Shown: one piece after another, positions 1-46,008 of the stretch
Numbering within the stretch: position 1 is the stretch's first letter
How the letters are laid out: every line of letters begins with the position of its first letter
From: Alphaproteobacteria bacterium
GTDB taxonomy: Bacteria > Pseudomonadota > Alphaproteobacteria > Elsterales > Elsteraceae
DNA: 46,008 bases
Assembly: GCA_004292755.1 (NCBI GenBank)
Contig: RDXE01000055.1
Location: 1-46,008 of the forward strand
Direction: 5' to 3'
Notes under the pieces: generated by a model
Told to the model about the DNA's origin: nothing
Database searches by the model: none
The model's input: the letters and a program-made list of their open reading frames with translations, nothing else
Program-made: the position numbers and the translations under genes

Positions 1-89
1 CACGATTGCCCCCGGCCCAAAGGGAAATCCACATCCCAAGCCCTGCACTAGCGGAAGATCAAGTGGTTCAATCTACGCCAAAGAAACCT

Positions 90-163
90 TGGAGCGGGTG
101 AAGGGAATCGAACCCTCGTCGTAAGCTTGGGAAGCTTCTGCTCTACCATTGAGCTACACCCGC
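90..163 (-). tRNA. tRNA-Gly (anticodon CCC)
   Basis: The minus strand gives a 74-nt cloverleaf that starts GCGGGTGTAGC and ends in an encoded CCA. The acceptor arms pair (GCGGGTG with CACCCGC), the T-loop GGTTCGATTCC is intact, and the anticodon loop TTCCCAA at 127-133 gives anticodon CCC. The layout matches the glyU type of tRNA-Gly. The outermost anticodon-stem pair looks mismatched. It reads GGG codons. A separate promoter candidate lies directly upstream. Confidence 0.95.
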
Positions 164-174
164 CTCGCAGGGGC

Positions 175-203
175 ACGATAGCGGGGGTTGCCGGTGGGTG
201 CAA
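175..203 (-). promoter_or_regulatory. Sigma-70 type promoter candidate for tRNA-Gly(CCC)
   Basis: On the minus strand TTGCAC (198-203) and TATCGT (175-180) are separated by 17 bp, which would start transcription a few bases before the tRNA at 163. The -35 box lies inside a small inverted repeat (GGTTGC at 186-191, GCAACC at 200-205). Pattern match only. Confidence 0.5.
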
Positions 204-218
204 CCCTGTCCTCTGGCT

Positions 219-238
219 GCGGGCTTGGTTCAGCCCGC
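219..238 (-). terminator. Possible hairpin terminator of the amidohydrolase gene
   Basis: GCGGGCT (219-225) and AGCCCGC (232-238) form a 7-bp stem with a 6-nt loop that contains the stop codon of the upstream deaminase-like gene. There is no T-run after it on the minus strand, so intrinsic termination is uncertain. Confidence 0.3.
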
Positions 239-1600
239 GGCGTCTGGGTCGCGGGGTAGGGTGCGGGGGAGGGGGCGACCTGCGCGCAGCACCACGCGGT
301 CGTGGTGCGGGTCGGCCAGCGCGCGGTTGAGGGAGCGAGCGTTCAGCACCACGAGGTCGGCAGCAGCGCCAACGGCGATGCGGCCTGCCTCCACTCCCAG
401 CACCTGGGCGGGTGTGGCAGAGATGGAGGCTGGCCAAGCGCCGAAGGGATGGTCGAGATGGCCAATGCGGGTCCCCTCGCGCAGCACCTCCAGCAGGTCG
501 AGTTGACCATAGGCGTAGAAGGCATCCCGGCAATTGTCGGATGCCAGCGAGACCGGCACACCCGCGGCCGCCAGTTCGTGCAGCAGGGTGATCCCGCGCC
601 ACCGCGGCGTCACGATGGCGTCGCCGCGGTCCGCACCCGGTCGCTGCGCGCGATCTTGCAGATAGAGGTTGCACATCGGCAGGCTGACCACGGCGATGCC
701 CGTGTCGCGCACGGCCGCGATGGTGGCGGCCACCGTCGCGTCATCCTGCTGCGCCAGCGCACAGCAATGGCCAACCTGCACCCGTCCGCGGAACAGCCCT
801 TGGTCTTGAGCGCGGGCCACAGCCTCGGCCACAGCGGCCAAACAGGTGGAGCCCGTGGCGCCGGTTTCATCCAGGTGCAGGTCAAGGTCCAGGCCGCGCT
901 CGCCCGCCAACCGCACGGCGGTGGCGATGGCGTCGGCAATCCACTCCGGCAGGGGCGTCTCGGCACCGCCGTCATGCTGGATCACAAACCCCAGCACACC
1001 GCCTGCAGCGGCAACGCGGTCGGCCAAGACGCGGCCCTCGGCGCGGGTGAAGGCGTCCAGCCAGATGATCGAGGCCGCTTGCAGTGTGATGCGCCCGGCC
1101 CAGTCCGCGCGCGCTGCCTCGAACGCCGCCCACGTCGTGTCCCGCACCTCTTCCCCACTGTCGAGATGGGTGCGGATTGCAACGGTCCCATGCGCGTAGG
1201 CGAGGGCGAGGCCATGGGCCATGCGTCGGCGCACATCCTCCTCTGTCCAATGGCGGTAGTCAGCGCGAATCGTTGCCAGCGCTCCGGCAAAGCTGCCATC
1301 GGGATTGGGGGCACGGCCCCAGGTGAAGCCTTTGTCCAGGTGCGTGTGGGCATCCACGGCGCCGGGCAGGGTGACGGCACCGCCCAGCCACGTGGCGGAG
1401 GAGGGGGCAGTGCCCGCTGGGGCGATGGCGGCAATGCGGCCATCGCGGACCTCCAAATCCAAGGCTACCAAGCCTTCCCGGTCCAGAGGCGCGGGTGCCG
1501 GACCGCTCAGCACACAGGCGGGCACGCGCACGCCTGCCAGCCACTGGTGGGGGCGATCCGGAACCTCGGTCCAAACGGGTAGGGTGGTGGTCACGCTCAT
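230..1600 (-). CDS. Amidohydrolase, cytosine deaminase-like
   Basis: A 456-aa metal-dependent hydrolase of the amidohydrolase superfamily, close to CodA-type cytosine deaminases that release ammonia from cytosine or related rings. Seen: the metal-binding HTHLDKGF near residues 85-92, THLDSG near 145, HLDETG near 243, GHCCAL near 278 and SDNCRD near 355, in the family order. The C-terminal part returns to the small beta-sandwich shared with the N-terminus. The ATG at 1598-1600 is chosen because a longer in-frame start would run into the upstream tRNA gene. It is a single gene between two tRNA-Gly genes. Known for the family: cytosolic pyrimidine salvage. The exact substrate is not certain and other cyclic amidines are possible. 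Confidence 0.8.
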   Translation of the reverse strand: MSVTTTLPVWTEVPDRPHQWLAGVRVPACVLSGPAPAPLDREGLVALDLEVRDGRIAAIAPAGTAPSSATWLGGAVTLPGAVDAHTHLDKGFTWGRAPNPDGSFAGALATIRADYRHWTEEDVRRRMAHGLALAYAHGTVAIRTHLDSGEEVRDTTWAAFEAARADWAGRITLQAASIIWLDAFTRAEGRVLADRVAAAGGVLGFVIQHDGGAETPLPEWIADAIATAVRLAGERGLDLDLHLDETGATGSTCLAAVAEAVARAQDQGLFRGRVQVGHCCALAQQDDATVAATIAAVRDTGIAVVSLPMCNLYLQDRAQRPGADRGDAIVTPRWRGITLLHELAAAGVPVSLASDNCRDAFYAYGQLDLLEVLREGTRIGHLDHPFGAWPASISATPAQVLGVEAGRIAVGAAADLVVLNARSLNRALADPHHDRVVLRAGRPLPRTLPRDPDAAG

Positions 1601-1662
1601 CGCAGAGACACCTGACGCTTGGCGATCCCAAATGCACAGAGATCGCGCGGCTGCTGAAATGC

Positions 1663-1688
1663 GAACGGCCGCCCGAAGGCGGCCGTTC
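1663..1688 (-). terminator. Intrinsic terminator of tRNA-Gly(GCC)
   Basis: A perfect 11-bp inverted repeat (GAACGGCCGCC, GGCGGCCGTTC) closes a four-base loop that reads TTCG on the minus strand, making the stable C(UUCG)G tetraloop. It begins 5 bases after the tRNA 3' end. Only a short T stretch follows. Confidence 0.7.
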
Positions 1689-1692
1689 AAAT

Positions 1693-1767
1693 TGGAGCGG
1701 GAGAAGGGATTCGAACCCTCGACCCTCACGTTGGCAACGTGATGCTCTACCCCTGAGCTACTCCCGC
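1693..1767 (-). tRNA. tRNA-Gly (anticodon GCC)
   Basis: The minus strand gives a 75-nt cloverleaf starting GCGGGAGTAGC and ending in CCA. The anticodon loop TTGCCAA at 1731-1737 gives GCC, with a well-paired stem (TCACG/CGTGA) and a standard T-loop GGTTCGAATCC. It reads GGC and GGU. It is the second tRNA-Gly on the same strand within 1.7 kb. Confidence 0.97.
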
Positions 1768-1843
1768 ACAGGTCCGGAGGTGGGCTGGAGAGCAGCCCGG
1801 TCCCCGGTGGGGTCCGCCGAGTTGCCTCGGCGTGAGGCCCCGG

Positions 1844-1871
1844 ACTATACGCATCTTCCCGACCCCCGCAA
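1844..1871 (-). promoter_or_regulatory. Sigma-70 type promoter candidate for tRNA-Gly(GCC)
   Basis: On the minus strand TTGCGG (1866-1871) and TATAGT (1844-1849) are 16 bp apart, about 75 bp upstream of the tRNA. Pattern match only. Confidence 0.5.
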
Positions 1872-1972
1872 GCACTTTCTTAACGCTCGATGACGGATAT
1901 CTCGCAGCTCGCCATTGCCAGAGGCGCCATGAGCCGCCAGATACTTGCCGGGACAGTTCCCCAACCGAACGG

Positions 1973-2953
1973 ATGCCCATGTTGCCGATCATCTCCGCGT
2001 CGAAGCCCAAGGCCGCTGCTGGCGCTGCCGCTCCTGGTGGTAAGGGTGCTGCTGCACCTGGCGGTCTGATCAAGGACAGCGACACCGAACGCTTTGTCGT
2101 TGACGTGCTGGATGCCAGCCGCAGCGTGCCCGTCATCGTCGATTTCTGGGCGCCCTGGTGCGGCCCCTGCAAAACCCTGGGGCCGCAGATCGAAAAGGCT
2201 GTGACCGAGGCCAAGGGTGCCGTCCGCATGGTCAAGATCAATGTGGACGAGAACCAGGAGCTGGCAGCGCAGATGCGCGTCCAGTCGATCCCGGCTGTCT
2301 ATGCCTTTTTCAACGGTCGCCCGGTGGATGGCTTTGTCGGCGCCGTGCCGGAAAGCCAGATCAAAGCGTTCGTCCAGCGGCTGGTGAAGATCGCCCAAAC
2401 CGCTGGTCCGGCGGCGCCCGCCACCTCCCCGATTGAGGAGGCGTTGGAGGCAGCCAAGGAAGCGCTGGGCGAAGGCGCTGTGCGCGAAGCGGCTGGTATC
2501 TACAGCCAGGTGCTGCAGGCAGACCCTGAGAACATCAAGGCAGCCGCTGGGCTTGCCCGCTGCTATCTGGTCCTTGGGGACCGGCGCCGCGCTGCGGACA
2601 TGCTGGCCGAACTGCCGGACGATGCCGCGAAGGACCCCGATGTGGTGTCCATCAAGACCACCCTCGCGATCTTGAGCGAAGCTGGCGAGATCGGCAGTGT
2701 GGAGGCGTTGGAAGCCGCCCTGGCGGAGGATCCGGCGAACCATCAAGCGCGCTATGACCTTGCGATGGCGCTGTTTGCCCAAGGCAAGCGCGAAGATGCT
2801 GTGGATGCCCTGTTGGACTTGGTGAAGCGCAACCGGGCATGGAATGAGGAGGCCGGGCGCAAGATGCTGATCCGGCTGTTCGAGGCGTTCGGGCCAACCG
2901 ATCCGTTGACCATCTCGGCGCGCAAGCGGCTGTCTTCGCTGCTGTTCGCCTGA
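1973..2953 (+). CDS. cnoX: CnoX/YbbN-type thioredoxin with TPR repeats
   Basis: 326 aa. After a variable Ala/Gly/Pro-rich head, residues about 35-140 form a thioredoxin fold with the intact active site FWAPWCGPCK. Residues about 155-326 are alpha-helical TPR-like repeats (for example AAAGLARCYLVLGDRRRAADML). Thioredoxin plus TPR is the layout of CnoX (YbbN), a chaperedoxin that holds unfolding proteins under oxidative stress and passes them to GroEL or DnaK. The CGPC motif suggests reductase activity, unlike the E. coli protein. The start is placed at ATG 1973; ATG 1979 is equally possible and no strong ribosome binding site separates them. It is the first gene of a plus-strand run with a LON-domain gene 15 bases behind. 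Confidence 0.85.
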   Translation: MPMLPIISASKPKAAAGAAAPGGKGAAAPGGLIKDSDTERFVVDVLDASRSVPVIVDFWAPWCGPCKTLGPQIEKAVTEAKGAVRMVKINVDENQELAAQMRVQSIPAVYAFFNGRPVDGFVGAVPESQIKAFVQRLVKIAQTAGPAAPATSPIEEALEAAKEALGEGAVREAAGIYSQVLQADPENIKAAAGLARCYLVLGDRRRAADMLAELPDDAAKDPDVVSIKTTLAILSEAGEIGSVEALEAALAEDPANHQARYDLAMALFAQGKREDAVDALLDLVKRNRAWNEEAGRKMLIRLFEAFGPTDPLTISARKRLSSLLFA

Positions 2954-2968
2954 GGGTTTGGAGAGACA

Positions 2969-3631
2969 ATGCGTACAGGGCCGTTTGACCCGCGGTTAGA
3001 GGATTTGCCGGCGACGGTGCCGGCATTCCCTCTCGCCAGTGTGTTGCTGCTGCCCCGGGGCAAGTTGCCCTTGCGCATCTTCGAGCCGCGATATCTGGCC
3101 ATGACGACCGATGCCTTGGCGACGCCCGATCGTCTGATCGTGATGGTTCAGCCCGTCGATCCAGACAGCCGTGCCAAAGTGCCGGAGGTGTATCGCACGG
3201 GCTGTGCGGGGCGCATCGTCTCGTTCTCCGAAACCGATGAGGGGCACTACCTTCTCACCCTGCAGGGCGTCATGCGGGTGGTGCTGGGCGATGAAATCCG
3301 CACCACGCGAGGCTATCGGCGCTTCTCAGCCGATTGGTCCGTGTTTGGCGAGGATTTGAAGCAGGGGCCAGTGGCGCTTGATCGCCAACGCCTGATCATT
3401 GGCTTGCGCCAGTACTTCCGCCTCCATGGCCTGTCCGCCAACTGGGACGCCATCGAAGAGACGGAGGAAGAGCGGCTGATCACCTCGCTCGCGATGATCT
3501 GCCCGTTCGAAGCCAACGAGAAACAGGCGCTGCTGGAGGCCACCACCGTGGAAGAGCGCGGACGGTTGCTGATTACCTTGATCGAGATGGCGCTGTTGCA
3601 GCACAAGGGCGGGGAGGCGGCGCGGCATTAG
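2969..3631 (+). CDS. LON substrate-binding-domain protein
   Basis: 220 aa, made almost wholly of the N-terminal substrate-binding domain of Lon protease, with no AAA or protease domain. Seen: the opening FPLASVLLLPRGKLPLRIFEPRY near residues 20-42, typical of this domain, then GCAGRIVSFSETDEGHY and a helical C-terminal half. Such stand-alone proteins are widespread in alphaproteobacteria and commonly follow the cnoX gene. Their function is not well defined; a role in protein quality control is inferred from context. It starts 15 bases after cnoX, preceded by GGAGAGA. Confidence 0.85.
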   Translation: MRTGPFDPRLEDLPATVPAFPLASVLLLPRGKLPLRIFEPRYLAMTTDALATPDRLIVMVQPVDPDSRAKVPEVYRTGCAGRIVSFSETDEGHYLLTLQGVMRVVLGDEIRTTRGYRRFSADWSVFGEDLKQGPVALDRQRLIIGLRQYFRLHGLSANWDAIEETEEERLITSLAMICPFEANEKQALLEATTVEERGRLLITLIEMALLQHKGGEAARH

Positions 3632-3667
3632 CCCTGGCCCGATGGTTGCCGCCCGAAGGAGCCTGCG

Positions 3668-3874
3668 ATGACTGACACGACATCTGATGCCCGCCCGACG
3701 GTTGATCCGAAGCTGTTGGACCTGCTGGTCTGCCCGTTGACCAAAGGCCCCTTGCGCTACGACGCCACTGCGCAGGAGCTGATTTCCGATCAGGCTGGTC
3801 TGGCCTATCCCATTCGCGATGGCATTCCAATCATGCTGGTGGACGAAGCCCGCAAGCTGGATGCAGCAGGTTAG
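3668..3874 (+). CDS. Trm112 family protein
   Basis: 68 aa. The core reads [14 protein letters not shown], then [20 protein letters not shown], the standard bacterial Trm112 (UPF0434/YcaR) pattern. Only one cysteine of the usual zinc pairs is visible, as in many bacterial members. Eukaryotic and archaeal homologues activate methyltransferases; the bacterial role is less clear. An AAGGAGCC ribosome binding site precedes the ATG. It sits between the LON-domain gene and a DUF971 gene, 2 bases from the latter. Confidence 0.9.
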
Positions 3875-3876
3875 CA

Positions 3877-4251
3877 ATGGCCGATCGCTTCTCCGCGGCG
3901 GTGTGGCCGGTGGAGGTGACCCTCCGCCAGGCTGAGAAATCTCTGGTGGTGGCCTGGGAGGATGGTCGCAGCGACACCCTGGCCGCGGAGTATCTGCGGG
4001 TGGAGAGCCCGTCGGCAGAGGTGCAGGGTCACGGTCCGGGGCAGAAGATGCTGGTGGCCGGTCGCCGCCATGTCGGCATCTTGAAGCTGGAGCCGGTGGG
4101 CAACTACGCCATCCGCATCGTGTTCGATGACCTACACGACAGCGGCATCTATTCCTGGAGTTACCTGCGCCAATTGGCCGACGAATACGGGGCGCGCTGG
4201 GCTGAGTATCTGCAAGCGCTGGAGGCTCAGGGCAAACGTCGCGATCCGTAG
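3877..4251 (+). CDS. DUF971 domain protein
   Basis: 124 aa. The start WPVEVTLRQAEKSLVVAWEDG and the later YAIRIVFDDLHDSGIYSWSYLRQL match DUF971, the small fold also found at the N-terminus of gamma-butyrobetaine hydroxylases. In that fold a Cys/His zinc site is common, but it is not obvious here. Stand-alone DUF971 proteins have been linked to iron-sulfur or ApbC/Mrp contexts in other genomes; nothing nearby supports that here. It probably shares a transcript with the Trm112 gene. Confidence 0.85.
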   Translation: MADRFSAAVWPVEVTLRQAEKSLVVAWEDGRSDTLAAEYLRVESPSAEVQGHGPGQKMLVAGRRHVGILKLEPVGNYAIRIVFDDLHDSGIYSWSYLRQLADEYGARWAEYLQALEAQGKRRDP

Positions 4252-4261
4252 GGGGTCTTGG

Positions 4262-5470
4262 ATGCGTGTGTCTCGTCGGTCCCTGTTAGGTGTGGCGGCT
4301 GCGTTGCCGGCCACAGGTGTGCGTGCGCAAGCGGGGGCTGACTGGGCCGCGACGCTCGCCGCAGCCCGCGGGCAAAGCGTTCGCTTCAACGCCTGGGGCG
4401 GCGATGACCGCACCAATGCCTTCATCGCTTGGGCTGGGGAGCAGGTGGGCCGTCGCTTCGGTGTGACTGTCACCCATGTTCGTCTGCGCGACACTGCTGA
4501 TGCCGTCCAGCGGGTGATCGCGGAGCGCGGGGCTGGGCGCACCACCGAGGGTGGCAGTGTTGATCTGTTGTGGGTCAATGGCCCGAACCTCGCCAATCTT
4601 AAAGGACAATCCCTGCTGTTCGGCCCGTTTGCGGATCGGTTGCCCAGTTTCGCGCTGGTGGACCAGCAGGGCAAACCTGCAACCGTGGTGGATTTCACCC
4701 TGCCGGTGGAGGGTTTGGCTGCCCCCTGGCTGATGGCACAGTTCGTCTATGTCTATGACAGTGCGCGAATGCCCAATCCGGCGCGCACGCTGCCTGAGAT
4801 GTTGGCGCAGGCAACGGCGCGGCCGGGGCGGATTGTTCACCCGCACGCGCGCAACTTCACCGGTGCTACCTTCCTCAAACAGGCGCTGGTCAGCCTCGCT
4901 AGCGACCAATCGGTGTTCACCCGCCCTGTTGAGACAGCCCCCTACGAGGCGGCGGCCCGTCCGTTGTGGGAGTGGTATCGCGCGCTGCGGCCCCACCTCT
5001 GGCGGCGTGGGGCCACCTTTCCGCTTGATGCGCCGCAAGCCCACCAACTGCTGGGCGATGGCGAGGCGGACCTGACCTGTTCCTTCAATCCGGCCGATGC
5101 CTCTGGCCAGATCGCCGCCGGGCGGCTGCCTGCCAGCGTGCGCACCATGGTGCTGACGGGCGGGACGATCGGCAACGCAAGCTTCGTGGCAATTCCCATC
5201 AACGCGACCGCCAAGGCTGGCGCGATGGTGCTGGCGGAGTTTCTGTTGTCACCCGAAGCGCAGGCTCACGCAGCCGATGAGCGCGTGCTCGGTCAACCCA
5301 CCGTCCTAGACATCGCCCGCCTATCGGCTGCTGACCGCGCACGCTTCGATGCCCTGCCGCGCGGCATCGCCACCCTGCCACCCGCCGCCCTCTCTCCCTC
5401 CTTGCCCGAGCCGCACCCGACCTGGATGACCAAGGTGACCGAGGACTGGCTGCGGCTGGTTCAGGGCTAG
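4262..5470 (+). CDS. ABC transporter substrate-binding protein, YnjB-like
   Basis: 402 aa. Residues 1-22 carry a twin-arginine-like signal (RVSRRSLLGVAAALPATGVRAQA) with a likely cleavage after AQA. The mature protein opens with VRFNAWGGDDRTNAFIAW, the hallmark of the YnjB/COG4134 family of periplasmic binding proteins, and has the bilobal pattern of iron/thiamine-type binders. The ATG at 4262 is chosen because it begins the signal peptide; longer frames would run through the upstream gene. No permease or ATPase gene lies next to it, so its partners must be elsewhere or absent. The substrate is unknown. Confidence 0.8.
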   Translation: MRVSRRSLLGVAAALPATGVRAQAGADWAATLAAARGQSVRFNAWGGDDRTNAFIAWAGEQVGRRFGVTVTHVRLRDTADAVQRVIAERGAGRTTEGGSVDLLWVNGPNLANLKGQSLLFGPFADRLPSFALVDQQGKPATVVDFTLPVEGLAAPWLMAQFVYVYDSARMPNPARTLPEMLAQATARPGRIVHPHARNFTGATFLKQALVSLASDQSVFTRPVETAPYEAAARPLWEWYRALRPHLWRRGATFPLDAPQAHQLLGDGEADLTCSFNPADASGQIAAGRLPASVRTMVLTGGTIGNASFVAIPINATAKAGAMVLAEFLLSPEAQAHAADERVLGQPTVLDIARLSAADRARFDALPRGIATLPPAALSPSLPEPHPTWMTKVTEDWLRLVQG

Positions 5471-5490
5471 AGGGCGGATCCGCATCCCAC

Positions 5491-5561
5491 TTTATGCGCG
5501 AATGCGTTTAAACTGGTTTTATGCGCGAATGCGTTTAAACTGGTTTTACGCGCGAGTGCGG
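5491..5561. repeat. 27-bp tandem repeat upstream of hipB
   Basis: Two identical 27-bp units (5491-5517 and 5518-5544) and a degenerate partial third (5545-5561, TTTACGCGCGAGTGCGG). Each full unit holds the 8-bp palindrome GTTTAAAC and the segment GCGCGAATGCG. They end 69 bp before the hipB start, where an autoregulatory operator would be expected. The operator role is inference. Confidence 0.85.
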
Positions 5562-5629
5562 ACGTGTTGAGAGTGTTCGCTGGCGCGTGTGTGGCGGATG
5601 CGATGCCGTCATCGAGACGGAGGGGTCCT

Positions 5630-5884
5630 GTGCCAGACGAAATCGCCCGGTCGGAACGACAACTTGGGGCCATCTTGCGACGGATTCGCAAGCTGAAGGG
5701 TCTCAGCCAAAGCGAGTTGGGCGCCCTGATTGATATGCGGCAGGAAACGGTTTCCCGGTTGGAGACCGGTGCCCCAGCACTCCAGGTGCGTACCCTGATG
5801 GCGGTGTTGGCAGCACTGGATCAAGAGTTGGTGGTTCGCCCGCGGACCAAAGCCGAGGCTCGCGACTTTGCGGATATCTTCTAG
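5630..5884 (+). CDS. hipB: HipB-like antitoxin, XRE-family regulator
   Basis: 84 aa from the GTG at 5630, chosen because GGAGGGG lies just upstream; an in-frame ATG at 5603 lacks such a site. Residues about 10-65 form a Cro/C1 helix-turn-helix (LGAILRRIRKLKGLSQSELGALI, then RQETVSRLETG). The tail ends in DFADIF. Its stop overlaps the hipA start by one base, so the two are translationally coupled. HipB-type proteins bind their own promoter and neutralise HipA; the 27-bp repeats just upstream are the natural candidate operator. Base composition is lower in GC than in the flanking genes, in keeping with transfer. Confidence 0.88.
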   Translation: MPDEIARSERQLGAILRRIRKLKGLSQSELGALIDMRQETVSRLETGAPALQVRTLMAVLAALDQELVVRPRTKAEARDFADIF

Positions 5885-7194
5885 TGGCGCGGCCTCGAAC
5901 GCATAGCTATCTCAACGTCTTCATCAATGGCCGCTTGGTGGGTCTTCTCCACAGCGCGTCCTCAGGCGCAATAGACTTCCAATATGATCCTTCGTGGCTG
6001 ACTTGGGACAACTCGTTCCCGATATCACTGTCATTGCCACTGCGTGAAGATAGCTTCCAAGGACAGCCCGTTAAGAATGTCTTCGACAATCTCCTCCCAG
6101 ATAGTGACGCTATTCGGCGGCGAATTGCAGCCCGTGTTGGTGCTGAGGGGGAGGATTTCTACAGTCTGCTCTCGGTGCTTGGGCGTGATTGTGTCGGAGC
6201 ATTGCAGTTTCTGCCCGACGGAGTGGACCCTGAGACGGTGGGTGCAGCCAACGGCATCCCAGTCAGTGACAGCGACATCGCTGAGACGCTTGCCGGTCTT
6301 GAACGAACGCCTCTGGGGATTGACCGGGACAATGACTTCAGGATTTCAATCGCAGGGGCGCAAGAAAAAACTGCTCTGCTGCGCAAAGATGGTCAGTGGT
6401 ATAGACCAACAGGAATCTCAGCAACCACGCATATCTTGAAACCTCAGATTGGAACACTGCCAAACGGTATTGATCTGTCGAACAGTGTTGAGAATGAATT
6501 CTTGTGTGCAAGGCTGATTGCTGCGTTCGGTATCGCAACGGCGACGGTAGAACTGGCCCAGTTCGGTGATCAGCGTACCTTGATCGTGGAGCGGTTTGAC
6601 CGCCTGTGGTTACGGGATCACCGTTTGTTACGACTACCGCAGGAGGATTTCTGCCAAGCCCTGTCGAAGCCGTCGTCACAGAAGTATCAGGCAGACGGTG
6701 GTCCAGGATTGACAGACTTGATCGGGTTGCTGCGCAGCAGCGATCGTGCCGATCAGGATATTGCAACCGTGTTGCGCGCCGCCATCCTGTTCTGGATGCT
6801 GGGTGCCATCGATGGTCATGCCAAGAATTTCAGTATCATGCTCTATCCGGGTGGACGATTTCATCTGGCACCCCTGTATGATGTTTTGAGCGCGCAGCCG
6901 AGTGTCGATTCAAACCTTGTCCGTCATGGCGCGTTCAAGCTTGCCATGGCGGTGGGGAAAAATCGTCACTATCAAATCGAGACCATTGCCGCCCGCCATT
7001 TCATCGAGACAGCGACTGCCGCAGGTGTTGGTCGGTCGGTGATCAAAGCGCTGCTGGACGAAATCGCCAACACAGCCGAAGCCACCGTCGAGGCTGAGAT
7101 CAGTCGCTTGCCCGCCGGGATGCCGGATACCCTCGTCACCTCTGTACAGGCAGGCGTCAAGCGCCGCGCCGCGTTGTTGCGGATGCCATCCTGA
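5884..7194 (+). CDS. hipA: HipA-type serine/threonine kinase toxin
   Basis: 436 aa, full length. HipA kinases phosphorylate aminoacyl-tRNA synthetases (GltX in E. coli) and slow growth. Seen: an N-terminal subdomain (HSYLNVFINGRLVGLL, then DNLLPDSD near 68-75), the Ser-containing loop ISIAGAQEKTALL (Ser about 155, equivalent to the autophosphorylated Ser150 of E. coli), the catalytic loop IDGHAKNFSI (Asp about 310, Asn about 315) and the metal-binding YDVLSAQP (Asp about 333). All key kinase residues are present, so it should be active. The GTG start overlaps the hipB stop. GC is about 10 points below the neighbours, which suggests horizontal gain. Confidence 0.93.
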   Translation: MARPRTHSYLNVFINGRLVGLLHSASSGAIDFQYDPSWLTWDNSFPISLSLPLREDSFQGQPVKNVFDNLLPDSDAIRRRIAARVGAEGEDFYSLLSVLGRDCVGALQFLPDGVDPETVGAANGIPVSDSDIAETLAGLERTPLGIDRDNDFRISIAGAQEKTALLRKDGQWYRPTGISATTHILKPQIGTLPNGIDLSNSVENEFLCARLIAAFGIATATVELAQFGDQRTLIVERFDRLWLRDHRLLRLPQEDFCQALSKPSSQKYQADGGPGLTDLIGLLRSSDRADQDIATVLRAAILFWMLGAIDGHAKNFSIMLYPGGRFHLAPLYDVLSAQPSVDSNLVRHGAFKLAMAVGKNRHYQIETIAARHFIETATAAGVGRSVIKALLDEIANTAEATVEAEISRLPAGMPDTLVTSVQAGVKRRAALLRMPS

Positions 7195-7316
7195 AGCAAC
7201 CTCGCGCTGCTCTGGTGGTCCGATGGTCCGGTCGTCTGATGTGCCAGCATTCGTTGGTTCGGGCTGTCGCGCGCGATGGGCTCCAGATCGCCCCGTGCTT
7301 GCGCCGTGATTGGCGT

Positions 7317-8171
7317 TCACCCCGCCATGACAAAGCCGTTGCGCTCTGGCTGACGCCACCCCTCGGGTGGGCTGGTCGGTTGATAGATGTCCACCTGGAG
7401 CGGGTGGCAGCGGGCCGCGTCGCTGGAGTGTTCGCTGCCGCAATCGCCGCCGGGGCAGGCAGAGAGGGCGCCGATCAAGTCGATCTCGGCGAAGAGCTCA
7501 AGGTAGTCGCCCGGTCGCACCGGGCTCGCCTTCATGAAGTACTGGCCGGTGTCCTTCAGGAACCCCGTGCACATAAATACGTTCAGCACATCATGGATGA
7601 ACGGCTCGGCTTGCTGCTCCGGCACACCGCGCAAACGGGCGAAGGCGCGGGTGAGGTTTGAGTGGCAGCAGTAGTGATAGTCACCACCCGACAGCAGGCG
7701 GTGGGTATAGGGGTCGCAGCGGGTGCCAATAACATCGTGGACGCTGCCGCCATCGGCATCGAATCCGTACCAGTCCAGCGTGTCTTCGGTGATCGTCGCC
7801 ATCGGGCGGAGGTAGGGCAGGTTGGACCATAGCCGATCACCCGTGGACAGGTGGGTGCCGTGCAGCGCGCGGGTCTTGCCGGAGAAGAACCGCTCCTCTG
7901 GATTGGTGGCGGACCACAGGTTCAAATCGCCCACTTGCGGCCCCTCAATTGAGACGATCCGGCAGAACCAGCCTGCGGGCAGCTGAAAGCACTCGGCCGT
8001 GCGCGGCGCGATGGTGAGCCGCTGGTGCAACCGCCATCCCTGCCGCGCCGCGCGATACTGCGCGAGGTCCGGCGGAGACAGGCTGTTAACGGGGTAACAC
8101 ACAACGGGACGCACCGCGCGGCGGGCATCTCCATCCTCTGGCTTGCGATGCTGCGGTGCTGTTGGCTTCAT
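7317..8171 (-). CDS. DUF1989 / urea-carboxylase-associated family protein
   Basis: 284 aa from the ATG at 8169-8171, preceded by GGAAGG; in-frame sequence further upstream is low-complexity and unlikely to be translated. The pattern (RIVSIEGPQVGDLNLW, then DVIGTRCDPYTHRLLSGGDYHYCCHSN, then FMCTGFLKDTGQY and KASPVRPGDYLEL) matches DUF1989, whose members accompany urea carboxylase and occur singly. Several conserved Cys and His residues near the YHYCCHSN segment could bind metal. No urea-related gene is nearby, so a role in urea or guanidine metabolism is not supported by context. It is divergent from the acyl-CoA ligase gene. Confidence 0.8.
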   Translation of the reverse strand: MKPTAPQHRKPEDGDARRAVRPVVCYPVNSLSPPDLAQYRAARQGWRLHQRLTIAPRTAECFQLPAGWFCRIVSIEGPQVGDLNLWSATNPEERFFSGKTRALHGTHLSTGDRLWSNLPYLRPMATITEDTLDWYGFDADGGSVHDVIGTRCDPYTHRLLSGGDYHYCCHSNLTRAFARLRGVPEQQAEPFIHDVLNVFMCTGFLKDTGQYFMKASPVRPGDYLELFAEIDLIGALSACPGGDCGSEHSSDAARCHPLQVDIYQPTSPPEGWRQPERNGFVMAG

Positions 8172-8236
8172 AGCGACCTTCCGCGCCGAATAGTCTCGTG
8201 TCGTCACGATAGCCCGCGGCGCGCCAGGGGGAAGCG

Positions 8237-9766
8237 ATGAATCCAGTGGAATGGCTGCGGCGCTGGGCGGCGCTGGATGGCGCGGCACCGGCCCTGCTGC
8301 TGGGCGATCGCGTGATCGAGACCCGTGCCAGCTTGCTGGGCCAGATGGCACGTCTTGCCGGTGGCTTGCAGGGTCTGGGCGTCGGGCCTGGCGCCCCGCT
8401 GGCAGTGGTGATGCCGAATCGACCCGACTATCTCGTGGCGCTGGGGGCGGCCTGGATGCTGGGGGCACCCGTGGTGCCTGTGAACACCAAGCTGCATGGG
8501 CGGGAGGTCGCCTATATCCTGGACCATGCCGAGGCCGTTGTCGCCTTGGTCGCGGAGCCGGAGGCCATCGCCCGTCACACCAGCGGCTGTTGTCGGCTGG
8601 TGGAGGTGGGTGGCGCGGAACACCGCAGCCTTCTGGCGGCTGATCCCGTCGCAGCCATCGCGCCGCTGGATCGGGACAGCTTGGCCTGGCTGTTCTACAC
8701 CTCCGGCACCACGGGGCGACCCAAGGGGGTGATGATCAGTGCTGGCAATCTGCTGGCGATGACGCTCGCCTACCTCGCTGATGTTGATCAACCTGGGGAG
8801 GAGGCAGCCCATCTCTATGCTGCACCCATGTCCCACGGCGCCGGGCTCTATGCGCTGGTGCATCTGTTGCGCGGTGGCCGCCATCTGCTGCCGGAAAGCG
8901 GTGGGTTTGAACCTGCCGAGATTCTGCACCTGGGTCGCACGGTTGGGCGCGTCTCCCTATTCGCGGCCCCAACCATGGTGCGCCGACTGGTCGATGCAGT
9001 GGTGGCCGGTGCAGGCGATGGTCAGGGCCTGGACACCATCATCTATGGCGGTGGGCCCATGTATCTGGCGGACATTGAGGCAGCCGTGGCCGCCATCGGG
9101 CCGCGCTTTGTGCAGATTTATGGCCAGGGCGAATGCCCGATGACCATCACAGCATTGTCGCGTCGACTGATTGCCGATCGCAGCCATCCGCGCTGGCGTC
9201 AGCGCCTGGTTTCGGTTGGTCAGGCCCAGGCCCCCGTTACGCTGCGCATCGCGGACCCCGAGGGCAGGTCCCTGGGGACCGGTGACGCTGGAGAGATTCT
9301 GGTGCGCGGCGCACCAGTGATGCTTGGCTATTGGCGCGATCCAGCCGCCACGGCCCGCACGCTGCGCGACGGCTGGCTGTGGACCGGCGATGTTGGAACC
9401 ATTGACGAGGAGGGGTTCCTAACTCTGATTGACCGCTCCAAGGATGTGATCATCTCCGGCGGCTCCAATATCTATCCCCGTGAAGTGGAGGAGGTGTTGT
9501 TGCAGCACCCCGCCGTGGCCGAGGTTGCCGTGGTCGGTCACCCCGATCCGGAATGGGGGGAGGTCACCGTGGCAATTCTGGTGCCGCGGCCTGGTCATAC
9601 CGTGTCAGTGGCGGAACTGGATGCTCTGTGTCTGGATCACATCGCCCGCTTCAAGCGCCCCAAACACTATCACGTGGTGGCCAGCCTGCCGAAGAACCAC
9701 TATGGCAAAGTGCTGAAAACTGACCTACGCCGCCTCTTGACTGACCCGGAGCCGTCCACCTCATGA
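8237..9766 (+). CDS. Acyl-CoA synthetase (AMP-forming)
   Basis: 509 aa, full length for the ANL superfamily. Activates a carboxylic acid to acyl-AMP and then acyl-CoA. Seen: the P-loop-like FYTSGTTGRPKGVM near residue 155, YGQGECPM near 295, WTGDVGTIDEEGFL near 385, the hinge DRSKDVIISGGSNIYPREVEEVL, and the C-terminal KNHYGKVLKTDLR with the catalytic lysine. The chain length of the acid cannot be read off; the context suggests an aryl or medium-chain acid. The ATG is preceded by GGGGAAG. The stop overlaps the thioesterase start by 4 bases, so the pair is co-translated. Confidence 0.88.
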   Translation: MNPVEWLRRWAALDGAAPALLLGDRVIETRASLLGQMARLAGGLQGLGVGPGAPLAVVMPNRPDYLVALGAAWMLGAPVVPVNTKLHGREVAYILDHAEAVVALVAEPEAIARHTSGCCRLVEVGGAEHRSLLAADPVAAIAPLDRDSLAWLFYTSGTTGRPKGVMISAGNLLAMTLAYLADVDQPGEEAAHLYAAPMSHGAGLYALVHLLRGGRHLLPESGGFEPAEILHLGRTVGRVSLFAAPTMVRRLVDAVVAGAGDGQGLDTIIYGGGPMYLADIEAAVAAIGPRFVQIYGQGECPMTITALSRRLIADRSHPRWRQRLVSVGQAQAPVTLRIADPEGRSLGTGDAGEILVRGAPVMLGYWRDPAATARTLRDGWLWTGDVGTIDEEGFLTLIDRSKDVIISGGSNIYPREVEEVLLQHPAVAEVAVVGHPDPEWGEVTVAILVPRPGHTVSVAELDALCLDHIARFKRPKHYHVVASLPKNHYGKVLKTDLRRLLTDPEPSTS

Positions 9767-10179
9767 CTGACAGTGCCACCCTTGCCCGCGTGTTTGCCAG
9801 TTTCCAAACCAGCCCCGCCATTGCCTCACTGGCCCTGTTTGATGTGGCGATGGAGCCGGACGGTGCCGTGCGCGCCTCCATGCCGCTTGGTGCCCAGCAG
9901 GAGCGCTTTCCCGGCTCCAACCAGTTTCATGGTGGTCCAGTGGCGGCCCTGATCGATACCATCGGCGATCTTGCGGTTGCCGTTGCCGTCGACGGGCCAG
10001 TACCAACGGTCAATCTGCGCATCGATTATCTGAAACCCGCCCTTGCCCCCCACCTGACCGCCAGCGCGCGCGTGCGCCGCTTGGGCAAGTCCCTCGCCGT
10101 CACCGACATTGAGGTGACCGACGCCACCGGCGCGCTGGTTGCCCTTGGCCGCGGCACTTATTCCACGCGGGTTGGTTAG
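9763..10179 (+). CDS. PaaI-family acyl-CoA thioesterase
   Basis: 138 aa, hotdog fold. NQFHGGPVAALIDTIGDLAVAVAV is the family core (the usual HGG loop followed by the long helix), then PTVNLRIDYLKPA and a C-terminal strand with GTYSTRVG. Such enzymes hydrolyse acyl-CoA and rescue trapped CoA. The 4-base ATGA overlap with the acyl-CoA ligase gene implies that the two act on the same acyl chain. It ends 20 bases from the convergent DNA ligase gene. Confidence 0.85.
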   Translation: MTDSATLARVFASFQTSPAIASLALFDVAMEPDGAVRASMPLGAQQERFPGSNQFHGGPVAALIDTIGDLAVAVAVDGPVPTVNLRIDYLKPALAPHLTASARVRRLGKSLAVTDIEVTDATGALVALGRGTYSTRVG

Positions 10180-10199
10180 CCAGCACCACACGACCTTCC

Positions 10200-11804
10200 T
10201 TATCCGACCAGTGCCGCAAGGGTTGAGACTTGGTCGGCCTCGGCTGCTGGTTTGTCCCAGCGGATGCGAGCGATGCGGGGGAAGCGCAGCGCCAGACCGG
10301 AGCGATGGCGGGGGGAGGGGTGAACGCTGTCGAACGCCACCTCGAACACCAGGGCCGGGCTGACCTCGCGCACGGGTCCAAAGCGGTTGGTGGTGTTGTC
10401 GCGCACGAAGCGGTCGATGCGCTGCAGTTCGACGTCGGTGAAGCCGGAATAGGCTTTGCCGACGGGCACCAGCGTTCCGTCCTGCCAGCAGCCGAAGGTG
10501 TAGTCGCTGTAGAAACTTGACCGTTTGCCGTGCCCGCGCTGGGCATACATCAGCACGGCATCAATGGTCAGCGCGCCGCGCTTCCATTTAAACCAGGGTC
10601 CCTTCGGTCGACCGGCCAGGTACGGGCTATCGCGACGCTTCAGCATCACGCCTTCGATGGCGCCGTTGGTGCTGCGTCCAGCCTCTTGGCGCAGCAGGTC
10701 CAGTTGCTCCCAGCTGTCGAAGGCGACAAGGTGAGAGAGGTCGATCCGCTCCAGCTGATGGTGGGCGTGCCATGCCTCCAGGGCAGCCCGTCGCTGCTGC
10801 CAGGGCTGGGCGCGCAAGTCTTCGCCCCCGATCACCAGCAGGTCATAGGCGCGCACGAATACGGGATAAGCTGCCTGCAGGCGAGCCGACACGGTTTTGC
10901 GGTTCAAACGCTGCTGCAGATCATTGAAGGACCGCACGCTCCAGCCTGCGGGGCCAAGGTCCCCCACGAGCAATTCGCCATCCAGCACGCCATCAAAGGG
11001 AACGCGCGCCGAGTCGAGACTGGACAGCAAGTCTGGCACTGCGGCGCTGATGTCGTCTCCGGTGCGGGAATACACTCGCCGCTGGGCTCCGCGTCCAACG
11101 ATTTGGACGCGGATGCCGTCCCACTTCCACTCAGCGGCATAGTGCGAGGGGGTGAGCGCCGCAAGGTCCGCTTCCTCCAGCGGTTGTGCCAGCATGACCG
11201 GGCGGAAGCTTGGATGGTCCTCAGCGGTCGGGCGGCTGCCCTGGCCGTCCAGCCAGTGGAACAGCGCCAGGTAGGGCGGCGTCAGGCTGTGCCACACTTC
11301 TTCGATGTCAGCCACGGGCCGCTCGGCCCAATCCGCCACGGCTTGGCGGGCTAACCGGGCCGATACGCCGACCCGCAACCCGCCGGTGATCAGCTTCAGC
11401 AACGCCCAGCGGCCTGTCGCATCGAGAGCATCCAGCCAGGTGGAGAGCAACCTCGGCACCTCGGTGCGGCTGGCAGCAGCGAGGCGCTCGATCACCTCCG
11501 GCAGGTCTGGTACCGGCCCGCCATCGCCGGGTGGGGCGGGCCAGGCCAGGGCCACAGTCTCCGCCAGATCGCCGACGAAGTCATACGACAGCCGGAACAA
11601 CTCCGGGTCCATGCGTTCGGCGATCAAAGCGCGCACCAGCGCGGGCTTGGCGGCGGGCAACGCCACCTCCCCCGTCAGTGCCGCCAGAGCCCACCCGCGT
11701 GCGGGGTCGGGCACCGTCGCCAAATGCTCCCGCAGCAACGCCAGCTTGACCGTCCGCTGCGGCGCGTAGAGCAATCCGTCCAACAAAGCCGCGAAGCGTT
11801 GCAT
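10200..11804 (-). CDS. ATP-dependent DNA ligase (ligase-associated repair type)
   Basis: 534 aa from the ATG at 11802-11804. Layout: an N-terminal helical DNA-binding domain (about 1-190), an adenylation domain whose motif I is EWKWDGIRVQ (lysine about 209 receives AMP), then LDGELLV, an IEGVMLKRRDSPY segment (motif IV) and KWKRGALTIDAVL (motif V), and an OB domain near the C-terminus. This is the stand-alone bacterial ligase that travels with a metallo-beta-lactamase exonuclease, an Lhr-type helicase and the phosphoesterase PdeM. Here the exonuclease lies upstream on the same strand across a 479-bp gap, while the helicase and PdeM genes are not in the window. Confidence 0.88.
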   Translation of the reverse strand: MQRFAALLDGLLYAPQRTVKLALLREHLATVPDPARGWALAALTGEVALPAAKPALVRALIAERMDPELFRLSYDFVGDLAETVALAWPAPPGDGGPVPDLPEVIERLAAASRTEVPRLLSTWLDALDATGRWALLKLITGGLRVGVSARLARQAVADWAERPVADIEEVWHSLTPPYLALFHWLDGQGSRPTAEDHPSFRPVMLAQPLEEADLAALTPSHYAAEWKWDGIRVQIVGRGAQRRVYSRTGDDISAAVPDLLSSLDSARVPFDGVLDGELLVGDLGPAGWSVRSFNDLQQRLNRKTVSARLQAAYPVFVRAYDLLVIGGEDLRAQPWQQRRAALEAWHAHHQLERIDLSHLVAFDSWEQLDLLRQEAGRSTNGAIEGVMLKRRDSPYLAGRPKGPWFKWKRGALTIDAVLMYAQRGHGKRSSFYSDYTFGCWQDGTLVPVGKAYSGFTDVELQRIDRFVRDNTTNRFGPVREVSPALVFEVAFDSVHPSPRHRSGLALRFPRIARIRWDKPAAEADQVSTLAALVG

Positions 11805-12283
11805 GGTTAGGGTCTCGTTACCGGGATTGATCGAGGTAAAGCAGAGGGATCGCACGCACCGTCGAATATGACCTCATGCAGCCAGTGTCATGTGCTTGGC
11901 GTCGCTCGTCATCCATCGTCCCATTCACAACAGATGTGGTTGCCGTTCTCCCACCTTGGGAAGCATTCGTCAGAGGCAGACCAGTTACCAGAGCCGACTT
12001 GAGCGCTGGATGAACGACGTCACCCTGTTCGGTTGGATCGCATGCCATCGCCATGTTCTGGATACAGAACCGCATTCGACCTCCTCTGGTTCACCCTCGA
12101 CGACTAGACTTCGATCCCTCTGCCAGACAACCCCGCTCCGCGTATTCGGATCCGTGCCACTGGTGTGCAGGGTGCAGTCACCAAGCTGCTCACACTTAGC
12201 CCTGATCTCAATGGTCGCGCTTTGAGACAGGATCGTGGCTGGGCAGACCAAGCGGTTCGGTCAGTCGCGTGCGCAATCCCCCC
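11805..12283. other. 479-bp gap without a convincing gene
   Basis: Sits between the ligase and exonuclease genes, which normally lie close together. Composition is visibly less GC-rich than the flanks. Frames of 85-111 codons exist on both strands, but none shows a recognisable motif, a ribosome binding site or the local codon pattern. It may be a decayed insertion; no terminal repeats were found. Confidence 0.4.
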
Positions 12284-13321
12284 TTAACTTCCCTCCAACT
12301 CCCGGCCAATCAAGGCCAGCGCACGGGCTTGCTGGCCGGTGGACTGCAACTGGTGAACCAGCGCCTCCTCAGCCCCATGGGTGACCCAGACTTCGCCGGG
12401 GGCGATGTCGGCGATGGTGGTGAGCAGTTCGTCCCAGTCGGCATGGTCGGAGATCACCAGGGGCCGTTCGACACCGCGTTGCTTGGCGCGTTGACGCACG
12501 CGCATCCAGCCAGAGGCGAGGCACACCACCGGGTCCGGCAAGCGCCGGGCCCACCGGTCGGCTATGGCGGAGGGTGGAGCCAGCACTATGGCACCCGCCA
12601 TGGCGGACTTGGCCGCCACAGTCGCGGGGAGCAGGGGGCCAAGGTCCACCCCGTGTGCTTGATACAGGTCGCACAGGCTTTGTAGCGCGCCGTGGACGAA
12701 GATGGGCCGATCCCAACCAGCGCGTCGCAACTCGCAAATCACCCGCTGGCATTTGCCCAGCGCGTAGACACCCACCACATGGGCGCGTTCCGGCTGACGG
12801 GCAACGGACGCGAGCAGCGTCGCGATCTCGCCCGCGATTGGTGGGTGGCGGAACACGGGCAGGCCGAAGGTTGCCTCAGTCACGAACACATCGCAGGCAA
12901 CCGGCTCGAACGGTCGGCAGGTTGGATCAGCGCTTCGTTTGTAGTCGCCAGAGATCACCACCCGCGTCCCACGCCAGGTCAACACCACCTGTGCCGAGCC
13001 AAGGATGTGCCCAGCGGGCACCAACTGCACGCTAACCTCACCGATGGTCACGGGCTCGTGCCAGTGGGGCGTGGTTGCCCCGCCAACCGAGGCTGGACCA
13101 AAGCGCGCCTGCATGATCGCCAGCGTCTCGGCCGAGGTCAGCACCGCCTCGTGCCCTGGTCGGGCGTGATCGGCGTGTCCATGGGTGATCGCCGCGCGCG
13201 CAACAGGGCGGATCGGGTCGATGAACAAGTCAGCCGGCTGGCAGTACAGACCCTCCGGTCGCACCTGCAGCCACGTCTCTGGGTGAGGGGAGGGTCTAGC
13301 CACGACCGTCTTGCCAATCAC
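12284..13321 (-). CDS. Ligase-associated metallo-beta-lactamase exonuclease
   Basis: 345 aa. A beta-CASP-like metallo-beta-lactamase nuclease. Seen: GLYCQPADLFIDPIRPVARAAITHGHADHARPGH at residues about 29-62, holding the zinc motif HGHADH; VISGDYKRSADPT with the bridging Asp near 150; FVTEATFG; and a late SDHADWDELL motif. In the known bacterial cluster this enzyme works with an ATP-dependent ligase and an Lhr helicase in DNA damage repair. The start lies 26 bases inside the end of the upstream oxidoreductase gene, so it is read as the tail of the transporter operon. Confidence 0.85.
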   Translation of the reverse strand: MIGKTVVARPSPHPETWLQVRPEGLYCQPADLFIDPIRPVARAAITHGHADHARPGHEAVLTSAETLAIMQARFGPASVGGATTPHWHEPVTIGEVSVQLVPAGHILGSAQVVLTWRGTRVVISGDYKRSADPTCRPFEPVACDVFVTEATFGLPVFRHPPIAGEIATLLASVARQPERAHVVGVYALGKCQRVICELRRAGWDRPIFVHGALQSLCDLYQAHGVDLGPLLPATVAAKSAMAGAIVLAPPSAIADRWARRLPDPVVCLASGWMRVRQRAKQRGVERPLVISDHADWDELLTTIADIAPGEVWVTHGAEEALVHQLQSTGQQARALALIGRELEGS

Positions 13322-14585
13322 CCAGGGGGAGCAGCAGGCGCGGCAGCAATCGGGCGAGCCAGTGGTGCGGAATATCCTTCAGCGGCGTGAGCGGGATGGG
13401 CGGTGTCCCGTTGGTCGCCAGCCACGCGGCCAGTGCCGCCCCCAGGGCAGTGGCAAGACACAGGCCACGACCGTTGCAGGCGAGTGGGACCAGCACACCG
13501 GGCGCAACCTCTGCCAGACGTGGCACGAGGCCAGGGGTGAGGGCGGCGATACCCGTCCAGGCATACTCCATCGTCAGGCTGTTGGGCGTGAGATCCAGCT
13601 GCACCTCCAACCGCCGCGCCAAGCGCCGGGCGAGGCGGGGGGCGGCGGCGGCTGGCTGCCAACTCGCCATGCCACCGGTGCCAAGCCGCCCATCAGCGGT
13701 CCACCGGGCTGAGAACAAATTGTTGCGGGTGTCCGACAGCGATGGGCTGCCAACCAGCACCCGTGCCCGCACGCTTGCGGGCAGCGGTTGGGTCGCCATC
13801 TGATGCACCAGCAAAGGCACCGTCGCCATCACACCGGGGCCAGAGGCGGCATTGGTTGCCCACACCACGCGGTCAGCCTGAACCGTGCCCCGTGGGGTGG
13901 CTAAGTGCCATCGCGAATCCTGGCGCAGAACAGTCGTCACCTCCGTGGCTGGTGCAATCTCTACCCCTGCAGCCATAGCGGCGCGGGCCAAGCCGCGGAC
14001 ATAGCTCAAGGGATTGAGGTGACCCCCGGTTGGATCAAACAGGGCTCCGGCGAATTGACGCGAGCCGATGGTGGCGGCCGTCTGATCGCCATCCCACAGG
14101 GCCACAGGCTGGCCCAGTGCTTGCCATTGACGCACCCGCTCCGCAACTGCGGGCAGACGCGAAGGGCGATGGGCTGGGTTGATCCAGCCCGTTGCGCTGG
14201 CATCGCAGGCGATTTGGTGCTGCGCGATCAAGGACCAGATCAGCGACCCGCCGGAGCCGACCAGGTGGGCCAGCCGGTCGCCTGCTGCAGCACCATACAC
14301 CCGGCGCACATCAGCGGGCATCAACCGGGGCAGGGAGGGCACGACCAAGCCGCCATTGCGGCCCGAGGCGCCATCGCCGATGGCGCCCCGCTCCAGCACC
14401 ACCACGTGACAGCCGCGTTGGGCGAGGTGCAGGGCGAGGCTCAGGCCGAAGACCCCGGCTCCAATCACCGCGACATCGACATGGACCGGCCCTTGAAGCG
14501 GCTGTGTTTCAGGGGCTGGTGCGGCCGTCGCAGCCCACAGCGAGCCCTGGGGAGTCCCCCAGGGCTGCCCTGTCTTGGTGCTCAC
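13296..14585 (-). CDS. FAD-dependent oxidoreductase, DAO family
   Basis: 429 aa. The dinucleotide-binding motif VDVAVIGAGVFGLSLALHLAQRG lies near residues 33-55, followed by VVVLERGAIGDGASGRNGG, typical of D-amino-acid-oxidase-like flavoenzymes (gamma-glutamylputrescine, glycine and sarcosine oxidases). The C-terminal half carries YAWTGIAALTPGLVPRLAEV and the FAD-contacting CNGRGLCLATALG. Start: GTG at 14583-14585, sharing 4 bases (GTGA) with the stop of the binding-protein gene. Together with the transporter it suggests uptake and oxidation of an amine or amino acid; the substrate is unknown. Confidence 0.85.
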   Translation of the reverse strand: MSTKTGQPWGTPQGSLWAATAAPAPETQPLQGPVHVDVAVIGAGVFGLSLALHLAQRGCHVVVLERGAIGDGASGRNGGLVVPSLPRLMPADVRRVYGAAAGDRLAHLVGSGGSLIWSLIAQHQIACDASATGWINPAHRPSRLPAVAERVRQWQALGQPVALWDGDQTAATIGSRQFAGALFDPTGGHLNPLSYVRGLARAAMAAGVEIAPATEVTTVLRQDSRWHLATPRGTVQADRVVWATNAASGPGVMATVPLLVHQMATQPLPASVRARVLVGSPSLSDTRNNLFSARWTADGRLGTGGMASWQPAAAAPRLARRLARRLEVQLDLTPNSLTMEYAWTGIAALTPGLVPRLAEVAPGVLVPLACNGRGLCLATALGAALAAWLATNGTPPIPLTPLKDIPHHWLARLLPRLLLPLGDWQDGRG

Positions 14586-15850
14586 CGCAGGCGGCCTTGC
14601 ACCTCCCGCACTTCTTCAACCGACATCTGGCCGACTGTGGCGATCTCGCCATTGCGGATCGCCCACTTACGGAATGGGCCGGTGATATCGCCGTTCTGGT
14701 CGAATTGCACCGGGCCAATCACACCTTCGTAGCGCACTGGCTTGCCCGCGGCGATCAACTCCAGCGCCTTGCGGATGCCAGCCTGTCCGGCGTGGATCAC
14801 TTCGCCCTGTGGGTCCAACACCTTGCGGATGCTGTCACGGATGGCGGCGGCTTCGAACTTGCCCGCATGGGCGATGGCGAGGCCCAGGATCATGGTCGCA
14901 TCGAACGCCCGATCGGCCGCCGGCGCCTGAGCGTTGAAGGTTGGACCCGCGAAGGCATTGTACTGCTCAGCAAAGTAGGTGCTGGACGCCGTTGGCGTGG
15001 TGCCGCTGGAGGTGCCGATGGCGGCATTCAGGAATTGCGGACCGACATCGCGGATGAAGGAGGCATCGTTCATGCCGTCATTCAACAAAAAGCGCTGCAC
15101 ACCCCCTTGTTGTACCCATGTGCGCGCGATCGAAGTGCCGTCACCGGGATAGGAGACCAGATATAGCGCATCTGGGTTGCCGCGGTTGGCGCGGGTCACC
15201 TCAGGCGCGTAGCTGGCCTGCTGGGGCTGATAGGGCACTGTGGTCAGGATGACCCCACCGAGAGCGGTGAAGTAGCGGGAGAATTCCCGCACCATGTTCA
15301 CGCCGAAGTCGTTGTTGACGTGGACAATCGACACGCGCCGGATGCCGCTGTCGAGGGCGTACTTGGCCGCCGCCACACCCTGCAGGGCGTCCGAGGTGAT
15401 GGTGCGAAAGAACCAGCCCTGACTGCGGCCATCCCGGCCCAGCTGGGTCAAGGTGGGTGATGAGGAGGCAGGCGAGATCTGCACCACGCCTGCCGACGCT
15501 GTGACCGAGGTCAAGATCGGGATCGACACCGCAGAAATGATGCCGCCGATGATGGCAGGCACCCGCCGGACGTCGACCAATTGCTTGGCCTGATCGACGG
15601 CGACGGTGCCTTGGCTTTGGCTGTCGCGCAGGTCGACGGCCAATGCGCAGCCTGCAAAGGTGCCCGCGGCATTCAAATCGCGCAGCGCCAGCTCGATAGA
15701 TTTCGACGCGGCCTGACCGAAGCGACCGGCTGGGCCGGTCAACTCCATCACCGAGCCAAAGGTGTGGGTGCAGTTGGCTTGCGCTGCTGCGGGTCCGGCA
15801 CCCAGCACAGCGGCTACCATCGCAGTGAACATCACAGTCGAACGGATCAT
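14582..15850 (-). CDS. Branched-chain amino-acid-type ABC transporter binding protein
   Basis: 422 aa from the ATG at 15848-15850, which has GGAGGGGAG just upstream. A Sec signal peptide (RSTVMFTAMVAAVLGAGPAAAQA) precedes a type I periplasmic fold: FGSVMELTGPAGRFGQAASKSIELALRDLNAAG and later IIGGIISAVSIPILTSVTASAGVVQISPASSSP. This family (LivJ, AmiC-like) binds amino acids, amides, urea and aromatic acids. It lies at the end of the livGFHM genes on the same strand, with a SnoaL-like gene between, and is probably the binding component of that transporter. Confidence 0.88.
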   Translation of the reverse strand: MIRSTVMFTAMVAAVLGAGPAAAQANCTHTFGSVMELTGPAGRFGQAASKSIELALRDLNAAGTFAGCALAVDLRDSQSQGTVAVDQAKQLVDVRRVPAIIGGIISAVSIPILTSVTASAGVVQISPASSSPTLTQLGRDGRSQGWFFRTITSDALQGVAAAKYALDSGIRRVSIVHVNNDFGVNMVREFSRYFTALGGVILTTVPYQPQQASYAPEVTRANRGNPDALYLVSYPGDGTSIARTWVQQGGVQRFLLNDGMNDASFIRDVGPQFLNAAIGTSSGTTPTASSTYFAEQYNAFAGPTFNAQAPAADRAFDATMILGLAIAHAGKFEAAAIRDSIRKVLDPQGEVIHAGQAGIRKALELIAAGKPVRYEGVIGPVQFDQNGDITGPFRKWAIRNGEIATVGQMSVEEVREVQGRLR

Positions 15851-15867
15851 CTGGTCACTCCCCTCCG

Positions 15868-16311
15868 TCAAGACGATCTATGGGTCACCGCAGGATCGGG
15901 AACCCAGGTTTCCTGCAAGTGTCGCCACAGCACCCCCTCCGGTGCAGTGGGATCGGCAGTGAACAGCGCTGTCGACAGTCGGGCCCGCCAGACCCCGCGG
16001 ATGCGCTGGTGTTCCTCGTAGGTCACGGCAACCAGATCGCCAGCGCTCACACGCGGCGCCGCGGCCCGGATTTCAATGAGGAAGGGCTGGTCTGCGTCCC
16101 GGTGGATGCCGTGGGCGGCTGCGAGGCGCGCCAGCAACGGATCGCGCGGCTGCCAGCGCCCCTCGGGATCGATTTGGGTGAAGTCTGGTGCCAGGCTCGC
16201 GGCACAACGCTGAAACACCTCAGGATCGCGCGGCAGGGTGCCGCCCAGCCAGCCTTCAAACAGCTGGTGCAGGGCAATCACCTCGGCCAGCGCTTGGTCA
16301 ATCACAGCCAT
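15868..16311 (-). CDS. SnoaL/DUF4440-like protein
   Basis: 147 aa from the ATG at 16309-16311. The pattern is a short helical start (LAEVIALHQLFEGWLGG), CAASLAPDFTQIDPEGRWQPRDPLLARL, then VTYEEHQRIRGVWRARLSTALF and WRHLQETWV, which fits the cone-shaped nuclear-transport-factor-2 fold of DUF4440/SnoaL proteins. No catalytic residues can be assigned. It is inserted between the permease and binding-protein genes of the transporter operon, so a link to its substrate is likely. Signal peptide not seen, so probably cytosolic. Confidence 0.65.
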   Translation of the reverse strand: MAVIDQALAEVIALHQLFEGWLGGTLPRDPEVFQRCAASLAPDFTQIDPEGRWQPRDPLLARLAAAHGIHRDADQPFLIEIRAAAPRVSAGDLVAVTYEEHQRIRGVWRARLSTALFTADPTAPEGVLWRHLQETWVPDPAVTHRSS

Positions 16312-16343
16312 GGCGGCACTCTGACATGGCAGCAGGGGTGGCG

Positions 16344-17354
16344 TCACCTCGCATCCGGCCCTCCGCTGGCGGGGGTGGAGGACGGCGCGGTAGAGGCTGT
16401 CGCGGTTGCCTGGGTGTGGGGGGAGATTGCACGTTCCTCCCCCATCAAACCGCGGGGGCGGATCAGCAGCACGCCCGCCAACACCACGCCGATCAGCACC
16501 ACTTGCAGGGCAGCGCCGCGCACCTGCAGGTCCGGCGGCAGCAGCGCTTTGACGGTCACGCCAGCGACACTCCACAAGCCCCACACCAGGATGGCACCCA
16601 ACACGGCACCACGATTGTTGCCAGAGCCACCCAGGATCAACATCGCCCACACCTGGAAGGTGACCACGGGCAGAAAGCTCTCCGGCGCGATGAAGCCCAT
16701 GAAGGTGGCGAAGTGGGCCCCCGCCAGCCCCATGATGGCAGACCCCAGGGCGAAAGCGATCAGGCGTTGGGTGCGGACATCCTTGCCCAGGGAGGCAGCC
16801 GCCACTTCATCTTCGCGAATGGCGCGCAGCAACCGGCCCCAGGGACCGCGCACCAGCCGCTCCAACCCCCAGAACACCAAGGCGACTAGCGCCAGCGTCA
16901 GACCCAGATAAAACAGATTGTACTGGGTAGGGGAGGTGAACCAAGCCGCCAGCGGGCGTGGGATCGCCTCGATGCCAAAGGCGCCACCCGTCAACCATTC
17001 CTCGTTCAAGGCAACCAACTGGATGGTGACCGCGATGCCGAAGGTGGTGATCGCGAGATAATCATGGCGCAGCCGCAAGGTGGCCCAGCCGACCCCCAGG
17101 GCCGCGACACCGGCGGCCAGCGTGCCGCCAAGCCAGCCGATCAGCACCGGGAGATCAAAGCCGCCCACTGCTTCGGGCCGGGGTGGGCCGGTCAAGATCG
17201 CCGAGGTATAGGCACCAATCGCAAAAAAGCCCGCCACCCCGACATTGAACAACCCGGTGAAGCCCCATTGCAGGTTCAGCCCAAGGCACAGAACCGCATA
17301 GTTCAACGCCAGGATCAGGAAGAACACGAGGTAGGTGGCAAGATCGAGGGCCAT
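16344..17354 (-). CDS. livM: ABC transporter permease, LivM type
   Basis: 336 aa with about nine hydrophobic segments. The family opening YLVFFLILALNYAVLCLGLNLQWGFTGLFNVGVAGFFAIGAYT near residues 8-50 and the coupling-loop region (RLLRAIREDEVAAASLGKDVRTQRLIAFALGSAIMGLAGA) near 195-235 are clear. Forms the membrane channel with LivH in the inner membrane. Starts 3 bases after the LivH stop. The C-terminus ends in a Ser/Thr/Ala-rich tail (TATASTAPSSTPASGG) beyond the usual family end. Confidence 0.9.
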   Translation of the reverse strand: MALDLATYLVFFLILALNYAVLCLGLNLQWGFTGLFNVGVAGFFAIGAYTSAILTGPPRPEAVGGFDLPVLIGWLGGTLAAGVAALGVGWATLRLRHDYLAITTFGIAVTIQLVALNEEWLTGGAFGIEAIPRPLAAWFTSPTQYNLFYLGLTLALVALVFWGLERLVRGPWGRLLRAIREDEVAAASLGKDVRTQRLIAFALGSAIMGLAGAHFATFMGFIAPESFLPVVTFQVWAMLILGGSGNNRGAVLGAILVWGLWSVAGVTVKALLPPDLQVRGAALQVVLIGVVLAGVLLIRPRGLMGEERAISPHTQATATASTAPSSTPASGGPDAR

Positions 17355-17357
17355 CGC

Positions 17358-18287
17358 CTATCCCCGCGCTGCAAACAAACCGGTGGGTCGGATCACCAGG
17401 ATGGCGATCAACACCAGGAACCCAACGGCATTGCGGTAGCCTGCGTGCAGGTATTCCACAGCCGCACTTTCAGCCAGACCCACAATCAAGCCCCCCAGCA
17501 TTGCCCCTGGTACCGAGCCAATGCCGCCCAGGATCGCCGCGGCGAAGAGGGGCAGCAGCAGATCGAAGCCAAGCTCGGGCCGCAGCTGGGCCGTGATGCC
17601 GATGAACACGCCCGCCAGGGTGGCCAGCACGGCACCCAGCACCCAGACGGTGCGCACCACATGGGCCGTGTCGATGCCCGTGATCTGGGCGAGCGCCGGG
17701 TTTTCAGCCGTCGCCCGCATTGCCCGGCCGGTGGTGGTGAAGCGCAAGAACACGGTGAGACCCACCGCCAAGGCTGCACTTAACCCGAGCACGGCCAGTT
17801 GGTCGGGGGTTACGCGCACCAGCCCCCCCAGCCATCGGTCAGCGATCACCAACTCGCGGGTGAACTGCACCGACTCCGGACCGTAGACAAACACGATCAA
17901 GTTGCGCAGCGCCAAACTGGCCCCGAAGGAGGCGATCACCAGGGTGATCGCACTGCCATGGCGACGCAGCGTGGCGAACAGCAGCCGATCCAGCGCCAGC
18001 GCCAGCAGGCTGGCGCCGACCACGCCAACGCCAAGGGCAACCACCAGCCCCCAGCCGAAAGTCAGGCCGCCCCATTTGCCAATGCCGCCAATCCACGGTG
18101 TGAGCGCCGCCAGCGCTGTCAGGGTGAAGTAGCCGCCCCAGGAAATCGTCTCCCCGTGGGTGAAGTTCGCAAAGCGCAGGATCGAATAGGTGAGTGTTAG
18201 CCCAATCGCCCCAAGCGCAATGGCAGAGCCTTGCAGCAGCCCATTCGCGATTACTTGTGGCAGGGTCAACCACACCAGGTCCATCAT
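17358..18287 (-). CDS. livH: ABC transporter permease, LivH type
   Basis: 309 aa with about eight membrane segments. NGLLQGSAIALGAIGLTLTYSILRFANFTHGETISWGGYF near residues 15-53 is the LivH hallmark, and RAMRATAENPALAQITGIDTAHVVRTVWVLGA near 190-222 is the coupling region. The start shares 4 bases with the LivF stop (ATGA); two adjacent ATG codons are possible. Part of a five-component transporter; the substrate is not readable from the permeases. Confidence 0.92.
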   Translation of the reverse strand: MMDLVWLTLPQVIANGLLQGSAIALGAIGLTLTYSILRFANFTHGETISWGGYFTLTALAALTPWIGGIGKWGGLTFGWGLVVALGVGVVGASLLALALDRLLFATLRRHGSAITLVIASFGASLALRNLIVFVYGPESVQFTRELVIADRWLGGLVRVTPDQLAVLGLSAALAVGLTVFLRFTTTGRAMRATAENPALAQITGIDTAHVVRTVWVLGAVLATLAGVFIGITAQLRPELGFDLLLPLFAAAILGGIGSVPGAMLGGLIVGLAESAAVEYLHAGYRNAVGFLVLIAILVIRPTGLFAARG

Positions 18288-19024
18288 GCAGTCTCCCGGC
18301 GGCCAAGATAGAGCCGTGCCACTTCTGGATTAGAGGCAAGGTCTTGCGCGGGGCCGACAAAGCGTGGCGCCCCCTCCACCAGCACGATGCCGCGGTCCGC
18401 AATCGCCAGGGCGGCTTTGGCATTCTGCTCCACAATCACCAGCGTGACGCCCTGCGCGCGAATCTCCACCAGCTTCTGGAACACCACCTGCACCAGTTTT
18501 GGGGACAGCCCAGCCGAGGGTTCGTCCAGCATCACCACACGCGGCTCAGGGATCAGCGCGCGGGCAATCGCCAGCATCTGGCGCTGCCCCCCCGACAGAC
18601 GCCCCGCGTCGGTGTGCCGCCGCTCTGCTAAATCCGGGAACAGGGCATACATCGCCGCCACCCGCCGTCGCTGGTGATGGCTGGGCAGAAAAAAGCCAGC
18701 GAGGGCCAGATTCTCCGCGATGCTCAAGGTGGTGAAGACGTTCTCGGTCTGTGGCACAAACCCAAGGCCAGCACGGGCCAGACGATGGGCACCAAGGCCC
18801 GTGATATCGCGTCCTGACAGGTGAACCTGACCAGCTGTGATCGGCACCAGCCCGGCAATCGCCTTCACCAGCGTGGACTTGCCCGCACCATTCGGGCCTA
18901 GGAGTGTGAGGATTTCGCGGTCGGCGACCTGGAGCGAGGCGCCGCGGACAATCGGCAAACCTGGTTCATAGCCTGCAACCAGCCCCTGCAAGGCCAGCAT
19001 CGGCGGGGGCGGCGACAAGCTCAC
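18284..19024 (-). CDS. livF: ABC transporter ATP-binding protein, LivF type
   Basis: 246 aa. Walker A GPNGAGKSTLVKAIAG near residues 39-54, the Q-loop region, signature LSGGQRQMLAIARAL, Walker B VVMLDEPSAGLSP and a switch histidine replaced in the usual LivF way by VIVEQN. The sequence GLGFVPQTENVFTTLSIAENL is typical of LivF. Overlaps both LivG (4 bases) and LivH (4 bases). Confidence 0.93.
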   Translation of the reverse strand: MSLSPPPPMLALQGLVAGYEPGLPIVRGASLQVADREILTLLGPNGAGKSTLVKAIAGLVPITAGQVHLSGRDITGLGAHRLARAGLGFVPQTENVFTTLSIAENLALAGFFLPSHHQRRRVAAMYALFPDLAERRHTDAGRLSGGQRQMLAIARALIPEPRVVMLDEPSAGLSPKLVQVVFQKLVEIRAQGVTLVIVEQNAKAALAIADRGIVLVEGAPRFVGPAQDLASNPEVARLYLGRRETA

Positions 19025-19779
19025 GCCGCAACACCGCCGAGATACGCATCAATCACGCGTGAGTCGCGCTGCACGGCGTGCGGTGTTCCAGTGGTCAGAA
19101 TGCGACCCTGGGCCATGACCACCACGGGGTCACACAAGTCCGCAATCAAATCCATGTTGTGTTCAATGATCAGGAAGGTGACTCCCTGGGCGTTGAGGGC
19201 AGCGATCTTGTCGACCAGGACAGTCAACAACGTGGGATTGACGCCTGCGGCCGGTTCATCCAGCAGCACCAGACGGGGTTCCGCCATCATTACCCGCGCC
19301 AGTTCCAGCAATTTGCGCTGACCACCGGACAGCGTGCGCGCGGGGTCGCGTTCCACCCGTCCCAAGCCAACAAAGGCGATCAAGTGGCGCGCGCGCTCGG
19401 CCAGACGGCGTTCCTCGACGGCGATGCGGCCACGCAACAGCCAGTTGCGCCAGAACACTTCGCCCGCCTGGTTCTTGGCGGCGGTCATCACATTCTCCAG
19501 CACCGTCATCTCGGCGAAGGGGCGCGGAATCTGAAAAGTCCGGCCAAGGCCGAGGGCAGCGCGGCGGTGCGGGGGCAGATGGTGGATTGGCTGGTCGTCC
19601 AGCAAAATGGTGCCACTGGTCGGGGTCAAGGCACCCGCCAGCAGGTTGAAGCTGGTGGTTTTGCCCGCACCATTGGGGCCAATCAGCCCCGTGATGCGAC
19701 CGGCCTCCACATCCAGATCAATGCCGTCGACGGCGCGGAACCCACCGAACGCTCTGGTCAGCGCACGCGCTCGCAGCAT
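19021..19779 (-). CDS. livG: ABC transporter ATP-binding protein, LivG type
   Basis: 252 aa from the ATG at 19777-19779, chosen for its GGGGGGAG ribosome binding site; a start 33 bases upstream is less likely. Walker A GPNGAGKTTSFNLLAG, GLGRTFQIPRPFAEMTVLENVM (LivG-specific), signature LSGGQRKLLELARVM, Walker B LVLLDEPAAGVNP, and IEHNMDLI with the switch histidine. First gene of the minus-strand transporter operon. The promoter must lie in the 105-bp gap shared with the divergent DUF3830 gene. Confidence 0.92.
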   Translation of the reverse strand: MLRARALTRAFGGFRAVDGIDLDVEAGRITGLIGPNGAGKTTSFNLLAGALTPTSGTILLDDQPIHHLPPHRRAALGLGRTFQIPRPFAEMTVLENVMTAAKNQAGEVFWRNWLLRGRIAVEERRLAERARHLIAFVGLGRVERDPARTLSGGQRKLLELARVMMAEPRLVLLDEPAAGVNPTLLTVLVDKIAALNAQGVTFLIIEHNMDLIADLCDPVVVMAQGRILTTGTPHAVQRDSRVIDAYLGGVAA

Positions 19780-19884
19780 CGCTCCCCCCACGCTGTCACG
19801 CCCCAACCGCAAGGCTTAGTGTTAGCATTGCATCGCACATGGTTTCCAGGCTTTGCTTTAAGCCTGAAGCGACGGGAGGGGCCA

Positions 19885-20361
19885 ATGGCACGGATACGGT
19901 TTCGCGAAGAACGCTCAGGCCTGGATGTGCGTGCTGTGGTGCAGGCCGACACCGCCCCCGACAATGCGCGTTTTCTGATGGATTGCGCAGCGGCCGAGGT
20001 CGCCATCCCCTCTATCCACGCCATGTGGACAGGGCCGGAAATCTCCTGCCCCGTGCCGGATGATCAGGTACCGGCGCCGTGGCGCGATGTGCCTTTGCCG
20101 TTGGAATGTGCGACGCTCAACCCCTCGGCAGGCGATGTGATCGTGGCCTATCTGCCCAAGCGGGTGTGGGGCGGCAATCCGCAGCCGGTCTATGACATCG
20201 GTCTGTTCTATTTGCCGGGCGGTCGCATGCTGTTTCCCATCGGCTGGCATCCGGGCAGCCTTGCGGCGCGCGTGCTGCCAGAGGATCTGGAGGCTTTGCG
20301 CCAGGGCTGCCAGGCGATCCGGCGCAGCGGGGCATGCACCATCACTCTCACCATGGGGTAG
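19885..20361 (+). CDS. DUF3830 family protein (cyclophilin-like fold)
   Basis: 158 aa from the ATG at 19885, which has GGGAGGGG just upstream. The pattern (MARIRFREERSGL, CAAAEVAIPSIHAMWTGPEI, then ECATLNPSAGDVIVAYL, VYDIGLFYLPGGRMLFPIGWHPG) matches DUF3830, a beta-barrel related to cyclophilin-like proteins, often found by transporters and racemases for small organic acids. The function is unknown. It leads a plus-strand set with a TIGR04076 gene and an aldo-keto reductase gene, divergent from livG. Confidence 0.75.
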   Translation: MARIRFREERSGLDVRAVVQADTAPDNARFLMDCAAAEVAIPSIHAMWTGPEISCPVPDDQVPAPWRDVPLPLECATLNPSAGDVIVAYLPKRVWGGNPQPVYDIGLFYLPGGRMLFPIGWHPGSLAARVLPEDLEALRQGCQAIRRSGACTITLTMG

Positions 20362-20368
20362 GTCAGCG

Positions 20369-20710
20369 ATGACTGAGGCAGGCTTCTGGCTGTGGGATTT
20401 GAAGGTGGAGGTGGTGGCACCAGAGGGGGCCGTGATCTGGTGCAACGCCAAGCCCGGTGACCATTTCCTGGTGGAGGGGGAGATGCTGCGCTTCCCCGAT
20501 GGTCAGGGCTTCTCGCTCTACTCGCTGGCGGCGCTGTTGCCGCTGCTGGCGGCCAAACAGCGCGACTGCGACCCCATGGACTGGATGGCGACAGACGCTG
20601 AGGTCGCCTGCCCGGACCCCAACTGCCCCACCCGCTTTCGCATCACCCGCACGCGCCGCCGGTTCTTTGCCCGCGCTGCGGCCACTGCTGTGCCCCTGGA
20701 GACGCCATGA
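20369..20710 (+). CDS. TIGR04076 family protein
   Basis: 113 aa from the ATG at 20369. The sequence VEVVAPEGAVIWCNAKPGDHFLVEGEMLRFPDGQGFSLYSLAALLPLLAAKQR matches the TIGR04076 family, whose members have paired cysteines (here Cys near residues 24, 65, 77 and 82), a possible metal or redox site. The function is unknown. It starts 7 bases after the DUF3830 stop and overlaps the aldo-keto reductase start by 4 bases, so the three proteins are made together. Confidence 0.75.
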   Translation: MTEAGFWLWDLKVEVVAPEGAVIWCNAKPGDHFLVEGEMLRFPDGQGFSLYSLAALLPLLAAKQRDCDPMDWMATDAEVACPDPNCPTRFRITRTRRRFFARAAATAVPLETP

Positions 20711-21768
20711 CTGCCGTGGAAACCTTCAACCTCGCCAAAGGGCACCGGATCAGCCGGGTTATCAAGGGCGGCTGGCAATTGGCAGGCGACCATGGCCCGG
20801 TGGACGCCGCCCGCGCCATCGCTGCCATGGATGCCTTTGTTGAGGCAGGCATCACTGCCTTTGATTGCGCGGACATCTACACAGGTGTGGAGGAGATGAT
20901 TGGCGCCTTCCTGGCCGACCGGGTGCGGCGGGGGCGCCCAATCGAGGCCATTCGCATCCACACCAAATATGTACCCGATATTGATACGCTGGCGACAGTT
21001 GGCTTGACCGACGTCCGGGCGATCATCACGCGCTCGCTTCAGCGCCTGGGCGTCGACCAACTGGACCTCGTGCAATTCCACTGGTGGGACCTGGGCGTGC
21101 CACGCTGGGTGGAGGTGGCGGGATATCTCGCCGAGCTTCAGCGCGAGGGTCTGATCCGCACGCTGGGGGCCACCAATTTCGGCACCGATGCGAGTGCAGC
21201 CATGCTGGATGCGGGCATCCGGCTGGCGTCCATGCAGGTGCAGTACTCGCTGCTAGACCGCCGACCAGAGCGGCGGCTGGTGGCACTGGGTGGTGCCACC
21301 GGCATGCATCTGTTGTGCTATGGCTCGTTGGCAGGCGGGTTGTTGACTGATCGCTGGCTGGGCCAGGCCGAGCCTGACGAGTTCCACAACCGATCCCACC
21401 TGAAATACAAGCTGGTGATTGACGATGCAGGCGGGTGGGACTGGTTCCAAGCACTGCTGCGTGTGCTGAAGACGATCGCGACGAAGCACGGCGTCAGCGT
21501 GGCGAATGTCGCCACCCGCTGGGTCTTGGACCGCCCGCAAGTGGCAGCCGCCATCGTTGGCGCGCGCCACGAGGACCATATCGCCGACACGCTGGGCGTG
21601 TTCCGCGTCACCCTGGACGAGATGGACCGCATGGGCATCGACGCCGTGTTGGCCGAAGGCCGCCAGATCGACGGCGACGTCTACGCCGCCGAACGCGACC
21701 GCACCGGTCGCCACGGTCGCATCATGAAGTACCGCCTGAACGCCGACCCCAATGCGGTGGTGGGGTGA
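20707..21768 (+). CDS. Aldo/keto reductase family protein
   Basis: 353 aa TIM barrel. Seen: FDCADIYTGVEEMIGAFL near residues 55-73 (catalytic Asp and Tyr), HTKYVPD with the catalytic Lys near 89, RLGVDQLDLVQFHWWDLGVPRW near 118-139 (the His position), LGATNFGTDASAAML, and ANVATRWVLDRPQVAAAIVGAR near 261. All four catalytic positions are plausible, so NADPH-linked carbonyl reduction is expected. The substrate is unknown; the co-translated DUF3830 and TIGR04076 genes suggest a shared pathway. Confidence 0.85.
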   Translation: MTAVETFNLAKGHRISRVIKGGWQLAGDHGPVDAARAIAAMDAFVEAGITAFDCADIYTGVEEMIGAFLADRVRRGRPIEAIRIHTKYVPDIDTLATVGLTDVRAIITRSLQRLGVDQLDLVQFHWWDLGVPRWVEVAGYLAELQREGLIRTLGATNFGTDASAAMLDAGIRLASMQVQYSLLDRRPERRLVALGGATGMHLLCYGSLAGGLLTDRWLGQAEPDEFHNRSHLKYKLVIDDAGGWDWFQALLRVLKTIATKHGVSVANVATRWVLDRPQVAAAIVGARHEDHIADTLGVFRVTLDEMDRMGIDAVLAEGRQIDGDVYAAERDRTGRHGRIMKYRLNADPNAVVG

Positions 21769-21824
21769 GGGGGCGGCAAAGCTGGTTTGCCGCCCGATTG
21801 CCAGGAACGGGTGTCAGGGGGTGG

Positions 21825-22487
21825 TCAGTGCGCGCCGGTCACCAGCACGCCAGCTTGGGACTGCACGAAGGCCCTCAGTTGCTCGGGATAGGTTGGGCTA
21901 ACCGCATTCTGAACAGACGGGCGGGCGGCTAGCGCCGCGCGCCAGCGCGCGACCTTTGGCAGGTCGGTCAGGATGCCAAGGTCGGTGATCGTGTCGAACA
22001 CGTCGAAGTACCGGAACACGGGGGCGAACACGGCGTCGACGATCGACATCCTGGTCCCACCAAACAGCGGGCCGTCGGTCACCTGGGCCTCCAGTCGGAT
22101 GAACTTGGACCGCATTTGGGTGTGTCGGGCCTCGAACACGGTCGGGTCCTTGGTGGTTTCGAGCACCCAGAGATCATCCAGCAATGAGGCACCAACCTCC
22201 ATCCAGGCGCGGTGGCGGGCGCGCAGCAGGGGATCGGCGGGGTGCATGGCGGGGCCGTGGGTCTCCTCCAAATACTCGACGATGGCTGCGCTTTCGAACA
22301 GAACCTCGTCCCCCACCAACAGCAACGGCACCTTGCCTAGAGGGGAGAGCGCGCGGAACCAATCGGGTTTGGCGGCGAGATCAATGGTGCGGCGCTCGAA
22401 GGGCACACCTTTCTCCGCCAAAACAATGGCGGCGCGCTGGACATAGGGACAAAGGTCGAACGAAACCAAGGTGAGAGATGTGCTCAT
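21825..22487 (-). CDS. Glutathione S-transferase family protein
   Basis: 220 aa from the ATG at 22485-22487. The N-terminal thioredoxin-like domain carries LVSFDLCPYVQRAAIVLAEKGVPFE (a CPYVQR active-site motif with Cys, as in omega or beta-like GSTs) and SPLGKVPLLLVGDEVLFESAAIVEYLEE with the cis-Pro glutathione site. The C-terminal part is helical. It follows doxX on the same strand by 19 bases, and that pair faces a marR gene across an operator. A role in detoxification or oxidative/electrophile defence is inferred. Confidence 0.9.
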   Translation of the reverse strand: MSTSLTLVSFDLCPYVQRAAIVLAEKGVPFERRTIDLAAKPDWFRALSPLGKVPLLLVGDEVLFESAAIVEYLEETHGPAMHPADPLLRARHRAWMEVGASLLDDLWVLETTKDPTVFEARHTQMRSKFIRLEAQVTDGPLFGGTRMSIVDAVFAPVFRYFDVFDTITDLGILTDLPKVARWRAALAARPSVQNAVSPTYPEQLRAFVQSQAGVLVTGAH

Positions 22488-22506
22488 GGCGATCTGCTCC
22501 TCTGGT

Positions 22507-22965
22507 TCAGCGGGTGCTTGGGGCTGGCACGGAGCTCGGCCCGGAGTTCGGCCCGGAGGGGATCGGCAGAAGGGGTGTGGAGCGGCTGAGCGCGAAGGCG
22601 CCTTCGCCCACCAGGACCTGCACCAGCGCCAGCAGCGACAAGTACGCGGGATACTCCCACCCACCGTTCGGATAGCCGAACATCCAGCCATTGCCGGCGT
22701 GGGCCCAGGTAGCCCCCAGCAGAACCGGGAACAGCACCAAAGAGACCCAGCGGACCTGGACCCCGAGGATCAGCAGCAGGCCGCCCGCGGCCTCTAGCGC
22801 GAAAACGAGGTAGGCGGACCATCCCGGCAGACCGAGGCTGGTGAAAAATGCTGCCGTGCCCGGAAGCGTGAACACGAACAGCTTCAGCCAAAGGCTATGG
22901 GCCAGAAACATCAGGCCCAGGGCGATGCGCAGCAGGAAGGCGGCAAGGTCAGTAGCGACAGGCAT
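22507..22965 (-). CDS. DoxX-family membrane protein
   Basis: 152 aa from the ATG at 22963-22965, preceded by AAGGAAC. Four hydrophobic segments; LLRIALGLMFLAHSLWLKL and LEAAGGLLLILGVQVRW are typical of DoxX/DUF417-like inner-membrane proteins, whose members act in thiol stress or quinone-linked electron transfer. The C-terminus is a short Ser/Pro-rich tail. First gene of a two-gene unit with the GST gene; its start lies 13 bases from the MarR-type operator. Confidence 0.85.
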   Translation of the reverse strand: MPVATDLAAFLLRIALGLMFLAHSLWLKLFVFTLPGTAAFFTSLGLPGWSAYLVFALEAAGGLLLILGVQVRWVSLVLFPVLLGATWAHAGNGWMFGYPNGGWEYPAYLSLLALVQVLVGEGAFALSRSTPLLPIPSGPNSGPSSVPAPSTR

Positions 22966-22978
22966 GGCAGTTCCTTTC

Positions 22979-23012
22979 AATGCAAGTGCATTTAAATAAA
23001 TGCATCTGCATT
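22979..23012. promoter_or_regulatory. Inverted-repeat operator between doxX and marR
   Basis: Two 17-bp arms abut: AATGCAAGTGCATTTAA and ATAAATGCATCTGCATT. Fourteen of 17 positions match as inverted repeats, giving a dyad of the size MarR dimers bind. It sits between the divergent doxX-gst and marR genes, close to the doxX start, where binding would block transcription. Repression by the adjacent MarR is inference. Confidence 0.75.
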
Positions 23013-23058
23013 GAGGTGTCAAGGTTGTTCGCTCGCGGCAAGCTGCTAGACTCGCGAG

Positions 23059-23502
23059 ATGACCCGATCGCCGACAGACAGCCATATCCAGGCTTGGGCA
23101 CGCCTGATCCGGGCGTCTCAGCGCGTGCTGGGAGCTGTCGAGGCGGACCTCAAGGCCGCAGGCTTCCCACCGCTCGCCTGGTATGATGTGCTGCTGGAGT
23201 TGCGCCGCGCCGAGCAGCACCGCCTGCGCCCGCTGGACATTGAGGCGCGGCTGCTGTTGGCGCAGCACAATGTTTCGCGCCTAGTCGACCGGCTGGAGAA
23301 AGCAGGCTATGTCCAGCGCGCGCCCTGCGCCGAGGATGGCCGCGGTCAAATGGTGGTGTTAACCGACGGCGGCGCCGACCTGCTGCGCCGAATGTGGCCC
23401 GCCTACGCTGCTGCGATCGAGGCCCATGTCGGCACAAAACTCAGCGTTGAGGAGGCTGACCAGTTGGCTCAGCTGCTGGCGCCGCTGACGGCATCGGGCT
23501 AG
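23059..23502 (+). CDS. MarR-family transcriptional regulator
   Basis: 147 aa with the winged-helix layout of MarR: helix pair HIQAWARLIRASQRVLGAVEADL, recognition region ARLLLAQHNVSRLVDRLEKAGYVQRAPCAEDGRGQMVVLTDGGADLL (residues about 65-115) with the wing Asp/Arg pair, and a C-terminal dimerisation helix. A Cys within the wing (APCAED) could sense oxidants. Divergent from doxX-gst with the dyad in between, so it likely represses both itself and that pair. The inducer is unknown. Confidence 0.9.
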   Translation: MTRSPTDSHIQAWARLIRASQRVLGAVEADLKAAGFPPLAWYDVLLELRRAEQHRLRPLDIEARLLLAQHNVSRLVDRLEKAGYVQRAPCAEDGRGQMVVLTDGGADLLRRMWPAYAAAIEAHVGTKLSVEEADQLAQLLAPLTASG

Positions 23503-23544
23503 CGCTGGTGGGCGGCCGTCATCCACACCGCCCGAGGCAGTGAG

Positions 23545-23580
23545 GGGCGGGCGCTCCCCCTGACGAAGAGACGCCCGCCC
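23545..23580 (-). terminator. Possible hairpin after pyrE
   Basis: GGGCGGGCG (23545-23553) and CGCCCGCCC (23572-23580) form a 9-bp GC stem with an 18-nt loop right after the pyrE stop. It lacks a T-run, so it may protect the 3' end instead of terminating. Confidence 0.4.
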
Positions 23581-24246
23581 TCAAATCTCCGGCCCGCCAT
23601 GGGCCTTGGACCAAGCGGCGGGGTTGCCCAGGAAGGCCCGCACCTCGGCCAGTTCGGCGCTGGATTTGCGACCGCTGTCCTCCGCCACGCGCAGGATGTC
23701 GGCCCAGGTGGCGAGCGACCACAGGCGCACGCCGATATCATCCAGTGGCCCGCCAGAGGCGCCTGCGGCTTGGTAGAAGAACACCACCAGCGTGTCGGTC
23801 ACCACCGCTTCTGCGTCGCGCAGAGCTTGGACGAACACCCGCTTGGAGCCGCCATCGGTCGCAAGGTCCTCCACCAGCAACACACGCGCACCGGGATCGA
23901 AGGCGCCTTCGATCTGCGCGTTGCGGCCAAACCCCTTTGGCTTCTTGCGCACATACAGCATCGGCTTGTCCAGCCGGTCAGCGATCCAGGCGGCGTAGGG
24001 GATGCCAGCGGTTTCGCCACCTGCGACGGCATCAATCTGGTCGGCACCGATCTGCTGGCGGATCAGGTGGGTCATCTGATCCAGGATCAAGCTGCGGGTC
24101 GCCGGAAATGCGATGATCTTGCGGCAGTCCACATAAACCGGGCTGATGCGCCCAGAGGTGAAGGTAAACGGCTGTTCGGGGCGGATGTGGACGGCTTGAA
24201 TGTCCAGAAGGGCGGCGGCAACGGCGGATGGATCAAGCGTCGTCAC
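23581..24246 (-). CDS. pyrE: Orotate phosphoribosyltransferase
   Basis: 221 aa. Converts orotate and PRPP to OMP in pyrimidine synthesis; cytosolic dimer. Seen: FTFTSGRISPVYVDCRKIIAFP near residues 28-49, GGETAGIPYAAWIADRLDKPMLYVRKKPKGFG near 76-107 (the flexible-loop region with its lysines) and the PRPP motif VLLVEDLATDGGSKR near 122-136. The last differs from the E. coli DDVITAGT form but follows the alphaproteobacterial version. It is alone on the minus strand, so its control is independent of the neighbours. Confidence 0.93.
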   Translation of the reverse strand: MTTLDPSAVAAALLDIQAVHIRPEQPFTFTSGRISPVYVDCRKIIAFPATRSLILDQMTHLIRQQIGADQIDAVAGGETAGIPYAAWIADRLDKPMLYVRKKPKGFGRNAQIEGAFDPGARVLLVEDLATDGGSKRVFVQALRDAEAVVTDTLVVFFYQAAGASGGPLDDIGVRLWSLATWADILRVAEDSGRKSSAELAEVRAFLGNPAAWSKAHGGPEI

Positions 24247-24785
24247 GGGGCGGGTCTCCTGGGGGCGCTGGTGTGGCTGGCTGCCGGAGAGTGCCTCGTG
24301 AGGGGGCCATGCCGCAACGCCATAGACTTTGGTCGGTGCTGCGGCGATTCCGCTGACAGATTTGATTCAAGTCAACGCGTCGGGGTCTTGAAATGGTCTT
24401 AATTCGGTCTAGCACACCGATGGGGGTAGCGATGTTCGCCGTTCCAACTGTAATCGTGATGGCCGCCTGCCTGCTGCTTTCTGCGATGCTGGTGGTGCAA
24501 TCGCGTCGACACCCAGCGGAAGCCGAGAAGGCGACCGCCGCGGAGTAACCTGCGACCAAGCGGCGCCTCGCTGTCTTGGGGTGCCTTGTTCGCGCGCGCA
24601 GACTAGCCTGCCGACGCTCGTTTGACCGCCTCGCATTCTGTCGCAATCAGGCCGCTAGCCAGGGGTGCCCCTTGTGTGGGCATTTCTGTATAGTTCTCCA
24701 GCCTGAGTGACGGCCTCCGCACCATCCTCCGTGGTGTCGGATTTTGTCCCCAGGGTTTTGCCGGACCAGTGAGGGACTGTGGACC
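24247..24785. other. 539-bp gap upstream of pyrE and the GGDEF gene
   Basis: Divergent intergenic stretch that should hold the promoters of pyrE (minus) and of the diguanylate cyclase (plus). Only a 38-codon candidate gene is visible in it. No clear sigma-70 promoter, RNA or repeat was recognised; longer minus-strand frames here are Arg-rich shadows. Confidence 0.4.
24432..24548 (+). CDS. Candidate single-pass membrane microprotein
   Basis: 38 codons from ATG to TAA. Residues 2-22 (FAVPTVIVMAACLLLSAM) form one hydrophobic segment and are followed by a charged tail (QSRRHPAEAEKATAAE), giving an N-out/C-in single-span layout. A GGGGGT stretch lies just upstream, a weak ribosome binding site. 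No family is recognised. It could be chance in GC-rich DNA. Confidence 0.35.
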   Translation: MFAVPTVIVMAACLLLSAMLVVQSRRHPAEAEKATAAE

Positions 24786-26474
24786 GTGACGGCTGACGTC
24801 TTTGATGGTGAAAGAGAGGACAACCCGCTGCGCGCCTGCGAGGGCGTGTCTGAGGGCGACGGCAAGCTGTGCTTGCCCACCGATCTTTTGGCCTATCCCG
24901 GTCCGCTGATGGTGATGCTGCCGTCGGGCCGCGCGGCGATGGCCAATCCAGCGGGTCAAGCGCTGCTGGATTGGCTGGATGCGTCGCCGGTGTTGCGGGA
25001 TTTATCGTCGGAGATTGCCGACCGCCGCTTGATTGAAGCGCGCGATGCCGCGGGTGCCGCGCGGTGGTTCGATGTCTGCTTGGTGCCCTGGACGGTGTCT
25101 GGCGCACCGGGGGCAACCTTGGTGTTGGCGCGGGAGGTGACGCTGGACGTCAACCTGCGCAACGCCTTGGCCGATTCGCGCCAGCGCTTTAAGGAGTTGG
25201 TGGAGGTCGGGGCGGACTTTGCCTGGGAAACTGACGCGTCGGGCTGCTTCACCTTTCTGTCCGTCGATCATGTGCTGGGCTTTCCCGTGGAGATGCTGAT
25301 CGGGCGCTCCGTGCTTGACCTGTTGGACCCCGTGGGCAGCGAATCGACACCCTTCATCACGGACACAGACCGGGTGAAGGTGGATACCTGGGTCCATGCA
25401 GCCGACGGCACCCAGCGCTGCCTTGTGGTGTCGGCCGTGCCGATTCTCAGCGCCGATGGGCTGCCTGCTGGTGCCCGCGGCGTTGCCTGGGATGTGACGG
25501 ACGACCGCTTGCGCGAACAGCAATTGGCGCGCGCGCGGCTGCGGGAACACGTGTCCGGCTTCATCATCCAGATCATCCGGGATGAGGCGAAGCCGGAGGA
25601 AATGCTCCGCTCCGCTGTCACAGCAATCAGCCGGGCGGTTCGGGCGACCAGTTGCGCGATCCTGCGGGTGCGCCGCACCGGTGCCCTGGTTCCCGTGGCC
25701 GAGATTGGCCCGACACCACCAACCCATCACCATGACCGCTTGCTGGAGCGTCTGCACGGTGGGGAGCGATGGTGTGAGGCGGCGGATGAGGATTGGCATG
25801 GGGTCACCTGTGCCACCTCTTACCGCGGGCAGATGAATGGTGCCGTGGTGATCTGGCGCGGTCCCGATCAGGCTCCGTTTGATGATGAGGACCGCCACAT
25901 CATCGAGTTGATTGAGCCGCACCTGGGTGTCGCGCTGCGCCAGATTCAAGATCAGCGTCGGCTGGAGCGGCTGTCGCGCACCGACCCCCTGACGGGTCTG
26001 TCCAATCGACGCGCGTTTGAGACCGACTTGGCGGCTGCGTTGGACCAATCCATGCGCCACCACCGGCCCGGTGCCCTGCTGTTTTTCGACTTGAACAACT
26101 TCAAGCCGGTCAATGACATGCTCGGTCACGATGCGGGCGACGCGGTGTTGAAGGAATTTGCGTCGCTGTTACGCCAGCACACCCGCACCTATGATCTTGT
26201 GGCGCGCCTCGGCGGTGACGAGTTCGCCATGTGGTTGGGTGAGATCACAGCTGAGGATGCGCAGCGCCGGGCGGAGGTGATGGAGGCAGCAGCAGTGCCG
26301 CTGCTCGCGAATTTTGTCACAGATCCCGCACGACCCCTGGGCGTTTCGATTGGAGCGGCCTATTACGATGGGCAAGACGAGGTCTCTGCGGAGGATCTGC
26401 TGTCCCGCGGCGACATCGCAATGTACGAAGTAAAGCGCGCCACCAAGGCGCGGATGGGAGGAGAGGTACGGTGA
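24786..26474 (+). CDS. Diguanylate cyclase with PAS and GAF domains
   Basis: 562 aa from the GTG at 24786 (GAGGGA upstream); the frame stays open back to a TTG at 24744. Two PAS-like regions (about 30-125 and 130-250), a GAF-like region (about 265-395, opening FIIQIIRDEAKPEEMLRSAV), then the GGDEF domain: DPLTGLSNRRAFETDL, FFDLNNFKPVNDMLGHDAGD and the intact catalytic RLGGDEFAMW near 475. RTYD five residues before GGDEF is a complete inhibitory site, so product feedback by cyclic di-GMP is likely. No membrane segments, so cytosolic sensing by PAS/GAF. The stop overlaps the DUF2336 gene start (GTGA). Confidence 0.9.
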   Translation: MTADVFDGEREDNPLRACEGVSEGDGKLCLPTDLLAYPGPLMVMLPSGRAAMANPAGQALLDWLDASPVLRDLSSEIADRRLIEARDAAGAARWFDVCLVPWTVSGAPGATLVLAREVTLDVNLRNALADSRQRFKELVEVGADFAWETDASGCFTFLSVDHVLGFPVEMLIGRSVLDLLDPVGSESTPFITDTDRVKVDTWVHAADGTQRCLVVSAVPILSADGLPAGARGVAWDVTDDRLREQQLARARLREHVSGFIIQIIRDEAKPEEMLRSAVTAISRAVRATSCAILRVRRTGALVPVAEIGPTPPTHHHDRLLERLHGGERWCEAADEDWHGVTCATSYRGQMNGAVVIWRGPDQAPFDDEDRHIIELIEPHLGVALRQIQDQRRLERLSRTDPLTGLSNRRAFETDLAAALDQSMRHHRPGALLFFDLNNFKPVNDMLGHDAGDAVLKEFASLLRQHTRTYDLVARLGGDEFAMWLGEITAEDAQRRAEVMEAAAVPLLANFVTDPARPLGVSIGAAYYDGQDEVSAEDLLSRGDIAMYEVKRATKARMGGEVR

Positions 26475-27709
26475 GCGACGCTCCGGGCAGGGCAGAGGCG
26501 ACGCCGTTGGACTATGAGGTCTCCAAGCGGCTGGCCGCGAGTGAAGATCCCGGCACCCGTCGGGAACTGGCGCGCAGGCGCGACCTCAAGCCTGAGATTC
26601 TATACTATCTAGCGGAGGATCATGACAGCGAAGTGCGCCGTGAAGTGGCGCGCAATGCCGATGCTCCCCGCCATGCCGACCTGCTGCTGGCGAAAGACGC
26701 GGACAACCATGTCCGTGGCGATCTCGCCGCCAAGATCGGGCGTCTGCTGCCGGATCTGGATGGGGAGGCGCGTGACGCCGCCTCGCGTCTGACCGTGCAG
26801 GTGGTGGAAACCCTGGCACGCGATGCGCTGACGCAAATCCGCCGCGTGGTGGCGGAGGCAATCAAGGCCAACCCGGCGGCGCCACCCCATGTGGTGCAGG
26901 CGCTGGCGCGAGATCGCGAAATCAGCGTCGCCGCTCCGGTGCTGGAGTTCTCCCCCGTCCTCAGTGATGAGGATTTGCTGGAGATCATCGCCTCGACGCC
27001 CATCCAGGGCGCAATTGCGGCGATTGCTCGGCGCGCGGGCCTGGGTGGCGATGTCAGCCATGCTGTGGTGGACACGGGCGACGTTCCAGCCATTGCCGCG
27101 TTGCTGAACAACCAGACGGCGCAAATCCGTGAGGAGACGCTGGACCTGATCGTTGACCGTGCGCCTGGCATGCAGGCCTGGCACGCACCGCTCGCCCGGC
27201 GTCGTGGTCTGCCCCAGCGTGCAGCCCGCCGGATCGCCGAGTTCGTTGCCCGCGAATTGCTGGACGAGTTGTCGCGTCGTACCGACTTGGACGCCGATAC
27301 CAAGGCGACCGTCTCGCGCGCGATCACAGAGCGGTTTGGCGCTGCCCATGGCGGGCCGGTGCGCGTGTCGCAGCCACCGCGCGGCGGTGGGCGGGTGACG
27401 GCTGCGGACATTGCCGTGGCGCTGGCGGAAAACCGCACCAGCTTTGTCATCAGCGCGCTCGCGTCCATGGCGGACCTGCCGGAGACGGGGGTCTCCAATG
27501 CCGTCCGCCTGCGCAATCACAAGGCGCTGGCTGCAGCCGCGTGGCGCGCCCGGTTGGACCCGCAGACCACGGTTCTGGTGCAAACCCAGCTGTGTGGCGT
27601 GCCGCCGCGCATGGCGTTGCGCCCCGGTCGCAACGGGGAGCCACCGATGGACGAGCGCGAATTGGCGTTCCAGATCGATCTGCTGACAGGTGCGAAACCC
27701 GCCGCTTGA
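26471..27709 (+). CDS. DUF2336 domain protein
   Basis: 412 aa, start GTG sharing 4 bases with the stop of the diguanylate cyclase gene. The body is alpha-helical with HEAT/ARM-like repeats (PGTRRELARRRDLKPEILYYLAEDHDSEVRREVARNADAP and so on), and the middle and end match DUF2336, a family largely confined to alphaproteobacteria. The function is not established. Coupled translation with a cyclic di-GMP synthase suggests a scaffold or effector in that pathway. No signal peptide or membrane segment. Confidence 0.8.
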   Translation: MSDAPGRAEATPLDYEVSKRLAASEDPGTRRELARRRDLKPEILYYLAEDHDSEVRREVARNADAPRHADLLLAKDADNHVRGDLAAKIGRLLPDLDGEARDAASRLTVQVVETLARDALTQIRRVVAEAIKANPAAPPHVVQALARDREISVAAPVLEFSPVLSDEDLLEIIASTPIQGAIAAIARRAGLGGDVSHAVVDTGDVPAIAALLNNQTAQIREETLDLIVDRAPGMQAWHAPLARRRGLPQRAARRIAEFVARELLDELSRRTDLDADTKATVSRAITERFGAAHGGPVRVSQPPRGGGRVTAADIAVALAENRTSFVISALASMADLPETGVSNAVRLRNHKALAAAAWRARLDPQTTVLVQTQLCGVPPRMALRPGRNGEPPMDERELAFQIDLLTGAKPAA

Positions 27710-27821
27710 CACCCAGCCGCCCATGGCTGCTTCCTGCCCGCCCCCACAGGATGGCGCTCGCACAGGATGAACCGCGGCGAGAGCGCGTGCCCCCGCGCGT
27801 GAGGGGAGTGAGGATTGCAGG

Positions 27822-29111
27822 ATGACTGACGGCAAGGTGCTGCATCGCGCAGGCGTGCTGGACGAACTCCGGTGGCGTGGCTTTGTCCACCAGACCACCT
27901 CTGAGGAGTTGGGCGGCGTGTTGGACGCCGGTCCCATCGCTCTTTACATCGGGTTCGACCCGACGGCGGCGTCCTTGCATGTCGGCCATCTGGTGCAGCT
28001 GATGGCGCTGCGGCACTTCCAGCGCTACGGCCACCAAGTGATCGGGCTGGTCGGCGGCGGCACTGGCATGATTGGCGACCCCTCTGGCAAGTCTGAGGAG
28101 CGCAATCTGCAAACAATTGAGAAAATTGCTGACAATGGTCAGGCGATCCAGCGGCAGGTGTCGCAAGTTCTGGATGCCCCTGAGAATCCACCGATCTATG
28201 CGAATAATTATGATTGGCTTGGTAAGCTGTCGCTGATCGAATTTCTGCGCGACACCGGCAAGCATTTCTCCGTCAACGCGATGATCCAGAAGGATAGCGT
28301 GCGCAACCGGATTGAGCGGGATGATGTTGGTATCTCGTTCACTGAGTTTAGCTACATGCTGTTGCAAGCGCGCGATTATCTGGAACTGTTTCGACGCCAT
28401 GGCTGTACGTTGCAGTGTGGCGGCTCTGACCAGTGGGGCAACATCGTTTCCGGCACTGATTTGATCCGCCGGGTGGAGGGGGGGCGCGCCTTTGGCTTGA
28501 CGTTCAACCTGCTGGTCAAGGCGGATGGTCAGAAGTTTGGCAAGACCGAAAAGGGCTCCGTGTTCCTGGCGGCCGAGCTGACCAGCCCGTTCGCCTTCTA
28601 TCAGTTTTGGGTCAATGCAGCCGATGACGATGTTGGCCGCTATCTGCGCCTGTTCTCGTTCCGCCCTCGGGCGGAGATTGAGGCGCTGGAGGCGACAGTC
28701 GGCCAGCCGGAGCGCGCGGCGCAAAAGGCACTTGCCTACGACGTCACGGCGTTGGTCCACGGGCCGGCTGCGGCCGATCAGGCAATCAAAGCTTCCGATG
28801 TGTTGTTTTCAGGTGATATCGCCGGGCTGTCCGCTGCGAGCCTGGAAGAGATTTTCGCCGACGTGCCCTCGATTGCGCAGTCGTTCGATGGGGCAGGGGT
28901 GCCGCTGGTGGATGCACTGGTGGCCACTGGCCTGTGTGCGTCAAAAGGGGAGGCGCGGCGGCAAATCGAACAGGGGGCCATTCGCGTGAATGGCGAGGTG
29001 GTTGCCCGCGATCAGGTGGCCCGGGTGCTGACGGCGGCAGAGTTGATCGACGGCACCGTCGCGGTCCTCAAGCGCGGCAAGCGCAACACCGCCCTGGTGC
29101 GCCGTGGGTGA
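27822..29111 (+). CDS. tyrS: Tyrosyl-tRNA synthetase
   Basis: 429 aa, full length. Charges tRNA-Tyr. Seen: class I nucleotide-binding YIGFDPTAASLHVGHL near residues 42-57, GGGTGMIGDPSGKSEER near 81-97, tyrosine-recognition QARDYLELF and GGSDQWGNI near 182-210, KFGKTEKGSVFL (the KMSKS loop variant) near 236-247, and a C-terminal S4 RNA-binding domain (LVDALVATGLCASKGEARRQIEQGAIRVNGE). The start follows GTGAGGATTGCAGG. The last 8 bases overlap the following oxidoreductase gene. Confidence 0.96.
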   Translation: MTDGKVLHRAGVLDELRWRGFVHQTTSEELGGVLDAGPIALYIGFDPTAASLHVGHLVQLMALRHFQRYGHQVIGLVGGGTGMIGDPSGKSEERNLQTIEKIADNGQAIQRQVSQVLDAPENPPIYANNYDWLGKLSLIEFLRDTGKHFSVNAMIQKDSVRNRIERDDVGISFTEFSYMLLQARDYLELFRRHGCTLQCGGSDQWGNIVSGTDLIRRVEGGRAFGLTFNLLVKADGQKFGKTEKGSVFLAAELTSPFAFYQFWVNAADDDVGRYLRLFSFRPRAEIEALEATVGQPERAAQKALAYDVTALVHGPAAADQAIKASDVLFSGDIAGLSAASLEEIFADVPSIAQSFDGAGVPLVDALVATGLCASKGEARRQIEQGAIRVNGEVVARDQVARVLTAAELIDGTVAVLKRGKRNTALVRRG

Positions 29112-30303
29112 GGGTGCACCTGCCCGCCGGGATGGTGGCGCGGCAGTGGTGATCATCGGCGGTGGCGCCATTGGCTCGGCGGCGGCTGCCTATCTGGCGA
29201 CCGATCCTGGCTTTGTGGGCACCATCACGGTGGTGGAGCGCGACCCAACCTATGCCCGCGCGTCGTCTGCCTTGTCCGCCAGTTCGATCCGGCAGCAATT
29301 CTCCACGCCGGAGAACATCGCGCTGTCCCAGGCTGGGTTGGCCGTGCTGCGCGACCCATCCTGGCTGGCAGTGGACGGGGAGGTGCCGAGCTTCGGCCTT
29401 GTCGAAGGCGGCTACTTGTTCCTGGCGACCGAGGCTGGCCTGCCGGTGCTGGAGGCCAATCACCGGGTGCAGCGGCAGGCAGGGGCGCCGGTTGCCTTGT
29501 TGACGCCATCCGCGCTGACCGAGCGCTTTGCCTGGATGATGAGCGACGGGGTGGCGGCGGCCTCCCTCGGGCTCAGCGGCGAGGGGTGGTTTGATGGCTA
29601 CGCCCTGATGCAAGCCTTCCGCCGCAAGGCTCGCAGCCTGGGCGTGCGCTATTGCGCCGACGAGGCTGTTGGGTTTGAGCGCGCTGGGCCGCGCATCACC
29701 GCAGTGCGGCTCGCCTCGGGCGAGGTGCTGGCAGCCGATCAGGTGGTCAATGCTGCAGGCCCCTGGGCGGCGGCCGTGGCAGCGATGGCTGGTATTGATG
29801 TGCCAGTGCGGGCGCGGGCGCGCAGTGTGTTTGTGCTGCACATCAAGGAGGCGTTGCCGGGCTGTCCCCTGGTGATCGACACCAGCGGCGTGTGGTTCCG
29901 GCCAGAGGGGCACCAGTTCCTGTGCGGCTGGTCGCCACCAGAGACAGATGACCCCGACGACGCCCCCTTGGAGGTGCGCCACGACCAATTTGAGGAGGTG
30001 ATCTGGCCCGCCCTCGCCACCCGCGTGCGCGCCTTCGAGGCCGTGAAGGTGACCAATTCCTGGGCTGGCTATTATGAGATGAACACCCACGACCACAATG
30101 CCCTGCTGGGTCGTCATCCGGCCTGCGATAACCTGTGGTTCGCCAATGGATTCTCCGGCCACGGTATCCAGCAGGCCCCAGCTGTCGGTCGTGACCTAGC
30201 CGAACGCCTGATCCACGGCCACTCCCGCTCCCTCGACCTCAGCGTGTTTGACATCGCGCGTGTGATTGACGGGCGCCGAGTGGTGGAGCGCAATGTGATC
30301 TGA
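29104..30303 (+). CDS. FAD-dependent oxidoreductase, DAO family (sarcosine-oxidase-like)
   Basis: 399 aa from the GTG at 29104. FAD-binding VVIIGGGAIGSAAAAYLATDPG at residues about 15-36, ASSALSASSIRQQFSTPENIALS (the usual S-R-Q motif), VVNAAGPWAAAVAAMAGIDVPVRARAR near 215-241 and a C-terminal NGFSGHGIQQAPAVGRDLAERL, characteristic of the FOXRED1/sarcosine oxidase branch. Oxidises an N-methyl or amino group; the electron acceptor is not readable. The 8-base overlap with tyrS is compatible with read-through from it. A second DAO enzyme lies in the transporter operon; the two are clearly distinct in sequence. Confidence 0.88.
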   Translation: MGEGAPARRDGGAAVVIIGGGAIGSAAAAYLATDPGFVGTITVVERDPTYARASSALSASSIRQQFSTPENIALSQAGLAVLRDPSWLAVDGEVPSFGLVEGGYLFLATEAGLPVLEANHRVQRQAGAPVALLTPSALTERFAWMMSDGVAAASLGLSGEGWFDGYALMQAFRRKARSLGVRYCADEAVGFERAGPRITAVRLASGEVLAADQVVNAAGPWAAAVAAMAGIDVPVRARARSVFVLHIKEALPGCPLVIDTSGVWFRPEGHQFLCGWSPPETDDPDDAPLEVRHDQFEEVIWPALATRVRAFEAVKVTNSWAGYYEMNTHDHNALLGRHPACDNLWFANGFSGHGIQQAPAVGRDLAERLIHGHSRSLDLSVFDIARVIDGRRVVERNVI

Positions 30304-30500
30304 GCGGGGGCATCTTAGATATTCAAAGAATCGCTGGCAGGTATGGTTACTCGCCGTCTACGCGATAGAGAGCGAAATTCTTCCCTTGCTACCAGGGGCG
30401 TCGTACCCTATTTGTTCTTATAGAAGGGCTGCCAGTTCTGATCGCATGGTCGTCCATCTCGGTATGGCGTCGATCAGGGTGAACGATAAGGAGGCCAAAA

Positions 30501-30836
30501 ATGGCTGTTCGCGCGATTTACCAGCCTTCCATCAATTGGAACTGGGAAAATGAAACCGTTGAGGTTTGTATCTATGGCGATCAGAATCAGGAGATACTAA
30601 TTGCTGTTTCACGAGAAGCGATCGAAGATTCAGGAAAAAAGATACAGAGTGAGTCATTCGAACAATTCGCTAGCCGTAACGTTGATAAAATCATGGACAT
30701 TGTGCGGAAATATGATGAGCAGTTCACTCAAGAAAGTTATTTAATATACTGCTTTTTCAGTGACTCTGTCAGAGTTTGTTCCCGAGGTAAAAATAATGAA
30801 GAAATCGATCCCAGGAGGATTATTTGGCCAACATAG
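30501..30836 (+). CDS. Small AT-rich hypothetical protein
   Basis: 111 aa. Strong ribosome binding site AAGGAGG at 30488-30494. The gene is about 40% GC against 60-65% for its neighbours, so it was probably acquired. Acidic, no signal peptide or membrane segment. The stretch VEVCIYGDQNQEILIAVSREAIED faintly recalls DUF1488-type proteins, but I cannot assign it. It is convergent with the nif operon across a hairpin. The 197 bp before it are also AT-richer and hold no other gene. Confidence 0.6.
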   Translation: MAVRAIYQPSINWNWENETVEVCIYGDQNQEILIAVSREAIEDSGKKIQSESFEQFASRNVDKIMDIVRKYDEQFTQESYLIYCFFSDSVRVCSRGKNNEEIDPRRIIWPT

Positions 30837-30882
30837 CTAGGCACCACGAGCCCCACTGGCACTAGTCACCATTCGAGGGACA

Positions 30883-30909
30883 ACCCCGCTGCCGAGAGAA
30901 CAGCGGGGT
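30883..30909. terminator. Bidirectional hairpin between small gene and nif operon
   Basis: ACCCCGCTG and CAGCGGGGT form a perfect 9-bp stem with a 9-nt loop, between two convergent units. Neither side has a clear T-run, but the position fits a shared terminator for the nif operon and the small gene. Confidence 0.6.
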
Positions 30910-30948
30910 GCTGAATGGAGTGCTTTCTGCGCCACCGCCCGTTGCCCC

Positions 30949-31245
30949 CTACGCCGCCAGCGGCTCGTGGGTTTGGCAGTTGGCGCCACAGACGGTGGAA
31001 CAGGCGTTGCAGCCGATGCAATTGCCCGGCTTGGCGACGGTCATCACCTTGCGGACAATGTCTTCATCATCGTCGAACGGGTCGACCAGGGCGCCATCGT
31101 CGTTGACGCCCATCAGTTGCAGCACGCTTTGGGGGCAGACCTTGAAGCACCGACCACAGCCGATGCAGCTGCCAGCGTCGATGGCGGTCAAGTAGCGCGG
31201 CGTCCAGGGGCTGCCGTCGCGGGTGCGGAAAGTGATCACGGTCAT
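30949..31245 (-). CDS. fdxB: Nif-associated ferredoxin (FdxB / ferredoxin III type)
   Basis: 98 aa. Two 4Fe-4S motifs: CIGCGRCFKVCP (Cys 27, 30, 33, 37) and CIGCNACSTVCGANC (Cys 76, 79, 82, 86, 90). The spacing between clusters and the GVNDDGALVDPFDDDEDIVRKVMTVAKPGN linker are those of the nif-specific ferredoxin III. Probably carries electrons for FeMo-cofactor assembly or to nitrogenase. The ATG at 31243-31245 overlaps the preceding stop by 4 bases. Last visible gene of the nif operon. Confidence 0.92.
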   Translation of the reverse strand: MTVITFRTRDGSPWTPRYLTAIDAGSCIGCGRCFKVCPQSVLQLMGVNDDGALVDPFDDDEDIVRKVMTVAKPGNCIGCNACSTVCGANCQTHEPLAA

Positions 31246-31445
31246 GATGCAGTCTCCAGCGCCTTCAATTCGGCGCGCTTGGCGGCAAGGGTGCGGAAGG
31301 CGTCGTAGGTTCTTTGCGCCACGTCGGGGATCTGCTCCCACGCGGCGGGCAATTCCTCCGACAGGTCGTGCAGCGCCATCTTGAGGTCGGTGGCGCGGGC
31401 ATTGAGCTTGCGGATTTCAGCTTTCAGGGCATCGACTTCGGCCAT
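31242..31445 (-). CDS. CCE_0567-family metalloprotein (Rop-like)
   Basis: 67 aa, almost entirely helical: LKAEIRKLNARATDLKMALHDLSEELPAAWEQI then VAQRTYDAFRTLAAKRAELKALE, a two-helix hairpin. This is the small nif-linked family PF05082, seen next to nifX-DUF269 in many diazotrophs. It binds metals in some members; its role is unclear. Overlaps fdxB by 4 bases and starts 16 bases after the DUF269 gene. Confidence 0.88.
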   Translation of the reverse strand: MAEVDALKAEIRKLNARATDLKMALHDLSEELPAAWEQIPDVAQRTYDAFRTLAAKRAELKALETAS

Positions 31446-31461
31446 CGGCGGGTTCCTCCCC

Positions 31462-31941
31462 TCACGCGTCAGCGACGTCGGGAAAGCGCTTCAGCATGCC
31501 GACGCCTTCGGCGACCAGCGCCTCGGTCTTGTTGGCCATGTCGGCGAAGCTGTCGAAGCCAAAGCGGTGAACATCGCGCAGGTGCTTGGACACCAGGATC
31601 AGCCGACCCGCCGTCAGCACCACGCGGCCAAACCCCTCGTGCGACAAGCGCAGCAGGGGGGAGGCAATGGTGCCGGTTTCCGCTTCAATCGCCATGCCGA
31701 TGGCGGCCCAATAGGTTTCGATGCGGAACAGCACCTTGCTGTCGGGGTCGCCCACCACCGGGATGGCGCGCCGCTCCGCCTTGGTGACGATGAACGGCTT
31801 CAGCACCTCGGCATCCGACTTTTTCTCCCACGCGCCATGGGTGTCGTGGGCGCGCATCTGGCGCACCAGCGCGCGGATCGCAGGCGACTGCAGGGCTGCC
31901 TCCTCCGCATCAACGGCGGCGGCGATGGGTTCGTCCAGCAT
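31462..31941 (-). CDS. NifX-associated nitrogen fixation protein (DUF269)
   Basis: 159 aa. Matches DUF269, with RALVRQMRAHDTHGAWEKKSDAEVLKPFIV near residues 22-51, PVVGDPDSKVLFRIETYWAAIGMAIEAETG and SHEGFGRVVLTAGRLILVSKHLRDVHRFGF. The family is restricted to nif clusters and nearly always lies next to nifX; its exact role in cofactor handling is not known. It follows nifX by 3 bases. Confidence 0.92.
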   Translation of the reverse strand: MLDEPIAAAVDAEEAALQSPAIRALVRQMRAHDTHGAWEKKSDAEVLKPFIVTKAERRAIPVVGDPDSKVLFRIETYWAAIGMAIEAETGTIASPLLRLSHEGFGRVVLTAGRLILVSKHLRDVHRFGFDSFADMANKTEALVAEGVGMLKRFPDVADA

Positions 31942-31944
31942 CTC

Positions 31945-32421
31945 TCACTCCTCTTCAGCAACGAAGCCGGTACCGCTGGCCTGACGCATGGCCTTGCGCA
32001 GCCACGGCGGTGGGGAGCCGCCGAGCATCGCTTGAACGCGTTGGATCACGGCCTCAATCGGCTCTGGATTGGGCAGCTTCACGGGATGAATGCCTGCGGC
32101 CACAACTTTGGCGGCGGCCGGGCCACCAATGGCAGCGCAGAACAGCAGGGCGCAGCCCTTCAGCCCATCCACCTTCGGGGTGATCTTGTCCTCGCTATCG
32201 TCGTGCTTGCCGCTTTGGTCGGAGTGGCTGTCAAACTGCAGCGCTTCGACAAACCGGCTGGCGGTGGGCGAGATTTCCCACACCGAGAAGGTTTTCGTGC
32301 CGCCGAAATGGGCGTTGACGGTTTTCAGGTCCGTCGTTGCGAAGGCAATGGTCAAGGCACCCGCCAGCGGTTCGCTGGACGGAGCCTCCGTGTCAACCAA
32401 CTGAAGCCGGCGCAGAGCCAT
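31945..32421 (-). CDS. nifX: NifX, FeMo-cofactor biosynthesis protein
   Basis: 158 aa from the ATG at 32419-32421. The NifX/dinitrogenase-iron-molybdenum-cofactor-binding fold: LTIAFATTDLKTVNAHFGGTKTFSVWEI near residues 23-50 and LKGCALLFCAAIGGPAAAKVVAAGIHPVKL near 88-118. NifX carries the NifB-derived cofactor precursor to NifEN. It begins 29 bases inside nifN, so the two are coupled. The C-terminal stretch after the fold is a typical NifX tail. Confidence 0.93.
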   Translation of the reverse strand: MALRRLQLVDTEAPSSEPLAGALTIAFATTDLKTVNAHFGGTKTFSVWEISPTASRFVEALQFDSHSDQSGKHDDSEDKITPKVDGLKGCALLFCAAIGGPAAAKVVAAGIHPVKLPNPEPIEAVIQRVQAMLGGSPPPWLRKAMRQASGTGFVAEEE

Positions 32422-33769
32422 GGTCGCTCTCCTCCCGAGGGGCGTGGGTGTGCAAGGTGTCGAACGCCTCGCCATCCTGTTCCTGGAACGCATTGGCAAG
32501 GCGGAAGATCAAATCGCGCGTTCCGCGATAGCCAGCCGTAACCACATGGGCGGCACCCAGGCGGTCGAAGATTGGGAAACCGAGGCGGAACAAGGGAATG
32601 CCCGTGCGCTCTGAGGCTTGGCGGGCGTGGGACGGGCCAATGATCAAATCGCACCCAGCCGCCCGGTCCTCCAACTCGCCAAGATCGCTGACCAACACCT
32701 CGGCACAGGGCAATTGCGCCAGATACTCTTGTCCGAGCGTGGTAGGCACCACCACAGGGCCGAGCCCGGCGCCCAGATCCGCCAGCAGGCGCCCAACCGC
32801 CCAGACCAGATCGCCCTCGCCCGCGAGCGCCACTTGGCGACCACCGAAGTGGAAGTGCCCATCCAGCATGGCATCCAGCAACTGGCTGCGCTGGCGGCGC
32901 ACCCGGGGCGGTGCGGGCACGCCCGCCATGTCGGACAGGAACGACACCAGCCGGTCGACGGCACTGAGCCCGGTGACCCGGTCGAACAATTGGTAGGGCA
33001 CGCCGGTCAGCCGCTCCAAGGCTGCAGCGGGGGCCTGCATCGCACTGCCCAGCGCAATGGCAACTTGGGCGGAGCCAAGGGTGCGTAGCTCCTCCAGCGT
33101 CGTGCCGCCGAGGCTGCCCTGAATCCACTCCCCTGGCACATGCCCGTCGAGGGAGCGCGAGAGGTCGGGCACCACCACGGGCGTGAGACCAAACGCCTCG
33201 ATCAACTGGGTCAACTCGTCAATGTCGCCTGCCGTGATGTGGCTGCCGGGCAGCACGGCGACGCGACCCTTCCGGCGCAGCCGGGGACCCGGCTCCACCA
33301 CTTGCTCAATCAGCGCGGTGACGGCTTTGGCCCAGCCTTCGGACAAGCCGCCAACCATGTCGGGGGTGGAGGCCAGCACCAGGGCGGTGTTGGCAAGGTC
33401 GGGATTGCGTCGGCGGATCAGGGCAAGGTCGCCCATGAAATCCTCGCCCCGTGTCTCGGCCAAGCCAGTGGTGGCGATGCCAATCAGCTTGGGCTGGGCA
33501 CGCTTGGCAAGGTTCTGGATTGCTTGCTCCAGATTGTCCATACCGCCCAGGATCGCTGTGATCTCGGTCAGGGCGGTGGTCTGCAGCGGGATTGCCTCTT
33601 TGAAGTGGCGCACCAGCAGCACCATGCCAAAGGCTGTGCAGCCCTGGCTGCCATGGAACAACGGCATGGTCCGCTCGACACCCAGAAAGGCCATCGCTGC
33701 ACCCAGCGGGGCAGAGGACTTCAAGGGATTGACGGAGACCGGGCGAGAGCGACGGATGATCTCGGCCAT
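32393..33769 (-). CDS. nifN: Nitrogenase cofactor scaffold subunit NifN
   Basis: 458 aa. VSVNPLKSSAPLGAAMAFLGVERTMPLFHGSQGCTAF at residues about 11-47 aligns with the NifK/NifN opening, with one cluster Cys (SQGC) present; the equivalent first Cys of NifK is replaced by Ser (LKSS), as usual in NifN. With NifE it forms the tetramer on which the FeMo-cofactor matures. It starts 3 bases after the NifE stop. Confidence 0.96.
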   Translation of the reverse strand: MAEIIRRSRPVSVNPLKSSAPLGAAMAFLGVERTMPLFHGSQGCTAFGMVLLVRHFKEAIPLQTTALTEITAILGGMDNLEQAIQNLAKRAQPKLIGIATTGLAETRGEDFMGDLALIRRRNPDLANTALVLASTPDMVGGLSEGWAKAVTALIEQVVEPGPRLRRKGRVAVLPGSHITAGDIDELTQLIEAFGLTPVVVPDLSRSLDGHVPGEWIQGSLGGTTLEELRTLGSAQVAIALGSAMQAPAAALERLTGVPYQLFDRVTGLSAVDRLVSFLSDMAGVPAPPRVRRQRSQLLDAMLDGHFHFGGRQVALAGEGDLVWAVGRLLADLGAGLGPVVVPTTLGQEYLAQLPCAEVLVSDLGELEDRAAGCDLIIGPSHARQASERTGIPLFRLGFPIFDRLGAAHVVTAGYRGTRDLIFRLANAFQEQDGEAFDTLHTHAPREESDHGSAPASVG

Positions 33770-33772
33770 GGC

Positions 33773-35173
33773 TCATGCCTCCCCTTCATCGGACCAGTCG
33801 GCATCCCAGGGGGCTGGGCTGCGCACGGCTTGCCAAACGGGGTTGGCAATCGACAAATCCACCCGGTGAGCGAATTCGACAATGCCGTCGTACCCGGCAT
33901 AGGCGAAGTGGCGCTCCTGATTGACGTCAATCCAGGGGGCTTTGGCTTTCAGGGCGACGAATTGGCTGCGACCGCCGGACATCAGAATGTCGGCCTCGCC
34001 GGTGGACAGCATGCGGAACATTTCCTTGGCGGGGATGTCGTCCACCATGGCGTCGGAGCCGACTAGGTCGATCACCCGCTCCTTATCCTCTACCGTGGCT
34101 TTGCGGACGGAGGTTTTCACCACCTCCATGCCCAACTCCTGCACGGCTGAGACCATTGACCAGCTCTTGTGGCCGCCGGTGTAGACCAGGGCCTTCTTGC
34201 CCGTCAGGCGGGGCAGATACGGGCCAAGGCGCCGCCACGCGCGGGCAGCCCCCTCGGCTGTAACCGCCTCGGCGCGGGTCAGCAGGGCAGGGTCGGCGCC
34301 GCGCTCCACACACAGGCGGGCCATGGTCACAATGGCGTTGGTGGTGTCGGCGATGCCGTAAAAGCTGCCCTCAAACCAGGGGATGCCCCAGCGCTCTTCC
34401 ATGGTGCGGGCGACGTTGATCATCGCCTGGCTGCACACCATCATGTTGACGCGGGCCCGGTGGGCGCCTGCGACATCGCGATAGCGGGCATCGCCCGTGA
34501 TGCAGGCCTGGACGCGCAGGCCAATCGCCTCCAGCAGCGGCTTCACCTGCCACAACTCGCCAGCAAGGTTGTAGTCGCCGATGATGTTGATGTCCGCGTC
34601 GGTCGAAACCTCCGGCTCCATCGTGCCGATCACGTGCTTCAGCAGGGTTTCGCCGCCAAGCCGATTGCCCAGGTTCTTGGTGCCGACCATGCCGGGTGCA
34701 TTGACCGGGATCACCGGCGTGCCGAACTTCAGCGCCGCTGCCTTGCACACGGCTTCGACATCATCGCCAGCCAGGGCTGGCACACAGGTTTGATAGACAA
34801 AGACAGCAGCTGGGCTGTGTCGTTCAATCACTTGGCGAATGGCTTTGTAGAGTTTCTGTTCGCCGCCATGGATCACGTCCAGGTCGGTCAAGTCGGTGGT
34901 CACGCCCAAGCGATAGAGCTGGGGACCAGAGCTGAAGGCGTGGCGATTATCCCAGCCATTGCCTTCGCAGGCGATGGGTGCATGAACCAGATGGATGGCA
35001 TCAACAATGGGCTGAAGGGCGATCTTGGCGCCATCAAAGGCACAGCCGCCAGCAGCGGCACCGGGTGTCAGCGCCTTGACGCTGCACCCTTTCTTCTTTT
35101 CGGCGGCCGACTTGGCCCGATTGGTGGGGCAGGCCGGTTCTTCGAAAACAGAGGCAAGCGTGTCGGTCAGCAT
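33773..35173 (-). CDS. nifE: Nitrogenase cofactor scaffold subunit NifE
   Basis: 466 aa from the ATG at 35171-35173 (GGGGGA upstream); a TTG 18 bases earlier is less likely. GGCAFDGAKIALQPIVDAIHLVHAPIACEGNGWDNRH near residues 42-79 holds the cluster cysteines, and VFVYQTCVPALAGDDVEAVC the third. NifE lacks the alpha-subunit His that ligates FeMo-co in NifD. Sits after nifK across a gap with a strong hairpin; no own sigma-54 promoter was found there. Confidence 0.96.
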   Translation of the reverse strand: MLTDTLASVFEEPACPTNRAKSAAEKKKGCSVKALTPGAAAGGCAFDGAKIALQPIVDAIHLVHAPIACEGNGWDNRHAFSSGPQLYRLGVTTDLTDLDVIHGGEQKLYKAIRQVIERHSPAAVFVYQTCVPALAGDDVEAVCKAAALKFGTPVIPVNAPGMVGTKNLGNRLGGETLLKHVIGTMEPEVSTDADINIIGDYNLAGELWQVKPLLEAIGLRVQACITGDARYRDVAGAHRARVNMMVCSQAMINVARTMEERWGIPWFEGSFYGIADTTNAIVTMARLCVERGADPALLTRAEAVTAEGAARAWRRLGPYLPRLTGKKALVYTGGHKSWSMVSAVQELGMEVVKTSVRKATVEDKERVIDLVGSDAMVDDIPAKEMFRMLSTGEADILMSGGRSQFVALKAKAPWIDVNQERHFAYAGYDGIVEFAHRVDLSIANPVWQAVRSPAPWDADWSDEGEA

Positions 35174-35217
35174 GGCAGTCCCCCGACGCAATGCGGAACG
35201 AATGACGGACCAGCCGT

Positions 35218-35255
35218 GGCACCCCCCACCACCCAGACAAGTGGTGGGGGGTGCC
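35218..35255 (-). terminator. 15-bp perfect hairpin between nifK and nifE
   Basis: GGCACCCCCCACCAC (35218-35232) and GTGGTGGGGGGTGCC (35241-35255) are exact inverted repeats around an 8-nt loop. No T-run follows on the nif strand, so partial termination, RNA processing or 3'-end protection of nifHDK mRNA are all possible. Any of these would set NifEN below NifHDK. Confidence 0.75.
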
Positions 35256-35263
35256 GGGTCGGC

Positions 35264-36814
35264 TTAGCGGGTCAGGTCGTAGCTGATGTCCGTGACGCCG
35301 GGGATGATGGTGTTGGCGTCCAGGGCATCGAAGATCTTGTCCAGCAGCGCCACCAGCACGCGCAGGCCGCCTTGATAGCCGAAGGTCGGGAAGCGGTGGT
35401 GGTGATGACGGTCGAAGATCGGGAAGGTCAGGCGGATCAGCGGAATGCCGAGGTCGCGCTCCAGATACTTGCCGTAGCTGTTGCCGATCAGCAGTTCCGT
35501 CGGCTCGGTCGCGAGGATCGAGCGCAGCGCCCACAGGTCCTTGCCTTGCCACACCTGCGCTTGCGCGCCGAACGGCGAGGTGGCCAGCAGTTCCTTCATC
35601 TTGGCTTCCCAGGCCTTGGTGCCGTTGGTTGCCAGCACGTGGCGCGGCTCGGCCCCCAGCTCCAGCAGGAACTCGGTCATGCCATAGACGAAGTCAGGGT
35701 CGCCATAGATGGCAAAGGTGCGGCCATGCAGGTAGGCTTGGCTGTCTGCCATGGCGTCAACCAGACGACCACGCTCCAGCGTCAGCTGATCCGGGATGTC
35801 CTTGCCGGTGATCGCCGCCACCTTCATCAAGAAGCGGTCGGTTGCCGCCACACCCATCGGGTAGTGGAAGGCAGCCACGTCCTGACCTTTGCCAGCGATG
35901 TACTCCAGGGTCTTTTCCGTGCAGTACTGCTGCAGGGAAATCGTGCCCTGGGCGTGCAGCGCAGTCTTGGTCTGCTCGATGGTGGTGCCACCAGCATACA
36001 TGCGGAACTGACCATCGGATGGCGTGTCATAAACATCCGAGACGTCGGACAGCACGGTGTAGCTGACACCCATCAGGTCGAGCATCCGCTTCATCTCGCG
36101 GATGTTCGCTGGCGCGTAGCCGTCAAAGCCCGGGATGATATTGACGGAATGGCTCATCTGGTCGACGGGCTTACGCTCGTCGGTCTGCCAGAAGTGCTCG
36201 AGAATGCCCTTGATCGCCACGTCGTAGCCATTGACATGGCTGCCAACGAACGCCGGGGTGTGGGCGTAGGGCACGTGATAGTCTGCCGGGACCGACCCTT
36301 TTTCCTTCGCCGTCTTGATGAAGGAATTCAGGTCTTCACCGATGACTTCAGACATGCAGGTGGTCGAGACGGCGATCATCTCCGGCTTGTACAGCGCGTA
36401 GGTGTTGGCCAGACCATCCACCATGTTGTTCAGGCCGCCGAACACTGCAGCGTCTTCCGTCATCGAGGAGGAGACGGCCGACGACGGCTCCTTGAAATGG
36501 CGGGACAAGTGCGAGCGATAGTACGACACGCAGCCTTGCGAGCCATGGACGAACGGCATGGTGCCAGCGAACCCTTGGGCGGCGAACACCGCACCCAGTG
36601 GTTGGCAAGCCTTCATCGGGTTGACCGACAGCGCCTCGCGAGCCAGGTTCTTTTCGCGATAGTCCCAAGACTTGGTCCAATCGGCGACTTCCGTCACACG
36701 CTCATCGGTGTGACCGCACTCGAACGCGGCCTTCTTGGCCTTCAACATCTCACGATATTCCGGCTCGTGGAACAGCGTGACGTGATCCTTCACCTTTTCG
36801 GCGGACTGGGGCAT
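35264..36814 (-). CDS. nifK: Nitrogenase MoFe protein beta chain
   Basis: 516 aa from the ATG at 36812-36814. P-cluster cysteines are in [11 protein letters not shown] (Cys 70), [13 protein letters not shown] (Cys 95) and [13 protein letters not shown] (Cys 153), with the usual spacing, and the N-terminal extension ([20 protein letters not shown]) is present, as in Mo-nitrogenases of group I. Forms the alpha2-beta2 protein with NifD in the cytoplasm. It follows nifD by 77 bases. Confidence 0.98.
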
Positions 36815-36891
36815 GGGTCGTCTCCACGCGGCGGGGAAGCGCTTACCGCTCCACACCGCCGCTTCAGGGGAACTGGCGGGCTGCCTGGCTG

Positions 36892-38355
36892 TTACGCGGC
36901 CTTCTTCCAAGGCGCGTCAAAGCGGCTCCACACCGGGTTGTTGATGGCAAGGTCCATATCGCGTGCGAAGATCGCGAACCCGTCATAGCCGTGGTATGGA
37001 CCGGAGTAGTCCCACGAGTGCATCTGACGGAACGGGATGCCCATCTTCTGGATCGGATACTTCTCCTTGATGCCGGAGCCGACCAGATCGGGGCGCACGC
37101 CTTCGACGAACTTCTCCAGCTCATAGCCAGTGACGTCGTCGTAAATCAGCGTGCCTTCCTTCACGTAGTGACCAGTGCGCTGGTAGTCGTCAGCGTGGGC
37201 GAACTCGTAGCCCGTGCCGGCGATTTCCATGCCCAGATCGGTGTAGGCATTGACCACGTGCCGCGGACGCAGGCCGCCGACATACAGCATCACGGTCTTG
37301 CCTTGCAGCCGTGGCTTGTACTTCTCGATCACTGCATCGACCAGACCTTGGTATTTCGCGATCACAGCCTCAGTCTTTTCGACAATCGTCTTGTCGAAAT
37401 GAGCCGCAATGGCGCGCAGCGACTTGGCGATCTGGGTCGGGCCGAAGAAGTTGTACTCCACCCATGGAATCGAGTACTTCTCTTCCATGTGACGGCAGAT
37501 GTAGTTCATCGACCGGTAGCAGTGGATCAGGTTCAGCTTGGCCTTCGGCGCGCGCTCCATCTCGGCCAGGGTCGCGTCACCCGACCAGGCACCGATCACG
37601 CGCAGGCCCATTTCTTCCAGCAGAATGCGGGAGGACCAGGCATCGCCACCGATGTTGTAGTCGCCAATCAGGTTGACGTCGTAGGGGGTGCTCTCCCACT
37701 CGATCTCCTTCTTGTCGAACACATAGTCCCGGATCGCGTCGTTCGCGATGTGGTGACCAAGCGACTGGGAGACACCGCGGAAGCCTTCGCAGCGCACCGG
37801 CACGATGGTGGTGTTGTGCTCCTTGGCCTTCTTCTTCGACACCGCCTCGATGTCGTCGCCGATCAGGCCGATTGGGCACTCAGACTGCACCGAGATGCCG
37901 TTCGCCAACGGGAACAGCTCTTGGATTTCGTCGATGATCTTTTCCAGCTTCTTGTCGCCACCGAACACGATGTCCTTTTCTTGGAAATCGGAGGTGAACT
38001 GCATGGTGACGAAGCTGTCGCCACCGGTCTTGCCGATGTAGTAGTTGCGGCGTTGCGACCAGGAGTAGTGACCGCAGCCAACCGGACCGTGGCTGATGTG
38101 GACCATGTCCTTGATCGGACCCCACACCACGCCCTTGGAACCGGCGTAAGCACAGCCACGGATGGTCATCACACCGGGAACCGACTTCACGTTCGACTTG
38201 ACGTCGCAGGCGGTGCCTTCGCTGTCATTCTCGTCCGCTTCGGCCACGTTCAGGTGCTTGGCGCGCCGCTTCTTGGCCTTGTCTGGGTAGGCGGCCAAAA
38301 CCTCTTCAATCAGTTTGCGATGCCGTTCGGCATCAGCCTTGAAATCGCCGTCCAT
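36892..38355 (-). CDS. nifD: Nitrogenase MoFe protein alpha chain
   Basis: 487 aa from the ATG at 38353-38355, preceded by AAGGAGTG. P-cluster ligands: Cys 68 (IRGCAYAG), Cys 94 ([10 protein letters not shown]) and Cys 160 ([12 protein letters not shown]). FeMo-cofactor ligands: Cys 279 ([19 protein letters not shown]) and His 446 ([16 protein letters not shown]). Val and Arg residues around the cofactor look normal, and the protein is the molybdenum type, not VnfD or AnfD. Catalyses N2 reduction with NifK and NifH. Confidence 0.98.
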
Positions 38356-38402
38356 GGGACACTCCTTGGGAGGGGCGGAAGGAGGGGGGCGGAAGGGGAA
38401 AG

Positions 38403-38426
38403 GCGGGGCGGCCAAAGCCGCCCCGC
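38403..38426 (-). other. Hairpin between nifH and nifD
   Basis: GCGGGGCGGC (38403-38412) and GCCGCCCCGC (38417-38426) form a perfect 10-bp stem around a 4-nt loop, 10 bases after the nifH stop. Hairpins at this place in other diazotrophs stabilise the nifH mRNA end and help raise NifH over NifDK; that role here is inference. Confidence 0.7.
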
Positions 38427-38435
38427 ATCGGCGGG

Positions 38436-39398
<963 letters not shown>

Positions 39399-39403
39399 TT
39401 AGG

Positions 39404-39418
39404 GCAAGCGCCGTGCCA
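39404..39418 (-). promoter_or_regulatory. Sigma-54 (RpoN) promoter of nifH
   Basis: The minus strand reads TGGCACGGCGCTTGC: TGGCAC (-24) and TTGC (-12) with the fixed 5-base spacer, matching the consensus exactly. It implies a start near 39393 and a leader of about 70 nt before nifH. Confidence 0.9.
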
Positions 39419-39459
39419 ACTCTGGCGCGGCTCTGCGAGACAGCCAGAAAACCGATACA

Positions 39460-39472
39460 AAACAACGTGATA
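39460..39472 (-). promoter_or_regulatory. Possible IHF site in nifH upstream region
   Basis: The minus strand reads TATCACGTTGTTT, which differs at two positions from the IHF consensus (WATCAA-N4-TTR), in the AT-rich part between promoter and NifA sites, where IHF would bend the DNA. Weak evidence. Confidence 0.35.
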
Positions 39473-39510
39473 GGTCAGATGCCGCAGGGGGTTTCGCACG
39501 GCGTCCGCCC

Positions 39511-39526
39511 TGTCCCAAACCCGACA
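39511..39526. promoter_or_regulatory. NifA upstream activator site, proximal
   Basis: TGT-N10-ACA exact match (TGTCCCAAACCCGACA), about 125 bp upstream of the expected nifH start, in the usual window for NifA. Confidence 0.8.
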
Positions 39527-39552
39527 AACCCCCGACACCCACCCGACATGAC

Positions 39553-39568
39553 TGTTCGGAGCAGAACA
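39553..39568. promoter_or_regulatory. NifA upstream activator site, distal
   Basis: A second exact TGT-N10-ACA (TGTTCGGAGCAGAACA), 42 bp from the proximal one, which is close to four helical turns, so both would lie on one DNA face. It overlaps a small dyad (CAGAAC-agc-GTTCTG, 39562-39576). Confidence 0.75.
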
Positions 39569-39604
39569 GCGTTCTGTCAGACAGGCCTAGTCCTGCCCAT
39601 CATT

Positions 39605-39762
39605 TGTGTGAGACGACACCGGATTTGTCCGCGGCGGGCGAGGCGGGATATTCGGGGATTTTGTGAGACATACCGGGATGTTAGCGCAGCGGAACGGGGG
39701 TAGAGCGGACAAAAGGCCAGTGGTCGGAAATCGGACACCAACGACACGCTTTTGTCCAACGG
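39605..39762. repeat. Putative transposase-binding repeats at the phage left end
   Basis: Three related blocks: TGTGAGACGACACCGG at 39607-39622 followed by TTTGTCC (39624-39630); TGTGAGACATACCGGG at 39662-39677; and ACGACAC (39741-39747) with TTTGTCC (39751-39757). GCGGACAAA at 39705-39713 is the inverse of 39624-39632. Multiple unevenly spaced end repeats are typical of Mu-type L1-L3 sites. Confidence 0.65.
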
Positions 39763-39781
39763 CGCCAAAACCCCACAAAAG

Positions 39782-40174
39782 CTACCCGGCTTGAGCCTGC
39801 TTGATCGCGAAGCGAACGAGGGCGGGTATCTCGGAGGGCGATGCAGCGGAGGCCATGATTTGCTCGTAAGCTTTCAGCGCCGCCGCTGCGGGATCCGGCG
39901 CGTTTGCCATACCAGCGTGGAGTTCGAGGAGGACTGCTGGCTCGGCCACCACCGGGCCGCGTTGCGGCCCCTCGCCCGTCATCAGCCAGTGCAGCGATAC
40001 ACCGGACAGCTCGGCAACGCGTGCAACGAAGAGGGCACCTGGCTCGGCTTCCGCGGCGCGGTAGCGCCGGAGCGTCTGGCGGTTCACCGCGAGTTCTATG
40101 GCAGCGAGCCGTTCAGACGGCCAGTGGTGCAGCGCCAAATCTAACCGCGCCGCCAGCGCGCGCAGCTCAATCAT
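39782..40174 (-). CDS. Mu-like phage repressor (c-type), HTH protein
   Basis: 130 aa from the ATG at 40172-40174, which has GGGGGAG upstream. The N-terminal part is a helix-turn-helix (LAAIELAVNRQTLRRYRAAEAEPGALFVARVAELSGVSLHWLMTGEGP, residues about 19-66), the same layout as XRE-type repressors of transposable phages. The rest is Ala-rich and helical, likely for oligomerisation. It is divergent from the Ner-like gene, as c is from ner in Mu, and is read towards nifH. Expected to hold the phage silent. Confidence 0.75.
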   Translation of the reverse strand: MIELRALAARLDLALHHWPSERLAAIELAVNRQTLRRYRAAEAEPGALFVARVAELSGVSLHWLMTGEGPQRGPVVAEPAVLLELHAGMANAPDPAAAALKAYEQIMASAASPSEIPALVRFAIKQAQAG

Positions 40175-40266
40175 ATTGCTCCCCCAGTGGCATTGTTTTC
40201 CCAGTTGCCAAACCCCAGAATTGGTATAAAAATGGTGCCAGAACACAATAAACCGTGGTTGGAAAA
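40175..40266. promoter_or_regulatory. Divergent operator/promoter region of the phage
   Basis: 92 bp between the repressor and Ner-like genes, AT-richer than the surroundings. It holds TGGCA (40188-40192), TTGCCA (40205-40210) and GGTGCCA (40234-40240), which are mutually inverted, and an AT-rich -10 candidate (TATAAAAAT from 40225) for the early operon. The minus strand has TATACC-like sequence for the repressor. Likely binding sites for both regulators; not proven. Confidence 0.55.
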
Positions 40267-40581
40267 ATGTCTCGGCAGCCACCGCAATGGGACCGATACA
40301 GCATCATCGCCGAGCTGGGGCGGCGAGGCCTCACGCTCAGCGGTGTCGCGGAACAGGCTGGTTTGAAGCCGCGCACGTGCTCGCTGGCGCTCACGCATTC
40401 GACGCCAAAAGGCGAGCGAGCCTTGGCCGATGCGTTGCAGGTAGCCCTTCATGAACTCTTCCCGGATCGCTGGAGCGAGAGCGGTCAACGTCTGCTGCGG
40501 CGCGGTCGACCAAGAGGCCAAAAGCATAGCCATTCGCGCCAGAAGTGCACCTTAACCACAGTTAATCGGATCGCATCATGA
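40267..40581 (+). CDS. Ner/Nlp-family phage regulator
   Basis: 104 aa from the ATG at 40267 (a GTG 12 bases earlier is possible). WDRYSIIAELGRRGLTLSGVAEQAGLKPRTCSLALTHSTPKGERALADALQVALHELFPDRW is the Ner/SfsB (Nlp) helix-turn-helix, residues about 8-70. The C-terminal 30 residues are basic and extend beyond Ner of Mu. In Mu, Ner represses early and repressor transcription. It overlaps the transposase gene by 4 bases (ATGA). Confidence 0.88.
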   Translation: MSRQPPQWDRYSIIAELGRRGLTLSGVAEQAGLKPRTCSLALTHSTPKGERALADALQVALHELFPDRWSESGQRLLRRGRPRGQKHSHSRQKCTLTTVNRIAS

Positions 40582-42311
40582 TCCGGAGGGTGGCTTACAC
40601 GGGGGCCAGGCACCCCAGTCTGCCTGCTCTCGCTGGATCGAAAAATAACCCGCTCGCCGTCCGTGAAGCGCGCGAAGTGATCCTGGCACTCATTGACACC
40701 ATGGCCCTTGAGCAGGGGCCGGTTGCGGCGCGCCAAGCATTTGTGGCGGCGGCGCAGTCTGGCAGACTGCCATCTGACACGCTGGCGACCCTGGCAAAAG
40801 CCAACGCCAAGCCCAGCTCGTCGCGCACAGTGTCGGAGCGCACGTTGCTCCGCTGGCAACAGGCGCGGGAAGCAGCAGCACTCGCGCCGCGCCCGACCCC
40901 GCAGCAGCCGGTGCCAGTTTGGCTCGACGACATCCTCGCCGAGTATCAAGTCCCCACGAAACCATCGCTGGCAGACGCCTACGCTGCCTGCGCGCGGCGG
41001 GGTGTGGTCCTGCCGAGCCTGCGGACGGTGCAGCGCGAAGTGGCACAGCTCGGAGAGTTGGCGCGCAATCGCGGACGCATGGGCCAGCGCGAACTGCGGC
41101 GGCTGAAAGCCTTCCGCAAGCGCACGTTCGAGGACCTGCTGCCTCTCGACGTGGTCAGCGCCGACGGTCACAGGTTCCAGGCAGAAGTGGCGCACCTTAT
41201 CCACGGCAAGGCGTGCCGACCAGAGCTCACGGCGGTGATCGACGTCGCCACACGCCGCGTGCTGGGTTGGTCAGTCGCGCTTGATGAAGCCGCGTCGGCT
41301 GTTCGCGATGCGCTTGTCCAGGCAGTTAAACACGGTGTGCCCGCGATCTGGTACACCGACAACGGCCCGGGCTACGTGGCGGCCGAAACGCTCGCGACCC
41401 TCAGTCGCCTGGGTACTACCGCGACCAACTCAATCGCCTACAACGCTCAAGCGCGCGGCGTGGTGGAGCGGCTGAACGCCACCCTGTGGATACCGCTCGC
41501 CCGGCGCTTCGCCACCTTCCAAGGTGATGAGATGGATCGCGAGGCGCGCCAGCGGGCCTTCCGTCTGACACGGCAAGACGCGAGCCGCCTGATGCCATGG
41601 CAGAGCTTCTGCACAGTGGTCGCGGACGCCGTCGCCACCTACAACGCGCGCCCACACAGTGCGCTGGGTCATCGCTCGCCAGATCAGGTGTGGGCAAGCT
41701 TTTGCCAGAACGGCTGGGAGCCGCTGCTGCTCACCGAGGCCGAGCTGGTCGACCTTGGGCGGCCCAGCGCCCGCCGCGTGGTGAACCGAGCGACCATCGC
41801 GCTACACGGCCACACCTATCACTCGCTCGAGTTGGAGCGTCTGGATCTGCACGGACGTGAAGTCGATGTGCGGTTTGACCCAATCGACCCCGAGCAAGTC
41901 TGGGTGTTCGATGATCAAGGTCACTTCCTAACACTCGCGCATCGAGATGCGCACGCAAGGCCGTACTTTCCAGCGTCTTTCGTGCAGCAGGCACAGGAAA
42001 GGCGGGCACAGGGAAAGGTTAAGCGTCTGCGCACGAAGGTAGACAAAGCTCTATCCGAGTTATCACCGCCAACAATTACGGCTGAAGCCACCAACGTTAC
42101 ATCGCTCGCCTTGGCGCCAGCTGAGCTCTCAGACGCCGAAAAGCAAAACCAACGCTGGGCAGAGGCGCAGGCAATCCAGGCCGCAATGGATCGTGGTGAG
42201 GCTGTGAGTGACGCGGATCGGCTGTGGCTGGGGCGTTTACAGGGGGTGGCTTGGTACCGCGCGCGGATGCGGCTCGAGCTGGAGCGCGGCGCGCTGCGCG
42301 CACACGAGTAG
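40578..42311 (+). CDS. Mu-type DDE transposase
   Basis: 577 aa. Residues about 1-180 hold DNA-binding helices; the RNase H-like core follows with catalytic Asp 196 (VVSADGHRF), Asp 261 (WYTDNGPGY) and Glu 297 (GVVERLN), a spacing of 35 residues between the last two. The DNA-binding beta-barrel (about 395-450) and a charged helical tail that contacts the MuB-like ATPase complete the Mu A layout. Catalyses phage-end cleavage and strand transfer. All catalytic residues are present, so it may be active. Acts on the end repeats near 39605. Confidence 0.95.
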   Translation: MIRRVAYTGARHPSLPALAGSKNNPLAVREAREVILALIDTMALEQGPVAARQAFVAAAQSGRLPSDTLATLAKANAKPSSSRTVSERTLLRWQQAREAAALAPRPTPQQPVPVWLDDILAEYQVPTKPSLADAYAACARRGVVLPSLRTVQREVAQLGELARNRGRMGQRELRRLKAFRKRTFEDLLPLDVVSADGHRFQAEVAHLIHGKACRPELTAVIDVATRRVLGWSVALDEAASAVRDALVQAVKHGVPAIWYTDNGPGYVAAETLATLSRLGTTATNSIAYNAQARGVVERLNATLWIPLARRFATFQGDEMDREARQRAFRLTRQDASRLMPWQSFCTVVADAVATYNARPHSALGHRSPDQVWASFCQNGWEPLLLTEAELVDLGRPSARRVVNRATIALHGHTYHSLELERLDLHGREVDVRFDPIDPEQVWVFDDQGHFLTLAHRDAHARPYFPASFVQQAQERRAQGKVKRLRTKVDKALSELSPPTITAEATNVTSLALAPAELSDAEKQNQRWAEAQAIQAAMDRGEAVSDADRLWLGRLQGVAWYRARMRLELERGALRAHE

Positions 42312-42365
42312 GGCCGCCTGTTGGCGCAGGCGGCCCCGAAACAACTCAACGATGATGGTGTTCAG

Positions 42366-43124
42366 ATGACACAACTTGATGACCGGCACAAGGCACAAAT
42401 CGCTGACCTGACCAACGTGAAGCTCGGCCTTGCAGTGGCGGAGCGTATCGTGCGGCGGAAGCCGACCCTACCGGGCTTGGGCGTGCTGCACGGCCCCCCA
42501 GGTTACGGCAAGAGCAGCGCCTGTTCGCGCATCGGCGCGATGTTTCAAACCGCTTATTTGTCAGTAAAACCACTGTGGACGATCAATGGATTTCTAGGCG
42601 CATTATGCGCGGAACTCTGCGTGCGAGCCCCGAACAGCAAGGATGGACGGTTCGAGGCAGCGAAAGAAGCTCTGTTGTCTGGCCCTAATCTGCTGATGCT
42701 CGATGAGGCTGATCATCTCTGCCATGGCAAGATGCCAGTCATTGAGTTTGTTCGTACACTGAGTGACGAAACCGGCATCGCAATACTGCTGGTCGGCGAA
42801 GAAACACTGCCCGATCTTCTGCGCCGCTGCAGTGGCCGCACGTACAGCCGCGTGTTGCAGTGGCAACCGGCTCAACCCTGCACAGTAGAGGACGCGCGAG
42901 CACTTGCTGCGCTATACTGCCCTGCTCTCACGCTGGCGGATGACCTGATCAGCGAGATTGTCGCCAAAACCCACGGCGTCACCCGCCTTGTCGCGGTGAA
43001 CCTGGACACCATCGGCGAGACAGCGGCGACGGAACGCTGGGACCGGGTCGATTTGCGCAAGTGGGGTGCAGCCAAGATCATGACCGGCGCAGCCCCTGCC
43101 GCGCGGCGGGCGGTGCGAGCATGA
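42366..43124 (+). CDS. MuB-like AAA ATPase, target-site protein
   Basis: 252 aa from the ATG at 42366; the frame extends 45 bases further upstream. Walker A GVLHGPPGYGKSSACSRIG near residues 38-56, Walker B NLLMLDEADHLC near 110-121, sensor region IAILLVGEETLPDLLRRCSGR. The same family as MuB and the TniB/TnsC ATPases that select target DNA and stimulate the transposase. It lacks the N-terminal DNA-binding HTH of MuB, being shorter, as in many Mu-like phages. The stop overlaps the next gene by 4 bases. Confidence 0.9.
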   Translation: MTQLDDRHKAQIADLTNVKLGLAVAERIVRRKPTLPGLGVLHGPPGYGKSSACSRIGAMFQTAYLSVKPLWTINGFLGALCAELCVRAPNSKDGRFEAAKEALLSGPNLLMLDEADHLCHGKMPVIEFVRTLSDETGIAILLVGEETLPDLLRRCSGRTYSRVLQWQPAQPCTVEDARALAALYCPALTLADDLISEIVAKTHGVTRLVAVNLDTIGETAATERWDRVDLRKWGAAKIMTGAAPAARRAVRA

Positions 43125-43429
43125 CCGCGCTGACCTCCAAGCGCGGGGCGGTCGTCGCCGCTCTGCGCGCGGCGCCACAGGGACTAACGCTCCGCCAAGT
43201 GGCGGAGGCAGTCGGGCGCTCCATCCCCGCTGCGCGACGGCACTTGGCGGACCTGCAACAGGAGGGCGTGGTCACCATCGGCGCGATCCCCCTGGCTGCC
43301 CGCACGTTTCGGTTGCCGGATACCACGCCCGCGCTCTCGCCGCAGCTTCTGCCGGTCTATGAAGCCGCAGCACGCCTGCCGCAGCCTTTGCGGCGCGCTG
43401 GTGGTCGCCACACCTGCGATCAGTGGTGA
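43121..43429 (+). CDS. Small phage winged-helix protein
   Basis: 102 aa from the ATG at 43121, overlapping the stop of the ATPase gene (ATGA). KRGAVVAALRAAPQGLTLRQVAEAVGRSIPAARRHLADLQQEGVVTIGAIP is a winged-helix DNA-binding pattern (residues about 6-56). No known phage family recognised. Probably regulates early or middle phage genes. Confidence 0.7.
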   Translation: MTALTSKRGAVVAALRAAPQGLTLRQVAEAVGRSIPAARRHLADLQQEGVVTIGAIPLAARTFRLPDTTPALSPQLLPVYEAAARLPQPLRRAGGRHTCDQW

Positions 43430-43832
43430 GCAGCGCGTGGTCTGGAGCCTCGCTGAGGGTGTGCGAGCGCCACCGCCGCCCAAAAATCATCTGCAGCCCG
43501 CGGCACAGCGGCTGTGGGGGGCGATGCGCCCTCTGCGGCGTCCGTTCTTGCTGGCTGAGTTGGCTGGGCTTGCCTGTGTGAGCCACCGGACCACGGCTGC
43601 CTATATCGGAGCGCTGGCAGGTGCGGGGGTTGTGCGGTGTGTCCAGCCAGCTCTGCGCGGGCGGCCAGCCCGATACGAGCTGGCGCGCGACCTCGGAATG
43701 GTCGCCCCCTCCTTTGTCCGCGACGAAACCGGCGCGCGGGTGCTCCGCGACAACAATCCGCAGCTTGGCACCACAGCGGCAGCCTTGGCGGCAGTGGTGG
43801 CAGCACCATCGGTGCGCGGGAGGGCGGCATGA
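43359..43832 (+). CDS. Small phage protein with HTH-like segment
   Basis: 157 aa if started at the ATG at 43359, but that overlaps the preceding gene by 71 bases; a GTG at 43437 (132 codons) avoids this and may be right. Residues about 62-100 (RPFLLAELAGLACVSHRTTAAYIGALAGAGVVRCVQPALRGRPARYEL) look like a second winged helix with a family resemblance to the previous protein. The function is unknown. The stop overlaps the next start (ATGA). Confidence 0.65.
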   Translation: MKPQHACRSLCGALVVATPAISGEQRVVWSLAEGVRAPPPPKNHLQPAAQRLWGAMRPLRRPFLLAELAGLACVSHRTTAAYIGALAGAGVVRCVQPALRGRPARYELARDLGMVAPSFVRDETGARVLRDNNPQLGTTAAALAAVVAAPSVRGRAA

Positions 43833-44149
43833 CCACCGACCCCGCGCTGCAACTTGCCGTTGCCGCCAAGGTGCAGGCTATCGGCGTGCGACGATTGGCA
43901 AAAGACGCGGGCGTGAGCCCGGCGACCGTGAGCCTGATCGCGCGCGGTGTTTATCCAGCGCTGGCGGATGGTCGCGCCATAGCGCTGCTGCGCAAGCACT
44001 TGGCGCCCCCCCCGATTGAGTGCCCGGTGCTGGGTGCGATTACGCCAGAACGCTGCCGCCAGCTGTCCACGCGCCCCTCCGGCGTGCCTGGCCCGACGGT
44101 GCAAGCACTGATGGCGCGCTGCCCGACCTGCCCACGGAGGTGTCGATGA
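43829..44149 (+). CDS. Phage HTH protein with Cys-rich tail
   Basis: 106 aa from the ATG at 43829. Residues about 12-45 (VQAIGVRRLAKDAGVSPATVSLIARGVYPAL) form a Cro/LacI-like helix-turn-helix. The C-terminal part holds ECPVLGAITPERC and CPTCPRRC, six cysteines in paired spacing that suggest a zinc site. Possibly an early phage regulator. No family assigned. Overlaps both neighbours by 4 bases. Confidence 0.7.
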   Translation: MTTDPALQLAVAAKVQAIGVRRLAKDAGVSPATVSLIARGVYPALADGRAIALLRKHLAPPPIECPVLGAITPERCRQLSTRPSGVPGPTVQALMARCPTCPRRCR

Positions 44150-44382
44150 GTATCGCCTCAGACCTTCGCAGCATCGCGACAGATCTCGAGTGGATGGTGG
44201 TGGATCGCTCCATCGACGAGGACCGTTTGGTGCGTTTTGCGAACGAGCTGGCGCAGATGGCGGACGACATGGACGCCTTCGTGGCGCGGTTCTGCGCGCC
44301 CGCGCCCGCGCCCGTCTCCGCCGATGCCACAGTCGTGAGCTTGGACGCCTTTCGCGCCGCCAGGACCGGAGGCCAGCGATGA
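44146..44382 (+). CDS. Small phage hypothetical protein
   Basis: 78 aa from the ATG at 44146 (CGGAGG upstream), overlapping both neighbours by 4 bases. Acidic and helical (IASDLRSIATDLEWMVVDRSIDEDRLVRFANELAQMADDMDAFVARF) with a Pro/Ala tail. No family recognised. Confidence 0.65.
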   Translation: MSIASDLRSIATDLEWMVVDRSIDEDRLVRFANELAQMADDMDAFVARFCAPAPAPVSADATVVSLDAFRAARTGGQR

Positions 44383-44600
44383 TTGAGATCGCGGGCTGCC
44401 CGCCCGCACCGGTCGCTATCGCTGGAGCTGATCCAGCGCTGCGCGAGGCGCTGGATCAAATTTTGGCGTTCGAGGCGCAGGGATTGGATCCCTTCGATGC
44501 TCTCGAGGCGCTGAACCTTCGCTGGATCGGCCTGGGGCGACCTCATTGGGCCGATCTCGTGCAACCGCTGGTCACTATGATCAGGGCCATGCGGCCATGA
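44379..44600 (+). CDS. Small phage hypothetical protein
   Basis: 73 aa from the ATG at 44379. Short hydrophobic-acidic protein (PALREALDQILAFEAQGLDPFDALEALNLRWIGLGRPHWADL). No signal peptide and no recognised family. Translationally coupled on both sides by ATGA overlaps. Confidence 0.6.
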   Translation: MIEIAGCPPAPVAIAGADPALREALDQILAFEAQGLDPFDALEALNLRWIGLGRPHWADLVQPLVTMIRAMRP

Positions 44601-44740
44601 TCGCCCGTCTCATCTCATGGTTGCGCTCGCGCAACCCCCGCGCCCCCACCCGCTGGCACAACGCAGGTGTGGGTCGGGTCATTCTGGCCGACCGGCTGTT
44701 CGGCGGCCAGCCACGCATCACCTCCAAATGGAAGGATTGA
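44597..44740 (+). CDS. Very small basic phage protein
   Basis: 47 aa from the ATG at 44597, overlapping the preceding stop. Basic (LISWLRSRNPRAPTRWHNAGVGR); nothing recognisable. It could be a real early phage gene because the overlap pattern continues through it. Confidence 0.5.
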   Translation: MIARLISWLRSRNPRAPTRWHNAGVGRVILADRLFGGQPRITSKWKD

Positions 44741-44742
44741 CC

Positions 44743-45417
44743 ATGCCAGACGGCATCCAGATACCCGAAGGCTACATGCGAGACCATCGCGGTGACCTCA
44801 TCGCTGTGAAAAACATCAGGCCGATTGATCTTCTCGAGACGCAGACAGTCGACAAGATTATCGGCCACGCACTGGAACTCCGCGACCGTATTCATCGGTT
44901 CTACTTCCACTCAATCGACGATATTGATGCCTTCTTGAAGCTCGCCGCAGAGAAATACAATGCCAAGCGCGGCGGCAAAAAGGGCAATCTTGTCCTAACC
45001 TCATTCGATGGCCTGCGCCAAGTACGCCTGCAAGTGCAGGAGCGGGTAACGTTTGGTCATGAGTTGCATGCGGCCAAGGTGTTGATCGACCAGTGTCTTT
45101 CCGAATGGTCGGAGGGTGCCAACGATCACCTGCGTGCCGTGGTCAACCATGCTTTCCGCGTGGATAATGACAATCAACTCAATGTCTCGGCGATCCTCGA
45201 TCTGCTGCGGATGGAAATTGCTGATCCTACCTGGCAGCGCGGGCGCGAGGCATTGAAGGACAGTCTCCGCTCGATTGGCACGAGCAGCTACATGCGCTTC
45301 TACCAGCGGCAGCCAGGCGGAAAGTGGCAGGCGATCAGCATCGACATTGCGAACGCCGCGATCCGCCGCGACCACGCGGAGCAAACCTCCGAGGCGGAGG
45401 GCGGCTCCGATGAGTGA
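44743..45417 (+). CDS. DUF3164 family phage protein
   Basis: 224 aa from the ATG at 44743 (GAAGGATTG upstream). YMRDHRGDLIAVKNIRPIDLLETQTVDKIIGHALELRDRIHRFYFHSIDDIDAFLKLAAEKYNAKRGG (residues about 11-79) and FDGLRQVRLQVQERVTFGHELHAAKVLIDQCLSEW match DUF3164, a family found in the early region of Mu-like phages. The function is unknown. It sets the phage apart from IS elements that carry only transposase and ATPase. Confidence 0.85.
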   Translation: MPDGIQIPEGYMRDHRGDLIAVKNIRPIDLLETQTVDKIIGHALELRDRIHRFYFHSIDDIDAFLKLAAEKYNAKRGGKKGNLVLTSFDGLRQVRLQVQERVTFGHELHAAKVLIDQCLSEWSEGANDHLRAVVNHAFRVDNDNQLNVSAILDLLRMEIADPTWQRGREALKDSLRSIGTSSYMRFYQRQPGGKWQAISIDIANAAIRRDHAEQTSEAEGGSDE

Positions 45418-45709
45418 CATGCTCGCGATCGCAGCCTCCGGCCGCCGGTATGTGGTCGTGATGGACCAGTTGCAGCGGCACGGCATCAAGCTCGCCGAGG
45501 ATATCCGCGCGGCAATGCTGGCAGCAGACGAGTGGAACGCCGCATACCGGATTGGCACGGTTGTCACAGTAAACGAAGGCTTCCGGAGCGGCCAGACCGC
45601 CACAAAAGCGTTCGTGTCCGCGGCGCAGCGGTGCGCAGTGGTCCAACTGGCCCATCAGCTGGACCTCGTGCCCGTCTCTACGCTCACAGTGCTGGAGCCA
45701 GCGCCATGA
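45410..45709 (+). CDS. Small phage hypothetical protein
   Basis: 99 aa from the ATG at 45410, overlapping the DUF3164 stop by 8 bases. Mixed alpha/beta with no recognised motif (SGRRYVVVMDQLQRHGIKLAEDIRAAMLAADEWNAAYRIGTVVTVNEGF). The stop overlaps the next start by 4 bases. Confidence 0.6.
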   Translation: MSDMLAIAASGRRYVVVMDQLQRHGIKLAEDIRAAMLAADEWNAAYRIGTVVTVNEGFRSGQTATKAFVSAAQRCAVVQLAHQLDLVPVSTLTVLEPAP

Positions 45710-45993
45710 GCCCGGTGCAGCAGCTGGACCTGCTCACCGAGGCTCGCCGCGAGGCGTTGGCGCGCGGGCGGCGGCCACCCGCCGCGCGTGACCTGCTGAA
45801 GCAGTCTGCTGCAGTTCCACCGCCAGCCCCGGCGTCGCCGGGGCTGGCCCCCCTGGCCCCCACAGGTTCTCCCTCCCCGGTTGAGACGCTGAAAGCGGTT
45901 CTCGCACAGTGCGAGGCCGCTCGCGTGCCGGTGAGCGACATCTTGTGGCTCACCTACCAAGGCGAGCCCCTCGTGTACCAGGCACGGGAGTAA
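45706..45993 (+). CDS. Small phage hypothetical protein
   Basis: 95 aa from the ATG at 45706. A Pro/Ala-rich middle (AAVPPPAPASPGLAPLAP) links a charged N-terminal helix to a short C-terminal motif (VSDILWLTYQGEPLVYQ). No family recognised. Confidence 0.6.
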   Translation: MSPVQQLDLLTEARREALARGRRPPAARDLLKQSAAVPPPAPASPGLAPLAPTGSPSPVETLKAVLAQCEAARVPVSDILWLTYQGEPLVYQARE

Positions 45994-45996
45994 ACG

Positions 45997-46008
45997 ATGG
46001 TAGATAGC
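45997..46008 (+). CDS. Start of next phage gene (cut by window end)
   Basis: ATG GTA GAT AGC follows the previous stop by 3 bases, in keeping with the tight early operon. Only four codons are visible, so nothing can be said of its product. Confidence 0.35.

Follow-up and report, generated by a model that had tools for sequence, protein, structure and literature searches.

A 27-bp tandem repeat upstream of an alphaproteobacterial hipBA operon is probably a HipB operator ladder

Introduction

A 27-bp sequence is repeated head to tail immediately upstream of a hipBA gene pair in a 46,008-nucleotide stretch of an Elsteraceae contig, the whole of which is called the window below. The locus raises the question of what this repeat does, and whether it is peculiar to the operon behind it or belongs to a known kind of promoter. 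The initial annotation, made from the letters of the DNA, described it as an unusual leader containing a palindrome and proposed a tandem operator allowing cooperative control by copy number, in which slippage of the repeat could alter toxin expression. We addressed the question by comparing the locus with the upstream regions of related hipBA operons, with the genome that carries it and with the hipBA systems described in the literature.

Results

Domain and structure matches supported the assignment of the two genes behind the repeat to hipBA, as initially annotated. The HipB product matched HTH_3 (3.6e-10), and HipA matched HipA_C (8.6e-52), Couple_hipA (4.4e-26) and the structure of E. coli HipA at 2e-89. 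The kinase residues S155, K162, D239, D310, N315 and D333 of HipA are all present and are invariant among 93 HipA proteins including that of the window. With an HTH gene directly upstream of, and overlapping, an intact HipA kinase gene, the predicted operon fits a type II hipBA toxin-antitoxin system. The start of hipB was placed by alignment together with a Shine-Dalgarno-like site (Table 1), and an in-frame GTG also occurs upstream at 5564. G28 and D292 of HipA, kept in 91 of the 93 proteins, align with G22 and D291, the two hipA7 residues of E. coli; the hipA7 changes are named in the available text of PMC3376134, and G22S is described in that of PMC7029023 as affecting the dimerisation of HipA on operators. 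Filing the pair under defence systems was rejected, the PADLOC matches being weak and directed to HTH and candidate families.

Table 1 Features of the hipBA locus, with putative operators O1-O4, in window coordinates.
Feature	Position	Strand	Sequence or description	Remarks
Operator O1, distal	5493..5510		TATGCGC-GAAT-GCGTTTA dyad in the first exact unit	21.5 bits, rank 1-2 of 45,991
Operator O2	5520..5537		Identical to O1, 27 bp downstream of it	Rank 1-2 of 45,991
Operator O3, degenerate	5547..5564		TACGCGC-GAGT-GCGGACG, the partial unit	-0.08 bits, rank 35 of 45,991
Candidate -35	5567..5572	+	TTGAGA (5/6)	In the O3-O4 spacer, 2 nt past the slot of the relatives
Operator O4, degenerate	5574..5591		TGTTCGC-TGGC-GCGTGTG	-0.97 bits, rank 41 of 45,991
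Shine-Dalgarno-like site before hipB	5619..5625	+	GGAGGGG	Putative, from sequence
hipB, antitoxin/repressor	5630..5884	+	84 aa, recognition helix MRQETVSRLE	GTG start
hipA, Ser/Thr kinase toxin	5884..7194	+	436 aa	GTG start, 1-nt overlap with the hipB stop

For comparison, 122 loci with HipA relatives were examined, comprising 8 of the 27 rows of one search and 80 and 34 of two others; the set of 80 comprises the top-ranking loci out of at least 575 candidates and represents the nearest relatives rather than HipA at large. Nineteen loci were dropped, five of them without hipB in the available sequence and 14 with a HipB alignment score of 100 or less (E. coli-type loci among them), which left 103. 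A further 11 with a ladder score below 0.735 were excluded from the counts of units, promoters and covariation, which left 92.

Inspection by eye of the upstream regions of 74 relatives revealed mostly rows of dyads. In the closest clades the dyad TATACGC-N4-GCGTATA recurs every 27 bp; each unit joins an 18-bp dyad to a spacer of 9 bp, and the number of units is usually 3-4. Self-identity over the 150 nt upstream of hipB averaged 0.429 at a lag of 27, every other lag between 12 and 49 giving 0.228-0.302 (n = 103), and a control of 50 shuffling rounds reached a maximum of 0.267 at lags 26-28. The best lag was 27 in 85 of the 103 relatives, so the period that had been taken as unusual is the common one among related loci. 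The 27-bp ladder score exceeded the highest of 300 shuffles (0.738) in 88 relatives and equalled it in four more, and the remaining 11 of the 103 have no clear 27-bp ladder; the window ladder scored 0.81. Among 53 close relatives, 96 of the 107 steps between adjacent sites measure exactly 27 bp, and TATACGC-type sites number four in 28 loci, three in 10, two in 3, one in 6 and none in 6.

At the window locus, the units at 5491-5517 and 5518-5544 lie head to tail and are identical at all 27 positions. The unit TTTATGCGCGAATGCGTTTAAACTGGT is thus found twice exactly within 5491-5560 and is followed by a partial unit at 5545-5560, in agreement with the two exact and one partial copies first described. 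This array has the top Tandem Repeats Finder (TRF) score of the window (126, with the runner-up at 52). We then scanned both strands of the window with a weight matrix that combined 146 sites, contributed by 47 of the 53 close relatives, the window itself being excluded. O1 and O2 ranked first and second among all positions, and the best score outside the ladder was 7.7 bits versus 21.5 for these two. The ranks of 35 and 41 obtained in the 27-bp register mark the partial unit as a third, worn operator and O4 as a fourth. The positions one step beyond the ladder ranked 38,962 (5466, before it) and 27,074 (5601, after it). With arm letters derived from the locus itself, O1 to O4 match at 12, 12, 10 and 9 of 14 positions, respectively, and the window arms are asymmetric, with five of seven positions complementary. 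Regularly spaced dyads therefore do stand upstream of hipB, as O1-O4 in 27-bp steps with O3 and O4 degenerate. The extent first given was right for three units, which form only the upstream part of a four-unit ladder, O4 having been overlooked. The palindrome singled out earlier, GTTTAAAC, did not hold up as the relevant one: comparison with the relatives shows that it covers the right edge of the site plus spacer, that the axis of the dyad falls within the GAAT separating its arms, and that the consensus, whose axis is in the N4 centre, reads TATATT at this stretch. It was accordingly rejected as the dyad axis.

The letters of the arms vary among clades while the 27-bp step stays constant, and they go together with two residues of the HipB recognition helix. 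In the 93 ladders (92 relatives plus the window), W37 pairs with TATGAT arms in 19 of 19 cases and R37 with A39 or G39 pairs with TATACG arms in 45 of 47. The combination found in the window, R37 with E39, has TATACG arms in none of 14 cases, its arms being TATGCG, TATCGG or related. Smaller classes, namely R37-R39 (3, with TAGGCG arms), R37-S39 (2) and Y, G, Q or S at residue 37 (8), follow no one rule. Since the HipA tree puts the window beside the G39/A39 group of Mesorhizobium and Bradyrhizobium (branch support 91, not starred), its E39 and TATGCGC left arm may represent an independent joint change. The independent starred pairs in this tree number two for W37 and one for E39, too few for p < 0.05, and a statistical proof of a recognition code was accordingly discarded. 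One locus (L123) combines W37 with TATGATC arms and sits among R37-E39 relatives in the tree (supports 80 and 93); the pairing may have arisen a second time there. By eye, some R37-E39 loci, such as L033, L080, L120 and L137, have asymmetric operators with one TATGCG-like and one TATCGG-like arm, apparently in alternating orientation.

In the relatives, a -35-like hexamer often directly follows an operator, and a -10-like hexamer falls within the right arm of the operator after it. The two hexamers occupy the final spacer and the final dyad in 52 of the 92, and 56 of them have a consensus-like promoter somewhere within the 150 nt. In the window, the -35 slot proper reads TGTTGA (2/6) and the -10 slot at 5588-5593 reads TGTGTG (2/6), which is equally poor in only 2 of the 92 relatives. 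No sigma-70-type promoter was detected by a scan of 5440-5700, a weak test in that the same rule finds none within 150 nt in 36 of the 92 relatives. High-GC alphaproteobacteria often have promoters that depart from the E. coli consensus. In the window, 56 bp separate the start of the last unit from hipB, against a median of 39 bp in the relatives, and a strong distal operator combined with a comparably weak last one occurs in a single relative of the 92. The poor -10 slot and the negative scan imply that repression here may not work by masking a promoter beneath the last dyad. Together with the worn proximal operators, they leave the option that hipBA may be expressed from an unrecognised promoter or by read-through of the upstream gene.

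That upstream gene (4250-5470) lies on the same strand and encodes a solute-binding protein. Its counterpart in the one other genome of the genus overlaps a gene for a transporter membrane component (BPD_transp_1, 5e-8); the gene in the window has no such neighbour, and the best match to that component in this genome is on contig C47 (30668-32149) with 57% identity. G+C content drops to 53-59% over hipBA (5471-7200), compared with about 63-71% elsewhere in the first 12 kb. HipA found no match at 1e-40 in the one other species of the genus (genome 88% complete) and none at 1e-140 in the other genomes of the order (nine genomes including its own). Judging from the dip in G+C, the broken gene order and the missing HipA match in the genus relative, hipBA appears to have been acquired, and it stands where the local order of genes is disrupted.

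Further genes of the window were recorded alongside. A stand-alone Lon substrate-binding domain protein (LON_substr_bdg) is encoded at 2969-3631, 2 kb upstream of hipB, and E. coli HipB is a Lon substrate according to the available text of PMC3376134. This proximity is probably a coincidence, because the genus relative has such a gene upstream of its solute-binding-protein gene with no hipBA after it. Downstream of hipA, the minus strand encodes at 7320-8243 a DUF1989 protein with distant similarity to proteins associated with urea amidolyase, for which eight other genomes gave no match at 1e-20. Elsewhere in the window, an open reading frame of 939 aa (34169-36988) has no Pfam match at 1e-3.

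Discussion

The 27-bp repeat upstream of hipBA is very probably an operator array through which HipB represses its own operon, as the comparison with related promoters suggests. By homology, the HipA-HipB complex would repress through the same array. Each dyad would take up one HipB dimer, as in E. coli, and HipA would bridge neighbouring HipB dimers in the manner proposed for that species, for which the conservation of G28 and D292 speaks only indirectly. A filled ladder would then shut the promoter, which in many relatives appears to occupy the final spacer and dyad. At the window locus, the distal pair O1-O2 is probably the main site of repression, because these two operators are strong and identical and O3, O4 and the -10 have drifted; the basal promoter would be weak or moved. 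The tandem operator of the initial annotation thus survives in part: a multi-site HipB operator is in all likelihood present and its layout suits cooperative binding, but control by copy number is improbable.

Such control would come about if the tandem units gained and lost copies by slippage and thereby tuned toxin expression. The one observation in its favour is that units 1 and 2 are identical at 27 of 27 positions, spacer included, when the best adjacent pair in the 92 relatives reaches 23 of 27 and the median is 19; this exact identity suggests a recent duplication or conversion. Unit number varies little, however, with four contiguous units in 48 relatives, three in 43, two in one and more in none, so that 91 of the 92 have three or four (a count that also admitted non-contiguous units gave a single locus with five). 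Moreover, two copies of 27 bp would be few for frequent slippage, and we consider such a switch very unlikely. Far less room is left for a repeat that belongs to the coding sequence. Its length is a multiple of three, equal to nine codons, and no stop codon interrupts the hipB frame between the end of the upstream gene and hipB itself, but the first ATG, GTG or TTG in that frame is the GTG at 5564, 3' of the repeats, and the relatives keep the dyads and their spacing. With no start codon of that frame before 5564, we reject this explanation and would grant it only a trace of probability. Least probable of all is a dispersed genomic element unrelated to HipB, although perfect tandem copies within an intergenic gap are also often seen with such elements. 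A degenerate pattern of the 16-base core matched the 4.21-Mb genome at three places, all of them at the hipBA array, and the 20-mer core with up to three mismatches matched at two, both again in the array; the initial annotation had named widespread repeats without a link to hipB as the finding that would speak against it, and no other genomic copy of this core was found within three mismatches. Across 191 genomes including its own, the same search gave 25 further matches in 23 other genomes, all with exactly three mismatches, which is near chance because a reversed control pattern gave 15. Furthermore, hipB genes of other bacterial families are preceded by similar dyads with an equal step. 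The searches of its own genome and of the relatives thus exclude a dispersed repeat for practical purposes.

Two further readings of the locus carry more weight than these, and both are still doubtful. The ladder could be a relic whose proximal half has decayed, with hipBA transcribed by read-through and the repeat no longer controlling it. The poor -10 slot, the negative promoter scan, the degeneration of O3 and O4 in a pattern nearly without parallel among the relatives, and the end of the same-strand solute-binding-protein gene only 22 bp upstream of O1 would all fit such a history. However, one would not expect O1 and O2 to have stayed identical and at 21.5 bits under drift alone, the hipB and hipA frames and the kinase residues are intact, and the negative scan loses force both from the 36 relatives that it fails to recognise and from the departure of high-GC alphaproteobacterial promoters from the E. 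coli consensus. We therefore hold an idle ladder to be a possibility well short of probable. Similarly tentative is a more specific proposal, in which a two-residue code of HipB (37 and 39) sets the arm on a fixed 27-bp step and the locus has been rewired so that HipBA sits on an upstream platform. In that code W37 would read TATGATC, R37 with A39 or G39 would read TATACGC, and R37 with E39 would read TATGCG or TATCGG. The distal unit would have been copied exactly in recent times and the promoter-proximal operators and the -10 lost, so that HipBA would no longer sit on the promoter.

If the repeat is a HipB operator array, an odd-looking sequence becomes an ordinary one, and hipBA promoters could be recognised and classified from their sequence by the 27-bp step combined with the relation between arm letters and HipB residues. 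The same rule could serve in tests of DNA recognition by HipB and of the extent to which operator spacing limits the cooperative assembly of HipBA.

The arrangement most likely belongs to a kind already known, that of the HipB operator ladder of E. coli. The E. coli promoter likewise has four 18-bp dyads upstream of hipB, an HTH repressor and a HipA kinase. According to the available text of PMC3920265, HipB binds its four sites cooperatively with HipA as co-repressor, and cooperative binding to four sites is also stated in that of PMC3376134. The E. coli dyads, TATCCN8GGATA, stand at -134, -106, -67 and -39 from hipB, with steps of 28, 39 and 28 bp, whereas the window ladder has a uniform 27-bp step, arms of TATGCGC/TAAACGC and degenerate promoter-proximal sites. 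The absence of TATCC/GGATA arms, remarked on in the initial annotation, is therefore real, but a different mode of control finds no support in it, as E. coli too has four spaced dyads.

Beyond E. coli, the Legionella HipBST system resembles the window in having several evenly spaced 18-nt inverted-repeat sites, which are bound by HipB and largely conserved between the arms, and differs in being tripartite, with three sites, 53-bp gaps and another motif (PMC10653801, available text). In Caulobacter crescentus, hipBA1 and hipBA2 have a series of inverted repeats at intervals said in the accessible text of PMC7029023 to fit the higher-order E. coli complex, and three operator sites are reported in that of PMC8545095. 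A relative from Caulobacter sp. AP07 has TATACGC-type sites. Acidovorax HipB binds its own promoter, in a text whose available part uses no operator or repeat terms (PMC11990009), and the accessible text of PMC8262856 mentions palindromic operators in general terms only. A uniform 27-bp ladder or a relation to residues 37 and 39 was not found in the accessible literature and may already be published.

The closest HipA proteins, up to 63% identical and found among the 80 top matches out of at least 575 candidates, belong to 12 loci of Mesorhizobium, Bradyrhizobium, Phyllobacterium and related bacteria (L059-L070). These loci share the 27-bp ladder, with TATACGC-type sites in three or four units, and differ from the window in the fourth base of the left arm (A versus G) and in HipB residue 39 (G or A versus E). 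A consensus-like -35/-10 pair lies over the last unit in seven of the 12 and elsewhere in three, and is lacking in two, and no exactly duplicated unit like that of the window occurs among them. As judged from these sequences, the window locus is unusual only in the exact duplication of its two distal units and in its eroded promoter-proximal operators and -10.

Follow-up and report, generated by a model that had tools for sequence, protein, structure and literature searches.

A Mu-like prophage probably inserted between two divergent NifA-controlled nif operons in an alphaproteobacterium of the Elsteraceae

What became of the DNA upstream of a nitrogenase operon when a Mu-like phage came to lie beside its activator sites, and what would control nifH now? 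The question is raised by one contig (C68) of a draft genome in 95 contigs; the contig in its entirety, 46,008 bp, is the window analysed here. A preliminary description made from the window had proposed that the phage took the place of the original upstream DNA, possibly the usual divergent nif gene, and puts nifH next to phage control DNA. The nif genes of the window are as follows.

38436-39323, minus strand: nifH (295 aa), 85–95% identical to NifH in nearly all alphaproteobacterial nif loci
32393-38415, minus strand: nifD, nifK, nifE and nifN, downstream of nifH
31945-32499, after nifN: nifX (NCBIfam nifX)
31462-31941, after nifX: NifX-associated protein (TIGR02935)
30949-31341, after the NifX-associated protein gene: fdxN (NCBIfam fdxN)

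The genes nifE, nifN, nifX, TIGR02935 and fdxN were assigned by NCBIfam, nifD by its position and reading frame; NifK as query retrieved NifK from 80 loci at 68–76% identity. The nifA gene of the same genome lies on contig C83. We looked for a phage-free relative with which to compare the locus, and nifH was absent from all eight family members examined (several of these genomes are incomplete, and one holds only a 40% identical NifH relative); the upstream DNA described below was not found in 59 relatives. The nif genes have been either acquired by this lineage or widely lost in the family, several of whose genomes, as said, are incomplete.

Control elements at nifH were scored with the patterns TGGCAC-N5-TTGC for sigma-54 and TGT-N10-ACA for NifA.

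39404-39418, minus strand: sigma-54 −24/−12 promoter of nifH, TGGCACGGCGCTTGC, the sole exact match in the window
39511-39526: proximal NifA upstream activator site, exact match to TGT-N10-ACA
39553-39568: distal NifA upstream activator site, exact match to TGT-N10-ACA

Across the window, exact NifA motifs are no commoner than chance predicts (5 against an expected 6.2), and hence only their position makes them meaningful. Two fall within the 283 bp next to nifH, where about 0.04 would be expected, and an exact −24/−12 element adjoins them; from the motif counts, a chance origin of this arrangement is very unlikely. In most relatives the NifA sites of nifH lie at −149 to −228, a range contained in the segment kept here. 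The nifH side thus has the −24/−12 element and upstream TGT-N10-ACA sites of a NifA/sigma-54 nif promoter, and the full control set, an exact promoter and two exact activator sites, is intact on the host side, as first described. The phage begins 38 bp beyond the distal NifA site and 283 bp from nifH, which refines initial estimates of 36 and about 280 bp.

The presence of a Mu-like prophage just past the NifA sites was confirmed by family searches, which identified the following features.

39607-46008, plus strand: left 6.4 kb of the Mu-like prophage, the rest being on contigs C94 (7,819 bp) and C47 (1-19217)
39782-40171, minus strand: phage repressor (c-like, HTH; PHROG 3037/2328 transcriptional repressor), pointing at nifH
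40267-40581, plus strand: Ner-like regulator (PF13693 HTH_35, PHROG 769)
40578-42311, plus strand: transposase A, 577 aa (PHROG 310, PF00665 rve, PF09299 Mu-transpos_C)
42321-43124, plus strand: MuB-like DNA transposition ATPase (PHROG 296, AAA), adjoining A
44617-45417, plus strand: DUF3164 protein (PF11363, PHROG 846), with homologues in the Mu-like phages RS1 and vB_PeaS-P1

A DDE transposase with rve and Mu C-terminal domains, an adjoining MuB-type ATPase, a divergent repressor/Ner pair at the left end, and Mu-like head, portal and tail genes lying to the right of the early genes place the element among Mu-like phages. The catalytic core of transposase A is intact, its D, D and E residues being visible in the alignment. 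The protein lacks an N-terminal region (at least ~60 aa) found in A of D3112 and RcapMu; in Mu A, the N-terminal region is the part that binds the internal enhancer.

The remainder of the phage was sought by probing the other contigs with proteins of D3112, RcapMu, RS1 and vB_PeaS-P1. C94 encodes a terminase-like gene, portal, F and the N-terminal half of the head protease, and gp36 and G were located on C47. Family searches of C47:1-19162 added the major head protein, tail sheath, tape measure, baseplate proteins and a Dam-type methylase. The protease gene is split between contigs, with RS1 residues 16-153 matched at the end of C94 and 166-236 at the start of C47, the second a weak match (E 0.004). 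Because transposase A and portal are each present in one copy in the genome, the simplest reading is a single prophage of at least 33.4 kb across C68, C94 and C47. The link between C68 and C94 is drawn from gene order and single copy, the contigs being unjoined with a few kb of early genes missing between them: we found no contig with the early genes that should lie between DUF3164 and the endolysin-terminase region, which appear to be absent from the assembly, and no overlap of the window end with any of the contigs searched.

On C47 the phage DNA runs into host nif genes within one contig.

C47:19217: right end of the phage
C47:19353-19368 and 19370-19385: iscA-side NifA sites, exact TGT-N10-ACA
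C47:19432: iscA-side sigma-54 site, exact
C47:19482-19805: iscA, pointing away from the phage
C47, between iscA and nifV: nifU (305 aa) and nifS, pointing away from the phage
C47:22088-23176: nifV, pointing away from the phage

The iscA side also has the elements of a NifA/sigma-54 nif promoter. Contrary to what had been supposed from the window alone, the upstream DNA was therefore not lost, because the iscA-nifUSV operon with its own promoter sits across the phage. The final gene before the phage right end is that of the DNA (adenine) methyltransferase (Dam-type; C47:18272-19162).

The exact ends were then defined by the terminal sequences and their flanks. The right end and 5-bp target duplication called for in the preliminary description were both found, with ATTTG repeated directly after C47:19217.

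39602-39606 and C47:19218-19222: left and right copies of the target-site duplication ATTTG, identical 5-bp flanks
39607-39630, plus strand: left terminal site TGTGAGACGACACCGGATTTGTCC, 14/24 identical to the inverted right end TGTCGCGCGCCACGTTTTTTGACC
39662-39685, plus strand: second, related end-type repeat TGTGAGACATACCGGGATGTTAGC, a repeat of the left terminal site and probably a transposase site

The two junction regions contain 126 possible TG...CA end pairs, and only 39607/C47:19217 has identical 5-bp flanks. Such matches are expected 0.15 times by chance; the duplication taken alone is not far from chance. The same pair ranks first of the 126 in 40-bp end similarity (21/40) and second at 24 and 30 bp. 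The element thus combines TG...CA ends with a 5-bp target duplication, and we take its left end to be 39607. The earlier placement at about 39605 was close; the ATTTG flanks and TG...CA ends shift it by 2 bp, since a start at 39605 is flanked by TCATT with no right-hand match after a CA. A left end at 39662 gives a flank match of 4 bp only, and right ends past the hairpin described below (for example, a CTGCC match near C47:19335) correspond to left starts other than TG. In the 2.4 Mb of genome searched, each end-repeat core is found a single time. Mu prefers CYSRG targets (PMC5977238), and ATTTG lies outside this preference, a small point against, though the transposase here is only ~37% identical to that of D3112.

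With the phage taken out, the two flanks join into an intergenic region of 543 bp that separates divergent nif operons. Most probably, a Mu-like phage inserted here by ordinary transposition, between two divergent NifA-controlled operons, and duplicated ATTTG. The phage would have transposed into the spacer between the leftward nifHDKEN(X) operon and the rightward iscA-nifU-nifS-nifV operon, duplicating its 5-bp target on integration. The site before insertion would read ...CCCATC-ATTTG-CCCCACTCC..., with a single ATTTG, or, with a longer left flank, ...GCCCATC-ATTTG-CCCCACTCCC.... The insertion point lies outside both activator clusters: it is separated by 38 bp from the distal NifA site of nifH and by 130 bp from the first on the iscA side, the latter distance counted from the right-hand ATTTG, after duplication. 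Each operon retains its sigma-54 promoter and a pair of NifA sites at the usual short distances; as far as motifs can tell, the insertion splits two complete modules and deletes neither. Activation by NifA and sigma-54 is local, acting from sites roughly 100–150 bp from the promoter, so the two halves should work without each other. The insertion was probably tolerated because both modules are complete; both operons are predicted to remain under NifA control, and a near-neutral effect may be why the insertion is seen at all. Also counting against simple insertion are the unjoined contigs and the rarity of divergent nifH/iscA genes in relatives, which makes rearrangement possible.

How unusual the arrangement is can be judged from other nif loci. 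Among 80 from named genomes, those in which iscA was found nearly always have it on the nifH strand and downstream of that gene. The only divergent, adjacent iscA/nifH pair among the named-genome nifH loci examined is in Mesorhizobium sp. M00.F.Ca.ET.216.01.1.1 (L057), whose two genes stand back to back with 480 bp and TGT-N10-ACA sites between them; that iscN(A)-nifH region is phage-free and its spacer differs in sequence from the one here. We saw no such pair in 10 other genomes of the class that carry nif genes. The divergent nif gene first offered as one possibility upstream of nifH came close, the operon being iscA-nifUSV, but this adjacency is rarer among relatives than "usual" implied, and the arrangement is natural but uncommon.

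This rarity bears on an alternative in which the phage mediated a rearrangement: its two junctions would stem from separate events (recombination between two copies, inversion or adjacent deletion), iscA-nifUSV would have been moved beside nifH, and the ATTTG match would be fortuitous. Most relatives in which iscA was found have it downstream of nifHDKEN, on the same strand and ~8–12 kb away, and the chance expectation for the flank match is the 0.15 given above. Yet the pair with matching flanks is also the best by 40-bp similarity, the phage is present as one copy only, and each flank holds a whole promoter module, the two lying back to back as they would in a divergent spacer that predates the phage, a configuration exemplified in Mesorhizobium. 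We consider rearrangement unlikely. Because of the ATTTG duplication, a divergent arrangement ancestral to the insertion is favoured over one linked to the phage.

A further possibility concerns what the prophage does rather than how it arrived: it may have been co-opted as a functional regulatory input, with read-through from the repressor promoter driving nifHDK without NifA, or with paired phage ends holding the activator clusters together. The repressor is transcribed toward nifH, and a scan of its strand found no terminator-like site between the two genes; from gene orientation, NifA-independent read-through into nifH in the sense direction is possible. At the right junction, the phage late operon and the Dam gene face iscA across a strong host hairpin. 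Prophage Mu in E. coli has paired ends, and the pairing extends 5–10 kb into flanking DNA (PMC3820752); if this held here, by analogy, the nifH and iscA promoters would remain spatial neighbours. Neither promoter seems to lack anything in the phage's absence, so no extra input is needed, which makes such a role improbable. We give still less credence to its fullest form, a prophage that is not silent, whose end pairing keeps the nif activator clusters together while repressor read-through gives basal, NifA-independent and lysogeny-linked nifHDK transcription. The view that nifH is put beside phage control DNA holds with reservation: what lies closest to nifH is the 3′ end of the repressor gene, and ~0.85 kb separates nifH from the repressor/ner control region. 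Lastly, a chimeric assembly misjoining phage and nif DNA is conceivable in a 95-contig draft with breaks inside the phage, but the phage is joined to nif DNA on two separate contigs, one at each of its ends, and the junctions share a 5-bp duplication and phage-type ends, so we regard it as highly improbable.

Simple insertion between divergent operons makes the locus a natural insertion experiment, in which at least 33 kb of phage DNA lies between two divergent NifA/sigma-54 promoters, each with its own sites. If both operons still answer to NifA, the two halves are autonomous; if they no longer do, shared elements or phage transcription matter. The event is an ordinary insertion of a transposing phage in an unusual place, and a clean natural experiment rather than a new mechanism. 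The cross-contig junction also recovers DNA that a reading of the single window took as lost. None of the titles and abstracts retrieved in a literature search concerned a prophage at nifH.

From protein comparisons, the phage is a divergent member of the known Mu-like kind, with no close phage relative found and a best identity of 42% for A, seen in a genome relative. Viral contigs yielded no relative above 37% identity for A and none for B or the head protein, and the search for phage relatives gave no exact match to the end repeat. With Pseudomonas phage D3112 (Casadabanvirus) it shares a leftward repressor at the left end, rightward Ner, A and B genes (A ~37%, B ~33–36% identical) and a related head/portal module. 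It differs in the shortened A, in a Mu-type contractile tail (sheath, baseplate) in place of the D3112 type, and in the Dam-type methylase at the right end. Rhodobacter phage RcapMu and Rhodovulum phage RS1 have a Mu-like gene order and homologous portal, F and A/B genes; RS1 also shares the protease and DUF3164, and RcapMu has short end repeats beginning TGT. Both differ in end sequences, which are unrelated past the first bases, in protein identity (25–56%) and in having another tail module.

Directly at the right junction, between the late genes and iscA, is a strong host hairpin of ~45 bp (C47:19218-19267) with a folding energy of −45.5 kcal/mol (73-nt stretch) and the target at its base. 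Insertion hotspots of Ab30-type phages in P. aeruginosa lie beside repeated REP-like palindromes, 55–61 bp away (PMC5977238). The likeness is that in both cases a transposable phage has a palindrome near its insertion site; the hairpin here, unlike those, is immediately at the target, and no copies of it were seen in the genome parts searched, so that a similar palindrome link is only suggestive. Elsewhere in the genome, contig C12 (L188) carries at 4-3733 a long array of 30-bp repeats (about 55, 22 and 28 copies; GGCACTCCGCCGGCTGGCGATCCGCCGGGT), which if translated would give a proline/glycine-rich repeat.
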